A program made the translations under genes and the position numbers. Source: Cellulomonas sp. IC4_254 (GTDB lineage Bacteria; Actinomycetota; Actinomycetes; Actinomycetales; Cellulomonadaceae). Taken from it: DNA of 51,619 nucleotides. The notes beneath the pieces were generated by a model, which saw only the letters and a program-made list of their open reading frames with translations, did no database searches and was not told the origin of the DNA. The stretch is taken from assembly GCF_011603975.1 (NCBI RefSeq), contig NZ_JAANNB010000004.1, positions 1 to 51,619 on the forward strand, written 5' to 3'. Every line of letters begins with the position of its first letter. The first letter of the stretch is position 1. Below are positions 1 through 51,619 of this stretch, piece by piece.

Positions 1-224
1 GGCCCGGGCACCCGACCCGCCGCACGGCGGCCCGCGTCCCCAGGCCTGGTGCGCCCGGAAGGGTGATGGGGTTGGATGGTTGACGGCTGCCTGAGCAGCC
101 ACGGGACTGCCTAGGTCGGACGTCCCGGCTCGCGACGTCACACGCCGCAAGGCTGGAGGGACCCGGCGGAGGTGCTCGACCGGGTCCACGGCACATCCGT
201 GGTTCTGCGAAACGGGGAGAGAGC
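1..224 (+). promoter_or_regulatory. Upstream/leader region of the phosphoketolase gene
   Basis: No gene is visible here. The stretch is rich in short inverted repeats that could fold in the transcript: ggctgc/gcagcc at 85-100, gggac/gtccc at 103-125, ggacccgg/ccgggtcc at 159-187 and ccacgg/ccgtgg at 186-202. A TTGACG hexamer at 80-85 could be a -35 box, but I find no convincing -10 at the right distance. The ribosome binding site is the GGGGAGAG just before the ATG at 225. I could not match the hairpins to a known riboswitch class. Confidence 0.35.
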
Positions 225-2714
225 ATGACTACGACGACGTCGAGGTCCGAGACCTGGCGGGCCGGTTCCGGCCAGCCGGTGTCGGACGAGACGCTCCGAC
301 GGATCGACGCCTGGTGGCGGACGGCCAACTACCTGTCGGTCGGGCAGATCTACCTGCTGGCCAACCCGCTGCTGCGCGAGCCGCTGACCAAGGACCACGT
401 GAAGCCGCGGCTGCTCGGTCACTGGGGCACGACGCCGGGTCTGAACTTCCTGTACGCGCACCTGAACCGCGTGATCGCGGAGCGCCAGCAGTCGACGCTC
501 TACCTGACCGGCCCCGGCCACGGCGGTCCGGGCCTGGTCGCCAGCGCCTACCTGGACGGCACGTACTCCGAGGTCTACTCGGACATCACGCCGGACGAGG
601 AGGGCGTGCGCCGCCTGTTCCGCCAGTTCTCGTTCCCGGGCGGCATCCCGAGCCACGTGGCCCCGGAGACCCCCGGGTCGATCCACGAGGGCGGGGAGCT
701 GGGCTACGCCCTGTCGCACGCGTACGGCGCGGCGTTCGACAACCCGGACCTGCTGGTCGCGGCGGTCGTCGGCGACGGCGAGGCCGAGACCGGCCCGCTG
801 GCGACGTCCTGGCACTCGAACAAGTTCATCGACCCGGCCAAGGACGGCGTCGTGCTGCCGATCCTGCACCTCAACGGGTACAAGATCGCGAACCCGACCG
901 TCCTGGCGCGCATCCCGGAGGAGGAGCTGCTCGACCTGATGCGCGGGTACGGCCACAAGCCGCACCTGTTCGTCGGCGGCTTCGACGGCGAGGACCACGC
1001 GGCCGTGCACGCCCGGTTCGCCGAGCTGCTGGACGTCGTGCTGGACGAGATCGCCGAGATCAAGGCGCGCGCCGCCGCGGGCGACGAGTCCCGCCCGGCC
1101 TGGCCGATGATCGTCTTCAAGACCCCGAAGGGCTGGACCTGCCCGCCGGTCATCGACGACAAGCAGGTCGAGAACTCCTGGCGCTCGCACCAGGTCCCGC
1201 TGGCCAGCGCCCGCGACACCGACGAGCACCTGCAGGTGCTCGAGGGCTGGCTGCAGTCGTACCGCCCGGAGGAGCTGTTCGAGGCGGACGGCTCGGTCAA
1301 GGCCGACATCACGGCCCTGTCCCCCGGCGGCACGCTGCGGATGAGCGACAACCCGCACGCCAACGGCGGGCTGCTGCTCAAGGACCTGCGGCTCCCCGAC
1401 TTCCGCGACTTCGCGGTCGAGGTGCCGGTGCCCGGCGGCTCGATCTCCGAGGCGACGCGCGAGCTCGGCAAGTACCTCACCGAGGTCATCCGCCGGAACC
1501 CGGACAACTTCCGGATCTTCGGCCCGGACGAGACGGCGTCCAACCGCCTGCAGGCCGTGTTCGACGTGACCAACAAGCAGTGGAACGCCGAGTACCTGCC
1601 GACGGACGTCGACGACCACCTCGCCCGGATGGGCCGCGTCGTCGAGATGCTGTCCGAGCACCAGTGCCAGGGCTGGCTCGAGGGCTACCTGCTGACGGGC
1701 CGGCACGGCCTGATCACCAGCTACGAGGCCTTCATCCACATCGTCGACTCGATGTTCAACCAGCACGCCAAGTGGCTGAAGGTCACGAACCACATCCCGT
1801 GGCGCCGGCCGATCGCGTCGCTGAACTACCTGCTGTCCAGCCACGTGTGGCGCCAGGACCACAACGGCTTCAGCCACCAGGACCCGGGCTTCATCGACCA
1901 CGTGGTCAACAAGAAGGCCGAGATCGTCCGGGTGTACCTGCCGCCGGACGCGAACACCCTGCTGTCGACGTACGACCACTGCCTGCGCAGCCGGCAGTAC
2001 GTCAACGTCGTGGTGTCCGGCAAGCAGCCCGCGCCGAACTTCCTGTCGATGGACGAGGCCGTGGCGCACTGCACCCGCGGCCTGGGCATCTGGGAGTGGG
2101 CGGGCACCGAGGTCGAGGGCGAGGACCCGGACGTGGTCCTCGGCTGCGCCGGCGACGTGCCGACCCTGGAGGTGCTGGCGGCGGCGCACATCCTGCGCGA
2201 GGAGCTGCCCGACCTCAAGGTCCGCGTGGTCAACGTCGTCGACCTCATGCGCCTGCAGGACGAGCGGGAGCACCCGCACGGCCTGTCGGACCGCGACTTC
2301 AACACGCTGTTCACGACCGACAAGCCGATCGTGTTCGCGTACCACGGCTACCCGTGGCTGATCCACCGCCTGACGTACCGCCGCAAGGGGCACAAGAACC
2401 TGCACGTGCGGGGGTACAAGGAGGAGGGCACGACCACCACGCCGTTCGACATGGTCATGCTCAACGACCTCGACCGGTACCACCTGGTGATCGACGTCAT
2501 CGACCAGGTGCCGTCGCTCGGCTCGAAGTACGCGGGCCTGCGCCAGCGCATGGTCGACGCCCGGCTCCGGGCGCACGACTACACCCGGGCGCACGGGGAG
2601 GACCTCCCCGAGGTGCGCGACTGGGTGTGGCCGGACGCCGGCGAGACCGGCACCGAGGAGGGCGGCCCCCAGCAGTCCACCGCCACCCTCGCGACGGGCG
2701 GCGACAACGAGTAG
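225..2714 (+). CDS. xfp: Xylulose-5-phosphate/fructose-6-phosphate phosphoketolase
   Basis: Thiamine-diphosphate enzyme that cleaves xylulose 5-phosphate or fructose 6-phosphate with phosphate, giving acetyl-phosphate plus glyceraldehyde 3-phosphate or erythrose 4-phosphate. The 829-residue protein has the usual family length and shows the N-terminal XFP domain with GHGGPG near residues 96-101, the TPP/Mg-binding GDGEAETGP near 183-191, and a C-terminal XFP_C domain over roughly the last 200 residues. The ATG at 225 follows a strong GGGGAGAG site. It sits directly upstream of pta-ackA on the same strand, so its acetyl-phosphate can feed ATP formation (AckA) or acetyl-CoA (Pta), the classic phosphoketolase bypass. 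A strong terminator follows, so pta-ackA probably has its own promoter. Dual substrate use cannot be read from sequence. Confidence 0.97.
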
Positions 2715-2723
2715 TCCCGACGC

Positions 2724-2762
2724 GGCCGATGGCCCGCACCGCACCGGTGCGGGCCATCGGCC
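2724..2762 (+). terminator. Rho-independent-type terminator after xfp
   Basis: Perfect 17-base inverted repeat (2724-2740 with 2746-2762, 5-base loop) just after the xfp stop, followed by a short T-containing tail. It separates xfp from pta. Confidence 0.8.
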
Positions 2763-2930
2763 TTCTGGGACCTAGGTCACACGGGTCGACCACCAGGCGG
2801 CGTGGAGGGTGCCCGGGTGGCCCGCGTCACCCGGGCTCCGGTGCGATCCGGCGCCGGATGTCCGGCAGAATTCATCCCACCACCTGACGGCCGGCGACCC
2901 CGGCCCAGCCGACGAGGAAGAAGCCCACCC

Positions 2931-5012
2931 GTGGCCCGCAGCATCTACGTCACGTCCCCGGAGGGGGACACCGGCAAGTCGACCGTCGCCCTCGGTCTGG
3001 TCGACCTGCTGACCCGCACCGTGCAGAGGGTCGGCGTGTTCCGGCCGATCGCGCGCTCGACCGAGACCCGCGACTACGTGCTGGAGCTGCTGCTCGCCCA
3101 CGACGGCGTCGACCTGTCCTACGAGGACTGCATCGGCACCACCTACGAGGCCGTGCACCACGACCCCGAGGCCGCGCTCGCCACCATCGTGCAGCGCTAC
3201 CACGCGGTCGCCCGCGACTGCGACGTGGTCGTCGTCGTCGGCACGGACTACACCGACATCGCCGGCCCGGCCGAGCTCGGCTTCAACGCCCGGATCGCGG
3301 CCAACCTCGGCGCGCCGGTGCTGCTGTGCGTCAAGGGCCAGGGCCGCTCCCCCGAGGAGGTCCGCCAGGTCGCCGAGGTCGCCGCCGCCGAGCTCGAGGC
3401 CGGGCACGCGCAGGTCGTCGCGATCGTCGCCAACCGGTGCGACCCGGAGAACCTCGACGCGATCCGGTCCGAGCTGTCCACCCGCGCCACCGCGTGGGCG
3501 CTGCCCGAGGAGCCGTTCCTCGTCGCGCCGACCGTCCGCCAGCTCATGGAGTCGGTCGACGGCACCCTCGTCGGCGGCGACGCCGAGCTGCTGCCCCGCG
3601 AGGCCACCGACGTCCTGGTCGGCGCCATGTCCATCGAGCACCTGCTGGAGCGGCTGTCCGACGGCGTCGTCGTGATCGTCCCCGGCGACCGGTCGGACAT
3701 CCTGCTCGGCCTGCTGATGGCGCACGCCGCCGACGGCTTCCCGTCGCTGTCCGGCATCATCCTCAACGGCGGCTTCGAGCCCCCGGCCACCGTGTCCCGC
3801 CTGGTCGACGGCCTGCACAGCCGGCTGCCGATCATCCGCACCGAGCTCGGCACGTTCGCCTCCGCGTCCGCCGCCGCCGGCACCCGCGGCCGGCTGTCCG
3901 CCGACTCGCAGCGCAAGGTCGACACCGCCCTCGCGCTGTTCGAGAAGCACACCGACGCCGAGGAGGCGCTGGCCGCCCTCGAGGTGCCGGCCCCCGAGGT
4001 CGTCACGCCGCTCATGTTCGAGTACGAGCTGCTCGACCGGGCCCGGTCCGACCGCAAGCACGTCGTGCTGCCCGAGGGCAACGACGACCGCATCCTGCGC
4101 GCCGCCTCCACCCTGCTGCAGCGCGAGGTCGCCGACCTGACGATCCTCGGCGACGAGGCGGCCATCCGGACCCGCGCCACCGAGCTCGGCCTGGACCTGT
4201 CGGCCGCGACGGTCATCGACCCGAAGGCCGGCCGGCTGCTCGAGCGGTTCGCCGCCGAGTATACCGAGCTGCGCAAGCACAAGGGCATGACCGTCGAGCG
4301 GGCCCGCGAGATCGTGTCCTCGGTGTCCTACTTCGGCACGATGATGGTGCAGCTCGGCCTGGCGGACGGCATGGTCTCCGGCGCCGCGCACACCACCGCG
4401 CACACCATCAAGCCGTCGTTCGAGATCATCAAGACCACCCCGGGCACCTCCGTGGTGTCCTCGGTGTTCCTCATGTGCCTCGAGGACCGCGTCCTGGTCT
4501 ACGGCGACTGCGCCGTGAACCCGGACCCGACCGCCGAGCAGCTCGCGGACATCGCGATCTCCTCGGCGGAGACCGCCGCGCAGTTCGGCATCGAGCCGCG
4601 CATCGCGATGCTGTCCTACTCCACCGGGTCGTCCGGCTCGGGCGCCGACGTGGACAAGGTCCGCACCGCCACCGAGCTGGTGCGCGAGCGCCGTCCCGAC
4701 CTGAGCGTCGAGGGCCCGATCCAGTACGACGCCGCCGTCGACGCCTCGGTCGCCCAGACCAAGATGCCCGACTCGGCCGTCGCCGGCCGCGCCACCGTCT
4801 TCGTCTTCCCGGACCTGAACACCGGCAACAACACCTACAAGGCCGTGCAGCGCTCCGCCGGCGCCGTGGCGGTCGGCCCGGTGCTCCAGGGCCTGCGCAA
4901 GCCCGTCAACGACCTGTCCCGGGGCGCCCTGGTGCAGGACATCGTCAACACCGTCGCCATCACGGCGATCCAGGCCCAGGCCATGGGCGCGACCCCGGAA
5001 GGCTCGAAGTGA
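2931..5012 (+). CDS. pta: Phosphate acetyltransferase (long, three-domain form)
   Basis: Interconverts acetyl-phosphate and acetyl-CoA. The GTG at 2931 is chosen because it follows a GAGGAAGAAG ribosome site and begins directly with MARSIYVTSPEGDTGKST, the start typical of long Pta proteins; an upstream in-frame extension has no homologous look. The 693-residue product has an N-terminal P-loop (BioD-like) domain with GDTGKST at residues 12-18, a middle DRTGG-type domain, and the catalytic PTA_PTB domain from about residue 362 to the end. Its stop overlaps the acetate kinase start by four bases (GTGA), so the two are translationally coupled. Confidence 0.96.
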   Translation: MARSIYVTSPEGDTGKSTVALGLVDLLTRTVQRVGVFRPIARSTETRDYVLELLLAHDGVDLSYEDCIGTTYEAVHHDPEAALATIVQRYHAVARDCDVVVVVGTDYTDIAGPAELGFNARIAANLGAPVLLCVKGQGRSPEEVRQVAEVAAAELEAGHAQVVAIVANRCDPENLDAIRSELSTRATAWALPEEPFLVAPTVRQLMESVDGTLVGGDAELLPREATDVLVGAMSIEHLLERLSDGVVVIVPGDRSDILLGLLMAHAADGFPSLSGIILNGGFEPPATVSRLVDGLHSRLPIIRTELGTFASASAAAGTRGRLSADSQRKVDTALALFEKHTDAEEALAALEVPAPEVVTPLMFEYELLDRARSDRKHVVLPEGNDDRILRAASTLLQREVADLTILGDEAAIRTRATELGLDLSAATVIDPKAGRLLERFAAEYTELRKHKGMTVERAREIVSSVSYFGTMMVQLGLADGMVSGAAHTTAHTIKPSFEIIKTTPGTSVVSSVFLMCLEDRVLVYGDCAVNPDPTAEQLADIAISSAETAAQFGIEPRIAMLSYSTGSSGSGADVDKVRTATELVRERRPDLSVEGPIQYDAAVDASVAQTKMPDSAVAGRATVFVFPDLNTGNNTYKAVQRSAGAVAVGPVLQGLRKPVNDLSRGALVQDIVNTVAITAIQAQAMGATPEGSK

Positions 5013-6196
5013 ACCACGTCCTCGTCATCAACTCCGGCTCCTCGTCCATCAAGTACCAGCTGGTCGACGCCACCTCCGGCGACGCGCTCGCCTCCGGCAT
5101 CGTGGAGCGCATCGGCCTCGAGGTCGGCAAGGTCAAGCACGAGGGCCCGAACGGCACCACCGTGCTCGAGCAGCCCGTCCCGGACCACGAGACCGGCATG
5201 CGCCTCGTCCTCGGCCTGTTCGAGGAGCAGGGCCCGCAGCTCCGCGAGGAGGACCTCACCGCCGTCGGCCACCGCGTCGTCCAGGGCGGCGACGTCTTCG
5301 ACGGCCCGGCCGTGATCGACGACGCGGTCCTCGCGCAGATCGACGAGCTGTCCCCGCTCGCCCCGCTGCACAACCCGGCGAACGTCGCGGGCATCGAGGC
5401 CGCGCGGCACGCCTTCCCGAACATCCCGCACGTCGCGATCTTCGACACCGCGTTCCACCGCACCATGCCGCCGGCCGCGTACACCTACGCGATCGACCAG
5501 GAGGTCGCGAAGGAGTTCAAGATCCGCCGGTACGGCGCCCACGGCACCTCGCACCTGTACGTGTCCCGCGCGACCGCCGAGTTCCTCGGCAAGCCGCTCG
5601 AGGAGCTCAACACCATCGTGCTGCACCTCGGCAACGGCGCCTCCGCGTCGGCCGTCCGCGGCGGCGCGTGCATCGACACCTCGATGGGTCTCACGCCGCT
5701 GGAGGGCCTGGTCATGGGTACCCGGTCCGGCGACATCGACCCGGCCGTGCTGTTCCACCTCGCGCGGGTCGGCGGCTACACGATCGACCAGCTCGACGAG
5801 CTGCTCAACCGCAGGTCGGGCATGCTCGGCCTGTCCGGCTACACCGACATGCGCGACGTGCACGACGCCGCGGCGCAGGGCGACGAGCGCGTGAAGACCG
5901 CCCTCGACGTCTACTACCACCGCATCAAGGGCTACGTCGGCAAGTACTACGCCGAGCTCGGTCGCGTCGACGTCATCACCTTCACCGCCGGCATCGGCGA
6001 GAACGACGACATCGTCCGGCTCAACGCCCTGGCGGGCCTCGAGCGCCTCGGCATCCAGGTCGACCCGGAGCGCAACGCCGGCCGCATCAAGGAGCCGACG
6101 GTCATCTCCCCCGACGGCGCCGAGGTCACCGTGCTGGTGATCCCGACGAACGAGGAGCTGGAGATCGCCCGGCAGTCCGTCGCCGCGATCGGCTGA
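5009..6196 (+). CDS. ackA: Acetate kinase
   Basis: Makes ATP and acetate from acetyl-phosphate and ADP, or the reverse. The GTG at 5009 overlaps the pta stop. The 395-residue protein has the usual length, the ASKHA-fold nucleotide signature VINSGSSSIKYQL near the N-terminus, HGTSH near residue 180 and TRSGDIDP in the second half. Together with xfp and pta it completes an acetyl-phosphate module. A strong hairpin terminator follows. Confidence 0.97.
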   Translation: MNHVLVINSGSSSIKYQLVDATSGDALASGIVERIGLEVGKVKHEGPNGTTVLEQPVPDHETGMRLVLGLFEEQGPQLREEDLTAVGHRVVQGGDVFDGPAVIDDAVLAQIDELSPLAPLHNPANVAGIEAARHAFPNIPHVAIFDTAFHRTMPPAAYTYAIDQEVAKEFKIRRYGAHGTSHLYVSRATAEFLGKPLEELNTIVLHLGNGASASAVRGGACIDTSMGLTPLEGLVMGTRSGDIDPAVLFHLARVGGYTIDQLDELLNRRSGMLGLSGYTDMRDVHDAAAQGDERVKTALDVYYHRIKGYVGKYYAELGRVDVITFTAGIGENDDIVRLNALAGLERLGIQVDPERNAGRIKEPTVISPDGAEVTVLVIPTNEELEIARQSVAAIG

Positions 6197-6208
6197 CGCC
6201 GACACCTC

Positions 6209-6248
6209 CCACGGGCCCCGCACCGGACCACCGGTGCGGGGCCCGTGG
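6209..6248 (+). terminator. Terminator after ackA
   Basis: Perfect 18-base stem (6209-6226 with 6231-6248) and a 4-base loop, starting 12 bases after the ackA stop. It closes the pta-ackA operon ahead of the pilus locus. Confidence 0.8.
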
Positions 6249-6285
6249 CGTTGGGTAGGTGGTGCGGGGCGGTGATGATCGCGGG

Positions 6286-7077
6286 GTGCTGCCGCTCGCC
6301 GCCCTCGTCACCGCCGCCGCCGTGCTCGGGCTCGCGGTCGGCTCCTTCCTCAACGTCGTCGTCTGGCGCGTGCCCCGCGACCAGTCCGTCGTGCCGGGGA
6401 GCGCGTGCCCCCGCTGCGGGCACCGGATCCGCGCCCGGGACAACGTCCCGCTGCTGTCCTGGGTGCTGCTCCGCGGCCGCTGCCGGGACTGCGGCGCCGC
6501 GATCAGCACCCGCTACCCGCTGGTCGAGGCCGTGACGGCCGCCCTGTTCGCGGGCGCCGCGGCGCTGCTCGGGCCGTCCTGGGCGCTGCCCGCCCTGCTG
6601 TACCTGGTCGCCGTCGCCGTGGCGCTGACGCTCATCGACCTCGACGTTCACCGGCTGCCCGACGCGATCGTGCTCCCCGCCTACCCCGTGGGCGCCGCGC
6701 TCCTGGTCCTCGCGTCGGCGAACCCCGGCGGCGAGCCCGCGTGGGGCGCCCTGGCGCGCGCGGCGGCGGGCGGGGCCGGGCTGCTCCTGCTCTACCTGGT
6801 CATCGCCCTCGCGTACCGCGGCGGGATGGGGCTGGGGGACGTCAAGCTCGCCGGGGTGCTCGGGATGTTCCTGGCCTGGTTCGGCTGGGACGCGCTCGCC
6901 GTCGGCGCCTTCGCGGCCTTCCTGCTCGGCGGCGTGCTCGCCCTCGCGCTGCTGGCCACCGGGCGCGCGCGCCGCGGCACGGGCATCCCGTTCGGGCCGT
7001 GGATGCTGGCCGGCGCGCTGCTCGGGATCGCCGCCGGCGGGCCGGTCGCGGACTGGTACCTGGGGCTGCTGACGTAG
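6286..7077 (+). CDS. pilD: Type IV prepilin peptidase / N-methyltransferase (PilD family)
   Basis: Membrane aspartic protease that cleaves the short leader of prepilins and methylates the new N-terminus. From the GTG at 6286 the protein has 263 residues. Visible are the cytoplasmic zinc-type loop C41-x2-C44 and C66-x2-C69, several membrane segments, the first catalytic aspartate region LIDLDVHRLPD (about 117-127) and the second in GMGLGDVKL (D about 185). An upstream start at 6259 is possible, but 6286 begins directly at the first membrane helix. A -10-like GATGAT lies six bases before this GTG, suggesting a leaderless message. It is the only plus-strand pil gene and serves the pilins encoded on the other strand at 15.7-18.1 kb. 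Confidence 0.92.
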   Translation: MLPLAALVTAAAVLGLAVGSFLNVVVWRVPRDQSVVPGSACPRCGHRIRARDNVPLLSWVLLRGRCRDCGAAISTRYPLVEAVTAALFAGAAALLGPSWALPALLYLVAVAVALTLIDLDVHRLPDAIVLPAYPVGAALLVLASANPGGEPAWGALARAAAGGAGLLLLYLVIALAYRGGMGLGDVKLAGVLGMFLAWFGWDALAVGAFAAFLLGGVLALALLATGRARRGTGIPFGPWMLAGALLGIAAGGPVADWYLGLLT

Positions 7078-7173
7078 GTCGCCCGGATCCGCCCCGCAGC
7101 CACCCGTCCGGCTGCACGGAGTTCACCCGCGCGATACCTCCAGGTCCCCCGCCCCCCGACCGATACGACGCAC

Positions 7174-8913
7174 GTGACGAGTGCCTGGACGACGCAGCAG
7201 GAGGCCCGAGCGTCCTACTGGCGCTCGGAGCTGGCGCGCGTCGACCGGCTGTGCGACGCGGCCCCCGCGCTGTGCGTGGCCGCCGTCCCCGCCCTCATCG
7301 CGGAGGCGCGCGCCGAGCGCGTCGTGCCCGTGGAGATCGAGCTCGAGTACAACAGCGGCTGGGCGCACCACCTCCTCGGCGAGGACGTCCCCGCGCTGGC
7401 CGCCATGGAGCGCGCGCTCCACCTCGCGACGACCCACGGGCTGCGCGCCTGGGAGGGCCGGCTGCTGCAAGGCCTCGCGGCCGTCTACAACGGGTTCGGC
7501 GACAACCTGTCGGCGCTCGAGCTGCTCGACCGGTCCCTGACGATCCGGCGCGAGCTGCACGACACCGGCGGCCTCGCCGCGGCGCTCAACAACCTCGCCG
7601 ACACCTACATCTCGATGGGCCGGTTCCCGGACAAGGCCCGCGAGCTCCTCGACGAGGCCGCGCGCCTGTGGCCCGAGCTCGACCGGCCGGACGGCACCTG
7701 CGCGACGCTCACCGGCCTCGCCAAGCTCGACACGGACGAGAGCGAGGCGCTGGCGGGCACCGACCCCGTCCGCTCCCGGGCGCTCGCCGAGCGGGCGGTC
7801 CGCCAGGCCACCGAGGGCCTCGAGGCCGCGCGCGGGGTCCCGGACGCGGACGGCGGCTCGACGGGCAACCCCCGGATGGCCGCGGAGGCGCAGGTCCGGC
7901 TGGCCCGCGCGCAGATGGCGCTGGGCGACCTCGACGCCGCCGAGGCGGCCCTCGCGGACGCCGAGACGGCGCTCCCCCGCGTCGCCGCGCGCTACCTGAC
8001 CATCCGGTACCACGCCGCGCACGGCCGGCTCCGCCGGCTCCGCGGCGACTACGCCGGCGCCCGCGCGACGCTCACGACCGGCCTGCTGCTCACCGAGCAG
8101 TCGCTGCGCCCGATGGAGCGCGCCGACGTCCTGCTCGAGCTCGTCCAGGTGCACGAGGACGCCGGCGACCTGCGCGCCGCGCTGCAGACCCACCGGGAGT
8201 ACCACGAGGCCGTCATGGCCCAGCGCGACCAGGCCGCGGAGCGCCGCGGCATCGTCGTGAACGCCCAGCTCGACATCGAGCGCGTCCGGCAGGGCCGGGA
8301 CCAGGCCCGCAAGCGCGCCGCCGAGCTCGCCGCGCTCAACGAGTCCCTTCGGCACGACGCGGCGCACGACGCGCTCACCGGGCTGCTCAACCGCCGCGGG
8401 CTCGACGCCATCGTCACCGCCCGGCTCGGCCACGAGGCCGACCTCGCCTACGTCGTCGCCGACCTCGACCTGTTCAAGTCGGTCAACGACCAGCACTCGC
8501 ACCCCGTCGGCGACGAGGTGCTGCGCCGGGTCGCGCAGATCATGATCGGCGCCGTGCGCGTCGGGGACGTCGTCGCGCGCGTCGGCGGCGAGGAGTTCAC
8601 CCTCGTCCTGCTGGACTCGCCCCAGGAGCAGGCGCAGGCTGTCTGCGAGCGGATCCGCACCACCATCGAGGGCTTCCCCTGGCACGAGCTGTCCCCGGAC
8701 CTGCACGTCACGATGAGCTTCGGCGGCGCCATGGCCGAGCCCGACGAGCCCGCCGCCGGCCTCGTGGCGCGCGCCGACGCGGCGCTGTACCGGGCCAAGC
8801 GGCTCGGGCGGAACCGGGTCGTGTTCGACCGGGAGCTGCCCGAGCAGCCGACGGAGCCGGGCGCGACCGGGTCGGCCACGGGCGCGGCCGCCGCGCTGCA
8901 CCACACGGCCTGA
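7174..8913 (+). CDS. TPR-containing diguanylate cyclase (GGDEF domain)
   Basis: Predicted cytoplasmic enzyme making cyclic di-GMP from two GTP. The first ~380 residues are Ala/Leu-rich helical repeats of TPR type (for example the ALNNLADTYISMG stretch), expected to bind protein partners. A short coiled coil leads to a GGDEF domain at about 390-555. The active-site motif is GGEEF at 471-475, and the inhibitory I-site RxxD (R462-V-G-D465) lies five residues before it, so both catalysis and product feedback look intact. The GTG at 7174 is used. No transmembrane segment or EAL/HD-GYP domain is present. It lies directly after pilD and faces the end of the pilus operon, which suggests a role in controlling pili through c-di-GMP. 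Confidence 0.9.
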   Translation: MTSAWTTQQEARASYWRSELARVDRLCDAAPALCVAAVPALIAEARAERVVPVEIELEYNSGWAHHLLGEDVPALAAMERALHLATTHGLRAWEGRLLQGLAAVYNGFGDNLSALELLDRSLTIRRELHDTGGLAAALNNLADTYISMGRFPDKARELLDEAARLWPELDRPDGTCATLTGLAKLDTDESEALAGTDPVRSRALAERAVRQATEGLEAARGVPDADGGSTGNPRMAAEAQVRLARAQMALGDLDAAEAALADAETALPRVAARYLTIRYHAAHGRLRRLRGDYAGARATLTTGLLLTEQSLRPMERADVLLELVQVHEDAGDLRAALQTHREYHEAVMAQRDQAAERRGIVVNAQLDIERVRQGRDQARKRAAELAALNESLRHDAAHDALTGLLNRRGLDAIVTARLGHEADLAYVVADLDLFKSVNDQHSHPVGDEVLRRVAQIMIGAVRVGDVVARVGGEEFTLVLLDSPQEQAQAVCERIRTTIEGFPWHELSPDLHVTMSFGGAMAEPDEPAAGLVARADAALYRAKRLGRNRVVFDRELPEQPTEPGATGSATGAAAALHHTA

Positions 8914-8946
8914 CGGGCGCGCCGGGTCGCACGCACGGCGCGCCCG
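8914..8946. terminator. Bidirectional terminator between the GGDEF gene and the RCC1 gene
   Basis: Perfect 11-base stem cgggcgcgccg (8914-8924) with its complement at 8936-8946 and an 11-base loop, placed between two convergent genes. Confidence 0.6.
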
Positions 8947-8985
8947 CCCCCGGCCGGGGACGGGCGCGCGCTCAGCCGCCTCGGA

Positions 8986-10515
8986 TCACCTGCCCTGCAG
9001 CAGGGCCTCCAGGTCGCACCGCGACTCGGTGCACGGCTCCTTCTTGGCGGTCTGGAACTCGACCAGCCGCTTCGTCTTCACGGTGCCGACCGGGTGCCCG
9101 ATCGCGCCCCGGGGGTTGTACCCCTGGCCCCAGGTCTCGTAGCCGAGGCCCGAGGACGTGGTGGAGTCGGCGACCTGCTTGGTCCAGCGGATGTGCCCCT
9201 GCCCGACCGAGAACGACACCACGCCGGTGTCGAGCAGCCCGGGGACCGTCTCGTAGGAGGCGCCGCCGCAGAAGGTCGCCTTCCCGGGCCACTTCGGGAA
9301 GCACTCGTACGAGTCGTCACCGTAGCCGTAGAGAGCGCCGTCCGAGGTGATCATCGCGGCGCCGGTGAAGGTGTACTGCAGCGCCACGACGCCCGACACG
9401 TTCGGGAGCACGCCGGGTGCCCGCGCCGCGCGCAGCGTCGCCGCCTTGCTGTCGTCCGGCAGCCGCCCGCCGACCCGGCCGGCGTTCGTGCCCCAGGTGA
9501 GGACCCGGCCGTCGGACAGCAGCGCGCCGCCGAGGTTGATGCCCGAGTCCAGCTGGACGATGTACGCGCCGGGGCTGTTCGTGCGGTTCCAGTCGTTGAG
9601 CACCGTCGAGCGCTGCGCGACGTGCTGCGTCCCGGTCGCGTCACCCGTGCCGCCCTCCGGCGTGCGGGGCCGCTCGTAGGTGCTGGCGCCGCCCCAGTAG
9701 TAGACGTCCCCGTTCTCCAGGAGGACCCAGAACGTCTTGTACCCGCCCTTGAGGTACACCGGGCGGTTGCCCGGGATGCTCGGGTCGGGCAGGCCCTCGA
9801 CCTTCTGGGCGCCCACCGGGTTCTTCGAGCAGCCGTCGCCGACACCGGGGTTGCCGCCGTACTCCGCGCGGCCCCACCGGTAGACCGACCCGTCGCCGGT
9901 CAGCGCCGCTCCGGCCATCTCCGTGCTGCTGATCTGCTGCACCCCGCTGAGCAGCTCGCCGGAGCCGTTCCAGGCGCTGCCGACGCGCAGCCGCTCGGGC
10001 TGCACCGACATGCCGATGCAGCCCAGCCGGCCGTCCCGGTCCTGGACGCTGTCGGTCCCGTCGCGCGCCGCGGAGTACGCGCCCCAGCCCCACACGTGCC
10101 CGTCGTAGTCGAGGGCGTTGAAGTTGTAGATGCCCGCCGTCACGGCCCGGATGTTCCCCTCGGGCAGGCCCTCGACCTGGCGCGGCCACTCCCGGTCCCG
10201 CGGGCCGATGGTGTCGGCGGAGTAGACGCCGTCGATGCCGCGACCGGTGCGGCCCCAGACGTACACGTTGCTGTCGACGCCGCGCTGGATGGCGCTGTCG
10301 ACGGTGCGGTTGTTCGCGCCGTTGTCCATCCGCACCTGCACCGGCGGGTCCAGGACGTCGTCCAGCGGACGCAGGACGTCCCCCTGCAAGGCCGAGGCCC
10401 CCTGCCCCTGACGACTCACGTCGGCCGCCGTCACCGGCCCGCTCGCGGTCGCCAGGAGCGCCCCCGTGCACAGCAGCGCGCCCACCAGGCGCACTCCCCC
10501 TCGTCGTCGTGCCAT
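8986..10515 (-). CDS. Secreted RCC1-type beta-propeller protein, last gene of the pilus operon
   Basis: A 509-residue protein with a clear Sec signal: basic start MARRR, a hydrophobic stretch to about residue 27, then Ala-rich GPVTAAD. The mature part carries about seven RCC1-like units, each with a VYxWG-type strand (WGRTG, WGWGAY, WGRAEYG, WGGAS, WGTNAGR, YGDDSY, WGQGYN), consistent with a seven-bladed propeller. Several cysteines in the mature part could form disulfides outside the cell. No LPXTG or C-terminal membrane anchor is visible. Its ATG lies six bases after the pilO stop and its AAAGGTGA ribosome site overlaps that stop, so it is translated together with the pilus genes. Role unknown; a pilus-associated adhesin or surface ligand-binding protein is my inference from position. 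Confidence 0.85.
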   Translation of the reverse strand: MARRRGGVRLVGALLCTGALLATASGPVTAADVSRQGQGASALQGDVLRPLDDVLDPPVQVRMDNGANNRTVDSAIQRGVDSNVYVWGRTGRGIDGVYSADTIGPRDREWPRQVEGLPEGNIRAVTAGIYNFNALDYDGHVWGWGAYSAARDGTDSVQDRDGRLGCIGMSVQPERLRVGSAWNGSGELLSGVQQISSTEMAGAALTGDGSVYRWGRAEYGGNPGVGDGCSKNPVGAQKVEGLPDPSIPGNRPVYLKGGYKTFWVLLENGDVYYWGGASTYERPRTPEGGTGDATGTQHVAQRSTVLNDWNRTNSPGAYIVQLDSGINLGGALLSDGRVLTWGTNAGRVGGRLPDDSKAATLRAARAPGVLPNVSGVVALQYTFTGAAMITSDGALYGYGDDSYECFPKWPGKATFCGGASYETVPGLLDTGVVSFSVGQGHIRWTKQVADSTTSSGLGYETWGQGYNPRGAIGHPVGTVKTKRLVEFQTAKKEPCTESRCDLEALLQGR

Positions 10516-10521
10516 GTCACA

Positions 10522-11193
10522 TCACCTTTCGTCGGTGTCGTCGGTGTCGTCGGTGTCGTCGGTGTCGTCGGTGTCGTCGGTGTCGTCGGTGTCGGGCGCG
10601 AGCACGTAGGTGTGCCCGCCGATGGAGAACCGCTCGCGGCCCTCCTCGTCTGCGGAGGTCCAGGTCAGGTAGCTGAGCAGGAACAGCCGCTGCTGCTCGC
10701 CCTGGAGCGCGCTGGCGTACTCCTGCGCCTGCTCGAAGGTGCCCTCGACGGTGAGCGAGATCGGCACCGCGTGCAGCCCCGCGGGCGGCGCGGGCAGGAC
10801 CGGCGCCTCGGTGCCGTCGGGAGCCGGGGGGAGCTCGGGCGGATCGCCCAGCAGCTGCGCCGTGCCGACGGACACGCTGGTCACCGTCGCCCCGGTCGCC
10901 TCGGCCATGGCGGCCAGGCCCCGGGTGAGCTCGGGGAGCTCGACCTCCGTCGGGAACTGGGTGCGGAGGGCGGCGAGCTCGGCGCGGCGCTCGTCCAGCC
11001 GGTCGAACTCGGCCGCGAGCGCCGCCACCTGCACCCGGAGCAGGTCGTTGCGCTCCTCGGTGGCGTCCCGGTCGGCCCGCGCCTCGTCGACCGTGTCCAG
11101 CAGCGGCGAGTACAGCAGCAGCCAGGCCCCGGCGGCGAGCGCCAGGGCGAGCAGCACCGTGCCGCCGATCCAGACCGGGTTCTGCGCCTTCAC
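10522..11193 (-). CDS. pilO: PilO-like type IV pilus inner-membrane platform protein with an Asp-Thr-Asp repeat tail
   Basis: A 223-residue protein with one N-terminal membrane helix (about residues 9-28), a coiled coil (about 30-75) and a periplasm-type ferredoxin-like domain, the layout of PilO, which pairs with PilN to link the assembly platform. The GTG at 11193 overlaps the pilN stop (GTGA). The C-terminus is unusual: after LAP it runs as seven DTD tripeptides followed by ER, encoded by a perfect 9-base tandem repeat. Order pilM-pilN-pilO supports the assignment; sequence alone would be weak because PilO proteins diverge strongly. Confidence 0.82.
   Translation of the reverse strand: MKAQNPVWIGGTVLLALALAAGAWLLLYSPLLDTVDEARADRDATEERNDLLRVQVAALAAEFDRLDERRAELAALRTQFPTEVELPELTRGLAAMAEATGATVTSVSVGTAQLLGDPPELPPAPDGTEAPVLPAPPAGLHAVPISLTVEGTFEQAQEYASALQGEQQRLFLLSYLTWTSADEEGRERFSIGGHTYVLAPDTDDTDDTDDTDDTDDTDDTDER
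10531..10593. repeat. Seven perfect tandem copies of a 9-base repeat inside pilO
   Basis: The unit gtcggtgtc (plus strand) is repeated seven times without a mismatch. Read on the minus strand it encodes (Asp-Thr-Asp)7 at the PilO C-terminus. Being a multiple of three, copy-number change would lengthen or shorten the acidic tail without a frameshift. Confidence 0.95.
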
Positions 11194-11879
11194 GCGGCAC
11201 CTCCCTCGTCGGGCAGATGCACGCCGGACAGGCCGTGCACGTTGACCTGGACGGTGGAGGTGACGGTGTAGGAGCTCACGCCGTCCAGGTCGGCGAGCCG
11301 CGCCGAGCTGAACCGTGCGTCCATCAGCCCGGGGATCGCCTCGAGCGCCTCCAGCCAGGCCGCGGTGTCCGGCAGCGTGTCCGAGGCCACCTCGAACGCG
11401 ATGGCCGCGACCCCGTCGGTGCCCAGCGGGTCGGGGGCGACGGCCACGGTCCGCTCCGTGGGGTTGGACCCGCCCGCGGAGAACGAGGTGATCACGGCGC
11501 CCGGTGGTGCGACGGCCTCGATCTGGCGGATCAGGTCCACCCAGCGGACCTCGTAGCCCATCCCCAGCGTGCGCGCCTGGACGGCCCGGGTGAGGGCGTC
11601 CCGCACCTCGGCCGCCTCCGCGAACCGCTCCCGCTCGGCCTGCAGCCGGGAGGTCTCGTCCTGGGCGAGCCGGAGCTCGCCCTGCGCCTCGCGCTCCAGG
11701 CCGAGCAGCCAGGTGTGGCCGGCGGCGAGCAGGACCACGAGGGCGACGAGCCCTCCCACGAGCCGGCGCCGCAGCCGCCGCGCGTCCTGCGCCGCGTACA
11801 CGGACGCGGGCAGCAGGTTCACGCCCTGGTGGTCGGGCGAGGCCGCGGCGACGGCCGGCGGGCTGCTCGCGCGGCTCAC
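11190..11879 (-). CDS. pilN: PilN-like type IV pilus assembly protein
   Basis: From the GTG at 11879, which overlaps the pilM stop by three bases, the product has 229 residues. It contains the short conserved motif VNLLPASVY before a single membrane helix (about 45-65), then a coiled coil and an extracytoplasmic domain with a Fimbrial-PilN-like pattern. The NLLP motif is the known docking segment by which PilN binds the cytoplasmic actin-like PilM. Gene order and tight overlaps with pilM and pilO agree. Confidence 0.88.
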   Translation of the reverse strand: MSRASSPPAVAAASPDHQGVNLLPASVYAAQDARRLRRRLVGGLVALVVLLAAGHTWLLGLEREAQGELRLAQDETSRLQAERERFAEAAEVRDALTRAVQARTLGMGYEVRWVDLIRQIEAVAPPGAVITSFSAGGSNPTERTVAVAPDPLGTDGVAAIAFEVASDTLPDTAAWLEALEAIPGLMDARFSSARLADLDGVSSYTVTSTVQVNVHGLSGVHLPDEGGAA

Positions 11880-12940
11880 GCGGCCACCCCCTCGGCGAGC
11901 CCGACCGCGAGCGGCACGACGGCGCCGAGGTCGCCCGCGAGCCGGTCCCGGGAGACGCCCCGGGCGACCGTCAGCCCGCTGTCCAGGGTGCCGAACGCGG
12001 CGGGCAGGCCGAGCGTGGTGGCCAGGAACTGCCCGAGACCCGGGATCCGGGACCCTCGCCCGACCAGGAGCATCCGGTCCACCGGGCGCCCCGCGGACGT
12101 GGCGTAGTAGGCGAAGCTCGACCGGAGGGACTCGGCGAGACCCTGGGCGCGCCGGACCAGCACGCTCGCCGCCGGGGCGACGTCGGGCGGGACCGTGGCG
12201 GGGTCCACCACGCCGACGGTGCGCTTGATCTCCTCCGCCCGCTGCTCCGGGACGCCGAGCGCCTCCCGGACCGCCGAGGTCAGGTCGGCGGAGCCCGTGG
12301 GCAGGGTGCGGTACATCCGCAGCAGGCCGCGGTCCGCGACGACGACGTCGGTGATCGCCGCGCCGAGGTCGACGATCCCGACGACCTCCTCGCGCAGCGC
12401 GCCGTGGATCAGCGCACGCAGCAGCCCGAACGCGTTCAGGTCGACGCGCACCGTGCGCAGCCCGGCGGCGGCGACCGCGGCGGTGTTCGCCTCCACGGTC
12501 TCCTCCGGGACCGCGACGAGCATGCCCCGGACCTGCCCGTCCTCCCCCGCGTCCCCCACCGGGTGGAAGTCCAGCAGGCAGTCCTCCACGCGCACCGGCA
12601 GCAGGTCCTGCACCGGCCCGAACCGCAGGGACGCGCGGATCTGGTCGAGCGGGGCGGGCGGGACCGCGAGGTCCCGGACGAACACCCGCTGGTTGCCGAC
12701 GCCGAGGACGACGTCCTTGCAGCCGAAGCGCTCGGACCGCCACAGCGTGCGCAGCGCCGAGGTCACCGCCGCCGGCCGGACCACCTCGCCGTCGCGCATC
12801 GCGGCGGCGTCGACCGGCTGCTCGCCGACGCGCAGCAGCCGCACTCGCGGCCCGGCGCCTCCGCCGGTGTGGATCTCCACCTCGGCGGCACGCACGCAGC
12901 GGCTGCCGAGGTCGAGCCCGACCACGCGGGTCTTGCTCAT
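11876..12940 (-). CDS. pilM: PilM actin-like ATPase of the type IV pilus platform
   Basis: A 354-residue cytoplasmic protein of the FtsA/PilM actin-like family. It begins with the phosphate-1 motif VVGLDLGSRCVRAAEV (residues 6-21), has the phosphate-2-type GIVDLGAAITDVVV mid-protein and the adenosine-type LLVGRGSRIPGLGQFL near residue 300. A GAGAGGA ribosome site precedes the ATG at 12940. PilM binds PilN and couples the cytoplasmic ATPases to the platform. No membrane segment is seen, as expected. Confidence 0.93.
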   Translation of the reverse strand: MSKTRVVGLDLGSRCVRAAEVEIHTGGGAGPRVRLLRVGEQPVDAAAMRDGEVVRPAAVTSALRTLWRSERFGCKDVVLGVGNQRVFVRDLAVPPAPLDQIRASLRFGPVQDLLPVRVEDCLLDFHPVGDAGEDGQVRGMLVAVPEETVEANTAAVAAAGLRTVRVDLNAFGLLRALIHGALREEVVGIVDLGAAITDVVVADRGLLRMYRTLPTGSADLTSAVREALGVPEQRAEEIKRTVGVVDPATVPPDVAPAASVLVRRAQGLAESLRSSFAYYATSAGRPVDRMLLVGRGSRIPGLGQFLATTLGLPAAFGTLDSGLTVARGVSRDRLAGDLGAVVPLAVGLAEGVAA

Positions 12941-12983
12941 GCCATGTCCTCTCGTCGGTTCGGGGGGTCGAGCGGGTGACCGG

Positions 12984-14996
12984 TCACGGGGCGCGGACCG
13001 CCGCCTCGGTCGCGTGCTCCTCGGTCCAGATGACGGTCCAGGTCACGTCCCCGAACGCGGGGAAGTACGGCGGGCGCAGCCCGTGGTCCAGGCGGCTGTC
13101 GTACCGGTAGTCCTTGAGGTAGCCCCGGAGCGGCTCGGTCGCGGTGGGCAGGGTGCCGATGGCACCCCGGAACCGCTGGGCCATGGCGCCGAACACCCGG
13201 AGGTCGCCGAGTGCACCGGTGAGCTGGTTCGCCTGCAGCCGGATGCTGCCGTCGAGGGCCATCAGGGAGGCCTGGACGTTGAGGCCGGTCGCGGGCTCCA
13301 CGACGCCGGTCGCGGGCAGCGCGTACCGGGTCGGCCACCCCGTCACCGGGGTCGCGACGGCGCCCGGCGACGGGCGCCACACCCACTCGCCCGCCACGTT
13401 CGTGCCCCGCATCAGGCGGAGGGCCGGCCGGATGTACTCGATCGACTGGCCCGCGACCACCCCGAGGGCGTGCCCGCCGTGCTCGCCGTCGGCGAGCAGC
13501 AGGTCCCCGGTGAGCACCACACCTCGGGCCGCCGCGAAGGTGGCGCTGCCCCGGACGACCCCCTCCAGGTACAGGTTCCCCAGCCCGGTGTGCTTCTGCG
13601 CCGACTGGAAGCTGACGTCGGAGCTGTAGGTGCTGGTGCCGTTGACCGGGGCCTGCCCGGTGTAGTCGCCCAGCGGGAGCTCGCGCCCGGCCGGGCCGCC
13701 GAGCTCACCGGCGTACAGCTCCCGACCGGCGGCCGTCGCGGCGTCCATCACGTAGACGAGCCCCTCGGCGGGGACGGCGACGGTCGCGCCCTCCGCGCTG
13801 CCCAGCCCGCCCGGGGTCGGGCCGGGCGTCCCGCAGCCCGCCCGGGCCAGGTCCGCGGTGGTGTCCTTGCTCCACACCGTCATCGTGCCGTCGGCGTGCG
13901 CGACGATCCGGGTCGCGCCGGCGTAGCGGCAGCCCGCCCGCTCCGCCTCCGCCGCCATGTCCGTGATCGGCGGCATGGCGAGCGGCGCCGGTACGGCGAC
14001 CGGCGGCACCTCGAGGACCGCGTCCCGGTGCGTCGGGTGCAGGCACTCCACCCACGTGCTCGAGTCGGTCGGGTCGGCCAGCGTGCACCGCGGGTCCGCC
14101 GTCGAGACCTGACCCTTGAACACCGCCGGGCCACCCACGTCGTCCCAGGCGCGGATGGTGTCGTTGGAGTGCACGCGCCCCTCGACGACGTCGCCGTCCT
14201 GGAACATCGGGCTGCGGCACTCCAGGGTCTGCGGGAAGGCGATCGCCGAGCCCGGCGCGAGGTAGCCGTAGACCCGTGGGTGGGCGGCGAGGCCGACGTC
14301 GTCCCACGCGTAGGTCAGCTCGTCGGCCCCGTGCCCGAGCGCCCCGCAGGCCGCCGAGGTGGTCTGCTCGCCCGGGTAGGCGTCGTTCTCCGGGTACTGG
14401 GTCGGGTCCGTCAGCTCGTAGTCGGTGAAGTAGAGGTAGTCGGTCGCCGACGGGTGCGCGATCCGGGTCTGCACCGTGCGGTGCACGCCGTTCGCGCGGC
14501 CCACGGACTCGAGCAGCAGGTCGCGCTGCACGCTGTCGTACCGCAGGAGGCGGTAGTGGTAGGCCGGCTCCTCGCCGGTCGTCGCCGCGCCGGTCGCCAC
14601 CGACACCCAGCCGCGCGGGGTGGTCCCGGACAGGTTCGTGCAGACGCGGCTGCCGTCGTCGAGCACCGGCAGCACCACGTCCGGGCCGGCCACCGCCGGG
14701 TTGGTGCAGTAGTTCTCCGGGTCGCCGCTCAGCGGGTCGGCGTGGTCCACGTAGTCGCCGTCCAGCCGGAGCCGCGTCAGGAAGTCCTGGATCCCGGACT
14801 GCGCGGCCGCCTCGGCCGCGGTGTCGTCCTGCTCGTAGCGGGAGGACCGGACGCTGTGCTGCAGGTAGGACAGCGAGGCGAGCAGGAGCGCCGAGACGAG
14901 CACCAGCGCGCCCAGGACGGCGACGATCGCAGCGCCGCGGTCCGTCGTCCCGCCGCACCGCCGGCGCAGGGTGCGCAGGGTCGGGAAGGTCGTCAC
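12984..14996 (-). CDS. Large PilX-like pilus-associated protein
   Basis: From the GTG at 14996, overlapping the preceding pilin-like gene (GTGA), the product has 670 residues. The N-terminal 60 residues resemble PilX: basic start, RGAAIVAVLGALVLVSALLLASL hydrophobic segment (too long to be a simple signal), then an Ala/Glu-rich helix ending in AAAQSGIQDFL. The remaining ~600 residues form a large exported region with many Trp/Gly/Cys residues and no family I can name. No canonical G/F-T-L-x-E cleavage motif is present, so PilD processing is uncertain. Minor pilins of the PilX type prime pilus assembly; the size here suggests a bulky surface or tip domain. Confidence 0.75.
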   Translation of the reverse strand: MTTFPTLRTLRRRCGGTTDRGAAIVAVLGALVLVSALLLASLSYLQHSVRSSRYEQDDTAAEAAAQSGIQDFLTRLRLDGDYVDHADPLSGDPENYCTNPAVAGPDVVLPVLDDGSRVCTNLSGTTPRGWVSVATGAATTGEEPAYHYRLLRYDSVQRDLLLESVGRANGVHRTVQTRIAHPSATDYLYFTDYELTDPTQYPENDAYPGEQTTSAACGALGHGADELTYAWDDVGLAAHPRVYGYLAPGSAIAFPQTLECRSPMFQDGDVVEGRVHSNDTIRAWDDVGGPAVFKGQVSTADPRCTLADPTDSSTWVECLHPTHRDAVLEVPPVAVPAPLAMPPITDMAAEAERAGCRYAGATRIVAHADGTMTVWSKDTTADLARAGCGTPGPTPGGLGSAEGATVAVPAEGLVYVMDAATAAGRELYAGELGGPAGRELPLGDYTGQAPVNGTSTYSSDVSFQSAQKHTGLGNLYLEGVVRGSATFAAARGVVLTGDLLLADGEHGGHALGVVAGQSIEYIRPALRLMRGTNVAGEWVWRPSPGAVATPVTGWPTRYALPATGVVEPATGLNVQASLMALDGSIRLQANQLTGALGDLRVFGAMAQRFRGAIGTLPTATEPLRGYLKDYRYDSRLDHGLRPPYFPAFGDVTWTVIWTEEHATEAAVRAP

Positions 14997-15724
14997 AGCC
15001 GGCTCCAGGTGTCGAGGGAGATCCGCCGCAGCACCGTGGTCGGGCCGGCGGGCGCCGACGCGTCCCCCGACGCGACCACGACCGTCACCTCGACCGCGTC
15101 GATCGCCGCCGCCTCGGCCGGGGTCAGCGCGCGGTCGTCGCCGTCCGCCGGCAGGGCCGCGCCGCCGCGGGCGACGTAGCGGAACACGGGGGCCTGCACG
15201 TCCCGGGCGATCACCAGGTCCTCGTGCAGCGCTGGGCACGCCGTCGGCGGGCAGTCGTAGCTCCAGGCGGTCGTCGTCGACGTCGGGTCGGGGCGCTGGG
15301 TGATCCGCCGCAGCACGCCGTCGTCGCCCAGGCGCACGGTCACGCGCGTGGGACCGGTGGCCTCCCCGGTGTCGCTGCTCGGGTTGTCGATGTTCGAGTA
15401 GAAGACCAGCTCGGTCCCGCTCGCCTCGAGCACCGCAGCCTCGCCCGCCATCGCCTGGGAGAGCGTGCCGGGGGTCACCGCCTGGCCCAGGCTGCGTGAC
15501 AACCACCGCATGGCGGACAGGGCCTGGTCGACCTGCCCCTGCCGGGCGAGGTTGTGCGCGTTCCCCTGGGTCAGCCCGATGGTGAGCGCGGCGACGAGGG
15601 CGAACACCACCGAGCCGATCATCATCACGACGACCAGCTCCGACAGGGTCATCCCGGTGTCGTCGCCCGTCCGGGCCCGGGTGGCGCGAGGGCGGCGCGC
15701 CGCCGGGGCCGGTCGGGCGGTCAC
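14993..15724 (-). CDS. PilW-like minor prepilin
   Basis: The GTG at 15724 overlaps the previous stop by three bases and gives 243 residues. A long basic leader (about 30 residues) ends in the class III prepilin motif DTG/MTLSELVVVMM, where the +5 glutamate is present, followed by a hydrophobic helix and an amphipathic helix (LARQGQVDQALSAMRWL). The rest is a beta-rich domain with a CPPTACPA cysteine pair. Position between the PilV-like and PilX-like genes matches minor-pilin clusters that initiate pilus assembly. Confidence 0.8.
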   Translation of the reverse strand: MTARPAPAARRPRATRARTGDDTGMTLSELVVVMMIGSVVFALVAALTIGLTQGNAHNLARQGQVDQALSAMRWLSRSLGQAVTPGTLSQAMAGEAAVLEASGTELVFYSNIDNPSSDTGEATGPTRVTVRLGDDGVLRRITQRPDPTSTTTAWSYDCPPTACPALHEDLVIARDVQAPVFRYVARGGAALPADGDDRALTPAEAAAIDAVEVTVVVASGDASAPAGPTTVLRRISLDTWSRL

Positions 15725-16860
15725 GGGCCCGCCTCCGGCGTCGGGCCGGTGCTGCCGGCGGCCTCCAGGTGCAGGGTGGTCGTGCCGCCGGCGGAGAGCA
15801 TGACGGTGGCGTACTCGGAGGTCGGGTCCACCTCCTCCGGCGGGGAGGGGTGCACCCCCCACCAGCCGGGCCACAGCGTCGCAGTGAACCGCGTCCCCTC
15901 CGGGCCGGCGACCTCGTCCGAGTCGGGCTCCAACGCCGTCAGCAGGCCGTCCGGGCGCTGCAGCGTGATCCGGCTGTCCGCGTCGCCGCCCGCCAGGTGC
16001 ACCACCAGCGTGCCCGCGCGGGCGTAGACGAACGACGTCCGGGAGAGCTCGGACGACCGCACGCCGAACACGGCCTGGACCGGCTCGGGGTCGTTCGCCT
16101 GATCGAGGTGGACCGCCGCACCCGGCGACCTGAGGCTGACGTCGTACCGGGTGCCGACCTCGTCGGCCGGCACCGCCAGCACCGCGCAGCCCGACGAGTC
16201 GGTGGTCGCGGTGGCGACCACCGCGCCCGCGGCGGTGACCGCCCGGGCGACGACACCCGGAACGGGCGCGTGACGGTCGTCGCCGACCGCGACCGCGATC
16301 AGCCCGAGGTCGGCCCGGGGCGCGAGCGACTTGTGCGGGGCGAACAGCTGGCGCAGGACGTGCGGCCGGGCCGTGCCCATGCCCTCCCAGGTGACCGTGA
16401 CCTCGACCTCGGTGGCGAGCTTGGTGGCGTAGGTGCTGCCGCCCTCGCAGGCGGAGGTGCTGCCCAGGACGCGCGCGCGGGCCGCCCGCTCGACCGTGTA
16501 CCGCATGCCGTCGACCCGGTACCCATCCGGGTCACCGGGGTCGCGGCCCTCGGTGACCGGGTGCGCGTTCGTCACGACGCCCTCGGCCACCAGCGCCTGC
16601 GCGGCCACCGACGAGGCCGCGAGCCGCTCCCGGACGAGGTCGACCTCGCGCGCCGCGAGGTGCGCGGCCACCACGCGCGACCGGTTGGTCACCGTCGTGG
16701 ACTGGCCCTGGAGGAGCGCGGCGGTGCAGACGGCGGCCATGACACCCAGGAGCACCGCGGCGACGACGACCTCGATCATCGTCATGCCGGCGTCGCGGCG
16801 CTCGGACCGGTCGACGGTGCGGTCTCCCGCCGCGAGGGTCGCTCGGACGTGACGGCGCAC
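15721..16860 (-). CDS. PilV-like minor prepilin with a C-terminal Ig/CNA-B-like region
   Basis: The GTG at 16860 is preferred because a strong GAGAGGAG site lies eight bases upstream; an in-frame ATG at 16902 lacks one. The 379-residue product has a basic leader ending DAG/MTMIEVVVAAVLLGVMAA (prepilin cleavage site with +5 Glu). After about 175 residues of pilin domain comes a beta-rich segment (VAVGDDRHAPVPGVVARAV ... TDSSGCAVLAVP) resembling carboxypeptidase-regulatory or CNA-B-type Ig folds, then another beta-rich end. Such fusions suit a tip or surface-exposed adhesive pilin; that role is inferred. Confidence 0.8.
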   Translation of the reverse strand: MRRHVRATLAAGDRTVDRSERRDAGMTMIEVVVAAVLLGVMAAVCTAALLQGQSTTVTNRSRVVAAHLAAREVDLVRERLAASSVAAQALVAEGVVTNAHPVTEGRDPGDPDGYRVDGMRYTVERAARARVLGSTSACEGGSTYATKLATEVEVTVTWEGMGTARPHVLRQLFAPHKSLAPRADLGLIAVAVGDDRHAPVPGVVARAVTAAGAVVATATTDSSGCAVLAVPADEVGTRYDVSLRSPGAAVHLDQANDPEPVQAVFGVRSSELSRTSFVYARAGTLVVHLAGGDADSRITLQRPDGLLTALEPDSDEVAGPEGTRFTATLWPGWWGVHPSPPEEVDPTSEYATVMLSAGGTTTLHLEAAGSTGPTPEAGP

Positions 16861-16916
16861 AGGTCGCGCTCCTCTCGGCTGGGGGTGCTGTGTCGGTGGC
16901 ATGGGCGGGGCGACGA

Positions 16917-17483
16917 TCAGGGCGCGGTGTCGTCGCACCGGCCGCCGGTGAGCCCGCCGCGCGGCGTGTACATCCAGTCGCCCACCCGGCCGTCCGGGTG
17001 GCTGACGCCCAGGCAGTAGTTGATGGCCCACGTGTCGTCCCGGCCCAGGGAGCCGTCGTGCGTCGAGATCGACTGGTACAGGTCCCAGGCGCCGTGCTCG
17101 TCCCCCTGCAGCGTGACCCCGTCGGAGACGGGGCCCAGGTCCAGCGGGAGGTCCGGGAGAGAGATCCCCGCCGTGCTCGCGCCGCCGTGGAGGTCCCCGA
17201 GCACGTAGCGCTGGCCGGTCGTGCCCGGGACCTCCTCCACCGTGAGCTGGAGCCAGTTGACGTGGTGGAACCGCGACCCCGACTGGAAGAAGGTGTCGAG
17301 CTCCATCGCCAGCCGCCGCAGGTCCGCCTTGGCGGCGGCGTCGTGCGCCGCGGCGCGGTGGTTGAGGAACAGCGGGACCGCGATCCCGGCCAGGATCGCG
17401 ATGACCACGATGACGACGAGCAGCTCGACGAGGGTGAAGCCGTCGTCGCGGGACGACGCCGTGAGGGCCGAGGGGGTGGGCAC
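16917..17483 (-). CDS. Second type IV pilin, paralogue of PilA
   Basis: A 188-residue prepilin with leader MPTPSALTASSRDDG cut before FTLVELLVVIVVIAIL, +5 Glu present, and helix ending in AVPLFLNHR as in the neighbouring PilA. The GTG start is set by CTAGGAGAACC just upstream. The C-terminus (GDWMYTPRGGLTGGRCDD) parallels PilA's end (GQWQYTANGGLGEGDCS), and both keep an internal cysteine before it (NYC / NWC), suggesting the same disulfide-bonded loop. It is therefore a duplicated, diverged pilin, either a minor component or an alternative major pilin. Confidence 0.88.
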   Translation of the reverse strand: MPTPSALTASSRDDGFTLVELLVVIVVIAILAGIAVPLFLNHRAAAHDAAAKADLRRLAMELDTFFQSGSRFHHVNWLQLTVEEVPGTTGQRYVLGDLHGGASTAGISLPDLPLDLGPVSDGVTLQGDEHGAWDLYQSISTHDGSLGRDDTWAINYCLGVSHPDGRVGDWMYTPRGGLTGGRCDDTAP

Positions 17484-17568
17484 GCTGCGGTTCTCCTAGG
17501 TCGGGTGGCCCCCGTGGCCCCCATCCCCCGGCCCGCACCCGTATCCGTCCCTCGATACGGTGGGCCAG

Positions 17569-17603
17569 CCGGGTGGGGCCGCACGCATCGCGGCCCCACC
17601 CGG
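17569..17603 (-). terminator. Hairpin between pilA and the second pilin gene
   Basis: Perfect 14-base arms (17569-17582 and 17590-17603) with a 7-base loop lie just after the pilA stop. No T-run follows, so partial termination or mRNA-end protection giving more pilA than downstream transcript is likely. Confidence 0.65.
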
Positions 17604-17618
17604 GTCGGTCCCCCTGCG

Positions 17619-18107
17619 TCAGCTGCAGTCGCCCTCGCCGAGGCCGCCGTTGGCGGTGTACTGCCACTGGCCGATCTGGCCACCCTCGTGCTCGACGGCC
17701 ACGCACCAGTTCTCACGGCCGATGTCGGTGAGCGTGCTGTCCGGGTCCGCCGCGAGCGTGGTGGTGGTGACCGCGACCCCGTCGGACACACCACCGAGGT
17801 TCTGCGTCTGTCGGTCGCCCGCCGGGCCCCACGCCAGCTCGTAGGCCTCGTTGGCTCCGGTGCCGGTGGTGGTGATGTTCACCGTCCCGAGGTCCGTGGC
17901 GTCCACGAACAGCGTCGCGACCTCCTTGCCGATCTTGGAGACGTCGGCCTTGGCCGCCGTGTCGGCCGCCTTGGCCCGCTGGTTGAGGAACAGCGGGATC
18001 GCGATCGCGGCCAGGATGCCGATGATGATGATGATGACGACGAGGAGCTCGACGAGGGAGAAGCCCTCGTCCTTGCGTTCCTTCGCCTCGGTGATGCGGC
18101 GCAGCAT
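17619..18107 (-). CDS. pilA: Major type IV pilin PilA
   Basis: A 162-residue prepilin. The leader MLRRITEAKERKDEG is followed by FSLVELLVVIIIIIGILAAI, with glutamate at +5, then the conserved helix end AIPLFLNQRAKAADTAAKADV. The C-terminal half is a beta-sheet domain with a cysteine pair (NWC ... GDCS) that probably staples the last loop. ATG at 18107 is preceded by CAAGGAGCACCACC. It follows pilC and is flanked on both sides by hairpins, a common layout for a highly expressed pilin embedded in an operon. Confidence 0.93.
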   Translation of the reverse strand: MLRRITEAKERKDEGFSLVELLVVIIIIIGILAAIAIPLFLNQRAKAADTAAKADVSKIGKEVATLFVDATDLGTVNITTTGTGANEAYELAWGPAGDRQTQNLGGVSDGVAVTTTTLAADPDSTLTDIGRENWCVAVEHEGGQIGQWQYTANGGLGEGDCS

Positions 18108-18166
18108 GGTGGTGCTCCTTGGTTCGGTGTTCTTCTTCAGGTGCCGGCTGTCAGTCCCCCGGGTGA

Positions 18167-18190
18167 GGGCCGCCTGCCGGTCGGCGGCCC
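18167..18190 (-). terminator. Hairpin between pilC and pilA
   Basis: gggccgcc (18167-18174) pairs with ggcggccc (18183-18190) across an 8-base loop in the 110-base gap upstream of pilA. It could weaken read-through from pilBTC; I cannot identify a clear separate pilA promoter. Confidence 0.45.
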
Positions 18191-18217
18191 ACGTGTGGTG
18201 AGGCCCCTAGGCGCGCG

Positions 18218-19435
18218 TCACTGCACGGCGTCCGCGATCGAGAAGATGGGCATGTAGAGGGCGATGAGCATCCCGCCGACGATGACGCCGATCACGACGA
18301 TGAGCAGCGGCTCCAGCACGCTGGTCAGCGAGGCGGTCGCGGTCTCGACCTCCTGGTCGTAGAACCCGGACACCTTGGCGAGCATCGTGTCCAGCGCGCC
18401 GGAGTCCTCGCCGACGGCCACCATCTGCCGGAGCATCGGCGGGAAGATGTCCTCGCCCTCGAGCGCCTCGCCCAGTGCGGTGCCGCCCTGGACGCCCTCG
18501 CGGACGCGGCCCACGGCGTCCTCGACGACGACGTTGCCGCTGGTGGCGCCCACCGTGGCGAGGGCGGGCACGACCGGGACACCCACCCGGGACATGGTCG
18601 CGAGGTTGCCGCTGAACCGGGACAGCGCGATCTTGCTCATGAGCGAGCCGAAGATCGGCACCTTGAGCTTGACCGGGTCGACCCGCCGCCGGACGGCCTC
18701 GTCGTTGCGGTGCTTGCGCCACCACCAGGTGCCGCCGACGATCGCGAGCACCAGCGGCCCGATCGCGACCTTCATGATGTCGGCGAGCCCGATGAGCATC
18801 TGGGTGGGCAGCGGGAGCTCCTGTCCGAGCCCCTCGAACTGCTCCTGGAAGATCGGGACGACGAAGAGCAGCATCGCCGCGACCGCGCCGACCGCGAGGC
18901 ACACCACGACGACCGGGTAGGTCATCGCCCCGACGACGGCCCGTTTGAGCGCGATCTCCTTCTCCAGGGTCGTCGCGACGGCGAGCAGCACCTCGTCGAG
19001 GAACCCGCCGTCCTCCCCCGCCCGGACCATCGCCAGGGTGACCGGGCTGAACACCCGCGGGTGCTTGGCCAGCGCGAACGACAGCGCCTCGCCCTCGGAG
19101 ACGTCCTGCTCCACGGCCTTGAGGACGTCGCCCAGCCCGCTGCCCTCGGTCTGCGACGACAGCACGGAGAGCGCGCGCGGCAGCGCCAGGCCGGCGTTCA
19201 CCATCGTGGCGAGCTGCCGGACGGCGACCGCGACCTCCTTCGGCTTGGCACCCTTCCTGCCGAAGCTGATCTCCCGGTTCAGCCCGGAGGACTCGACCGG
19301 CTCGATCGTGGTCGCGTTGAGCCCGAGCTCCCGCAGCCGGGCGGCCACGGTGTCCTGGTCCGGCGCCTCGATCCGGCCGGAGACGGGCTTGCCGTTCTTC
19401 CCGAGGACCGTGTACTCGAAGGTCTGCATGCTCAC
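18218..19435 (-). CDS. pilC: PilC, polytopic platform protein of the type IV pilus
   Basis: A 405-residue member of the GspF/PilC family. It has an N-terminal cytoplasmic domain (FEYTVLGKNGKPVSGRIEA), then two tandem T2SSF domains with membrane helices near residues 170-220 and at the C-terminus (VVIGVIVGGMLIALYMPIF). The signature PRVFSPVTLAMVRAGEDGG-type motif occurs in the first repeat and a shorter copy (MLRQMVAVGEDSGAL) in the second. It starts seven bases after the pilT stop; an alternative ATG lies two codons in. PilC is turned by PilB and PilT to add or remove pilins. Confidence 0.95.
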   Translation of the reverse strand: MSMQTFEYTVLGKNGKPVSGRIEAPDQDTVAARLRELGLNATTIEPVESSGLNREISFGRKGAKPKEVAVAVRQLATMVNAGLALPRALSVLSSQTEGSGLGDVLKAVEQDVSEGEALSFALAKHPRVFSPVTLAMVRAGEDGGFLDEVLLAVATTLEKEIALKRAVVGAMTYPVVVVCLAVGAVAAMLLFVVPIFQEQFEGLGQELPLPTQMLIGLADIMKVAIGPLVLAIVGGTWWWRKHRNDEAVRRRVDPVKLKVPIFGSLMSKIALSRFSGNLATMSRVGVPVVPALATVGATSGNVVVEDAVGRVREGVQGGTALGEALEGEDIFPPMLRQMVAVGEDSGALDTMLAKVSGFYDQEVETATASLTSVLEPLLIVVIGVIVGGMLIALYMPIFSIADAVQ

Positions 19436-19442
19436 GATGCGC

Positions 19443-20570
19443 TCACCCCGGCCCGTGCCCGGAGCGGAGCGCCGACTCGCCCTGGATCATGCGGGCGGTG
19501 CGGCCGCACATCTGCGCGTACTGGTCGACCTGGCGGGCCTTGGCCAGCCCCTCCTCGAACGAGATCTCACCGCGGCGCACGAGGTCCGCGAGGCTCTGGT
19601 CGAGGGTGTGCATGCCCTGGTCGGCGCCCGAGTGCAGGACCGAGTAGAGCTGGTGCAGCCGCCCGTCCCGGACGAGGGCGCGAACGGGCGGCGTCGCCAC
19701 CAGCACCTCCGTCGCGACCGCCCGGCCGGGTCCGTCCTGCCGCTTGCACAGCGTCTGCGACACCACGCCCTGCAGGGCCGCGCCGAGCTGGGTGCGGATC
19801 TGGGTCTGCTGCTCGGCGGGGAACTCGTCGACGATCCGGTGGATGCTCGACGCCGCGTCCTGGGTGTGCAGGGTGCCGAACACGAGGTGCCCGGTCTCGG
19901 CCGCCCGCAGGGCGATGCCCATCGTCTCGGCGTCGCGCATCTCACCGATCACGATGATGTCCGGGTCCTGGCGGAGCGCGCGCACGAGCGCGGCGTAGAA
20001 GGAGTGGGTGCTGGTGCCGACCTCGCGCTGCGTGACGATGCAGCGCCGCGAGGTGTGCAGGAACTCGATCGGGTCCTCGATGAGGATGATGTGGTCGGCC
20101 CGGCTGCTGTTGGCGAGGTCGATGATCGACGCCAGCGTGGTCGACTTGCCGGATCCCGTCGGTCCGGTGACCAGGACCAGCCCGCGCGGCAGGCCGGCGA
20201 ACTGCGCCACGCTCCCGGGCACGCCGAGCTCGTGCAGCGGCTTGATGACGGACGGGATGAGCCGGAACGCCGCGCCGAGGCCGTCGCGCTGGTGGTAGTA
20301 GTTCACGCGGAAGCCGGAGCCGGTGTCGAGGGTGTACGACAGGTCCAGCTCCATGTCCTGCGCGAACCGCTCGCGCTGGTGGTCCTTGAGGATCCGCGGG
20401 AGCGTGACGGCGAGCATCTCGTCCGTCAGGACGGGCCAGCCCGGGACGGGCGTCATGTGGCCGTCGATGCGGTACGCGGGCGGCAGGCCGGCGTGCAGGT
20501 GCACGTCGGACGCCCGCGCGGTCACCGCCTGCCGGAGCAGCTCGTCCAGGTCGAAGGGCTGCGCGCTCAT
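19443..20570 (-). CDS. pilT: PilT retraction ATPase
   Basis: A 375-residue hexameric ATPase that depolymerises the pilus and powers retraction (twitching). The ATG at 20570 overlaps the pilB stop (ATGA). Visible: the N-terminal PAS-like domain with ASDVHLHAG, Walker A GPTGSGKSTT near residue 135, the Asp/His boxes (EDPIEF, VTQREVG), Walker B VIGEMRDAET, and the TLHT motif. Family length is typical. A dedicated PilT implies retractable pili, not just a secretion pseudopilus. Confidence 0.95.
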   Translation of the reverse strand: MSAQPFDLDELLRQAVTARASDVHLHAGLPPAYRIDGHMTPVPGWPVLTDEMLAVTLPRILKDHQRERFAQDMELDLSYTLDTGSGFRVNYYHQRDGLGAAFRLIPSVIKPLHELGVPGSVAQFAGLPRGLVLVTGPTGSGKSTTLASIIDLANSSRADHIILIEDPIEFLHTSRRCIVTQREVGTSTHSFYAALVRALRQDPDIIVIGEMRDAETMGIALRAAETGHLVFGTLHTQDAASSIHRIVDEFPAEQQTQIRTQLGAALQGVVSQTLCKRQDGPGRAVATEVLVATPPVRALVRDGRLHQLYSVLHSGADQGMHTLDQSLADLVRRGEISFEEGLAKARQVDQYAQMCGRTARMIQGESALRSGHGPG

Positions 20571-22243
20571 GCCACCACCCGGAGGATCTCCTCGAGGGAC
20601 GTGCGTCCCGCCGCCACCTTCTGCCAGCCGTCGTCGCGCAGCGTGACCATCCCCTGCTTGAGCGCGGTGCGGCCGATGTCGGTCGCCGGGGCGCCGGCCA
20701 CGGCCTGCTGCTCGATCTCGTCGGTCACGGACATGACCTCGTGCAGCGCGAGGCGGCCGCGGTACCCGGTCCCCGAGCACGCCACGCAGCCGACGGGTCG
20801 CCGCAGCTCGGGCACGGGCTCGCCCTCCAGCCACGGGAACCGCGCGCCGAGGAGCTCCTGCGGGGTGGGCGCGTAGGGCTCCGCGCACCGCTCGCAGAGC
20901 TTGCGCGCGAGCCGCTGGGCGACCACGCAGTCCAGCGCGGAGCCCACGAGGTACGGCTCGATGCCCATCTCGATGAGCCGGGTGACCGCCGACGGGGCGT
21001 CGTTGGTGTGCAGGGTCGACAGCACGAGGTGGCCGGTCAGCGAGGCCTCGATCGCGATCTGCGCGGTCTCGTGGTCGCGGATCTCACCGAGCAGCACGAC
21101 GTCGGGGTCCGAGCGCAGGATGGACCGGAGCGCGCTGGCGAACGTCAGGCCCGCCTTGGCGTTGACCTGGACCTGGTTGATGCCGGGCAGCCGGTACTCG
21201 ACCGGGTCCTCGACGGTGATGACGTTGATCTCCGGCTTGGAGACCGCGTTCAGGGTCGCGTAGAGCGTGGTCGACTTGCCGGAGCCGGTCGGACCGGTGA
21301 CCAGGAGCATGCCGTACGGCTTGGTGTACGCCGCACGGTAGGTCTCGAGGTTGTGGTCGAGGAACGACAGGTCCGTCAGGTCGAGCGAGGCCGTCGAGTT
21401 GTCCAGGATCCGCATGACGATCTTCTCGCCCCACACGGTCGGCAGCGTGGCGACGCGGAGGTCGACCTTCGTGCCCTCGTGCGTGACGGACATCCGGCCG
21501 TCCTGCGGCTTGCGCTTCTCCGCGATGTCGATGTCCGACATGATCTTGACGCGCGAGATGACGCCGGCCTGGATCTGCTTGGGCGAGCGCTGGGTCTCGT
21601 GCAGCACGCCGTCGATCCGGTAGCGCACGCGCAGGTCGTGCTCGGTCGGCTCGATGTGGATGTCCGACGCCCGGTCGGTGATCGCCTGGGTCACCAGCAG
21701 GTCGACGTACCGCACGACCGGGCTGTCCGCGGTCACGGAGTCGCCGACCTGCGAGAGGTCGACCTCCCCGTCGTCGTGGGCCGCCGCGCCGAGGGAGCGG
21801 CCGATGCCCGCGATCTCCGAGTCGGAGCGCAGGTGGCGGTTCATGGCGGAGGTCAGAGAGCTGGGCGTGGCGAGGACGGGCACGACCGGCACGCCCAGCA
21901 GCGCCTTGGCGTCGTCGAGCGCGACCACGTTGCCCGGGTCCGCGGTCGCGAGCAGCACGGCGTCGCCCCGGCGCCCGACGGGGAGGATCGCGTGCCGCCG
22001 GCACAGCTGCTCGGGCAGCAGCTGGACGACCCCGGGGTCGATCGGGTGCTCGTCCAGGTCGAGGAAGTCCAGCCCGGCCTGCTCCGCGAGCGCGGCGAGC
22101 AGCACGGGCTCGCTGACCGCCCGCTCGTCGAGGAGGGCCTGGACCAGCGACCGGCCGCTCTCCTCCCGCCGCGCGAGGGCGCGCTCGAGCGCGGGGCCGT
22201 CCACCAGGCCGCGGGCGACGAGGGCGTCGGCGAGCAGGCTCAT
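20567..22243 (-). CDS. pilB: PilB extension ATPase
   Basis: A 558-residue GspE/PilB ATPase that drives pilus polymerisation. The ATG at 22243 overlaps the upstream gene's stop (ATGA). The N-terminal ~140 residues form a T2SSE_N/MshEN-like domain with two helical LxxALxxxxxVxxxxLxxAL repeats; this domain binds c-di-GMP in some homologues, though the Arg-Leu-Gly signature is not well kept here. The catalytic part has ASDIHIEP, Walker A GPTGSGKSTT near residue 312, EDPVEYRLPGINQVQVN, Walker B VVLLGEIRDHETA, and the zinc-binding tetracysteine CERC...CVAC. Confidence 0.95.
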   Translation of the reverse strand: MSLLADALVARGLVDGPALERALARREESGRSLVQALLDERAVSEPVLLAALAEQAGLDFLDLDEHPIDPGVVQLLPEQLCRRHAILPVGRRGDAVLLATADPGNVVALDDAKALLGVPVVPVLATPSSLTSAMNRHLRSDSEIAGIGRSLGAAAHDDGEVDLSQVGDSVTADSPVVRYVDLLVTQAITDRASDIHIEPTEHDLRVRYRIDGVLHETQRSPKQIQAGVISRVKIMSDIDIAEKRKPQDGRMSVTHEGTKVDLRVATLPTVWGEKIVMRILDNSTASLDLTDLSFLDHNLETYRAAYTKPYGMLLVTGPTGSGKSTTLYATLNAVSKPEINVITVEDPVEYRLPGINQVQVNAKAGLTFASALRSILRSDPDVVLLGEIRDHETAQIAIEASLTGHLVLSTLHTNDAPSAVTRLIEMGIEPYLVGSALDCVVAQRLARKLCERCAEPYAPTPQELLGARFPWLEGEPVPELRRPVGCVACSGTGYRGRLALHEVMSVTDEIEQQAVAGAPATDIGRTALKQGMVTLRDDGWQKVAAGRTSLEEILRVVA

Positions 22244-23649
22244 GACGCGGCCTCGCTCGGCTCGACGGACCCGGCCGGCTCGGCGCCGTCGGTGTCGGTG
22301 CGCAGGGTGGCCACCAGGTCGGTCAGGCGCCACAGCGGACCGACGAGCGCGGCCGCGTCGACGGGGGCCGCCTGCGCGACGCACTGCTCGGCGAGCCGGC
22401 GCAGCGCGGCGATCCGTCCGTGCCCGCGCGCCAGGAGGTCGTCGATCGGCCCGACGTGCGGACCCAGCTGCTGGGTCACGCCGTACCGGGGCACCTGGAG
22501 CCGCCAGGTGCTGAGGAAGGTGCGGAACTGCTCCAGCCGGCCCCGGGTGGCCTCGACCTCGTCCCGGACGGCGGCGAGCTGTCGCGCGCTCCGCTCGCCT
22601 GAGGCCGTGAGGGCGTCGAGGTCCTCCTGCAGCGCCCGGCACAGCGGCACCACGTGCGCGAGGTCGTCGGCGGTCGTGCCGCCGGAGATGACCTCGTCGG
22701 CGAACGCGACGACCACGTCGCTGTGCTGGCGGGCGAGCGCGATCCGGAACCGCTGCTCCATCACGGTCAGGCGGACGGTCGCGAGCGCCTCGGCCAGGCC
22801 CGCCAGGCTGCCGGCCAGCTCGGCGGCCAGCCGGTCCATGGCCGCCGACGTCCGCGCGAGGACGGGCGCGGTCCCGGCGACGTGGCTCGACGCGCGCCCG
22901 GCGGCCGAGGTGGCCGCGCCGAGGTCGTCGGCCGTGATCCTGGCGCCCTCGGACGCGATCTGGAGGTCGTCCACGAGCTCCTTGAGCGCGTCCAGCCGCC
23001 CGAGCGCGTCGGCGAGACCGGCGCTCACGTCGAACGCGGCGGCGAGCACCTCGCCGACGGCGCCGGGCGCCTCCCGGCCCGCGGACGGGGCGGACGCGGC
23101 GACCCGGGAGACGACCTCCGCGGGCAGCGCGGTGAACATGAACTCCTCGTAGCTCGCGTACCCGGCCGTCCCCAGCCGTGCCGCGAGGTCCTCGGCCCCG
23201 GCGGCCGCCGCCCGGGCCGCCGACCCGCCCTCGGCGCGGCACGCGCGCTCGCGCGGCAGCGTCCCGGCGTACAGGCCGAAGGCGGCGTCCCGGAGCGGGG
23301 CGGCCATCGGCGCGCTGCGCACCGACAGGAACCCGTCCCCGAGCGGCGTCACCGTCGCGAAGACGTCGTAGGACGCGCCGTCCTTGGCCAGGTTGCGCAC
23401 GTACGCGGCGAACGGACGACCCGCCAGCAGCGTGTCCCACATCAGCCGGAACGCGCCGCCCGGCATCTCGGGGTGCCGGATGACGTTGTGCGGCGCCCCG
23501 ATCAGGTCCGTCCGGGCGAACCGGGACAGCCGCTCGAACACCGAGTTCGCCGCCGTGATGACGCCCTTGCGGTCCGTCACGGAGAAGAACAGCTCGTCCG
23601 GGGCCACGGTGCGCACGGCACCCGTCGCCGCGACGCGGTCAACCGGCAC
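22240..23649 (-). CDS. Soluble Aer-type PAS-domain protein with a long helical C-terminus
   Basis: A 469-residue protein of unestablished function. Residues ~18-113 are a PAS domain of the Aer (aerotaxis) subtype: TDRKGVITAANSVFERLSRF, then the diagnostic PHNVIRHPEMP, and a final RSAP strand. In Aer this fold holds FAD and senses redox state. The remaining ~350 residues are Ala/Leu/Glu-rich and mostly helical, probably coiled coil, but lack the hairpin-tip consensus of methyl-accepting chemoreceptors, a HAMP domain or membrane segments. The GTG at 23649 overlaps the GTPase gene by 11 bases and its stop overlaps the pilB start. It is thus wedged between the conservon GTPase and the pilus motor, suggesting it passes a redox/energy signal to one or both. 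Confidence 0.8.
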   Translation of the reverse strand: MPVDRVAATGAVRTVAPDELFFSVTDRKGVITAANSVFERLSRFARTDLIGAPHNVIRHPEMPGGAFRLMWDTLLAGRPFAAYVRNLAKDGASYDVFATVTPLGDGFLSVRSAPMAAPLRDAAFGLYAGTLPRERACRAEGGSAARAAAAGAEDLAARLGTAGYASYEEFMFTALPAEVVSRVAASAPSAGREAPGAVGEVLAAAFDVSAGLADALGRLDALKELVDDLQIASEGARITADDLGAATSAAGRASSHVAGTAPVLARTSAAMDRLAAELAGSLAGLAEALATVRLTVMEQRFRIALARQHSDVVVAFADEVISGGTTADDLAHVVPLCRALQEDLDALTASGERSARQLAAVRDEVEATRGRLEQFRTFLSTWRLQVPRYGVTQQLGPHVGPIDDLLARGHGRIAALRRLAEQCVAQAAPVDAAALVGPLWRLTDLVATLRTDTDGAEPAGSVEPSEAAS

Positions 23650-24259
23650 GCCGGATCCGATCCATCGCGTGCCGGACGAGCCGGACCAGCGTCTCCTTCG
23701 TGGCCTCCCGCGACCGGGCGTCGGTGTAGAGCACCGGCACCTCGGCGGGCACCGCGAGCGCCTCGCGGATCTCGTCCAGCTCGTGCCGGGCGACGCCGTC
23801 GAAGCAGTTCACGGCGACCACGAACGGCACGCCGCGCGACTCGAAGTAGCTGATGGCGGAGAAGCACTGGTCGAGGCGGTCGGTGTCGACCAGGACGACG
23901 GCCCCCACGGCCCCGCGGGCGAGGTCGTCCCACATGAACAGGAACCGGTCCTGGCCCGGGGTGCCGAACAGGTACAGCCACAGGGAGCCGGGCAGCGCGA
24001 TGCGCCCGAAGTCCATCGCCACCGTCGTGGACACCTTGTGGGCGCTGCGGCTGCCGGCGTCGTCGACGCCGAGCGAGTGCTCGGTCATCGCGGCCTCGGT
24101 GGACAGGGGCTCGATCTCGGAGATCGAGCCGATGAAGGTGGTCTTGCCGACGGAGAACCCGCCGGCCACCACGACCTTGACGACGACCGGCGCGACGTCG
24201 ACGGCGGCGTGGGTGCCGCCGTGCGCGCGCACGGCCGGGTCAGAGCTCGCCGATTCCAT
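23639..24259 (-). CDS. Conservon-type Ras-like GTPase (CvnD family)
   Basis: A 206-residue small GTPase. G1 P-loop GGFSVGKTT spans residues 33-41, G3 is in the LFGTPGQDRF segment, and a VNCFDG segment sits at the G4 position where NKxD would be usual; this divergence is normal for CvnD/MglA-like proteins. Such GTPases cycle with a roadblock partner and a kinase-like protein encoded alongside. A GGGAG site lies eight bases before the ATG at 24259; it overlaps the DUF742 gene by 20 bases. Position as the last cvn gene, followed by the PAS protein and pilB, makes the pilus motor a plausible target. Confidence 0.9.
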   Translation of the reverse strand: MESASSDPAVRAHGGTHAAVDVAPVVVKVVVAGGFSVGKTTFIGSISEIEPLSTEAAMTEHSLGVDDAGSRSAHKVSTTVAMDFGRIALPGSLWLYLFGTPGQDRFLFMWDDLARGAVGAVVLVDTDRLDQCFSAISYFESRGVPFVVAVNCFDGVARHELDEIREALAVPAEVPVLYTDARSREATKETLVRLVRHAMDRIRRAG

Positions 24260-24605
24260 CGATCACACTCCCGAGGAGAGCCAACGTGCGGTCGCGGTCG
24301 TCGACGTGCGCGCCCCGCGAGCCGCCGGAGGGGCCGAACAGGCGGACCGCGCCGAGCGCGGCCAGGTCGGCCGAGACGACCTGGGCGGTCCCCAGCGGGA
24401 CCCGCAGGGTCGCGGCGACCTCCGCCACGGTCAGGTAGCCGTCACCGAGCAGGTCGAGGATGCGGCGCCCCTCCCGGGACCCGGTCTCGGCGGCGTCCGG
24501 CACCGCCGCCAGCAGGGTGTCGAAGGCGAGGCCCTCGGCCGCCACCCGGCCGCGCGTGATGACGTAGGGGCGGAGCTCGGAGACGCCGCCGTCACCCGGT
24601 CGCAC
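24240..24605 (-). CDS. DUF742 protein of the conservon (CvnC family)
   Basis: A 121-residue protein with the DUF742 pattern: RPYVITRGRVA near the start, a winged-helix-like middle (ILDLLGDGYLTVAEVAATLRVPLGTAQVVSADL), and an end of LLGSVIDGIGEL. GTG at 24605, overlapping the roadblock gene by 14 bases. CvnC proteins accompany CvnA, CvnB and CvnD in actinobacteria; the helix-turn-helix-like core suggests a protein- or DNA-binding role that is not established. Confidence 0.9.
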   Translation of the reverse strand: MRPGDGGVSELRPYVITRGRVAAEGLAFDTLLAAVPDAAETGSREGRRILDLLGDGYLTVAEVAATLRVPLGTAQVVSADLAALGAVRLFGPSGGSRGAHVDDRDRTLALLGSVIDGIGEL

Positions 24606-25089
24606 GGGTCGCTCCGTCCGTCGGCAGGCTCCGGCGCATCTCGGCGACGAGCTGGGGGGTCAGCGCCGACTCCGCGCCCTCGGCGAGCAGCGCCATCTCG
24701 TAGCCCACCGACCCCACGTCGGCCGTCACGTCGGCGGCGAAGGCGAGGATGGACCCGTCGGAGACGGTCATGAGGACCAGGAAGCCGGCGTCGTAGTCGA
24801 TCACCGCCTGGTTGACCGACTGCCCGCCGATCATCCGGGCCGCGCCGCGTGCCAGGCCGGAGATGCCGGAGACCACCGCGGCGAGCTGGTCGCCCGTGGT
24901 GCGGTCCAGGCCGGACGAGACCGCCATGAGCAGGCCGTCGCTCGAGACGAGGATGCCCAGCCGCACGCCGGCGACGCCGCGGACGGTGCTGTCGAGCAGC
25001 CAGCCGAACGACGTCGGCGGCCGGGTTGGAGCGGACACGGGATCTCCCTCGGGTCGGGGGCTGGTGACGGGCGCAGTCGTGGGGCTCAT
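24592..25089 (-). CDS. Roadblock/LC7 protein of the conservon (CvnB family)
   Basis: A Roadblock/LC7 protein (165 residues from ATG 25089). The domain runs from FGWLLDSTVRGVAGVRLGILVSSDGLL to the end, as in MglB and CvnB, which act as partners or GAP-like regulators of the small GTPase. The ATG at 25089 overlaps the kinase stop (ATGA). A GTG at 25038 with a better GAGGGAG site five bases upstream would give a 148-residue protein and may be the true start; both keep the whole domain. Confidence 0.9.
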   Translation of the reverse strand: MSPTTAPVTSPRPEGDPVSAPTRPPTSFGWLLDSTVRGVAGVRLGILVSSDGLLMAVSSGLDRTTGDQLAAVVSGISGLARGAARMIGGQSVNQAVIDYDAGFLVLMTVSDGSILAFAADVTADVGSVGYEMALLAEGAESALTPQLVAEMRRSLPTDGATRATG

Positions 25090-26978
25090 CCGCGGCCCGT
25101 CCGGCCGCGGCCCGTGGCGGAGCGGAAGGCCGAGAACCTGCTGCGCACGGCGGTGGCGTCGCGGTCGGTCGGTCCGCGGTTCGCGGTGAGCGGTTCGGCC
25201 ACCACGGTCGGCGTGCGCCGCTCGAGGGTGGCCGAGCCCGCGGGTTGCGCGGCCGTCGGCCGGTAGGAGGAGAGCCGCCCGAGCTCGGCCAGCACCTCGT
25301 CCCGCAGGCCGGGCTCGGCGTACGTCTCCGAGGCCGCCGGGGCGGGCACGAACCAGTCGTCGCCGGCCGCCGCGGGTGAGGGCACGGCGGGAGAGGCGAA
25401 CCGCCCCGGCGCGGACGTGGGGTCCTCCGCGGGCGCCGGCGCGAAGCTCTCGACCGGCGCGAAGCCCTCGGCGGGCGCGAAACCCTCCGCAGGCGCGAAA
25501 CCCTCCGCAGGCGCCACACCCTCCGCGGGCGCGAAACCCTCCGCGGGCGCGAAGCCCTCGACCGGTGCGGGGACGGGTAGGAGGCGCTCCGTCGGCGGGC
25601 CGGCGGGCTCGGGCAGGAATTCCCCACCGTCGTCGGTGGTCGACCCGACACCCGAGACCGGGCCGGCGGCATGCGCCGGACCGAAGCCCGGCGCCGGCGC
25701 GGCGTCCGTCCCGGTGCCGCCGTCGAGCGGCGGCCAGGCGGGCGCGGCGTCGCCGAACCGTCCCGGCAGCACGGCGGGCGCGGCGGGCGGCTCGGCCGGG
25801 GTCGCGACGGGCCAGGCCGGCGCGTCGCCGTGGCCCGCAGCGGGGTCGGGGCCGTCGAGGACGGCGCCCGGCGCGGCGCCTCGGGACCGCCGCGGCAGCG
25901 AGCCGGCGTCCGCGGCGGCCGACGGGGTGCTCTCGGCCTCGGGCACCGACGGCGCCAGGGGCAGCGGGATCGAGTCCGTCACGACGGGCGCGTCGGGTCG
26001 CGCCGACCCGGTGGACGCGGTGTCCGCCGCGGAGCTCGCGGCCAGCAGCCGGGCCGGGACCCGGACGACCGCGGTGGTGCCCGGCGCGCCCGGGACCAGG
26101 TCGACCTCGACGCCCAGCCGCTGCGCCAGGCGCCCGACGACCACGAGCCCGATCCGTCCACCCGGCGGGATCGCCGAGGAGGTGAGCCGGCGACGCGCCT
26201 CGTCGAGCGTCTCGGGGTCCATCCCGAGCCCCGTGTCGGTGATCGAGACGACGGCGTCCTGCTCGTCGAGGTCGACCCGCACGTCGACCGCCGAGCCGGG
26301 CTCCGAGAACCGGGTGGCGTTCTCCAGGAGCTCCGCCAGGAGGTGTGCGACCGGGACCACCGCCGACGCCTGCAGCATCGGGTCCGCCCCGGCCGCCACC
26401 GTCACCCGGTCGTAGGCCTCGATCTGCGCGCAGGCCGTGCGCGCCGTGTCGGAGAGCGACAGCGGCTCGCGCGCGCGGCGGCCGGTCACGCCGCGGGACA
26501 GGACGATCACGGACTCGGCGTTCCGCCGCAGCCGCACGGTGAGGTTGTCCAGCTGGAACAGCACCCCGAGCACCTCGGGGTCCTCCTCCCGGCGCTCCAG
26601 CTCGTCCAGCAGCTCCAGCTGGCGGCCGAGCAGGCCGACCTCGCGCATCGCGCCGATCTCGGCCAGCACCGGGGCCGCGCCGGCCCCGTCCCCGGGGGCG
26701 TCCGCGACCGGCGTGGGCGCGGTCGTCGGGGTCGGCTCGTCGACGGGGGCCGGCTCGTCCGCGACGCCCGCCTGCCCGCGGGTGCCGGCACCGGACCGCC
26801 CGGTCCCCGCCGCGGGGACCTCGGCGTCGCGCCGGTCCTCGACCCCGCGCAGCCGGCGTGCCAGCCGGGCCACCTGCGCGGCCAGGAGGAGCGCCAGGAC
26901 GAGACCCAGGACGGCCACCGCCACCGCCACCACGGGCAGGTGCGGCGACGCCGCGAGGTCGTCGAGCATCTCGATCAT
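25086..26978 (-). CDS. Conservon sensor kinase-like protein (CvnA family) with a hexapeptide-repeat tail
   Basis: From ATG 26978 (AGGAGGG twelve bases upstream) the product has 630 residues: one membrane helix (about 15-34), a Pro/Ala-rich linker, a dimerisation segment (LFQLDNLTVRLRRNAES, 140-156), and a HATPase_c domain with N-box ELLENATRF (N220) and DTGLGM (248-253). The large N-terminal nitrate/nitrite-type sensor domain seen in many CvnA proteins is absent. In my knowledge of the family the segment reads LDHLATR with the phosphoacceptor His; here that position is N145, so autophosphorylation is doubtful. Residues ~370-630 are a Pro/Ala/Glu-rich disordered tail with tandem AP-AEG-F repeats (471-512). 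It is the first gene of the long minus-strand run leading into the pilus genes. Confidence 0.88.
   Translation of the reverse strand: MIEMLDDLAASPHLPVVAVAVAVLGLVLALLLAAQVARLARRLRGVEDRRDAEVPAAGTGRSGAGTRGQAGVADEPAPVDEPTPTTAPTPVADAPGDGAGAAPVLAEIGAMREVGLLGRQLELLDELERREEDPEVLGVLFQLDNLTVRLRRNAESVIVLSRGVTGRRAREPLSLSDTARTACAQIEAYDRVTVAAGADPMLQASAVVPVAHLLAELLENATRFSEPGSAVDVRVDLDEQDAVVSITDTGLGMDPETLDEARRRLTSSAIPPGGRIGLVVVGRLAQRLGVEVDLVPGAPGTTAVVRVPARLLAASSAADTASTGSARPDAPVVTDSIPLPLAPSVPEAESTPSAAADAGSLPRRSRGAAPGAVLDGPDPAAGHGDAPAWPVATPAEPPAAPAVLPGRFGDAAPAWPPLDGGTGTDAAPAPGFGPAHAAGPVSGVGSTTDDGGEFLPEPAGPPTERLLPVPAPVEGFAPAEGFAPAEGVAPAEGFAPAEGFAPAEGFAPVESFAPAPAEDPTSAPGRFASPAVPSPAAAGDDWFVPAPAASETYAEPGLRDEVLAELGRLSSYRPTAAQPAGSATLERRTPTVVAEPLTANRGPTDRDATAVRSRFSAFRSATGRGRTGRG
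25441..25566. repeat. Seven tandem 18-base repeats inside the CvnA-like gene
   Basis: Seven consecutive 18-base units beginning gcgaa(g/a)c(c/t)ctc (one variant begins gccacaccctc); two adjacent units at 25477-25512 are identical. On the minus strand they encode six-residue units of the form A-E-G-F-A-P. All copies keep frame. Confidence 0.9.
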
Positions 26979-27304
26979 GCGGGCCGTGACCCTCCTGGCA
27001 GCGCGTCGGTCGGCCGGTGCGACGCGGGCAGGCCGCTCAGCGGCCCGGCGTCTACTCCGGGTGGGCGCCCCGCGATACGGAGTGCCGACACCGGAATTCC
27101 TACCGATCCGGCACGCCACTCAGTCCGGCGCGCGGGCGTCACCGGGTGGTCAAACCCGGACAGAGCCGCGCCGGTGAGTGGTGGTCAGCCGCGCCACCCT
27201 GAGTGGAAGGGCACTGCCGCGTCCGGCCCGGTGCGGACCGCCGGGCCCTGCCGTGGGCAGCGCTCACCGCCGCCCCGCGCGTCAGCGCACCCGCGCCGCC
27301 CGGG
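26979..27304. other. Gap upstream of the conservon operon; probable promoter region
   Basis: About 325 bases with no convincing gene. It should hold the promoter of the minus-strand conservon-pilus run, but I find no good -35/-10 pair. Noted: a gatacgg heptamer at 27074-27080, an 8-base inverted pair ccactcag (27116-27123) / ctgagtgg (27199-27206), and the first copy of a 23-base tandem duplication at 27281-27303. Confidence 0.4.
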
Positions 27305-27325
27305 TCAGCGCACCCGCGCCGCCCG
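27281..27325. repeat. Tandem 23-base duplication over the aldehyde dehydrogenase stop
   Basis: gtcagcgcacccgcgccgcc followed by cg occurs at 27281-27302 and again at 27304-27325, period 23. The right copy contains the dehydrogenase stop codon (TCA at 27305-27307 on the plus strand); the left copy is its downstream duplicate. Confidence 0.9.
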
Positions 27326-28942
27326 CGCCGCGCGCAGCACCGCCGTCACCGTGCCGGTCCACCGCTCGGGGTCGCCGGCCAGCAGCCGCCCCGGCCCGAC
27401 GGGCGGCAGGACGGTGCGGCCGCCGACGCGGACGCCGTGCACGCCGCGCTGGACCGCGACGGTCCGGGTCGCGGTGAGCGCGAGCAGGCCCTCGCGCCCG
27501 TGCCGGTGCCCCCAGCCCGACGCCCCGCGGCCGCCCTGCGGTGCCGCGACCGAGCCCCAGGACGCCTGGTAGCCGTCGTTGACGTTCACGCTGCCGGCCC
27601 GCAGCCGGGCCGCGAGCGCCGCGCCGCGCCGCGTGGACCGGGTCCACACCGAGGCGTTCAGCGCGTACGCCGAGTCGTTCATCGCGGCGACCGCCTCGTC
27701 GTCCGAGGCGACCGGGGACAGGGCGACGACCGGCCCGAACGTCTCCTCCCGGAACGCGCGGGCGTGCGGCCCGACGCCCTCGAGGACCGTCGGCTCGTAG
27801 ACGTACGGGCCGAGGTCCGCGCGGTGCACCCCGCCCGCCAGCACGCGGGCGCCGCCGGACAGCGCGTCCTCGACGTGCTCGACGACGCGGGCCAGCTGCT
27901 CGGCAGAGGTGAGCGAGCCGACGTCGGACCGGTGGTCCAGGCCGGTGCCGACCCGGAGCGCCCGGGTCCGGCGCGCGAACGCCTCGGCGAAGGCGTCGTA
28001 CACGTCCCGGTGCACGTAGAGCCGCTCGACGGACATGCAGAGCTGCCCGGTGCCGCCGAAGCAGGCGCGCACCGCGCCCTCCGCGGCCGCCTCGACGTCG
28101 ACGTCCTCGGCGACGTACATCGCGTTCTTGCCGCCGAGCTCGAGCGTGCTCGGCACGAGCCGCTCCGCCGCCCGCGCGGCGACGACCCGCCCGGTCGCGG
28201 TCGACCCGGTGAAGACGACGTGGTCCACGTGGTCGACGACTGCGGAGCCGACGGTCGGGCCGTCGCCCAGCACGACCTGCACCAGCCCGCGGGGCATCCC
28301 GGCGTCCTCGAGCAGCTCGACCGCCCACAGCGCGGTCAGCGGCGTCTGCGGGTCCGGGCGGAGCAGCACGGCGTCGCCGGCCGCGAGCGCCGGGAGCACG
28401 TCGCCGAGCGTCAGGCTCAGCGGGTAGTTCCACGGCGCGACGACCCCGACGACGCCGAGGGGGTCGTGCCGGACCCGGACCGCGGTCAGGCCCGGCACCA
28501 GCCCCGGGCGCCGCTCCGGCGCGAGGTACCGGGGCGCGACGCGGCCGAGGTGCCGCGCCAGGAGGGCGATGTCGACGACCTCCTCGTAGGCGGCGCCCCG
28601 CGCCTTGCCGTTCTCGAGCTGGACGAGGTCGAGGACGTCGCTCTGCCGCTGCAGCAGCAGGTCGTGCACGCGCAGCAGCAGCCGCGCGCGGTCCCGGGCG
28701 GGCACCGCGGCCCACCGGCGCTGCGCCGCCCGCGCCGCGCGCGCCGCCCGGGCGACGTCCTCCGGGGTCGACTGCGGGAGGGTCGCCAGCGGCGCCCCGG
28801 TCCACGGGGCGTGGTGGGTGCGCGTCCCGGCGGCGGGCGAGCTCACGACCCGGTCCGCCAGGTCGCGCAGGTCGTCCGGCTCGAGGACGTACGTGGCGAG
28901 GGGGTCGGTCTCCGGGTCCAGGACGCCGTGCTCGGGCACCAT
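27305..28942 (-). CDS. NAD(P)-dependent aldehyde dehydrogenase, succinate-semialdehyde dehydrogenase-like
   Basis: A 545-residue aldehyde dehydrogenase. Visible: VVAPWNYPLSLTLGDVLPAL (substrate/cofactor entry), VFTGSTATGR (nucleotide loop), the general-base Glu in LELGGKNAM and the catalytic Cys in FGGTGQLCMS, then EETFGPVV. The combination, and the short AAARxAAxRWAAVP N-terminal region, resembles actinobacterial succinate-semialdehyde dehydrogenase 2 (GabD2), but the true substrate cannot be set from sequence. ATG 28942 has a TAGCCT box six bases upstream and no ribosome site, so the mRNA is probably leaderless. A Arg/Ala-rich C-terminal extension ends in the duplicated segment. Confidence 0.88.
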   Translation of the reverse strand: MVPEHGVLDPETDPLATYVLEPDDLRDLADRVVSSPAAGTRTHHAPWTGAPLATLPQSTPEDVARAARAARAAQRRWAAVPARDRARLLLRVHDLLLQRQSDVLDLVQLENGKARGAAYEEVVDIALLARHLGRVAPRYLAPERRPGLVPGLTAVRVRHDPLGVVGVVAPWNYPLSLTLGDVLPALAAGDAVLLRPDPQTPLTALWAVELLEDAGMPRGLVQVVLGDGPTVGSAVVDHVDHVVFTGSTATGRVVAARAAERLVPSTLELGGKNAMYVAEDVDVEAAAEGAVRACFGGTGQLCMSVERLYVHRDVYDAFAEAFARRTRALRVGTGLDHRSDVGSLTSAEQLARVVEHVEDALSGGARVLAGGVHRADLGPYVYEPTVLEGVGPHARAFREETFGPVVALSPVASDDEAVAAMNDSAYALNASVWTRSTRRGAALAARLRAGSVNVNDGYQASWGSVAAPQGGRGASGWGHRHGREGLLALTATRTVAVQRGVHGVRVGGRTVLPPVGPGRLLAGDPERWTGTVTAVLRAARAARVR

Positions 28943-28948
28943 GCGGCC

Positions 28949-28954
28949 AGGCTA
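28949..28954 (-). promoter_or_regulatory. Leaderless -10 box of the aldehyde dehydrogenase gene
   Basis: TAGCCT (minus strand) with six bases to the ATG, the TANNNT-N6-start arrangement of actinobacterial leaderless transcripts. Confidence 0.55.
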
Positions 28955-28994
28955 CGCGCCCGGCCCGGCCGGGGCCCGGCCCCGCGCCGCCCTC

Positions 28995-29522
28995 TCAGCC
29001 CTGGCCCGCCTGCTCCGCCGCCCACGCCGCGACCCGGCGCGCCGACTCCTCGGGCGACAGGTCCTCGACCCGGGTCATGACGGTCCACCGCACGCCGAAC
29101 GGGTCGACGACCGAGCCGTACCGGTCGCCGGACACGAACGTCGACACCGGCTCGCGCAGGGTGGCGCCGGCGGCGACCGCCCGCTCGACGGTCGCGTCGA
29201 CGTCCGGGACGTGCACGGCGAGCGAGTAGGTCGCGGCCCCGGGGTCGGGGGCGGTGATGCCGTAGGCGGGCATCGGGTCGCTCAGCGTGAACCGGCCGTC
29301 GCCGAGGTCGAGCGCCGCCTCGCCGACCAGGTCGCCCATCCGGACCACGTCGACGACCCGGGCGCGGAGCACCCGCTCGTAGAATCCGATGGCCTCGGCG
29401 GCCGGGTGGACGACGAGGTGCGGGGTCAGCGACGTGACGCCGTGCGGGACGCCGTCGGTGGTGTGCGCGCCGGTGGCGGGCGCGGTGCCGGGGGTCGGTG
29501 CGGGTGCGGTGCTGTCGGTCAT
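28995..29522 (-). CDS. VOC-superfamily protein (PhnB/glyoxalase-like)
   Basis: A 175-residue protein of the vicinal-oxygen-chelate fold: a disordered 30-residue start, then two beta-alpha-beta-beta-beta halves, with LTPHLVVHPAAEAIGFYERVLRA opening the first and the characteristic VVDPFGVRWTVMTRVEDLSPEE closing the second, as in PhnB-like proteins. The expected metal ligands are only partly kept (His in LTPHLVV), so enzymatic activity is uncertain. It is divergent from the AraC-type regulator gene, 62 bases between starts, making it a likely target of that regulator. Confidence 0.85.
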   Translation of the reverse strand: MTDSTAPAPTPGTAPATGAHTTDGVPHGVTSLTPHLVVHPAAEAIGFYERVLRARVVDVVRMGDLVGEAALDLGDGRFTLSDPMPAYGITAPDPGAATYSLAVHVPDVDATVERAVAAGATLREPVSTFVSGDRYGSVVDPFGVRWTVMTRVEDLSPEESARRVAAWAAEQAGQG

Positions 29523-29584
29523 GGTCCGAGCGTCGCCCGGTCGCGGCGACGGGTCTTGTACGAACGGGACACGGGAGGCGGCGC

Positions 29585-30373
29585 GTGGTCGAGTCGGCGG
29601 GGCACCTCAACCCGGGCGACCCCGAGGTGGCGTTCTCCCGGTTCGTCCTCGGCGCGGACCTGGACGACCTCGTGCGGCACGTCTGGGTCGCGCGGTGGGA
29701 CGTCCCGCCCGGCGTGGTCCGGCAGCAGCGGGTGCTCACCTACCCCGCCGCGAACGCCGTCCTCCAGCCGGCGGGCGCGACCCTGCACGGCCCCTCCCGG
29801 GTGCTCACCACCCAGGACCTGACCGGCCGGTCCTGGGTCGTGGGCGTGCTGCTCCGGCCCGCCGCCGGCCGGCTGCTCACCGCGACGGAGCCGACCCGCC
29901 TGGTCGGGCGTGGGGAGCCGCTGCCGGGCGCGCCGCTCCGCGCGGTCGCCGCCGCGATGGCCCAGGCCCCGGACGCGGCGGACGCCGCGGTGGCCGCGCT
30001 GCTCCGCACGTGGCTCGCCCCGGTCGCCGCCCGGGTGGACGACGCGGGGCGGCTGGCGAACGCGGCGTGCCGGGTCGCCGAGGAGCGCGCCGACGTGCTG
30101 CGGGTCGCCGACCTGGCCGACCTGCTCGGGACGACGACGCGCACCCTGAGCCGGGTGGTGCGGCAGCACACCGGGCTGACGCCGAAGTGGCTCATCGAGT
30201 GCCGCCGGCTGCAGGCGGCGGCCACGGCGCTGTTCGCCGACCCCGCGACCGACCTCGCCGGTCTCGCCGCGGACCTCGGGTACACGGACCAGGCGCACTT
30301 CACGCGCCGGTACCGGGCCGTCGTGGGCGAGACGCCGGCCCGGACGCGGCGGCACGCGGCGGCACCGGTCTAG
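29585..30373 (+). CDS. AraC-family transcriptional regulator
   Basis: From GTG 29585, six bases after GGGAGG, the product has 262 residues. The C-terminal ~100 residues hold the two-helix-turn-helix AraC domain: LRVADLADLLGTTTRTLSRVVRQHTGLTPKWLIECRRLQ and DLAGLAADLGYTDQAHFTRRYRAVVGETPARTRR. The N-terminal part resembles the DUF6597-type sensor domain seen in short AraC proteins (VWVARWDVPPG...). It is transcribed away from the VOC gene and likely controls it and itself from the shared 62-base gap. Confidence 0.9.
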   Translation: MVESAGHLNPGDPEVAFSRFVLGADLDDLVRHVWVARWDVPPGVVRQQRVLTYPAANAVLQPAGATLHGPSRVLTTQDLTGRSWVVGVLLRPAAGRLLTATEPTRLVGRGEPLPGAPLRAVAAAMAQAPDAADAAVAALLRTWLAPVAARVDDAGRLANAACRVAEERADVLRVADLADLLGTTTRTLSRVVRQHTGLTPKWLIECRRLQAAATALFADPATDLAGLAADLGYTDQAHFTRRYRAVVGETPARTRRHAAAPV

Positions 30374-30415
30374 GACCGCCGCCGGGACGCACCCGCGCCG
30401 GGCGCGGCACCCGCC

Positions 30416-32152
30416 TCACACCCCGAGCGTCACCCGCGCCTCCGGGTCCAGCAGCCCCGCCACGGCTGCGCGCCCCGCGGCCGGGTCCGCCGCGGCCAGC
30501 GCGGCGTCCGCCATCGCCCGGCACGCCTCGAGGGTGTGCCGCCGCAGCGCGAACCGCACCGCGGGCAGCGCGGCCGGCGACATCGACAGGCTGGTGACCC
30601 CGAGCCCGGTCAGCACCAGGGCCATCAGCGGGTCGGACGCGGACTCGCCGCACACGCCCACCGGCCGGTCCTTCGCCGCCCCGGCCCGTGCGGTCGCGGC
30701 GACGAGCTCGAGGACGGCGGGCTGCCACGCGTCGAGCAGGTCCACGAGCTCGCCGCGCAGCCGGTCGGCGGCCATCGTGTACTGCGCGAGGTCGTTGGTG
30801 CCGAGCGAGACGAAGTCGACCTCGTCGAGCACCGCGGCGGCGCGGAGCGCGGCGGCGGGCACCTCGACCATGACCCCGGCGGTGCGCAGGCCGGCCGCGT
30901 GCACGGCCTCGGCGAACGCCCGGGACTCGGCCGGGGTGGCGATCATCGGGGCCATCACCCAGGGCTGGGTGCCGGTCTCCTCGCCCGCCCGGGCCAGCGC
31001 GGTGAGCTGGTCGGTCAGCAGCGCGGGCGCGGACCGGACCAGGCGGTAGCCGCGGACGCCGAGCGCGGGGTTCTCCTCGGCGTGCAGGTTCGCGAACGCG
31101 AGCGGCTTGTCGGCGCCCGCGTCGAGGGTCCGGACGACGACCTTGCGGTCCGGGCCGAGCGCGCGCAGCACCCGCGCGTACGCGGTGGCCTGCTCGTCGA
31201 CGGTCGGCGCCTGCTGCCGGCCGAGGAACAGCACCTCGGTGCGGAACAGCCCGACGCCCTCGACGGCGGCGCCCACGAGCTTCTCGGCGTCCTCGGCGGT
31301 GCCGATGTTGGCGAGCAGCTGCACCCGGTGCCCGTCCGCGGTGCCGCCCGGGTCGGTGTCGGACTCCAGGGCGCGCTCGGCGGCGGCACGCGACTCCAGG
31401 GCGGTGCGGTCGTCGGCGGACGGCTCGACCAGGACGGTGCCCGCGGCGGCGTCGACGCCCACCACGACCCCGTCCGCGAGCGCCGAGGCGCCGGTGGTGC
31501 GCACGACGCACGGGATGCCGTTCTGCCCGGCGATGATCGCGGTGTGCCCGGTGGGACCGCCCTCCTCGGTGACGAGCGCCAGCACGCGCTCCAGGTCGAG
31601 GGCGGCGGTGTCGGCGGGCGCGAGGTCGGTCGCGACGACCACCGACGGCTCGCGGAGCTCGGGGACGCCCGGCGCGGGCAGCCCGGCGAGCCGGGAGACG
31701 ACCCGGTCGCGCACGCTGCGCAGGTCGGTGACCCGCTCGGCCAGGTAGCCGCCGGCCTGCTCGAACATCGCGGCGAACGTGCCGACCACGGCGTCGATCG
31801 CCGCGACCGGCGGCTCGCCGCCCCGGACGCGGCCGAGCACCTGGTCCCGCAGCGCCGGGTCGTCGGCCATCATCGCCGTCGCGCCCAGCACCTCGGCCAC
31901 CGTGCCGGTCGCGCGGCCGGCCTGGTCGCGCAGCCCGTCCCCCACGGCGGCGAACGCGGCGGTCACGGCGTCGGGCAGCTCGTCGGCCGGCACCGGGGCG
32001 CCGTCGCGGAGCACCGGGGCGTCGCCCGGGACGGCCGGCGCGGGCCGCACCCGCACCACCGGCCCCACGGCGACGCGCCGGCCGACGCCCACCCCCTGCA
32101 GCACGGTCCCGGCGGCGGGCGGTGCGGTCGTCTCGGTTCGCGTGTCGGTCAT
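30416..32152 (-). CDS. ptsI: PTS enzyme I (phosphoenolpyruvate-protein phosphotransferase)
   Basis: First phosphocarrier of the sugar PTS: takes phosphate from PEP and passes it to HPr. 578 residues, usual length. The phospho-histidine segment reads GGPTGHTAIIAGQNGIPCVV near residue 200 (the preceding Ser of the consensus TSHTAI is Gly here, the His is kept). The PEP-binding domain includes FRTEVLFL, GTNDLAQYTMAADR and the C-terminal CGESASDPLMALVLTGLGVTSLSMSP with the active-site Cys. It is the last gene of the fructose PTS cluster, 96 bases after the EIIBC gene across two hairpins. No HPr gene is found in the window. Confidence 0.95.
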   Translation of the reverse strand: MTDTRTETTAPPAAGTVLQGVGVGRRVAVGPVVRVRPAPAVPGDAPVLRDGAPVPADELPDAVTAAFAAVGDGLRDQAGRATGTVAEVLGATAMMADDPALRDQVLGRVRGGEPPVAAIDAVVGTFAAMFEQAGGYLAERVTDLRSVRDRVVSRLAGLPAPGVPELREPSVVVATDLAPADTAALDLERVLALVTEEGGPTGHTAIIAGQNGIPCVVRTTGASALADGVVVGVDAAAGTVLVEPSADDRTALESRAAAERALESDTDPGGTADGHRVQLLANIGTAEDAEKLVGAAVEGVGLFRTEVLFLGRQQAPTVDEQATAYARVLRALGPDRKVVVRTLDAGADKPLAFANLHAEENPALGVRGYRLVRSAPALLTDQLTALARAGEETGTQPWVMAPMIATPAESRAFAEAVHAAGLRTAGVMVEVPAAALRAAAVLDEVDFVSLGTNDLAQYTMAADRLRGELVDLLDAWQPAVLELVAATARAGAAKDRPVGVCGESASDPLMALVLTGLGVTSLSMSPAALPAVRFALRRHTLEACRAMADAALAAADPAAGRAAVAGLLDPEARVTLGV

Positions 32153-32188
32153 GGCCTGAGCGTCTCCCCGTCGAGATCGGTCTGGGAA

Positions 32189-32238
32189 GGGGCGGAGGTC
32201 CCGCCCCTGCGTCCCCGGGCCGCGACGGGCCCGGGGAC
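32189..32238 (-). terminator. Two hairpins between the EIIBC gene and ptsI
   Basis: gtccccgggcc (32211-32221) pairs with ggcccggggac (32228-32238), and ggggcgg (32189-32195) with ccgcccc (32201-32207). Their place suggests attenuation of the operon before ptsI, which may also have its own promoter. Confidence 0.55.
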
Positions 32239-32248
32239 CAGGATGCCG

Positions 32249-33811
32249 TCAGGCGACGGCGGGCTGGGCGGCGGCCGGCGTGGTCGCCGCGGCGGCGGCG
32301 TCCGCCTCCCGCTCGGCCTCGACCAGCGGGCTCGGTCGCAGGCCCTTGAGCACGACCACGACGCCCGCGGTGATCACCGTGCCGACCGCGACCGCCAGCA
32401 GGAACCCCAGCGGGTTCGAGATCAGCGGGAGCACCCAGATGCCGCCGTGCGGCGCCCGCAGGCCCGAGCCGACCGCCATCGTGATCGCCCCGGTGACGCT
32501 GGAGCCGACCATCGACGACACGATGACCCGCCAGGGGTCCGCCGCGGCGAACGGGATGGCGCCCTCCGAGATGAACGACAGGCCGAGCAGCCACGCGGCC
32601 TTGCCGTTCTCCCGCTCGGCGTGCGTGAACAGGCCCTTGCGGACGACGGTGGCCAGCGCCATCGCCAGCGGCGCGACCATGCCCGCGGCCATCACGGCCG
32701 CCATGATCCGGTACTGCACGGCGTCGCCGGTCAGCCCCTCGGTCGCCAGCCCGGTCACCGCGAAGGTGTAGGCGACCTTGTTGATCGGCCCGCCGAGGTC
32801 GAAGCCCATCATCGCGCCGAGCAGCGCGCCCATGAGCACGAGGTTGGAGCCGGACAGGCCGTTGAGCCAGTTCGTCAGCCCGTCCATGACGTTCGCGATC
32901 GGCCGGCCGATGACCACGAACATGAGGAAGCCGGTGATGAGCGAGGACAGCAGCGGCGTCACCACGACCGGCATCACGCCGCGCACGCCCTTGGGCACCC
33001 GCCACCGGCTGATCCACAGGGCGAGGAAGCCGCCGACGAACCCGGTGACCAGGCCGCCGAGGAAGCCCGCGCCGATCACCACGGAGATCGCGCCGCCGAC
33101 GAAGCCGGGCACCAGGCCGGGCCGGTCGGCGATGGCGTACGCGATGAAGCCGGACAGCACCGCCACGAGGAACCCGAAGGCGGCCGCGCCGGTCTGGTAC
33201 AGCAGCACCGCCCAGTCCTGCCCGGAGGTGATGCTGAACGACGTGATGAGGTCCTGCACGGGGACGGCGGTCACCGCGACCGGCCCCTCGTTCCCGGGCC
33301 AGGCCGCCTGGGCGATCATGAACCCGAGGGCGATGAGGATGCCGCCCGCGGCGACGAACGGGATCATGTACGACACGCCCGTCATCAGCCACTGCCGGAT
33401 CCGGGTGCCGACGCCCGCGTTCGGGTCGACCTTGACGGCGGGTCGCGGGGCCCCGGCGGCCGTGGGGGTGGCGCCGGCCGCGGCGGCGTCGGCCGCGGGC
33501 ACGCCCGCCTCGACCGCCGCGACGGCCTGGGCGAGCACGCCGTTCGGGTCGTGCACCGCCTTCTTGACGCCGACGTCCACGAAGGGCTTGCCGGCGAACC
33601 GGTCCTTGGCCTGGACCTCGAGGTCGGCGGCGTAGATCACGCCGTCCGCCGCCGCGATGATCGCGGGGTCGAGCGGCGTGGAGCCGGCCGCACCCTGCGT
33701 CTCGACGTGCACCTCGTGGCCGGCGGCCTTGCCTGCCTGCTCGAGCGCCTCGGCGGCCATGTACGTGTGGGCGATCCCCGTGGGGCACGAGGACACGGCG
33801 ACGAACTTCAT
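32249..33811 (-). CDS. fruA: PTS fructose transporter EIIBC component
   Basis: Membrane permease that imports and phosphorylates fructose to fructose 1-phosphate. 520 residues: an EIIB domain at 1-100 with the phosphorylated Cys9 in SSCPTGIAHTYMAAEAL, an Ala/Pro linker, then the EIIC domain with about nine to ten membrane spans, including MTGVSYMIPFVAAGGILIALGF. The ATG at 33811 overlaps the EIIA stop (ATGA). Placement with 1-phosphofructokinase and a DeoR repressor makes fructose the expected sugar. Confidence 0.93.
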   Translation of the reverse strand: MKFVAVSSCPTGIAHTYMAAEALEQAGKAAGHEVHVETQGAAGSTPLDPAIIAAADGVIYAADLEVQAKDRFAGKPFVDVGVKKAVHDPNGVLAQAVAAVEAGVPAADAAAAGATPTAAGAPRPAVKVDPNAGVGTRIRQWLMTGVSYMIPFVAAGGILIALGFMIAQAAWPGNEGPVAVTAVPVQDLITSFSITSGQDWAVLLYQTGAAAFGFLVAVLSGFIAYAIADRPGLVPGFVGGAISVVIGAGFLGGLVTGFVGGFLALWISRWRVPKGVRGVMPVVVTPLLSSLITGFLMFVVIGRPIANVMDGLTNWLNGLSGSNLVLMGALLGAMMGFDLGGPINKVAYTFAVTGLATEGLTGDAVQYRIMAAVMAAGMVAPLAMALATVVRKGLFTHAERENGKAAWLLGLSFISEGAIPFAAADPWRVIVSSMVGSSVTGAITMAVGSGLRAPHGGIWVLPLISNPLGFLLAVAVGTVITAGVVVVLKGLRPSPLVEAEREADAAAAATTPAAAQPAVA

Positions 33812-34263
33812 GACGGCACCACCTCTCGCTGGACGATCTCGGCCACGGTGGCCGCGTCGGGGGCGTCGAGCAGCGACTGCCGGAACGACTCGTGCACGAG
33901 CCGGCGGGCGAGCGCGGCCAGGATCTGCAGGTGGTCGGCGTCGCCGCCGGCGGGCGCGGCGATGAGGAACACCAGGCGGGCGGGCCCGTCCGGCGCGCCC
34001 CAGTCGACGGGCTCGCGCAGCTTGCCGACGGCGAGGCTCGGCACGGTCACGTGCTCGGAGCGGGCGTGCGGCAGGCCGACGCCGCCGGGCATCCCGGTGG
34101 CCATCTGCGCCTCGCGGGCCCGCACGTCGGCGTGGAACCCCTCGGCGTCGGTGACCCGGCCCGCCGCGGCGAGCAGGTCGATCAGCTGCCGGGTCGCGTC
34201 GTCGCGGTCGGCGGCGGCCAGGTCGACGCCGACGAGGTCGGCGGCGGTCAGGGGCAGGCTCAT
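33808..34263 (-). CDS. PTS EIIA component, fructose type
   Basis: A 151-residue free-standing EIIA domain of the fructose/mannitol family. The phospho-histidine lies in GVGLPHARSEHV (H66). It passes phosphate from HPr to the EIIB cysteine. In enteric bacteria this domain is fused to an HPr-like domain (FruB); here it stands alone. One base separates the preceding fruK stop from its ATG. Confidence 0.92.
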   Translation of the reverse strand: MSLPLTAADLVGVDLAAADRDDATRQLIDLLAAAGRVTDAEGFHADVRAREAQMATGMPGGVGLPHARSEHVTVPSLAVGKLREPVDWGAPDGPARLVFLIAAPAGGDADHLQILAALARRLVHESFRQSLLDAPDAATVAEIVQREVVPS

Positions 34264-34264
34264 G

Positions 34265-35230
34265 TCAGAGCTCCTTCAGGGCGAGGGCGGGGTCGGGGTC
34301 GGCCACCAGGGCGACCTCGTCGGGTCGGACGTCGGACGGGCGCGGGACCGCGCTGCCCGGGAGCAGGACGGCGGCGCGGCCCCAGGCGACCGCGCGGCGC
34401 AGCCGGTCCGGGGGCGCACCGTCGGCCGCGAGGTAGCCGGCGAGGGTCGAGTCCCCCGCGCCGACCGTGGACACGGGCACCAGGCCGGGGCCGCCCGCCC
34501 ACCAGGACCCGCCGTCGGCGACCAGCAGCGCGCCGTGCGCGCCCAGGCTGACCAGGACGGCGGCGGTGCCGAGCGCCTGCACGGCGCGGGCGGCGTCCAG
34601 GACGTCCCCCACCGTGCTCAGCTCGTGGCCGGCGAGCTCGGCGAGCTCCTCGTCGTTCGGCTTGACCAGCGCGAGGCCGCCGTGCCGGACGGCGGCGGCG
34701 AACGGCGCGCCCGAGGTGTCGAGCACGACCGGCACGCCGTGCCGGGCGCCGAGGTCGGCGACGGCGGTGAAGAAGTCCTCGCCCAGCCCGGCGGGCAGGC
34801 TGCCGGCGGCGACGACGGCGGTCGCGCCGGCCAGCTCGGACTCCACGGCGGCGAGCAGGGCGGCGACCTCGTCGGGGGTCAGCGCGGCGCCCGGGGCGTT
34901 GATCTTGGTGGTCGCGCCGCTCGACTCGGTCAGCGTGATGTTCGACCGGGTGTCCCCCGCGACCGGCACGGGCCGCGCGTCCACGCCCTGCGCCGCGAGC
35001 AGCGCGACGACCTGCGCGCCGTCGGGCCCGCCGGACGGCATGACGGCCCGGGACGCGACGCCGTGCGCCGCGAGCGCCCGGGACACGTTGATGCCCTTGC
35101 CGCCGGGGTGCAGGTGGGTGGCCGCGGCGCGGTTGACCTCGCCGACCGCCAGGCGCTCCAGGTGCAGGGCCCGGTCCAGGCTCGGGTTCGGGGTCAGCGT
35201 GACGACGCGGGGCGCCGGGGCGGCGGTCAT
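34265..35230 (-). CDS. fruK: 1-phosphofructokinase
   Basis: PfkB-family kinase turning fructose 1-phosphate into fructose 1,6-bisphosphate. From ATG 35230 (ATGA overlap with the repressor stop) the protein has 321 residues. Family marks: VTLTPNPSLDRALHL at the start, the HPGGKGINVSRAL signature near residue 43, VKPNDEELAEL, and the catalytic anion hole STVGAGDSTLAGYLA near residue 255. Position between the DeoR regulator and the EII genes is the classical fru operon. Confidence 0.95.
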   Translation of the reverse strand: MTAAPAPRVVTLTPNPSLDRALHLERLAVGEVNRAAATHLHPGGKGINVSRALAAHGVASRAVMPSGGPDGAQVVALLAAQGVDARPVPVAGDTRSNITLTESSGATTKINAPGAALTPDEVAALLAAVESELAGATAVVAAGSLPAGLGEDFFTAVADLGARHGVPVVLDTSGAPFAAAVRHGGLALVKPNDEELAELAGHELSTVGDVLDAARAVQALGTAAVLVSLGAHGALLVADGGSWWAGGPGLVPVSTVGAGDSTLAGYLAADGAPPDRLRRAVAWGRAAVLLPGSAVPRPSDVRPDEVALVADPDPALALKEL

Positions 35231-35988
35231 GCGCGCACCACCCGCGGGCCGGCGGCCTCCACCTCGTCCGCGAGCTCGGCCAGCACCCCGGAGTCGGTGA
35301 CCAGGGTGTCGACCTGCTCCAGCGGTGCGACGTGCGCGAAGTCCGCGCGGCCCAGCTTGGTGTGGTCGGCGAGCACCACCGTGCGGCGGGCCGCGGTCAC
35401 GAGCGCGCGCTTCACGGCGGCCTCCGCGAGATCGGGGGTGGTCAGGCCGTGCTCGACGCTCAGGCCGTTGGTGCCGAGGAACGCCGTGTCGACGTGGATG
35501 TCCGCGAGCTCGCGCAGCGCCCAGGTGCCGACGGCCGCGAGCGTCCGGCCCCGGACCGTGCCGCCGACCAGGTGCAGCGTGATGCCGGGGCGGGTGGCGA
35601 GCACCGTGGCGACCGGCAGCGCGTGCGTGACGACGGTCAGCTCGCGGTCGGTCGGCAGCAGCTCGGCCAGCCGGACCGTCGTGGTGCCGGCGTCCAGGAT
35701 GATCGCGCCGCCGGCCGGCAGCTCCTCGAGCGCGGCCTTGGCGATCCGGTCCTTCTCCCCCGACAGCAGGCCCTCGCGCTGCGCGAGCCCCGGCTCGAAG
35801 CCGAGCTGCTCGACCGGGATCGCGCCGCCGTGCACCCGGCGGACCAGGCCGTGCCGCTCCAGCACGGTCAGGTCGCGGCGCACCGTCTCGGGCGTCACGT
35901 CCAGGGTGGCCGCGAGCGAGGCGACGTCCACGCGCCCGTCCCGCCGCGCGGCCGCCAGGATCTGCTGCTGGCGCTCCGTTGCGTACAC
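35227..35988 (-). CDS. fruR: DeoR-family repressor of the fructose operon
   Basis: From GTG 35988, five bases after GGAGG, the product has 253 residues. It has the DeoR winged helix (VYATERQQQILAAARRDGRVDVASLAATLDVTPETVRRDLTVLERHGLVRRVHGGA) and a C-terminal sugar-phosphate effector domain (ILDAGTTT, HLVGGTVR, VVLADHTKLGR). An in-frame upstream start at 36108 exists but lacks a ribosome site and the extra residues are not DeoR-like. The effector is probably fructose 1-phosphate. Three direct repeats lie upstream (36103-36137). Confidence 0.92.
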   Translation of the reverse strand: MYATERQQQILAAARRDGRVDVASLAATLDVTPETVRRDLTVLERHGLVRRVHGGAIPVEQLGFEPGLAQREGLLSGEKDRIAKAALEELPAGGAIILDAGTTTVRLAELLPTDRELTVVTHALPVATVLATRPGITLHLVGGTVRGRTLAAVGTWALRELADIHVDTAFLGTNGLSVEHGLTTPDLAEAAVKRALVTAARRTVVLADHTKLGRADFAHVAPLEQVDTLVTDSGVLAELADEVEAAGPRVVRA

Positions 35989-36102
35989 GTCGCCTCCGTC
36001 GGTTCCGGGTGGTCCTCGCAGGGTGGCCCGGGCGCCGAGGGAGGCCCGGCGCTGGGCTGCTGCGCGGTCCAGCATGCCGCAGACGGACACCAAAACGCAA
36101 GC

Positions 36103-36137
36103 AATCAAACCGACTCGGACTCAAACACGAACCAAAC
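36103..36137 (-). promoter_or_regulatory. Three direct repeats upstream of the fru operon, candidate DeoR operator
   Basis: aatcaaac (36103-36110), actcaaac (36119-36126) and aaccaaac (36130-36137), all in one orientation, in the only AT-rich patch of the area. Read on the minus strand they are GTTTGATT, GTTTGAGT and GTTTGGTT. Spacings are 16 and 11 bases. They lie 115-150 bases before the fruR start. Confidence 0.5.
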
Positions 36138-36173
36138 GGGCATCCGCCCACGTCCGGTTCGCCCCCGCGACGA

Positions 36174-36214
36174 CCGAGGGCCGCGGCTCCCCCTCGGGGA
36201 GCCGCGGCCCTCGG
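36174..36214 (-). terminator. Terminator after guaB3
   Basis: Perfect 18-base stem (36174-36191 with 36197-36214), loop cctcg, just past the guaB3 stop in its direction of reading. It also insulates the fru promoter region. Confidence 0.8.
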
Positions 36215-36232
36215 CGCGCGCGGGTGCCGGCG

Positions 36233-37357
36233 TCAGCGCGGCTGGTACGGGGAGACCACGATCTCCACCCGCTGGAACTCCTTGAGGTCCGAGTACCCGG
36301 TGGTCGCCATCGCCCGGCGCAGGGCGCCGATGAGGTTGAGCGAGCCGTCGGCGGTGTGGCCCGGGCCGAACAGCACCTGCTCCAGCGTGCCGGCCTGGCC
36401 CACCTGCACCCGCTCGCCACGCGGCAGGTGCGGGTGGTGCGCCTCGGGGCCCCAGTGCCAGCCGCCGCCGGGCGCGTCGGTCGCGCGGGCGAGCGCGGCG
36501 CCGAGCATGACCGCGTCCGCGCCGCAGGCGATCGCCTTGACCAGGTCGCCGGAGCGGCCGACGCCGCCGTCGGCGATGACGTGCACGTACCGGCCGCCGG
36601 ACTCGTCCAGGTAGTCCCGCCGGGCGGCCGCGACGTCCGCGACGGCGGTCGCCATCGGGGCGTGGATGCCCAGCGACACACGGGTGGTGTGCGCCGCGCC
36701 GCCGCCGAAGCCCACCAGCACACCGGCCGCGCCGGTCCGCATGAGGTGCAGGGCCGCGGTGTAGGTGGAGGCGCCGCCGACGATCACCGGCACGTCGAGC
36801 TCGTAGATGAACCGCTTGAGGTTGAGCGGCTCGGCGCGGCCGGACACGTGCTCGGCCGACACGGTGGTGCCGCGGATGACGAACAGGTCGACACCGGCGT
36901 CGACGACGTCCTTCCAGAACTCCTGGGTCCGCTGCGGCGACAGGGCACCGGCGACCGTCACGCCCGCGTCCCGCACCTCGCCGACGCGACGGCGGATCAG
37001 GTCGGGCTGGATCGGGGCGGAGTAGATCTCCTGCATCCGGGCGGTCGCCTCGGCGGCCGGCAGCTCGGCGATCTGCGCCAGCAGCGGCTCCGGGTCCTCG
37101 TACCGGGTCCACAGGCCCTCGAGGTCAAGGACGCCCAGCCCGCCCGCGCGGCCGAGCGCCACCGCGGTCGCCGGGCTCACCACGGAGTCCATCGGCGCCG
37201 CGAGCACCGGCAGGTCGAAGTGGTACGCGTCGATCTGCCAGCCGACGGACACCTCCTCGGGGTCCCGGGTGCGCCGGGACGGGACGACGGCGACGTCGTC
37301 GAAGGAGAATGCGCGCCGTCCCCGCTTGCCGCGGCCGATCTCGATCTCGTTGCTCAC
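36233..37357 (-). CDS. guaB3: GuaB3-family IMP dehydrogenase-related protein
   Basis: A 374-residue TIM-barrel protein of the actinobacterial GuaB3 family, without CBS domains. It begins EIEIGRGKRGRRAFSFDDVAVVPSRRTRDP and keeps the NAD/IMP-binding scaffold (VIVGGASTYTAALHLM, ADGGVGRSGDLVKAIACGADAVMLG). The catalytic loop reads GGGAAHTTRVSLGI: the Cys found in true IMP dehydrogenases (SICTTR) is missing, as I know for this family, so IMP dehydrogenase activity is not expected by the usual mechanism. GTG 37357 has TAGCCT six bases upstream and no ribosome site (leaderless). Confidence 0.92.
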   Translation of the reverse strand: MSNEIEIGRGKRGRRAFSFDDVAVVPSRRTRDPEEVSVGWQIDAYHFDLPVLAAPMDSVVSPATAVALGRAGGLGVLDLEGLWTRYEDPEPLLAQIAELPAAEATARMQEIYSAPIQPDLIRRRVGEVRDAGVTVAGALSPQRTQEFWKDVVDAGVDLFVIRGTTVSAEHVSGRAEPLNLKRFIYELDVPVIVGGASTYTAALHLMRTGAAGVLVGFGGGAAHTTRVSLGIHAPMATAVADVAAARRDYLDESGGRYVHVIADGGVGRSGDLVKAIACGADAVMLGAALARATDAPGGGWHWGPEAHHPHLPRGERVQVGQAGTLEQVLFGPGHTADGSLNLIGALRRAMATTGYSDLKEFQRVEIVVSPYQPR

Positions 37358-37363
37358 CGGGAC

Positions 37364-37369
37364 AGGCTA
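37364..37369 (-). promoter_or_regulatory. Leaderless -10 box of guaB3
   Basis: TAGCCT (minus strand), then six bases to the GTG start. Same hexamer and spacing as the aldehyde dehydrogenase gene. Confidence 0.55.
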
Positions 37370-37389
37370 CCGGCGCGGACGCCCCCTCG

Positions 37390-37420
37390 CGGGCCCCGCC
37401 CCGCACGGCGGCGGGGCCCG
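37390..37420 (-). terminator. Terminator after the DJ-1/PfpI gene
   Basis: cgggccccgcc (37390-37400) pairs with ggcggggcccg (37410-37420), 9-base loop, immediately past the 37435 stop. Confidence 0.7.
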
Positions 37421-37434
37421 GTGGGTGCCGCGGG

Positions 37435-37989
37435 TCAGCCCGCGACGGCGTCCACGACCGCGGCGCTGAACGCCGGCAGGTCGTCGGGGTTCCGGGATGT
37501 GATGAGGGTGGACCCGGCGGCCTGCGAGACGACGACCTCCTGGTCGACCCAGGTGGCGCCGGCGTTGCGCAGGTCGGTCGCCAGGCTCGGGTACGACGTG
37601 AGCGTCACGCCGTCCACGACGCCGGCCTCGATCAGCGTCCACGGCCCGTGGCAGATCGCGGCGACGGGCTTGCCCGCGCCGAGGACGGCCTTGACCAGCG
37701 CCTGCGCGCCCTCCTGGGTGCGCAGGGTGTCGGCGTTCACGGTGCCACCCGGGATGACGAGCGCGTCGACGTCGTCCGCGGACACCTGGTCCAGCGTGCG
37801 GTCGACGGGGTACTCGCCGCCCGGGTCGAGGTCGTTGTTCACGGTGCGGACGGTGCCGGCCTCGGCGGACACCAGGACGGGGGTGCCGCCCTCGTCGGCG
37901 ACGGTCTTCCAGGGCGTGGTGAGCTCGGGCTCCTCGATGCCCTTCGCGCTGGTGAGGAACGCGACGGTACGGCCGGTCAGGCGGGCCAT
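37435..37989 (-). CDS. DJ-1/PfpI-family protein (glutamine amidotransferase-like)
   Basis: From ATG 37989 (AAGGAG five bases upstream) 184 residues of the DJ-1/PfpI fold. The nucleophile elbow AICHGPW holds the reactive Cys, and RTVAFLTSAKGIEEPELTTPWKTVADEGG is the usual opening with the conserved Glu. Close relatives act as stress-related deglycase/protease-like proteins (YhbO/PfpI type); the exact reaction here is unknown. It stands alone between guaB3 and an oppositely oriented exonuclease gene. Confidence 0.9.
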   Translation of the reverse strand: MARLTGRTVAFLTSAKGIEEPELTTPWKTVADEGGTPVLVSAEAGTVRTVNNDLDPGGEYPVDRTLDQVSADDVDALVIPGGTVNADTLRTQEGAQALVKAVLGAGKPVAAICHGPWTLIEAGVVDGVTLTSYPSLATDLRNAGATWVDQEVVVSQAAGSTLITSRNPDDLPAFSAAVVDAVAG

Positions 37990-38152
37990 GACGACTCCTT
38001 CCGGTGGCGGTCCCCCGCGGTCGGCGGGGTCTGCCTCCACCCTCACCCGGACGGGCGCCGGTCGCATCCGGGCTGGGCCACACGCCGCGCGGGATCCCCG
38101 GGAGCGTCGGTGGCCGGTGCGATGCTGACGGCGCTGGGAGGAGGAGGGACGC

Positions 38153-39142
38153 ATGACCTGGACCGACGGGCCGCTGCTGGGGTTCGACACCGAGACCACC
38201 GGCGTGGACACGGACCACGACCGCATCGTGACGGCCGCGCTCGTCCGGCGGGACCGTGACGGCACCCACGTGCGCACCTGGCTGGTCGACCCCGGCGTCG
38301 AGATCCCCGAGGGCGCGAGCGCGATCCACGGCATCAGCACCGAGCACGCCCGCGAGCACGGGGTCGAGCCGCGCGGCGCGCTGGAGGAGATCGCGACCGC
38401 CATCGCCGACGCCGTGCGCGAGGGCGTGCCGGTCGTGGCGTACAACGCGTCCTTCGACCTCTGCCTGCTCGAGTCCGAGCTGCGCCGGCACGACCTGCCG
38501 ACCGTCGAGGACCGGCTCGGCGGCGAGCTGCGCCCGGTCATCGACCCGCTCGTGCTCGACCGCGCGGAGGACCGGTACCGGTCCGGCAAGCGCAAGCTCG
38601 TGGACCTGTGCGGCGTCTACCAGGTGGTCGACACCGGCAGCCTGCACACCGCCGACGTCGACGTGGTGGCGACGCTCGACGTGCTGGAGCGGATCGTCGG
38701 CCGGTTCCCGCACCTGGGCGACCTCGACCTCGTCTCGCTGCACGACTACCAGGTGACCGCGCACCGCGCGTGGGCGGAGGCGTTCAACGCCTGGCGCTCG
38801 GAGCGCGGGCGCACCGGGCCCGGGGCGGAGTCGACGTGGCCGAGCCGCGCGGCGTCGCGGGCCGCGGCCGCCGCCGGGGCGCCGGCGACGGGCACGCCCC
38901 TGGAGCCGCTGCCGGCGGCCGTTCCCGTGGCGCCGTCGCCCGCCCCGGCCGCGCCGGTGGGCGCGCCGGCGGCGGCCGCGCCCGCGCCGGTGGGTGGTCT
39001 GGCCGCGCGGGTCACGGGCCGGTTCGCCACGCAGCCGGCCCTGCCGGTCCCGGTCACGCCTGAGCCGGTCGCGATCCGGCACGACCCCGCCCGGGACCGC
39101 CGGTTCGCCGGCCGCCCGATCCAGGACACGCTCATCGCCTGA
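38153..39142 (+). CDS. DEDDh 3'-5' exonuclease (DnaQ-like)
   Basis: A 329-residue protein. The first ~190 residues are a DnaQ/RNase T-type exonuclease with the acidic motifs FDTETTGVD (Exo I), VAYNASFDLCLLESEL (Exo II) and HTADVDV (Exo III with the His of the DEDDh class). The following ~120 residues are Ala/Pro-rich and likely disordered. The actinobacterial family is usually annotated as an exonuclease or Pol III epsilon-like protein; its in vivo substrate is unclear. ATG 38153 follows a strong GGAGGAGG site. Confidence 0.9.
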   Translation: MTWTDGPLLGFDTETTGVDTDHDRIVTAALVRRDRDGTHVRTWLVDPGVEIPEGASAIHGISTEHAREHGVEPRGALEEIATAIADAVREGVPVVAYNASFDLCLLESELRRHDLPTVEDRLGGELRPVIDPLVLDRAEDRYRSGKRKLVDLCGVYQVVDTGSLHTADVDVVATLDVLERIVGRFPHLGDLDLVSLHDYQVTAHRAWAEAFNAWRSERGRTGPGAESTWPSRAASRAAAAAGAPATGTPLEPLPAAVPVAPSPAPAAPVGAPAAAAPAPVGGLAARVTGRFATQPALPVPVTPEPVAIRHDPARDRRFAGRPIQDTLIA

Positions 39143-39267
39143 CCTGCACCCTCGGCGCGATCCGCAACACCGCACATGAGGTCGGGATCACGCACGGGCG
39201 GGGGCACGCACACGATCTCCTCATCCCACCTGGTGCCCATATCTCATCCATGAGTTAACGTCGTCGC
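39143..39267 (+). promoter_or_regulatory. Promoter/operator region of the HTH-MurA gene
   Basis: A comparatively AT-rich 125 bases. TAACGT at 39256-39261 stands six bases before the GTG start (leaderless arrangement). The inverted pair ctcat/atgag at 39243-39254 abuts it, and two further ctcat/atgag pentamers lie upstream, a possible binding site for the encoded HTH protein itself. Confidence 0.5.
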
Positions 39268-40863
39268 GTGACCCTGACCAACCCGACGACCGGAGCCGTC
39301 CCGACGGTGACCTCGTCCATCCCTGTCGTCACCCCCACCCTCCCCGAGCAGCTGGCCCACGTGGGCTCGCTCGTCCGGTCCGCGCGCCGCCACCGCGGCC
39401 TGACGCAGACCCAGCTCGCCGAGCTCCTCGGCACCAGCCAGTCCGCCGTGCACCGCATCGAGCAGGGCGCGCAGAACGTCAGCCTCGACATGCTGACCCG
39501 GATCGGCGCCGCGCTCGACTCCCCGATCGTCACGCTCGGCGGCCCGCAGCACACCCACCTGCGGGTGCGCGGCGGCCAGCGGCTGTCGGGCCGGCTCGAC
39601 GTCAACACGTCGAAGAACGGCGCCGTCGCCCTGCTGTGCGCCTCGCTGCTCAACCGCGGCACCACCCGGCTGAAGAACGTCGCGCGGATCGTCGAGGTCG
39701 ACCGGATCGTCGACGTGCTGCGGTCCGTCGGCGTGCGCGCCACCTGGTCGGCCGACGGCCGGGACCTCGAGATCGTCGTGCCGAAGGACCTCGACCTCGA
39801 GGCCATCGACGTCGACGCCGCCCGCCGGACCCGGTCGATCATCATGTTCTTCGGCCCGCTCCTGGGCCAGCAGGACGAGTTCCGGCTGCCGTACGCCGGC
39901 GGCTGCGACCTCGGCTCCCGCACCGTCGAGCCGCACATGATCGCGCTGCGCCCGTTCGGCCTGTCCGTGACCGCGAGCGGCGGCCGCTACCTGGCCCGCG
40001 TGACCGACCCCGGCACCGAGAACCTGTCGATCGTGCTCACCGAGCGCGGCGACACCGTCACGGAGAACGCGCTCATGGCAGCCGCCCGGCGGCCCGGCGT
40101 GACCACCATCCGCAACGCCAGCCCGAACTACATGGTCCAGGACCTGTGCTTCTACCTGGAGCTGCTGGGCGTGCGCGTCGAGGGCATCGGCACGACGACG
40201 CTCCGCGTGCACGGCAAGGCCGAGATCGACGCCGACGTGGAGTACGCGGTGTCGGAGGACCCGGTCGAGGCGATGAGCCTGCTGACCGCCGGCATCGTCA
40301 CCGGCTCCGAGATCACGGTCGGCCGGGTGCCGATCGAGTTCATGGAGATCGAGCTCGCGACCCTGTCCGAGATGGGCCAGCGCTACACGCTGTCCGAGGA
40401 GTACACCGCGCACAACGGCCGCACCCGGCTGGTGGACATCACGGTGCACCCGAGCGACCTGCGGGCACCGCTGGACAAGATCCACCCGATGCCGTTCCCC
40501 GGCCTCAACATCGACAACCTGCCGTTCTTCGCGGTGATCGCCGCGTGCGCGACCGGGTCGACGCTCATCCACGACTGGGTCTACGAGGGCCGGGCCATCC
40601 ACCTGACCGACCTCACCCGGCTCGGCGCGGACGTGCGGCTGCTCGACGCGCACCGGTTGCAGGTCTCCGGGCCGACCCGGTGGTCCGGGGCCGAGGTGTC
40701 CTGCCCGCCGGCGCTGCGCCCCGCCGTCGTCATCCTGCTGGCCATGCTGGCCGCGAAGGGCGAGAGCGTGCTGCGCAACGTCGACATCATCGCCCGCGGC
40801 TACGAGGGGCTGCAGGAGCGGCTCGTCGAGCTCGGCGCGCAGATCGAGACGTTCCGGGACTGA
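39268..40863 (+). CDS. HTH (XRE)-MurA fusion: UDP-N-acetylglucosamine 1-carboxyvinyltransferase-like protein
   Basis: A 531-residue fusion. Residues ~30-85 are an XRE helix-turn-helix (LVRSARRHRGLTQTQLAELLGTSQSAVHRIEQGAQNVSLDMLTRIGAAL). From ~97 to the end is an EPSP/MurA-type enoylpyruvate transferase. Key MurA residues are kept: K116-N117 in TSKNGAV, the PEP-reactive C213 and R218 in GGCDLGSRTVEPH, and the Asp of FPGLNIDNLPFF at the position of E. coli D305. So catalysis of the first peptidoglycan step looks possible, coupled to DNA binding. This domain pair is known from actinobacterial annotations as a MurA paralogue; whether it is the main MurA here is unknown. GTG 39268, leaderless. Confidence 0.9.
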   Translation: MTLTNPTTGAVPTVTSSIPVVTPTLPEQLAHVGSLVRSARRHRGLTQTQLAELLGTSQSAVHRIEQGAQNVSLDMLTRIGAALDSPIVTLGGPQHTHLRVRGGQRLSGRLDVNTSKNGAVALLCASLLNRGTTRLKNVARIVEVDRIVDVLRSVGVRATWSADGRDLEIVVPKDLDLEAIDVDAARRTRSIIMFFGPLLGQQDEFRLPYAGGCDLGSRTVEPHMIALRPFGLSVTASGGRYLARVTDPGTENLSIVLTERGDTVTENALMAAARRPGVTTIRNASPNYMVQDLCFYLELLGVRVEGIGTTTLRVHGKAEIDADVEYAVSEDPVEAMSLLTAGIVTGSEITVGRVPIEFMEIELATLSEMGQRYTLSEEYTAHNGRTRLVDITVHPSDLRAPLDKIHPMPFPGLNIDNLPFFAVIAACATGSTLIHDWVYEGRAIHLTDLTRLGADVRLLDAHRLQVSGPTRWSGAEVSCPPALRPAVVILLAMLAAKGESVLRNVDIIARGYEGLQERLVELGAQIETFRD

Positions 40864-40871
40864 CCCCGCCG

Positions 40872-40919
40872 GACGCGGAAGGGGCCGGGTGCGATCCGCA
40901 CCCGGCCCCTTCCCGCGTC
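40872..40919. terminator. Bidirectional terminator between HTH-MurA gene and guaB
   Basis: A long hairpin, about 22 base pairs with one bulged base and a 3-base loop (40894-40896), between two convergent genes. Confidence 0.85.
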
Positions 40920-40934
40920 TCAGCGCACGACGAG

Positions 40935-43242
<2,308 letters not shown>

Positions 43243-43344
43243 CGACCTCCGCCTTCCGCCTGTGCCAGGACCCTGGCGGATCCGGCTTCCTTCCTGTATC
43301 GGCCGGATCGGGGCCGACGTTAGCGTCCAGGAAGAACCCAGGTG

Positions 43345-44403
43345 TCAGGCGGAGACGGCCAGCACCTCGTGGACCAGGCCCGGGACCGTCCGCACGCGGT
43401 GCACCTGACGGCCGAGCGGGACGCCGTCGGCGGCCTCGTCCGGCACCATCACGAACACCGGCAGGTCGGCGTGCGCCTCCGTCACCGCGCCGACGAGTCC
43501 CAGGTCGGGGGCGGTCTGCTCGCTCAGCAGCACCACCGCCGACGGCGACGTCATGGCCGCGATCTCGAGCAGCCGGTGCCGGCCCGTGGGCCCCGCGACC
43601 ACGCGCGCGTCGACCCCCGCGTCGGCCAGCGCGCCGGCGAGCACGTGCAGCGACAGCGGCCGAGGTTCACCCGGCGCGGCGAGCAGCAGGACGATCCGGC
43701 GGCGCGACGGGTGCCGCGGGACGCGCCCCGAGCGGTCCCGGAGCACCGCGAGCGCCGCGGCGGACACCAGCGCGTCCGGCTCGTCGCCCGGGCGGGCCAG
43801 GACGGTGCGCGACGCGATGCCCGCCCGGGCGGGCGCGACGAGGTCCGACCACCAGCGGACCAGGTCCCCGCCGGCAGGCAGCGCGAGCAGGCGGGTCACC
43901 TCGGCGGCGTCGGCGCGCAGGGCGGCGTCGGCGCTCACGTCGGGGGTGGCGGCGTCCGGGACGGCGCTGAGGTGGCGCACGGGCGCGGCGGGGTCGCCCG
44001 CGCGGGCGTGGTCGTCGTCCTGGTCGCCGGGGTCGGCGCGGCCGGGGTGGGCGCCGTCGGGCTCCGGCGGCGCCGCTGGCTCCGGGAGCGCCCCGGGCGC
44101 GCCGTCGCGGGCCAGCCGCGCGGCGTCGGCGGGCGGCACGCCGTCCAGCGTGAGCGAGCGCATGGACATGAGACGGGCCAGGTCGGCCGTGCTGTACCGG
44201 CGGTGCGCGCCCGCGGTGTGCTCGGACGGGCCGAGCCCGTAGCGGCGGTCCCAGGTGCGCAGCGTCGCCGGTGCGACGCCCAGGCGTGCGGCCACGGCGG
44301 CGACCGTGAGGATCGGCCCGTCAAGCTCGCCGGTGTCGGTCGCGCCGTCGCCGGAGCCGCGGCCGGTGCTACCGGTCGGCCCCTCGTCGTCGCTGTGCTG
44401 CAT
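43345..44403 (-). CDS. MerR-type regulator with a degenerate B12-binding-like domain
   Basis: A 352-residue protein. Residues ~31-95 are a MerR winged helix (LTVAAVAARLGVAPATLRTWDRRYGLGPSEHTAGAHRRYSTADLARL). An Ala/Pro/Asp-rich linker follows, then helices (~170-250) and a Rossmann-like domain (~255-352) laid out like the cobalamin-binding region of CarH/LitR. The cobalamin motif ExHxxG is replaced by GEPRPLSLH at the matching place, so B12 light sensing is unlikely. It lies between the BldM-like gene and whiD, divergent from whiD, and probably acts on the shared 346-base region. Confidence 0.82.
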   Translation of the reverse strand: MQHSDDEGPTGSTGRGSGDGATDTGELDGPILTVAAVAARLGVAPATLRTWDRRYGLGPSEHTAGAHRRYSTADLARLMSMRSLTLDGVPPADAARLARDGAPGALPEPAAPPEPDGAHPGRADPGDQDDDHARAGDPAAPVRHLSAVPDAATPDVSADAALRADAAEVTRLLALPAGGDLVRWWSDLVAPARAGIASRTVLARPGDEPDALVSAAALAVLRDRSGRVPRHPSRRRIVLLLAAPGEPRPLSLHVLAGALADAGVDARVVAGPTGRHRLLEIAAMTSPSAVVLLSEQTAPDLGLVGAVTEAHADLPVFVMVPDEAADGVPLGRQVHRVRTVPGLVHEVLAVSA

Positions 44404-44749
44404 CTCGCCCGTCTCGTCCCTGCCGCCGGTCCCGCGGCCCGTCGTCGATTGTGCCGGGGATCTGGCGCGGTTTCCAGCGGCGGACGGGTGGACCGCGCCA
44501 GCATCGGGGCGGTCGTCGGGTGAACCGCGTCGCGAATCGCGCCAGGGCTGGTGAGCGGACTGAATCGGTTCGGGCTGAACCGATTCGCGACACGGTCTTG
44601 AACAACTGCTGGCGCGGTTGTACTGTCCTCATCAGTGCAGTTCAGCCGACGCACCAGGGACCTCGGTCCCAGGGAACGGTCGCCGGCCGGGCAGCCCCCC
44701 GCACGTCACCAGAACGGCGTCACCGCGCCGCGCAGGATGGAGGACCACC
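44404..44749. promoter_or_regulatory. Shared regulatory region between the MerR-like gene and whiD
   Basis: No gene. Three exact copies of ctggcgcggt: 44462-44471 (+), 44492-44501 (-) and 44609-44618 (+). A perfect 10-base inverted repeat gaatcggttc/gaaccgattc lies at 44562-44586 just upstream of the whiD -35 box. The third decamer falls within the -35/-10 spacer. Confidence 0.6.
44598..44626 (+). promoter_or_regulatory. Promoter of whiD
   Basis: TTGAAC (44598-44603), 17-base spacer, TACTGT (44621-44626). Near-consensus housekeeping-type promoter about 120 bases before the ATG, leaving a ~115-base leader. Confidence 0.65.
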
Positions 44750-45052
44750 ATGGCCGAGATCTCCCGCCTTCCGGGACCCGTGATGGAGCTCTGGGAGTGG
44801 CAGTACGAGGGCGCGTGCCGCGACGCCGACCAGGACCTGTTCTTCCACCCCGAGGGTGAGCGGGGCGCCGCGCGCCGCCGCCGCGCCGAGGCCGCCAAGG
44901 CCATCTGCGCCACCTGCCCGGTGATCAACGAGTGCCGCGAGCAGTCCCTCGCGGTCCGCGAGCCGTACGGCGTCTGGGGCGGCCTGTCCGAGGACGAGCG
45001 CACGGCCGTGCTGGCCGAGCGCGCCGGCCGCACCACCCACCAGGCGATCTGA
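44750..45052 (+). CDS. whiD: WhiB-like iron-sulfur transcription factor, WhiB3/WhiD type
   Basis: A 100-residue Wbl protein binding a [4Fe-4S] cluster. The four cysteines are C23, C53, C56 and C62 (CxxC inside ICATCPVINEC), followed by the GVWGG turn and a basic end. The N-terminal LPGPVMELWEWQYEGACR and FFHPEGERG place it with Mycobacterium WhiB3 and Streptomyces WhiD rather than WhiB1. GGATGGAGGACC precedes the ATG at 44750. Such proteins act by binding the principal sigma factor and respond to redox or NO. Neighbours (BldM-like gene, groES) agree with this assignment. Confidence 0.92.
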   Translation: MAEISRLPGPVMELWEWQYEGACRDADQDLFFHPEGERGAARRRRAEAAKAICATCPVINECREQSLAVREPYGVWGGLSEDERTAVLAERAGRTTHQAI

Positions 45053-45146
45053 GCCTCGGCGGCGCGAGCCGCCCGGTGGCCTGAGGGCCGCCACCTGAAC
45101 GTGGCGACCGAGCGCGGTGCGACACCGCGCGGTCGCCGTCCACGAG

Positions 45147-45182
45147 CGACGGGGCCCCTCCGCATGCGGAGGGGCCCCGTCG
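45147..45182 (+). terminator. Terminator after whiD
   Basis: A 36-base perfect palindrome (18-base arms, 45147-45164 and 45165-45182) centred on gcatgc, about 95 bases after the whiD stop. Confidence 0.75.
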
Positions 45183-45249
45183 TGCTGTCCGGGGTCCGGC
45201 CGCCCGCGCCGCGGCACAGGCCACGCCGGGCACGCCCGGCAGGCCCCGC

Positions 45250-45316
45250 GAGTGCACATCCGACGCGTCGACTGCACATCCCCTGGGTAGGCGCTCGACG
45301 CGTCGGATAGGCACTC
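45250..45316. repeat. Composite palindromic repeat with an MluI-type core
   Basis: tgcacatccgacgcgtcga at 45253-45271 and, on the other strand, tgcctatccgacgcgtcga at 45313-45295 (17 of 19 identical). Each core gacgcgtcga is flanked on both sides by TGCxxATCC-like boxes: a second tgcacatcc at 45272-45280 and aggcgc/taggcactc boxes on the right. The 67 bases can fold as a long imperfect hairpin with 22-base outer arms. Confidence 0.75.
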
Positions 45317-45417
45317 GGCGCACAGACGGTCACCCGGCCGGGCGGCGGGTCGGTGCAGGGGCGCCGGCGCGGCGGGGCGGCGGTCCTGCCGACGTGCGTC
45401 TCGCGCGCCCCGGACGC

Positions 45418-45455
45418 GACGAGGGCCCCCTCCGTCCACGGAGAGGGCCCTCGTC
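45418..45455 (-). terminator. Terminator after groES
   Basis: 18-base arms (45418-45435 and 45438-45455) with one mismatch, 36 bases beyond the groES stop. Confidence 0.75.
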
Positions 45456-45490
45456 AGGCGTCCGCCGGCCGCACGGGCCGGCGGGGGGCG

Positions 45491-45787
45491 TCACTTGGTG
45501 ACGACCGCCAGGATGTCGCGCGCGGAGAGGATGAGGTACTCCTCGCCGTCGTACTTGACCTCGGTGCCGCCGTACTTGCTGTAGATGACCTTGTCACCGA
45601 CCGTCACGTCGAGCGGGACGCGGTTGCCGTTGTCGTCGATGCGACCCGGACCCACGGCCAGGACCTCGCCCTCCTGGGGCTTCTCCTTGGCGCTGTCCGG
45701 GATGACGAGACCGGAGGCGGTCGTCTGCTCCGCCTCGAGCGTCTTGACGACGATGCGGTCCTCGAGCGGCTTGATGGAGACCGACAC
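45491..45787 (-). CDS. groES: Co-chaperonin GroES
   Basis: A 98-residue GroES (Cpn10): [40 protein letters not shown] with the mobile loop around residues 17-35, the [42 protein letters not shown] core and typical length. The GTG at 45787 is set by GGGGAGG six bases upstream. No groEL follows; a terminator stands right after the gene, so GroEL must be encoded elsewhere. Two CIRCE operators and a good promoter lie upstream, so HrcA repression is expected. Confidence 0.97.
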
Positions 45788-45882
45788 AGCGGACCTCCCC
45801 TTCGCGTGTGAGTGCTGCCTGATGTCCGTTGTCGCCCCGTCGGTCCTGCCGTCGTCGCGGGTGCCGGCCGAACTGCGGTGCG

Positions 45883-45909
45883 CTGGCACTCCCACGAGGA
45901 GAGTGCCGA
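45883..45909 (-). promoter_or_regulatory. CIRCE operator 2 upstream of groES
   Basis: CTGGCACTC, nine bases, GAGTGCCGA: the CIRCE layout with a less perfect outer base pairing. It lies just downstream of the -10 box. An extra half-site agcactc is at 45912-45918. Confidence 0.8.
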
Positions 45910-45914
45910 TCAGC

Positions 45915-45943
45915 ACTCTAGGAACCCGTTAGCACTCGGTCAA
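45915..45943 (-). promoter_or_regulatory. Promoter of groES
   Basis: On the minus strand TTGACC (45943-45938), 17-base spacer, TAGAGT (45920-45915). The -35 box falls inside the spacer of CIRCE 1. Confidence 0.8.
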
Positions 45944-45955
45944 GGCGAGTGCCAA
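45929..45955 (-). promoter_or_regulatory. CIRCE operator 1 upstream of groES
   Basis: TTAGCACTC, nine bases, GAGTGCCAA: near-perfect match to the HrcA-binding CIRCE element (TTAGCACTC-N9-GAGTGCTAA). Confidence 0.92.
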
Positions 45956-46037
45956 CGTCGGCGGGCTCCGCGTCACATCCGTCCGGCCCCGTCGCGGCGC
46001 CGGACGCCGGGCCGCGACGCCGTGCGAGGATCGCGGG

Positions 46038-47237
46038 ATGGACGCGTCCGGCCTCGCCAAGCTGCTCAGCCCCGAGGGCTGGGCCCTGCTGTCCGCCCTG
46101 CCCCCGTACGACGAGCGGCACGCGATGGCCCTGTCGGAGCGGCTGCGCCGGGACGGCTTCGACGCGGACCTCGTGGCCGCCGCGCTCACCCAGTCCCGGC
46201 TGCGCGCGAAGGCGCACGACAAGCTCGGCGAGTTCGCCGACGGCATGCTGTTCACCCCCGCGGGGCTGGAGCAGGCGACCCGGCTGGTCGTGGCCGCCCA
46301 GCACGCGCGCCGGTACGCGGCCGCGGGCGTCACGCGGGTCGCCGACCTGACCTCCGGCCTCGGCGCGGACGCGATGGCGTTCGCCGGGGTCGGGCTGCGG
46401 GTGCTCGCGGTCGACGCCGACGAGACCACCGCCGCGCTGGCCACGATCAACCTGCGCGCGTTCCCCGAGGCCGAGGTCCGGCACGGCGACGGCCTCGCGG
46501 TCGACCTGGCCGCCGAGGGGGTCGACGGCGTGTACGCCGACCCCGCGCGCCGCACCACCGGCGGCAGCCGCGTGTTCGACCCGGCCGCCTACGCCCCGCC
46601 GCTCGACGACGTCCTCGCGCTCCGCGACCGCGTGCCCGCCCTCGGCCTCAAGCTCGGCCCGGGGGTGCCGCACAGCGCGCTGCCGGACGACGCCGAGGCG
46701 CAGTGGGTGTCGGTGGACGGCGACGTCGTGGAGCTCGGGCTGTGGTTCGGCCCGCTCGCGCCCGAGGGTCCCGGCCGGTCGGCGCTGCTGCTCGGCGCGG
46801 GCGGCGGGTCCGCCCTGCTGCGCGCGGCCGCCGAGCCGGTCCGCGCCGAGGTGGGGCCGGTCGGCGGCTACCTGTACGAGCCCGACGGTGCGGTGATCCG
46901 CGCCGGCCTGGTCGCGGACGTGGCCGCCGAGGTGCACGGACGGCTCGTGGACAGCACGATCGCCTACGTGACCTCCGACGCGCTGCACGCGACCCCGTTC
47001 GCCACGGCCTACCGCGTGCTCGACACCCTGCCGTTCGGGCTCAAGCGGCTGCGGGCCTACCTGCGCGAGCGCGACGTCGGGTCGCTGACGATCAAGAAGC
47101 GCGGCACCGCCGTCGTCCCGGAGCAGCTGCGCCGCCAGCTGGACCTGCGCGGCACGACCGCCGCGACGATCGTGCTCACCCGCGTCGCCGGCCAGCAGCA
47201 GGTGCTGCTCGTCGAGCCCGTCGGCGCCGCCGCATGA
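46038..47237 (+). CDS. SAM-dependent methyltransferase with THUMP-like domain
   Basis: A 399-residue protein. After an N-terminal helical region, VADLTSGLGADAMAFAGVGLRVLAVDAD (about 106-133) is the SAM-binding motif I of a class I Rossmann methyltransferase, and GVYADPARRT gives a motif IV-like acidic/DPxR site. The C-terminal ~90 residues (LRAYLRERDVGSLTIKKRGTAVVPEQLRRQL) match the THUMP-like domain seen in actinobacterial homologues, suggesting an RNA substrate. The target is unknown. ATG 46038 has a -10-like GAGGAT six bases before it, possibly leaderless. Its stop overlaps the next gene (ATGA). Confidence 0.87.
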   Translation: MDASGLAKLLSPEGWALLSALPPYDERHAMALSERLRRDGFDADLVAAALTQSRLRAKAHDKLGEFADGMLFTPAGLEQATRLVVAAQHARRYAAAGVTRVADLTSGLGADAMAFAGVGLRVLAVDADETTAALATINLRAFPEAEVRHGDGLAVDLAAEGVDGVYADPARRTTGGSRVFDPAAYAPPLDDVLALRDRVPALGLKLGPGVPHSALPDDAEAQWVSVDGDVVELGLWFGPLAPEGPGRSALLLGAGGGSALLRAAAEPVRAEVGPVGGYLYEPDGAVIRAGLVADVAAEVHGRLVDSTIAYVTSDALHATPFATAYRVLDTLPFGLKRLRAYLRERDVGSLTIKKRGTAVVPEQLRRQLDLRGTTAATIVLTRVAGQQQVLLVEPVGAAA

Positions 47238-48382
47238 CCACGCCGGCCCGGCTGCCGTTCGCGCGGTCCGAGCGGTCGACCGTCGGGATCGAGTGGGAGC
47301 TCGCGCTCGTCGACGCCGACTCCGGGGACCTGCGCCAGGTCGCCAGCACCGTGCTCGACGCCGTGCGACCCGCCGGCGCCGCCGAGCACCCCGCGATCAA
47401 GCAGGAGCTGCTGCTCAACACCGTCGAGGTCGTGTCCGGGGTGTGCCGCACCGTCGGCGAGGCCGGCGCCGACCTGCAGCGCGCGATCGACGAGGTCCGC
47501 ACCGTCACCGACCCGCTGCGCGTCGAGCTGATGAGCGCGGGCACGCACCCGTTCGCCCGCTGGGCGCAGCAGAAGGTCACCGACAAGCAGCGGTACGCCA
47601 CCCTGATCGACCGCACGCAGTGGTGGGGCCGGCAGATGCTGATCTACGGCGTGCACGTGCACGTCGGCATCGAGGACCGGGACAAGGTGCTGCCGATCTC
47701 CCGGGCGCTGCTCACGACCTTCGCGCACCTGCAGTCGCTGTCCGCGTCCAGCCCGTTCTGGGGCGGCAAGGACACCGGGTACGCGTCGAACCGGGCGCTG
47801 ATGTTCCAGCAGCTGCCGACCGCCGGGCTGCCGTTCCAGTTCGAGCGCTGGGACCAGCTGGAGGCGTACGTCGGCGACATGCTGCACACCGGGGTCATCG
47901 ACGCGTTCGACGAGGTCCGCTGGGACGTCCGGCCGTCGCCGCGGTTCGGCACGATCGAGGCCCGGATCTGCGACGGCTCCCCCAGCCTGCTGGAGGTGAC
48001 CGCGCTCGCCGCGCTGACGCACTGCCTGGTCGAGCACTTCTCCACGCTGCTGGACCGCGGCGAGGAGCTGCCCACGATCCCGCCGTGGTTCGCGCAGGAG
48101 AACAAGTGGCGCTCGGCGCGCTACGGCATGGACGCCATCATCATCACGAACGCGGCGGGCGACGAGGAGCTGGTCACCGACGCCGTCGGGCGGCTGCTGG
48201 TCGACCTGGCGCCCGTCGCCGAGCGGCTCGGCTGCGCGGCCGAGCTCGACGCCGTGCGGGTCATCCTGCGCAAGGGCGCGTCGTACCAGCGGCAGCGGGC
48301 GGTGGCCCGGCGCAACGCGGGGGAGCTGGACGCGGTCGTGGCGTCGCTGGTCGCCGAGATGCGGGCGGGCCGGCCGCTCTGA
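47234..48382 (+). CDS. YbdK-type carboxylate-amine ligase (glutamate-cysteine ligase 2 family)
   Basis: A 382-residue GCS2/YbdK protein. ATG 47234 overlaps the methyltransferase stop. Family marks: STVGIEWELALVDADSGDL at the start, KQELLLNTVEVVSGVCRTV, MSAGTHPFARW, GVHVHVGIEDRDKVL, RPSPRFGTIEARICDG and ENKWRSARYGMDA. These proteins ligate glutamate to cysteine in vitro, often weakly; the natural product is uncertain in an actinobacterium that presumably uses mycothiol. Coupling to the methyltransferase gene is close but functionally unexplained. Confidence 0.9.
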   Translation: MTTPARLPFARSERSTVGIEWELALVDADSGDLRQVASTVLDAVRPAGAAEHPAIKQELLLNTVEVVSGVCRTVGEAGADLQRAIDEVRTVTDPLRVELMSAGTHPFARWAQQKVTDKQRYATLIDRTQWWGRQMLIYGVHVHVGIEDRDKVLPISRALLTTFAHLQSLSASSPFWGGKDTGYASNRALMFQQLPTAGLPFQFERWDQLEAYVGDMLHTGVIDAFDEVRWDVRPSPRFGTIEARICDGSPSLLEVTALAALTHCLVEHFSTLLDRGEELPTIPPWFAQENKWRSARYGMDAIIITNAAGDEELVTDAVGRLLVDLAPVAERLGCAAELDAVRVILRKGASYQRQRAVARRNAGELDAVVASLVAEMRAGRPL

Positions 48383-48442
48383 CGCGGCACCGGGCGCCGC
48401 CCGCGGGGCCGACGCCCTCGCCGGCCGGCGGACCCGAGCGCG

Positions 48443-49501
48443 TCAGACCGTGACGGTCTCCAGCGGCATCGTCGAGTCGACGCCGATCGCGAAGTCCGAC
48501 GCGGGCAGCCCGCGGCGCACGACCGCAGCGCCCAGGGCGGCGATCATCGCGCCGTTGTCCGTGCAGTACTTGATCGGCGGGATCCGCAGGTCGATCCCGG
48601 CCGCCGCGCACCGCTCGGCCGCGAGGTCGCGCAGCTGCGAGTTCGCGGAGAACCCGCCGCCGACGACCAGGGTGTCGACGCCGTGCTTCTGGCAGGCCGC
48701 GATCGTCTTGGCGGTGAGCACGTCGGCGACCGAGGCCGCGAACGACGCCGACACGTCCGCCAGCGGGATCTCCTCGCCGGCGTCCTCGCGCGCCTCGACC
48801 CAGCGGGCCACGGCGGTCTTGAGGCCGGAGAAGGAGAAGTCGTACGCGTGCTTCGCCTGGTCCTTGGCGGCGGTGAGCCCGCGCGGGAACCGGATCGCCG
48901 TCGGGTCGCCCTGGCGCGCCAGCCGGTCGATGTGCGGGCCGCCGGGGTACGGCAGGCCGAGCAGGCGGCCGACCTTGTCGAACGCCTCTCCCGCCGCGTC
49001 GTCGAGCGTGGAGCCGAGCTCGTGCACGCCCGTGACGACGTCGTCGATCAGCAGCAGGCTGGAGTGGCCGCCGGACACGACGAGCGCCATGACCCGGTCC
49101 GGGAACAGCCCGTGCACCAGCTCGTCGACGGCCGCGTGGCCGATGACGTGGTTCACGCCGTACAGCGGCTTGCCGAGGCCGTAGGCCAGCGCCTTGGCCG
49201 CGGCGGTGCCGACGGTGAGCGAGCCGACCAGGCCGGGGCCTGCCGTGACGGCGACCGCGTCGACGTCCGCGAGCGTGACCCCTGCGGTGTCGAGCGCGCG
49301 CTCGATGGTCGGGATCATCGCCTCGAGGTGGGCGCGGGAGGCGATCTCCGGGATGATCCCGCCGAACCGGGCGTGCTCGTCCATGGAGGACGCGACGGCG
49401 TCGACCAGGAGCTCGCTGCGGTCGGCGTGGGCGCGGACCAGGGCGACCCCGGTCTCGTCGCAGGACGTCTCGATCCCCAGGACGAGGGGCGCTTCAGGCA
49501 T
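48443..49501 (-). CDS. tsaD: tRNA N6-threonylcarbamoyladenosine synthase subunit TsaD
   Basis: Transfers the threonylcarbamoyl group onto A37 of ANN-decoding tRNAs, with TsaB and TsaE. From ATG 49501 the protein has 352 residues: [16 protein letters not shown] (Kae1 start), the metal ligands H-x3-H in [11 protein letters not shown] near residue 115, [11 protein letters not shown], and [11 protein letters not shown] near the C-terminus. A TAGACT box seven bases before the ATG suggests a leaderless message, so the longer in-frame upstream extension is not used. Confidence 0.96.
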
Positions 49502-49508
49502 GCCCCCG

Positions 49509-49514
49509 AGTCTA
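49509..49514 (-). promoter_or_regulatory. Leaderless -10 box of tsaD
   Basis: TAGACT on the minus strand with seven bases to the ATG. It gives tsaD its own promoter, separate from tsaB-rimI. Confidence 0.5.
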
Positions 49515-49607
49515 GGCCGCGCGCCGCGGTCCTCGGGCGCGCGGAGTGTGACACGGTTCACCCAGGCAACCGGGATGACCGGCGGGTGGTTGCGCATTCA
49601 ACCGATC

Positions 49608-50252
49608 ATGAGCATCGACACCGCACCGTCGTCCGCCGCCGACCTCCGCGTCCCCCAGGAGGTCGTGGACCTGGTGTTCCGGGACGCCCGCACGGTGAAC
49701 ACGTTCACCGACGGCGAGGTCACGGACGAGCAGGTCCGCGCCGTCTGGGACGTCGTCCGCTGGGGCCCGACCGCGATGAACTCCCTGCCGCTGCGCCTGC
49801 TGCTCGTCCGCTCGGGCGAGGGCCGCGAGCGCCTCGTCGACCACATGAACGAGGGCAACAAGGCCAAGACCCGGCGCGCGCCGCTGAGCATCGTCGTCGC
49901 CGCCGACGTGGACTTCCACGAGCACCTGCCCCGCCTGGCCCCGCACATGGCCGGCGCGCGCGAGAACTTCGCGGGCGTCGAGGACGTCCGCGCCCGGATG
50001 TCCCGCGACAACGCCTTCCTGCAGGCGGGCTACCTGATCGTCGGCCTGCGCGCCGCCGGGCTGCACGTCGGGCCGATGACCGGCTTCGACGCCCCCGGGC
50101 TGGACGCCGACCTGCTGGCCGGCTCGGGCTGGCGCTCGATCATGGTGCTGAACGTCGGCAGCGCGCCGGAGGACGTCGAGGGCTTCGCCATGCCGGCCTC
50201 GCACCCGCGCCAGGGCCGCCTCGACTTCGAGGACGTCGCGCGCTCCCTCTGA
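49608..50252 (+). CDS. Nitroreductase-family protein, RutE-like
   Basis: A 214-residue FMN-dependent oxidoreductase of the nitroreductase superfamily, closest in pattern to RutE/3-hydroxypropanoate dehydrogenase-like proteins: DLVFRDARTVNTFTDGEVTDEQVRAVWDVVRWGPTAMNSLPLRLLLV near the start (RT-FMN contact and PTxxNxxPxR), and LQAGYLIVGLRAAGLHVGPMTGFD in the second half. The ATG at 49608 lacks a clear ribosome site. It is oriented against its neighbours and interrupts the usual tsaB-rimI-tsaD run. Its in vivo substrate is unknown. Confidence 0.88.
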   Translation: MSIDTAPSSAADLRVPQEVVDLVFRDARTVNTFTDGEVTDEQVRAVWDVVRWGPTAMNSLPLRLLLVRSGEGRERLVDHMNEGNKAKTRRAPLSIVVAADVDFHEHLPRLAPHMAGARENFAGVEDVRARMSRDNAFLQAGYLIVGLRAAGLHVGPMTGFDAPGLDADLLAGSGWRSIMVLNVGSAPEDVEGFAMPASHPRQGRLDFEDVARSL

Positions 50253-50270
50253 CACCCGCGCCCCGCGCGC

Positions 50271-50312
50271 ACGAGGGCCCCGCACCGGAGCACACCGGTG
50301 CGGGGCCCTCGT
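50271..50312. terminator. Bidirectional terminator between nitroreductase gene and rimI
   Basis: Perfect 18-base arms (50271-50288 and 50295-50312), 6-base loop, between the convergent stops. Confidence 0.85.
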
Positions 50313-50325
50313 CGCGTCCGGCCGG

Positions 50326-50868
50326 TCAGGCGCGGCGGCGCATGGTCCAGGCGTCGACGTTCTCCGGCTGGTAGTAGCCCTTGCGCCGGCCGAACCGCTC
50401 GAAGCCCGCGCCCTCGTACAGCCGCAGCGCCGGCTCGTTGTCGACCCGCACCTCCAGCAGCACGTCGCCGGCGCCGAGCTCGCGCGCGTGCGCGAGCAGC
50501 GCGTCCAGCAGCATCCGGCCGACCCCGCGCCCCTGCACGTCGGGGCGGGTGCCGACGGTCATCACCTGGCCGTCGTACCCGTCGAACCACAGGCCCGCGT
50601 AACCGACCAGCTCGCCCGAGGCCCGGTCCTGCGCGCCGACGTACCACCGGCCCGGGCCCGTGATCTCCTCGGCCAGGGACGTCCGGGACCAGGCGCCGGC
50701 GCCGAACAGCGCCTCCTCCAGGTCCTCGAGCACGTCGAGGTCCGCGGCGACCAGCGGCCGGAGCACGACGTCGGCGGCCCGTCTCCCGGCGACCTCCGGG
50801 GCGGCGGCCTCCGGGGCGGCGGCCCCCGGGGCCGTCCCGTGCGGCGCGTCGTCCGCGGGCGAGGTCAT
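50326..50868 (-). CDS. rimI: Ribosomal-protein-alanine N-acetyltransferase RimI
   Basis: A 180-residue GNAT acetyltransferase; E. coli RimI acetylates the N-terminal alanine of ribosomal protein S18. After a ~30-residue Ala/Pro-rich start the GNAT core follows: VLRPLVAADLDVLEDLEEALFGAGAWS, the acetyl-CoA loop DVQGRGVGRMLL, LEVRVDNEPALRLYEGAGFERFGRRKGYYQP. The WS and KGYY motifs are typical of RimI. The ATG at 50868 overlaps the tsaB stop (ATGA). Confidence 0.93.
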   Translation of the reverse strand: MTSPADDAPHGTAPGAAAPEAAAPEVAGRRAADVVLRPLVAADLDVLEDLEEALFGAGAWSRTSLAEEITGPGRWYVGAQDRASGELVGYAGLWFDGYDGQVMTVGTRPDVQGRGVGRMLLDALLAHARELGAGDVLLEVRVDNEPALRLYEGAGFERFGRRKGYYQPENVDAWTMRRRA

Positions 50869-51584
50869 GCGCGCGCCCGCTTCGCGGCGACCGGCGGCAC
50901 GGCGTCCGGGCGGCGCAGGTAGAGCGGCTCGGTGGGCAGCACGAGGCCCTCCCCGCCGACCGCGAGCCGCGCCAGCGCGACCCGCGCGAGGTCGGCGGCG
51001 TCGACGGCGTCCGGGGTGCCGGGGGTGGGCGGCAGCAGGTCCGGGTACAGCGCGGTGCCCGGGCCGACCAGCAGCAGCCCGGCCAGGTCCTGCTCGGCGA
51101 CGGCGGCCGGGGTCGCGACGGACGGGCCCTCGACGGCCTCGACCGACGGCGCGGTGCCGGCGCCCACGACCGCGCGGTACCGGGCCCAGTAGACCTCCTT
51201 GCGGCGCGCGTCGGTCAGCACGAGCACGTCCCGCCCGTCGGGGTCCGGGCCCGCGCCGGACGCGGCGGCCGTGACGGTGGCGAGGGCCAGCGCGTCGAGC
51301 GACGACACCCCGTGCACCGGGACGCCGAGCGCCAGGCCGAGCGTCCGGGCGGTGACCAGGCCGACCCGCAGGCCGGTGAACGGCGCCGGCCCGGTGCCGG
51401 CCACGACGGCGGTCAGGTCGGTGCGCGCGACGCCCGCCTCGGCCAGCACCGCGTCGAGCAGCGGGGTCAGGGTCTCCGCGTGCCGGCGGGACTCGCCGGT
51501 CGACCGGGTGGCGAGGGTGCGGCCGGCGTCGTCGACGACGGCGGCGGACGCGGCGGCGGAGGTGTCGAGCGCGAGGACGGGCAC
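50865..51584 (-). CDS. tsaB: TsaB, partner subunit of tRNA t6A synthesis
   Basis: A 239-residue Kae1-like ASKHA protein lacking the metal ligands of TsaD, as expected for TsaB. It opens VLALDTSAAASAAVVDD, has the RRHAETLTPLLDAVLAEAG segment, and VVAGTGPAPFTGLRVGLVTARTLGLALGVPVHGVSSL, the TsaB signature region. GTG 51584 follows an AAGGAA site. Next in such operons is usually tsaE, which would lie beyond the window edge. Confidence 0.94.
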   Translation of the reverse strand: MPVLALDTSAAASAAVVDDAGRTLATRSTGESRRHAETLTPLLDAVLAEAGVARTDLTAVVAGTGPAPFTGLRVGLVTARTLGLALGVPVHGVSSLDALALATVTAAASGAGPDPDGRDVLVLTDARRKEVYWARYRAVVGAGTAPSVEAVEGPSVATPAAVAEQDLAGLLLVGPGTALYPDLLPPTPGTPDAVDAADLARVALARLAVGGEGLVLPTEPLYLRRPDAVPPVAAKRARA

Positions 51585-51619
51585 CGGTGGGTTCCTTCGG
51601 GTCGGGGGCCGGGGGTCGG

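Follow-up and report, generated by a model that had tools for sequence, protein, structure and literature searches.

Conservons, such as Cvn8, Cvn9, and Mfp, are actinobacterial G protein systems of four genes in the order cvnA-cvnB-cvnC-cvnD, and to our knowledge most of their targets are not known. A C-terminal LPxR motif has been described as a feature of CvnA (PMC4316618), and the roles of CvnB as a GAP and of CvnC as a GEF derive from the Mfp proteins (PMC13343842). The latter article further reports that (i) characterized Streptomyces conservons alter gene expression, (ii) accessory proteins occur alongside CvnA proteins without a sensory domain, (iii) the accessory genes cvnE and cvnF come from large-genome clades only, and (iv) MglA systems act on protein complexes and not on gene expression. 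In Myxococcus, MglA and SgmX recruit PilB to the pole (PMC11580455), and a study on T. thermophilus describes that MglA/MglB deletions altered the localization of pili and not their formation (PMC12024867). Within the open PMC literature, we found no description of small-GTPase control of monoderm pili and none of a conservon in a pilus operon; an earlier note on the DNA studied here likewise knew of no such conservon.

Conservon genes in a type IV pilus operon

The window analyzed is a stretch of 51,619 nucleotides from Cellulomonas sp. IC4_254 (contig NZ_JAANNB010000004.1). The genes of interest are the following.

25086..26978, minus strand: cvnA; ATG start, AGGAGG upstream; HATPase_c 7e-13 (Pfam)
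24592..25089, minus strand: cvnB; Roadblock/LC7, MglB-like; Robl_LC7 1.3e-17 (Pfam)
24240..24605, minus strand: cvnC; DUF742 3.8e-16 (Pfam)
23639..24259, minus strand: cvnD; small Ras-like GTPase, conservon group; ATP_bind_1/small GTPase 1.3e-27 (Pfam)
22240..23649, minus strand: PAS gene; GTG start; PAS_3 1.7e-4, below the Pfam cut-off
20567..22243, minus strand: pilB, extension ATPase; T2SSE and MshEN (Pfam); conservon-linked PilB clade
19443..20570, minus strand: pilT, retraction ATPase; T2SSE (Pfam); named PilT from order and size
18218..19435, minus strand: pilC, platform protein; T2SSF (Pfam)
17619..18107, minus strand: prepilin; weak N_methyl match, below cut-off
15721..16800, minus strand (span approximate): prepilin-like gene; ORF 15721-17706 has an N_methyl match at residues 303-326
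14993..15655, minus strand (start approximate): prepilin-like gene; ORF 14993-15874 has an N_methyl match at residues 74-94, below cut-off
11876..12940, minus strand: pilM; PilM_2 1.7e-25 (Pfam)

The genes from cvnA to pilT overlap at every junction, by 4, 14, 20, 11, 4, and 4 bases in this order according to their coordinates on the minus strand, exactly as the earlier note had claimed; gaps of 7 bases between pilT and pilC and of 110 bases between pilC and the first prepilin gene follow. PilB, PilT, PilC, PilM, and prepilins are found together, as in a type IVa-like pilus cluster, and a Pfam search of the cluster identified no PilN/PilO and no peptidase. We see about an even chance that this locus is a second type IV pilus system with the conservon as its dedicated control module.

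The cvnA-B-C-D gene order at this locus, the HATPase-type CvnA with its LPxR motif, the Roadblock CvnB, the DUF742 CvnC, and the conservon-group CvnD are shared with Cvn8, Cvn9, and Mfp. Unlike these, the present conservon lies inside a type IV pilus operon and is accompanied by a PAS accessory gene, and its CvnA has no sensor and an Asn in place of the DHp histidine. As in the Myxococcus MglA/MglB-SgmX-PilB system, a Ras-like GTPase with a Roadblock partner is tied to the extension ATPase; the differences are that the GTPase is of the conservon type, that it has kinase-like and DUF742 partners, and that it shares one operon with pilB.

The matches of CvnB, CvnC, and CvnD were all above the curated Pfam cut-offs, the family of CvnD being called via PF03029, with Ras PF00071 itself below its cut-off. 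CvnD contains the nucleotide motifs G1 (GGFSVGKT) and G3 (GTPGQ).

CvnA is a kinase relative without the usual histidine

CvnA of the Cellulomonas locus retains the N and G boxes of HATPase_c and has an LPxR motif (LPRR at residue 361), which was not found in the pilus-linked CvnA of G256 and C. pakistanensis. Hydropathy analysis of pilus-linked CvnA predicted a single N-terminal transmembrane helix (residues 16-34 in this CvnA) that leaves no room for an outer sensor, and neither a sensory domain nor a HAMP domain was found in CvnA of the Cellulomonas locus. The position of the DHp histidine is occupied by Asn145 in this protein; the autophosphorylation histidine is usual for CvnA and not definitional, and two free copies also lack it. 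This position is Asn in 10/10 pilus-linked loci and His in 13/14 and 49/50 free CvnA proteins of two sets. Since all linked CvnA proteins form one clade (support, 99/98), the ten Asn residues correspond to one inherited event and not to ten independent ones. The Asn145 column would be that of H183 in CvnA8, an equivalence that we draw from the work on CvnA8 and not from the structure model. In textbook kinases the phospho-acceptor histidine lies in the first helix; in the model of a CvnA fragment, which is of moderate quality (pLDDT 77, 8 sequences), Asn145 (fragment residue 48) is in the second. The pilus-linked CvnA is probably a non-phosphorylating kinase relative. The CvnA-type gene described in the earlier note is present, with HATPase_c and LPRR, but the absence of both a recognizable sensory domain and the DHp histidine makes the role of an ordinary sensor kinase unlikely.

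The PAS protein

Residues 15-111 of the PAS protein matched the E. coli Aer PAS domain 8dik (E=6.5e-18), and the predicted fold is that of Aer PAS (Z 17.6, rmsd 1.2). The model consists of an Aer-type PAS domain (residues 9-131) and a long-helix bundle (residues 196-454), for which only generic four-helix matches were obtained, the best (Z 18.6) being to a designed protein. Although the PAS fold is common to both proteins, this one differs from the Aer aerotaxis receptor in having the helix bundle in place of MCP and HAMP domains, neither of which was matched at E up to 1 (Pfam). The designation "Aer-like sensor" in the earlier note therefore applies to the PAS domain but not to the remainder, and a function as chemoreceptor was rejected because there is no MCP match. 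Among 61 PAS sequences, N35 and R58 are invariant, and H59 and P60 are nearly so. H59, a His also in Aer, is replaced by Asn in the linked PAS proteins of g29, which suggests that flavin binding may not be general.

The PAS gene lies directly after cvnD, alongside a CvnA without sensory domain, and in this it occupies the accessory slot of CvnE (P450) and CvnF (GAF), which also follow cvnD directly where CvnA has no extracytoplasmic sensor. Unlike these, it encodes an Aer-type PAS domain with a long-helix bundle and is followed by pilB; GAF and P450 domains had no match in the PAS protein at E up to 1 (Pfam). The rule that a missing sensory domain entails an accessory protein does not explain all cases and was rejected in this form, because CvnA of G256 is without a sensor and yet no PAS gene is present there. 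Six PAS homologues lie off pilus loci (L146, L097, L084, L143, L138, and L112), in surroundings unlike one another; when the N-terminal 50 residues of every neighbor were inspected visually, no chemotaxis gene was recognized near them. In L033 and L071, a second PAS copy is located near a gene resembling rpsL.

Recurrence and phylogeny

The conservon-PAS-pilB order recurs in Cellulomonas, its relatives, and Bifidobacteriaceae MAGs, which are presumably of termite-gut origin, judging from the isolate codes. An accident of one strain, which the earlier note had named as an outcome that would count against it, was rejected on these grounds. The 4-base overlap between the PAS gene and pilB was found in 4/4 PAS-bearing loci measured (G205, C. 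pakistanensis, Cellulomonas sp. ACRRI, and L033), with starts in these relatives chosen mechanically; in G256, which has no PAS gene, it is cvnD that shares 4 bases with pilB. This conservation indicates that the overlap is not due to chance. Order and overlaps are kept across families at ~60-78% PilB identity and 45-55% identity of the CvnA core. Nevertheless, the co-occurrence of cvnA-D and pilB that the earlier note had proposed to score, while recurring across families, is rare among pilus loci: it amounts to 4/74 PilB places in the family, whose ordinary pilus is without conservon, and to 8/51 readable order places in the close class, 7/8 of which are from one genus.

The tree placed linked PilB, together with that of genus g57, in one clade (95/99), separate from the ordinary PilB copies that these genomes also encode; a clade of the 11 linked PilB without g57 was rejected (AU p 0.006). 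In several lineages the conservon is part of the pilus operon, and it tracks one PilB clade. In each of seven Bifidobacteriaceae genomes of g29, which are MAGs and not all complete, the one CvnD match is that of the pilus operon. CvnD falls with conservon CvnD, and a single origin of the pilus-linked copies was rejected (AU p 0.025); two of them look exchanged for an ordinary conservon GTPase. This argues against a tight co-evolution of CvnD and PilB.

Genus g57 has CvnA-like, PAS-like, and PilB proteins, encoded with 4-base overlaps, but lacks CvnB-D, and a search of two g57 genomes gave no CvnD match. Its CvnA is strongly diverged, with no Pfam match in L329 and broken N- and G-boxes in L069. 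Together with the PAS-less G256, g57 indicates that neither the PAS protein nor the GTPase is indispensable, and its gene content points to a partnership of CvnA and PAS.

In more distant Actinomycetota, MglA-type GTPases of a separate clade were found upstream of pilB in 22/48 loci read; in L315, DUF4388/GTPase and GTPase/PilB overlap by 4 bases each. These Roadblock-DUF4388/PATAN-GTPase-PilB loci resemble the present one in that a GTPase gene is directly or closely upstream of pilB, but PATAN replaces CvnA, CvnC, and PAS, and a 100/100 branch of the GTPase tree, built without Group 1 MglA, separates their GTPases from CvnD. The pairing of GTPase and pilB has apparently evolved two or more times in Actinomycetota.

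Possible role of the module

The conservon in the pilus operon suggests that the pilus motor is controlled directly by the GTPase, and we infer that such control of PilB explains the findings best; that CvnA has been inherited together with one PilB clade is in its favor. In the model, to which we attach moderate confidence, the PAS protein would sense a redox or energy signal via flavin and reshape the membrane-anchored CvnA by contact, not phosphorylation; the shape of CvnA would set the balance of CvnB (GAP-like) versus CvnC (GEF-like) on CvnD, and CvnD-GTP would license PilB to engage the pilus base, comparable to MglA-GTP via SgmX in Myxococcus. Pilus extension would then be confined to the right redox state or place. 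The GTPase switch of the earlier note gains from the linkage in several lineages, the PilB clade, the sole CvnD match in each g29 genome searched, and the distant MglA-type GTPases, and loses from its rarity and from members without PAS or CvnB-D. A wider scenario is tentative: a whole conservon may have been captured and converted from phosphorylation to contact signaling (flavin PAS, kinase-dead CvnA, CvnD-GTP licensing PilB), with at least two placements of MglA-type GTPases before pilB in Actinomycetota.

The conservon and PAS protein might instead set the amount of pilus operon made, as Cvn8 does for gene expression, and not act on the motor. The effect of Streptomyces conservons on gene expression and weak sub-cut-off helix-turn-helix matches in CvnC (HTH_20, E 0.027; PF0610-like_N, E 0.052) would agree with this, but no module gene has a DNA-binding domain above cut-off (Pfam), MglA systems target protein complexes, and a separate GTPase clade is also found at pilB, so that we regard a transcriptional role as fairly unlikely. 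That CvnA and PAS are the working regulator, a membrane scaffold at the base of the pilus that is gated by ATP or redox state, with CvnB-D as dispensable modulators, would fit the gene content of g57 and the fact that CvnA and PilB form one clade each whereas CvnD was exchanged; yet CvnA of g57 may be decaying, and G256 retained CvnA-D and lost PAS, and we consider this unlikely.

Rarity, the exchangeable CvnD, and the conservon-free ordinary pilus of the family could also reflect a chance linkage, in which the conservon is a passenger upstream of pilB without role in piliation. This is very unlikely given the conservation of order and overlaps across families, the loss of the sensory domain and histidine in the linked clade, and the retention of the pilus conservon as the only one in g29 genomes. 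It is highly improbable that the module determines where pili are located, as MglA does in Thermus and Myxococcus, and not whether they extend, even though the T. thermophilus deletions are in line with such a function. For the control of PilB itself, its MshEN domain means that c-di-GMP could be the main control.

If the wider scenario is true, the locus would correspond, in a Gram-positive, to MglA-SgmX-PilB, and the target of a conservon, here likely the pilus extension motor encoded in the same operon, would be readable from the operon. Three natural variants are available for comparison, namely, the full module, that without PAS, and that without the GTPase partners. A kinase relative without phospho-acceptor would also suggest that signaling by conservons is possible without phosphate.

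Organization of the conservon-pilus locus

On the minus strand of the window, the genes lie in the order cvnA, cvnB, cvnC, cvnD, PAS gene, pilB, pilT, and pilC, followed downstream of pilC by prepilin-like genes and PilM. The products carry the following domains:

CvnA, minus strand, HATPase_c
CvnB, minus strand, Robl_LC7
CvnC, minus strand, DUF742
CvnD, minus strand, small GTPase (PF03029)
PAS gene product, minus strand, PAS
PilB, minus strand, T2SSE and MshEN
PilT, minus strand, T2SSE
PilC, minus strand, T2SSF

The earlier note had claimed an overlap at each junction from cvnA to pilT, and we indeed measured overlaps of 4, 14, 20, 11, 4, and 4 bases; pilT and pilC are separated by 7 bases. 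The same genome contains a second, ordinary PilB (72% identical) in an ordinary type IV pilus locus without a conservon (L211 on contig G000:C332), as well as a second conservon on contig C46.

Pilus clusters also encode RCC1-like repeat proteins, at 8986-10515 (minus) in the window and at L329:5044-6876, a locus of the genus g57. Since the window protein has a signal-peptide-like N-terminal stretch, as judged by eye, it may be located at the surface or pilus tip and not act as a GTPase exchange factor. Elsewhere in the window, positions 30416-34263 (minus) contain, by eye, PTS sugar-uptake genes (EI-like, EIIBC-like, and EIIA-like, the latter two overlapping by 4 bases), and ARAGORN called a tRNA-Gly (ccc) at 48042-48133 that, with 92 bases, is long for its type.

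Distribution of conservon-pilus loci

Contigs were scanned with the PAS family, yielding 79 loci from the best 80 of 125 matches. PilB adjoins the PAS gene in 13 of these, namely, 10 loci in nine Bifidobacteriaceae MAGs (L072-L080 and L129) and one each in Cellulomonas sp. ACRRI, Cellulosimicrobium cellulans DE0111, and C. pakistanensis; contig ends truncate L078 and the DE0111 locus within cvnD, and L079 and L080 within pilB. In the remaining 66 loci, several of which are short contigs, tblastn detected no PilB. PilB-anchored counts, which would not register a conservon lying far upstream of pilB, gave the following picture. (i) In the family, PilB occurs at 74 places in 71 of 150 genomes, all inspected with approximately 1 kb or more upstream, and a conservon precedes pilB at four of them (the window, G256, G205, and G276:C16). 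(ii) In the order, PilB occurs at 99 places in 79 of 196 genomes, 54 belonging to a close and 45 to a distant class. All 54 close-class places were inspected, and 51 had at least 1.3 kb upstream (L235, L237, and L250 were set aside); cvnD-PAS-pilB or more was present at 8 of the 51 (the window and seven genomes of the Bifidobacteriaceae genus g29), only CvnA-like plus PAS-like genes at 2 (g57), and neither at 41. None of the 11 distant-class places inspected had a conservon at pilB. The co-occurrence that the earlier note had proposed to score is therefore conserved beyond this strain (4/74 family and 8/51 close-class places), and the conservon-pilB association is real, conserved, and rare.

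The conservon-pilus PilB proteins of ACRRI and DE0111 (L082 and L083) are nearly identical, which suggests a recent transfer or a mislabelled strain.

Co-inheritance and variants of the module

Trees of PilB, CvnA, and CvnD were built on chosen sequences. CvnA is co-inherited with one PilB clade: 11 PilB from conservon-pilus loci (linked) and two g57 PilB form one clade (support, 95/99), outside which lie 21 ordinary PilB, some from the same genomes. A single clade for linked CvnD was rejected (AU test, P = 0.025; near-copies L062, L072, L073, and L079 and the partial L184 were left out). CvnD of C. pakistanensis and ACRRI nest inside ordinary Cellulomonadaceae CvnD (99/99) and look as if they had been exchanged.

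Composition also varies. G256 lacks a PAS gene between cvnD and pilB, which overlap each other by 4 bases, and only a short PAS match occurs elsewhere in that genome. The g57 loci comprise an RCC1-like gene followed by CvnA-like, PAS-like, and PilB genes, with 4-base overlaps among the last three. No CvnD match was found in the two g57 genomes searched; each of the seven g29 genomes searched has one, that of the pilus locus. Both genera are represented by MAGs, so that absences are soft. The g57 CvnA-like sequences (L069:2091-4996 and L329:1716-5068) are strongly diverged, yet the overlap with the PAS-like gene and pilB is kept; that of L329 had no Pfam match. In one Bifidobacteriaceae MAG (L062/L129), the linked PAS gene is divided between two reading frames.

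CvnA without the DHp histidine

Autophosphorylation of CvnA8 requires H183, according to the available text of PMC13343842. Most CvnA from outside pilus loci (free) share His at two alignment columns only, DHp and the ATPase N-box; L329 and L363, for which no core match was found, are absent from this alignment. The DHp column, which probably corresponds to H183 (the CvnA fragment model is only moderate), holds His in 13 of 14 free CvnA versus Asn in all 10 linked CvnA, and Arg in the g57 sequence of L069. His was also present in 49 of 50 class loci (30 best and 20 hand-picked weaker among the matches listed; G001 is common to the 14-sequence set). The two free exceptions are from a Nocardia plasmid and G021; in the latter (L423, L446), the residue is Asn and the conservon is of the ordinary kind, without a pil match within 8 kb. 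Linked CvnA has thus lost the DHp histidine. Since the 10 linked CvnA form one clade (99/98) in a tree with 21 free CvnA and g57, the change to Asn occurred a single time and was then maintained. Linked CvnA retains the N- and G-boxes, which are broken in L069. By hydropathy, linked CvnA has one transmembrane helix near the N terminus (some with weak later peaks), and no NIT-like outer part was found.

The PAS protein

The description "Aer-like sensor" holds for residues 15-111, which match the Aer PAS domain (6.5e-18), and not for the remainder, which is helix, including three modeled helices of about 60 residues each. The model (pLDDT, 93.8) superimposes on 8dik with a Z score of 17.6 and an rmsd of 1.2 over 122 residues. 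All 61 sequences compared share N35, H54, R58, and W71, and H59 is Asn in linked g29 copies; the protein may bind FAD. It occupies the gene slot of CvnE/CvnF, and CvnA without a sensory domain is described as accompanied by accessory proteins in the available text of PMC13343842. Bifidobacteriaceae MAGs carry a second PAS paralogue (L033:2679-4112 and L071:5856-7508) beside genes that by eye look like rpsL and rpoC.

GTPase-pilB pairing in distant Actinomycetota

In the phylum, PilB was found in 247 of 396 genomes. At 22 of 48 non-own places drawn nonrandomly from the best-scoring (13 of 29 and 9 of 19), pilB is preceded by an MglA-type GTPase gene, either immediately or at a distance of up to about 3 kb. 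Roadblock and PATAN-like matches accompany it in 10/10 GTPase-positive loci with more than 4 kb upstream in the first set; in the second, PATAN-like matches occur in 9/9 and Roadblock in 5/9. For L315, Pfam confirmed all three components (Robl_LC7, DUF4388, and GTPase), and PilB was identified by tblastn. This Roadblock-DUF4388/PATAN-GTPase set precedes pilB at L315:1707-4354, L317, L319-L324, L226, and others. A 100/100 branch splits these GTPases from conservon CvnD, and the pairing appears to be separate from conservons. The available text of PMC4316618 reports that some MglA genes have PATAN genes nearby and does not mention pilB.

A proposed model for pilus control

The gene anatomy, the co-inheritance, and the missing histidine are read from the sequences, and the best explanation of the locus, a relay from the PAS protein to PilB, is a proposal. 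Several observations count against it: (i) the rarity of the association, (ii) members without PAS or without the GTPase, (iii) CvnD exchange, (iv) weak HTH matches in CvnC, and (v) the MshEN domain, through which PilB might receive a different input. In this relay, the PAS protein would sense through a flavin and signal by contact to CvnA; CvnB and CvnC may act as GAP and GEF, as described for Mfp proteins; and, by analogy with MglA-SgmX in the available text of PMC11580455, GTP-bound CvnD would license PilB.
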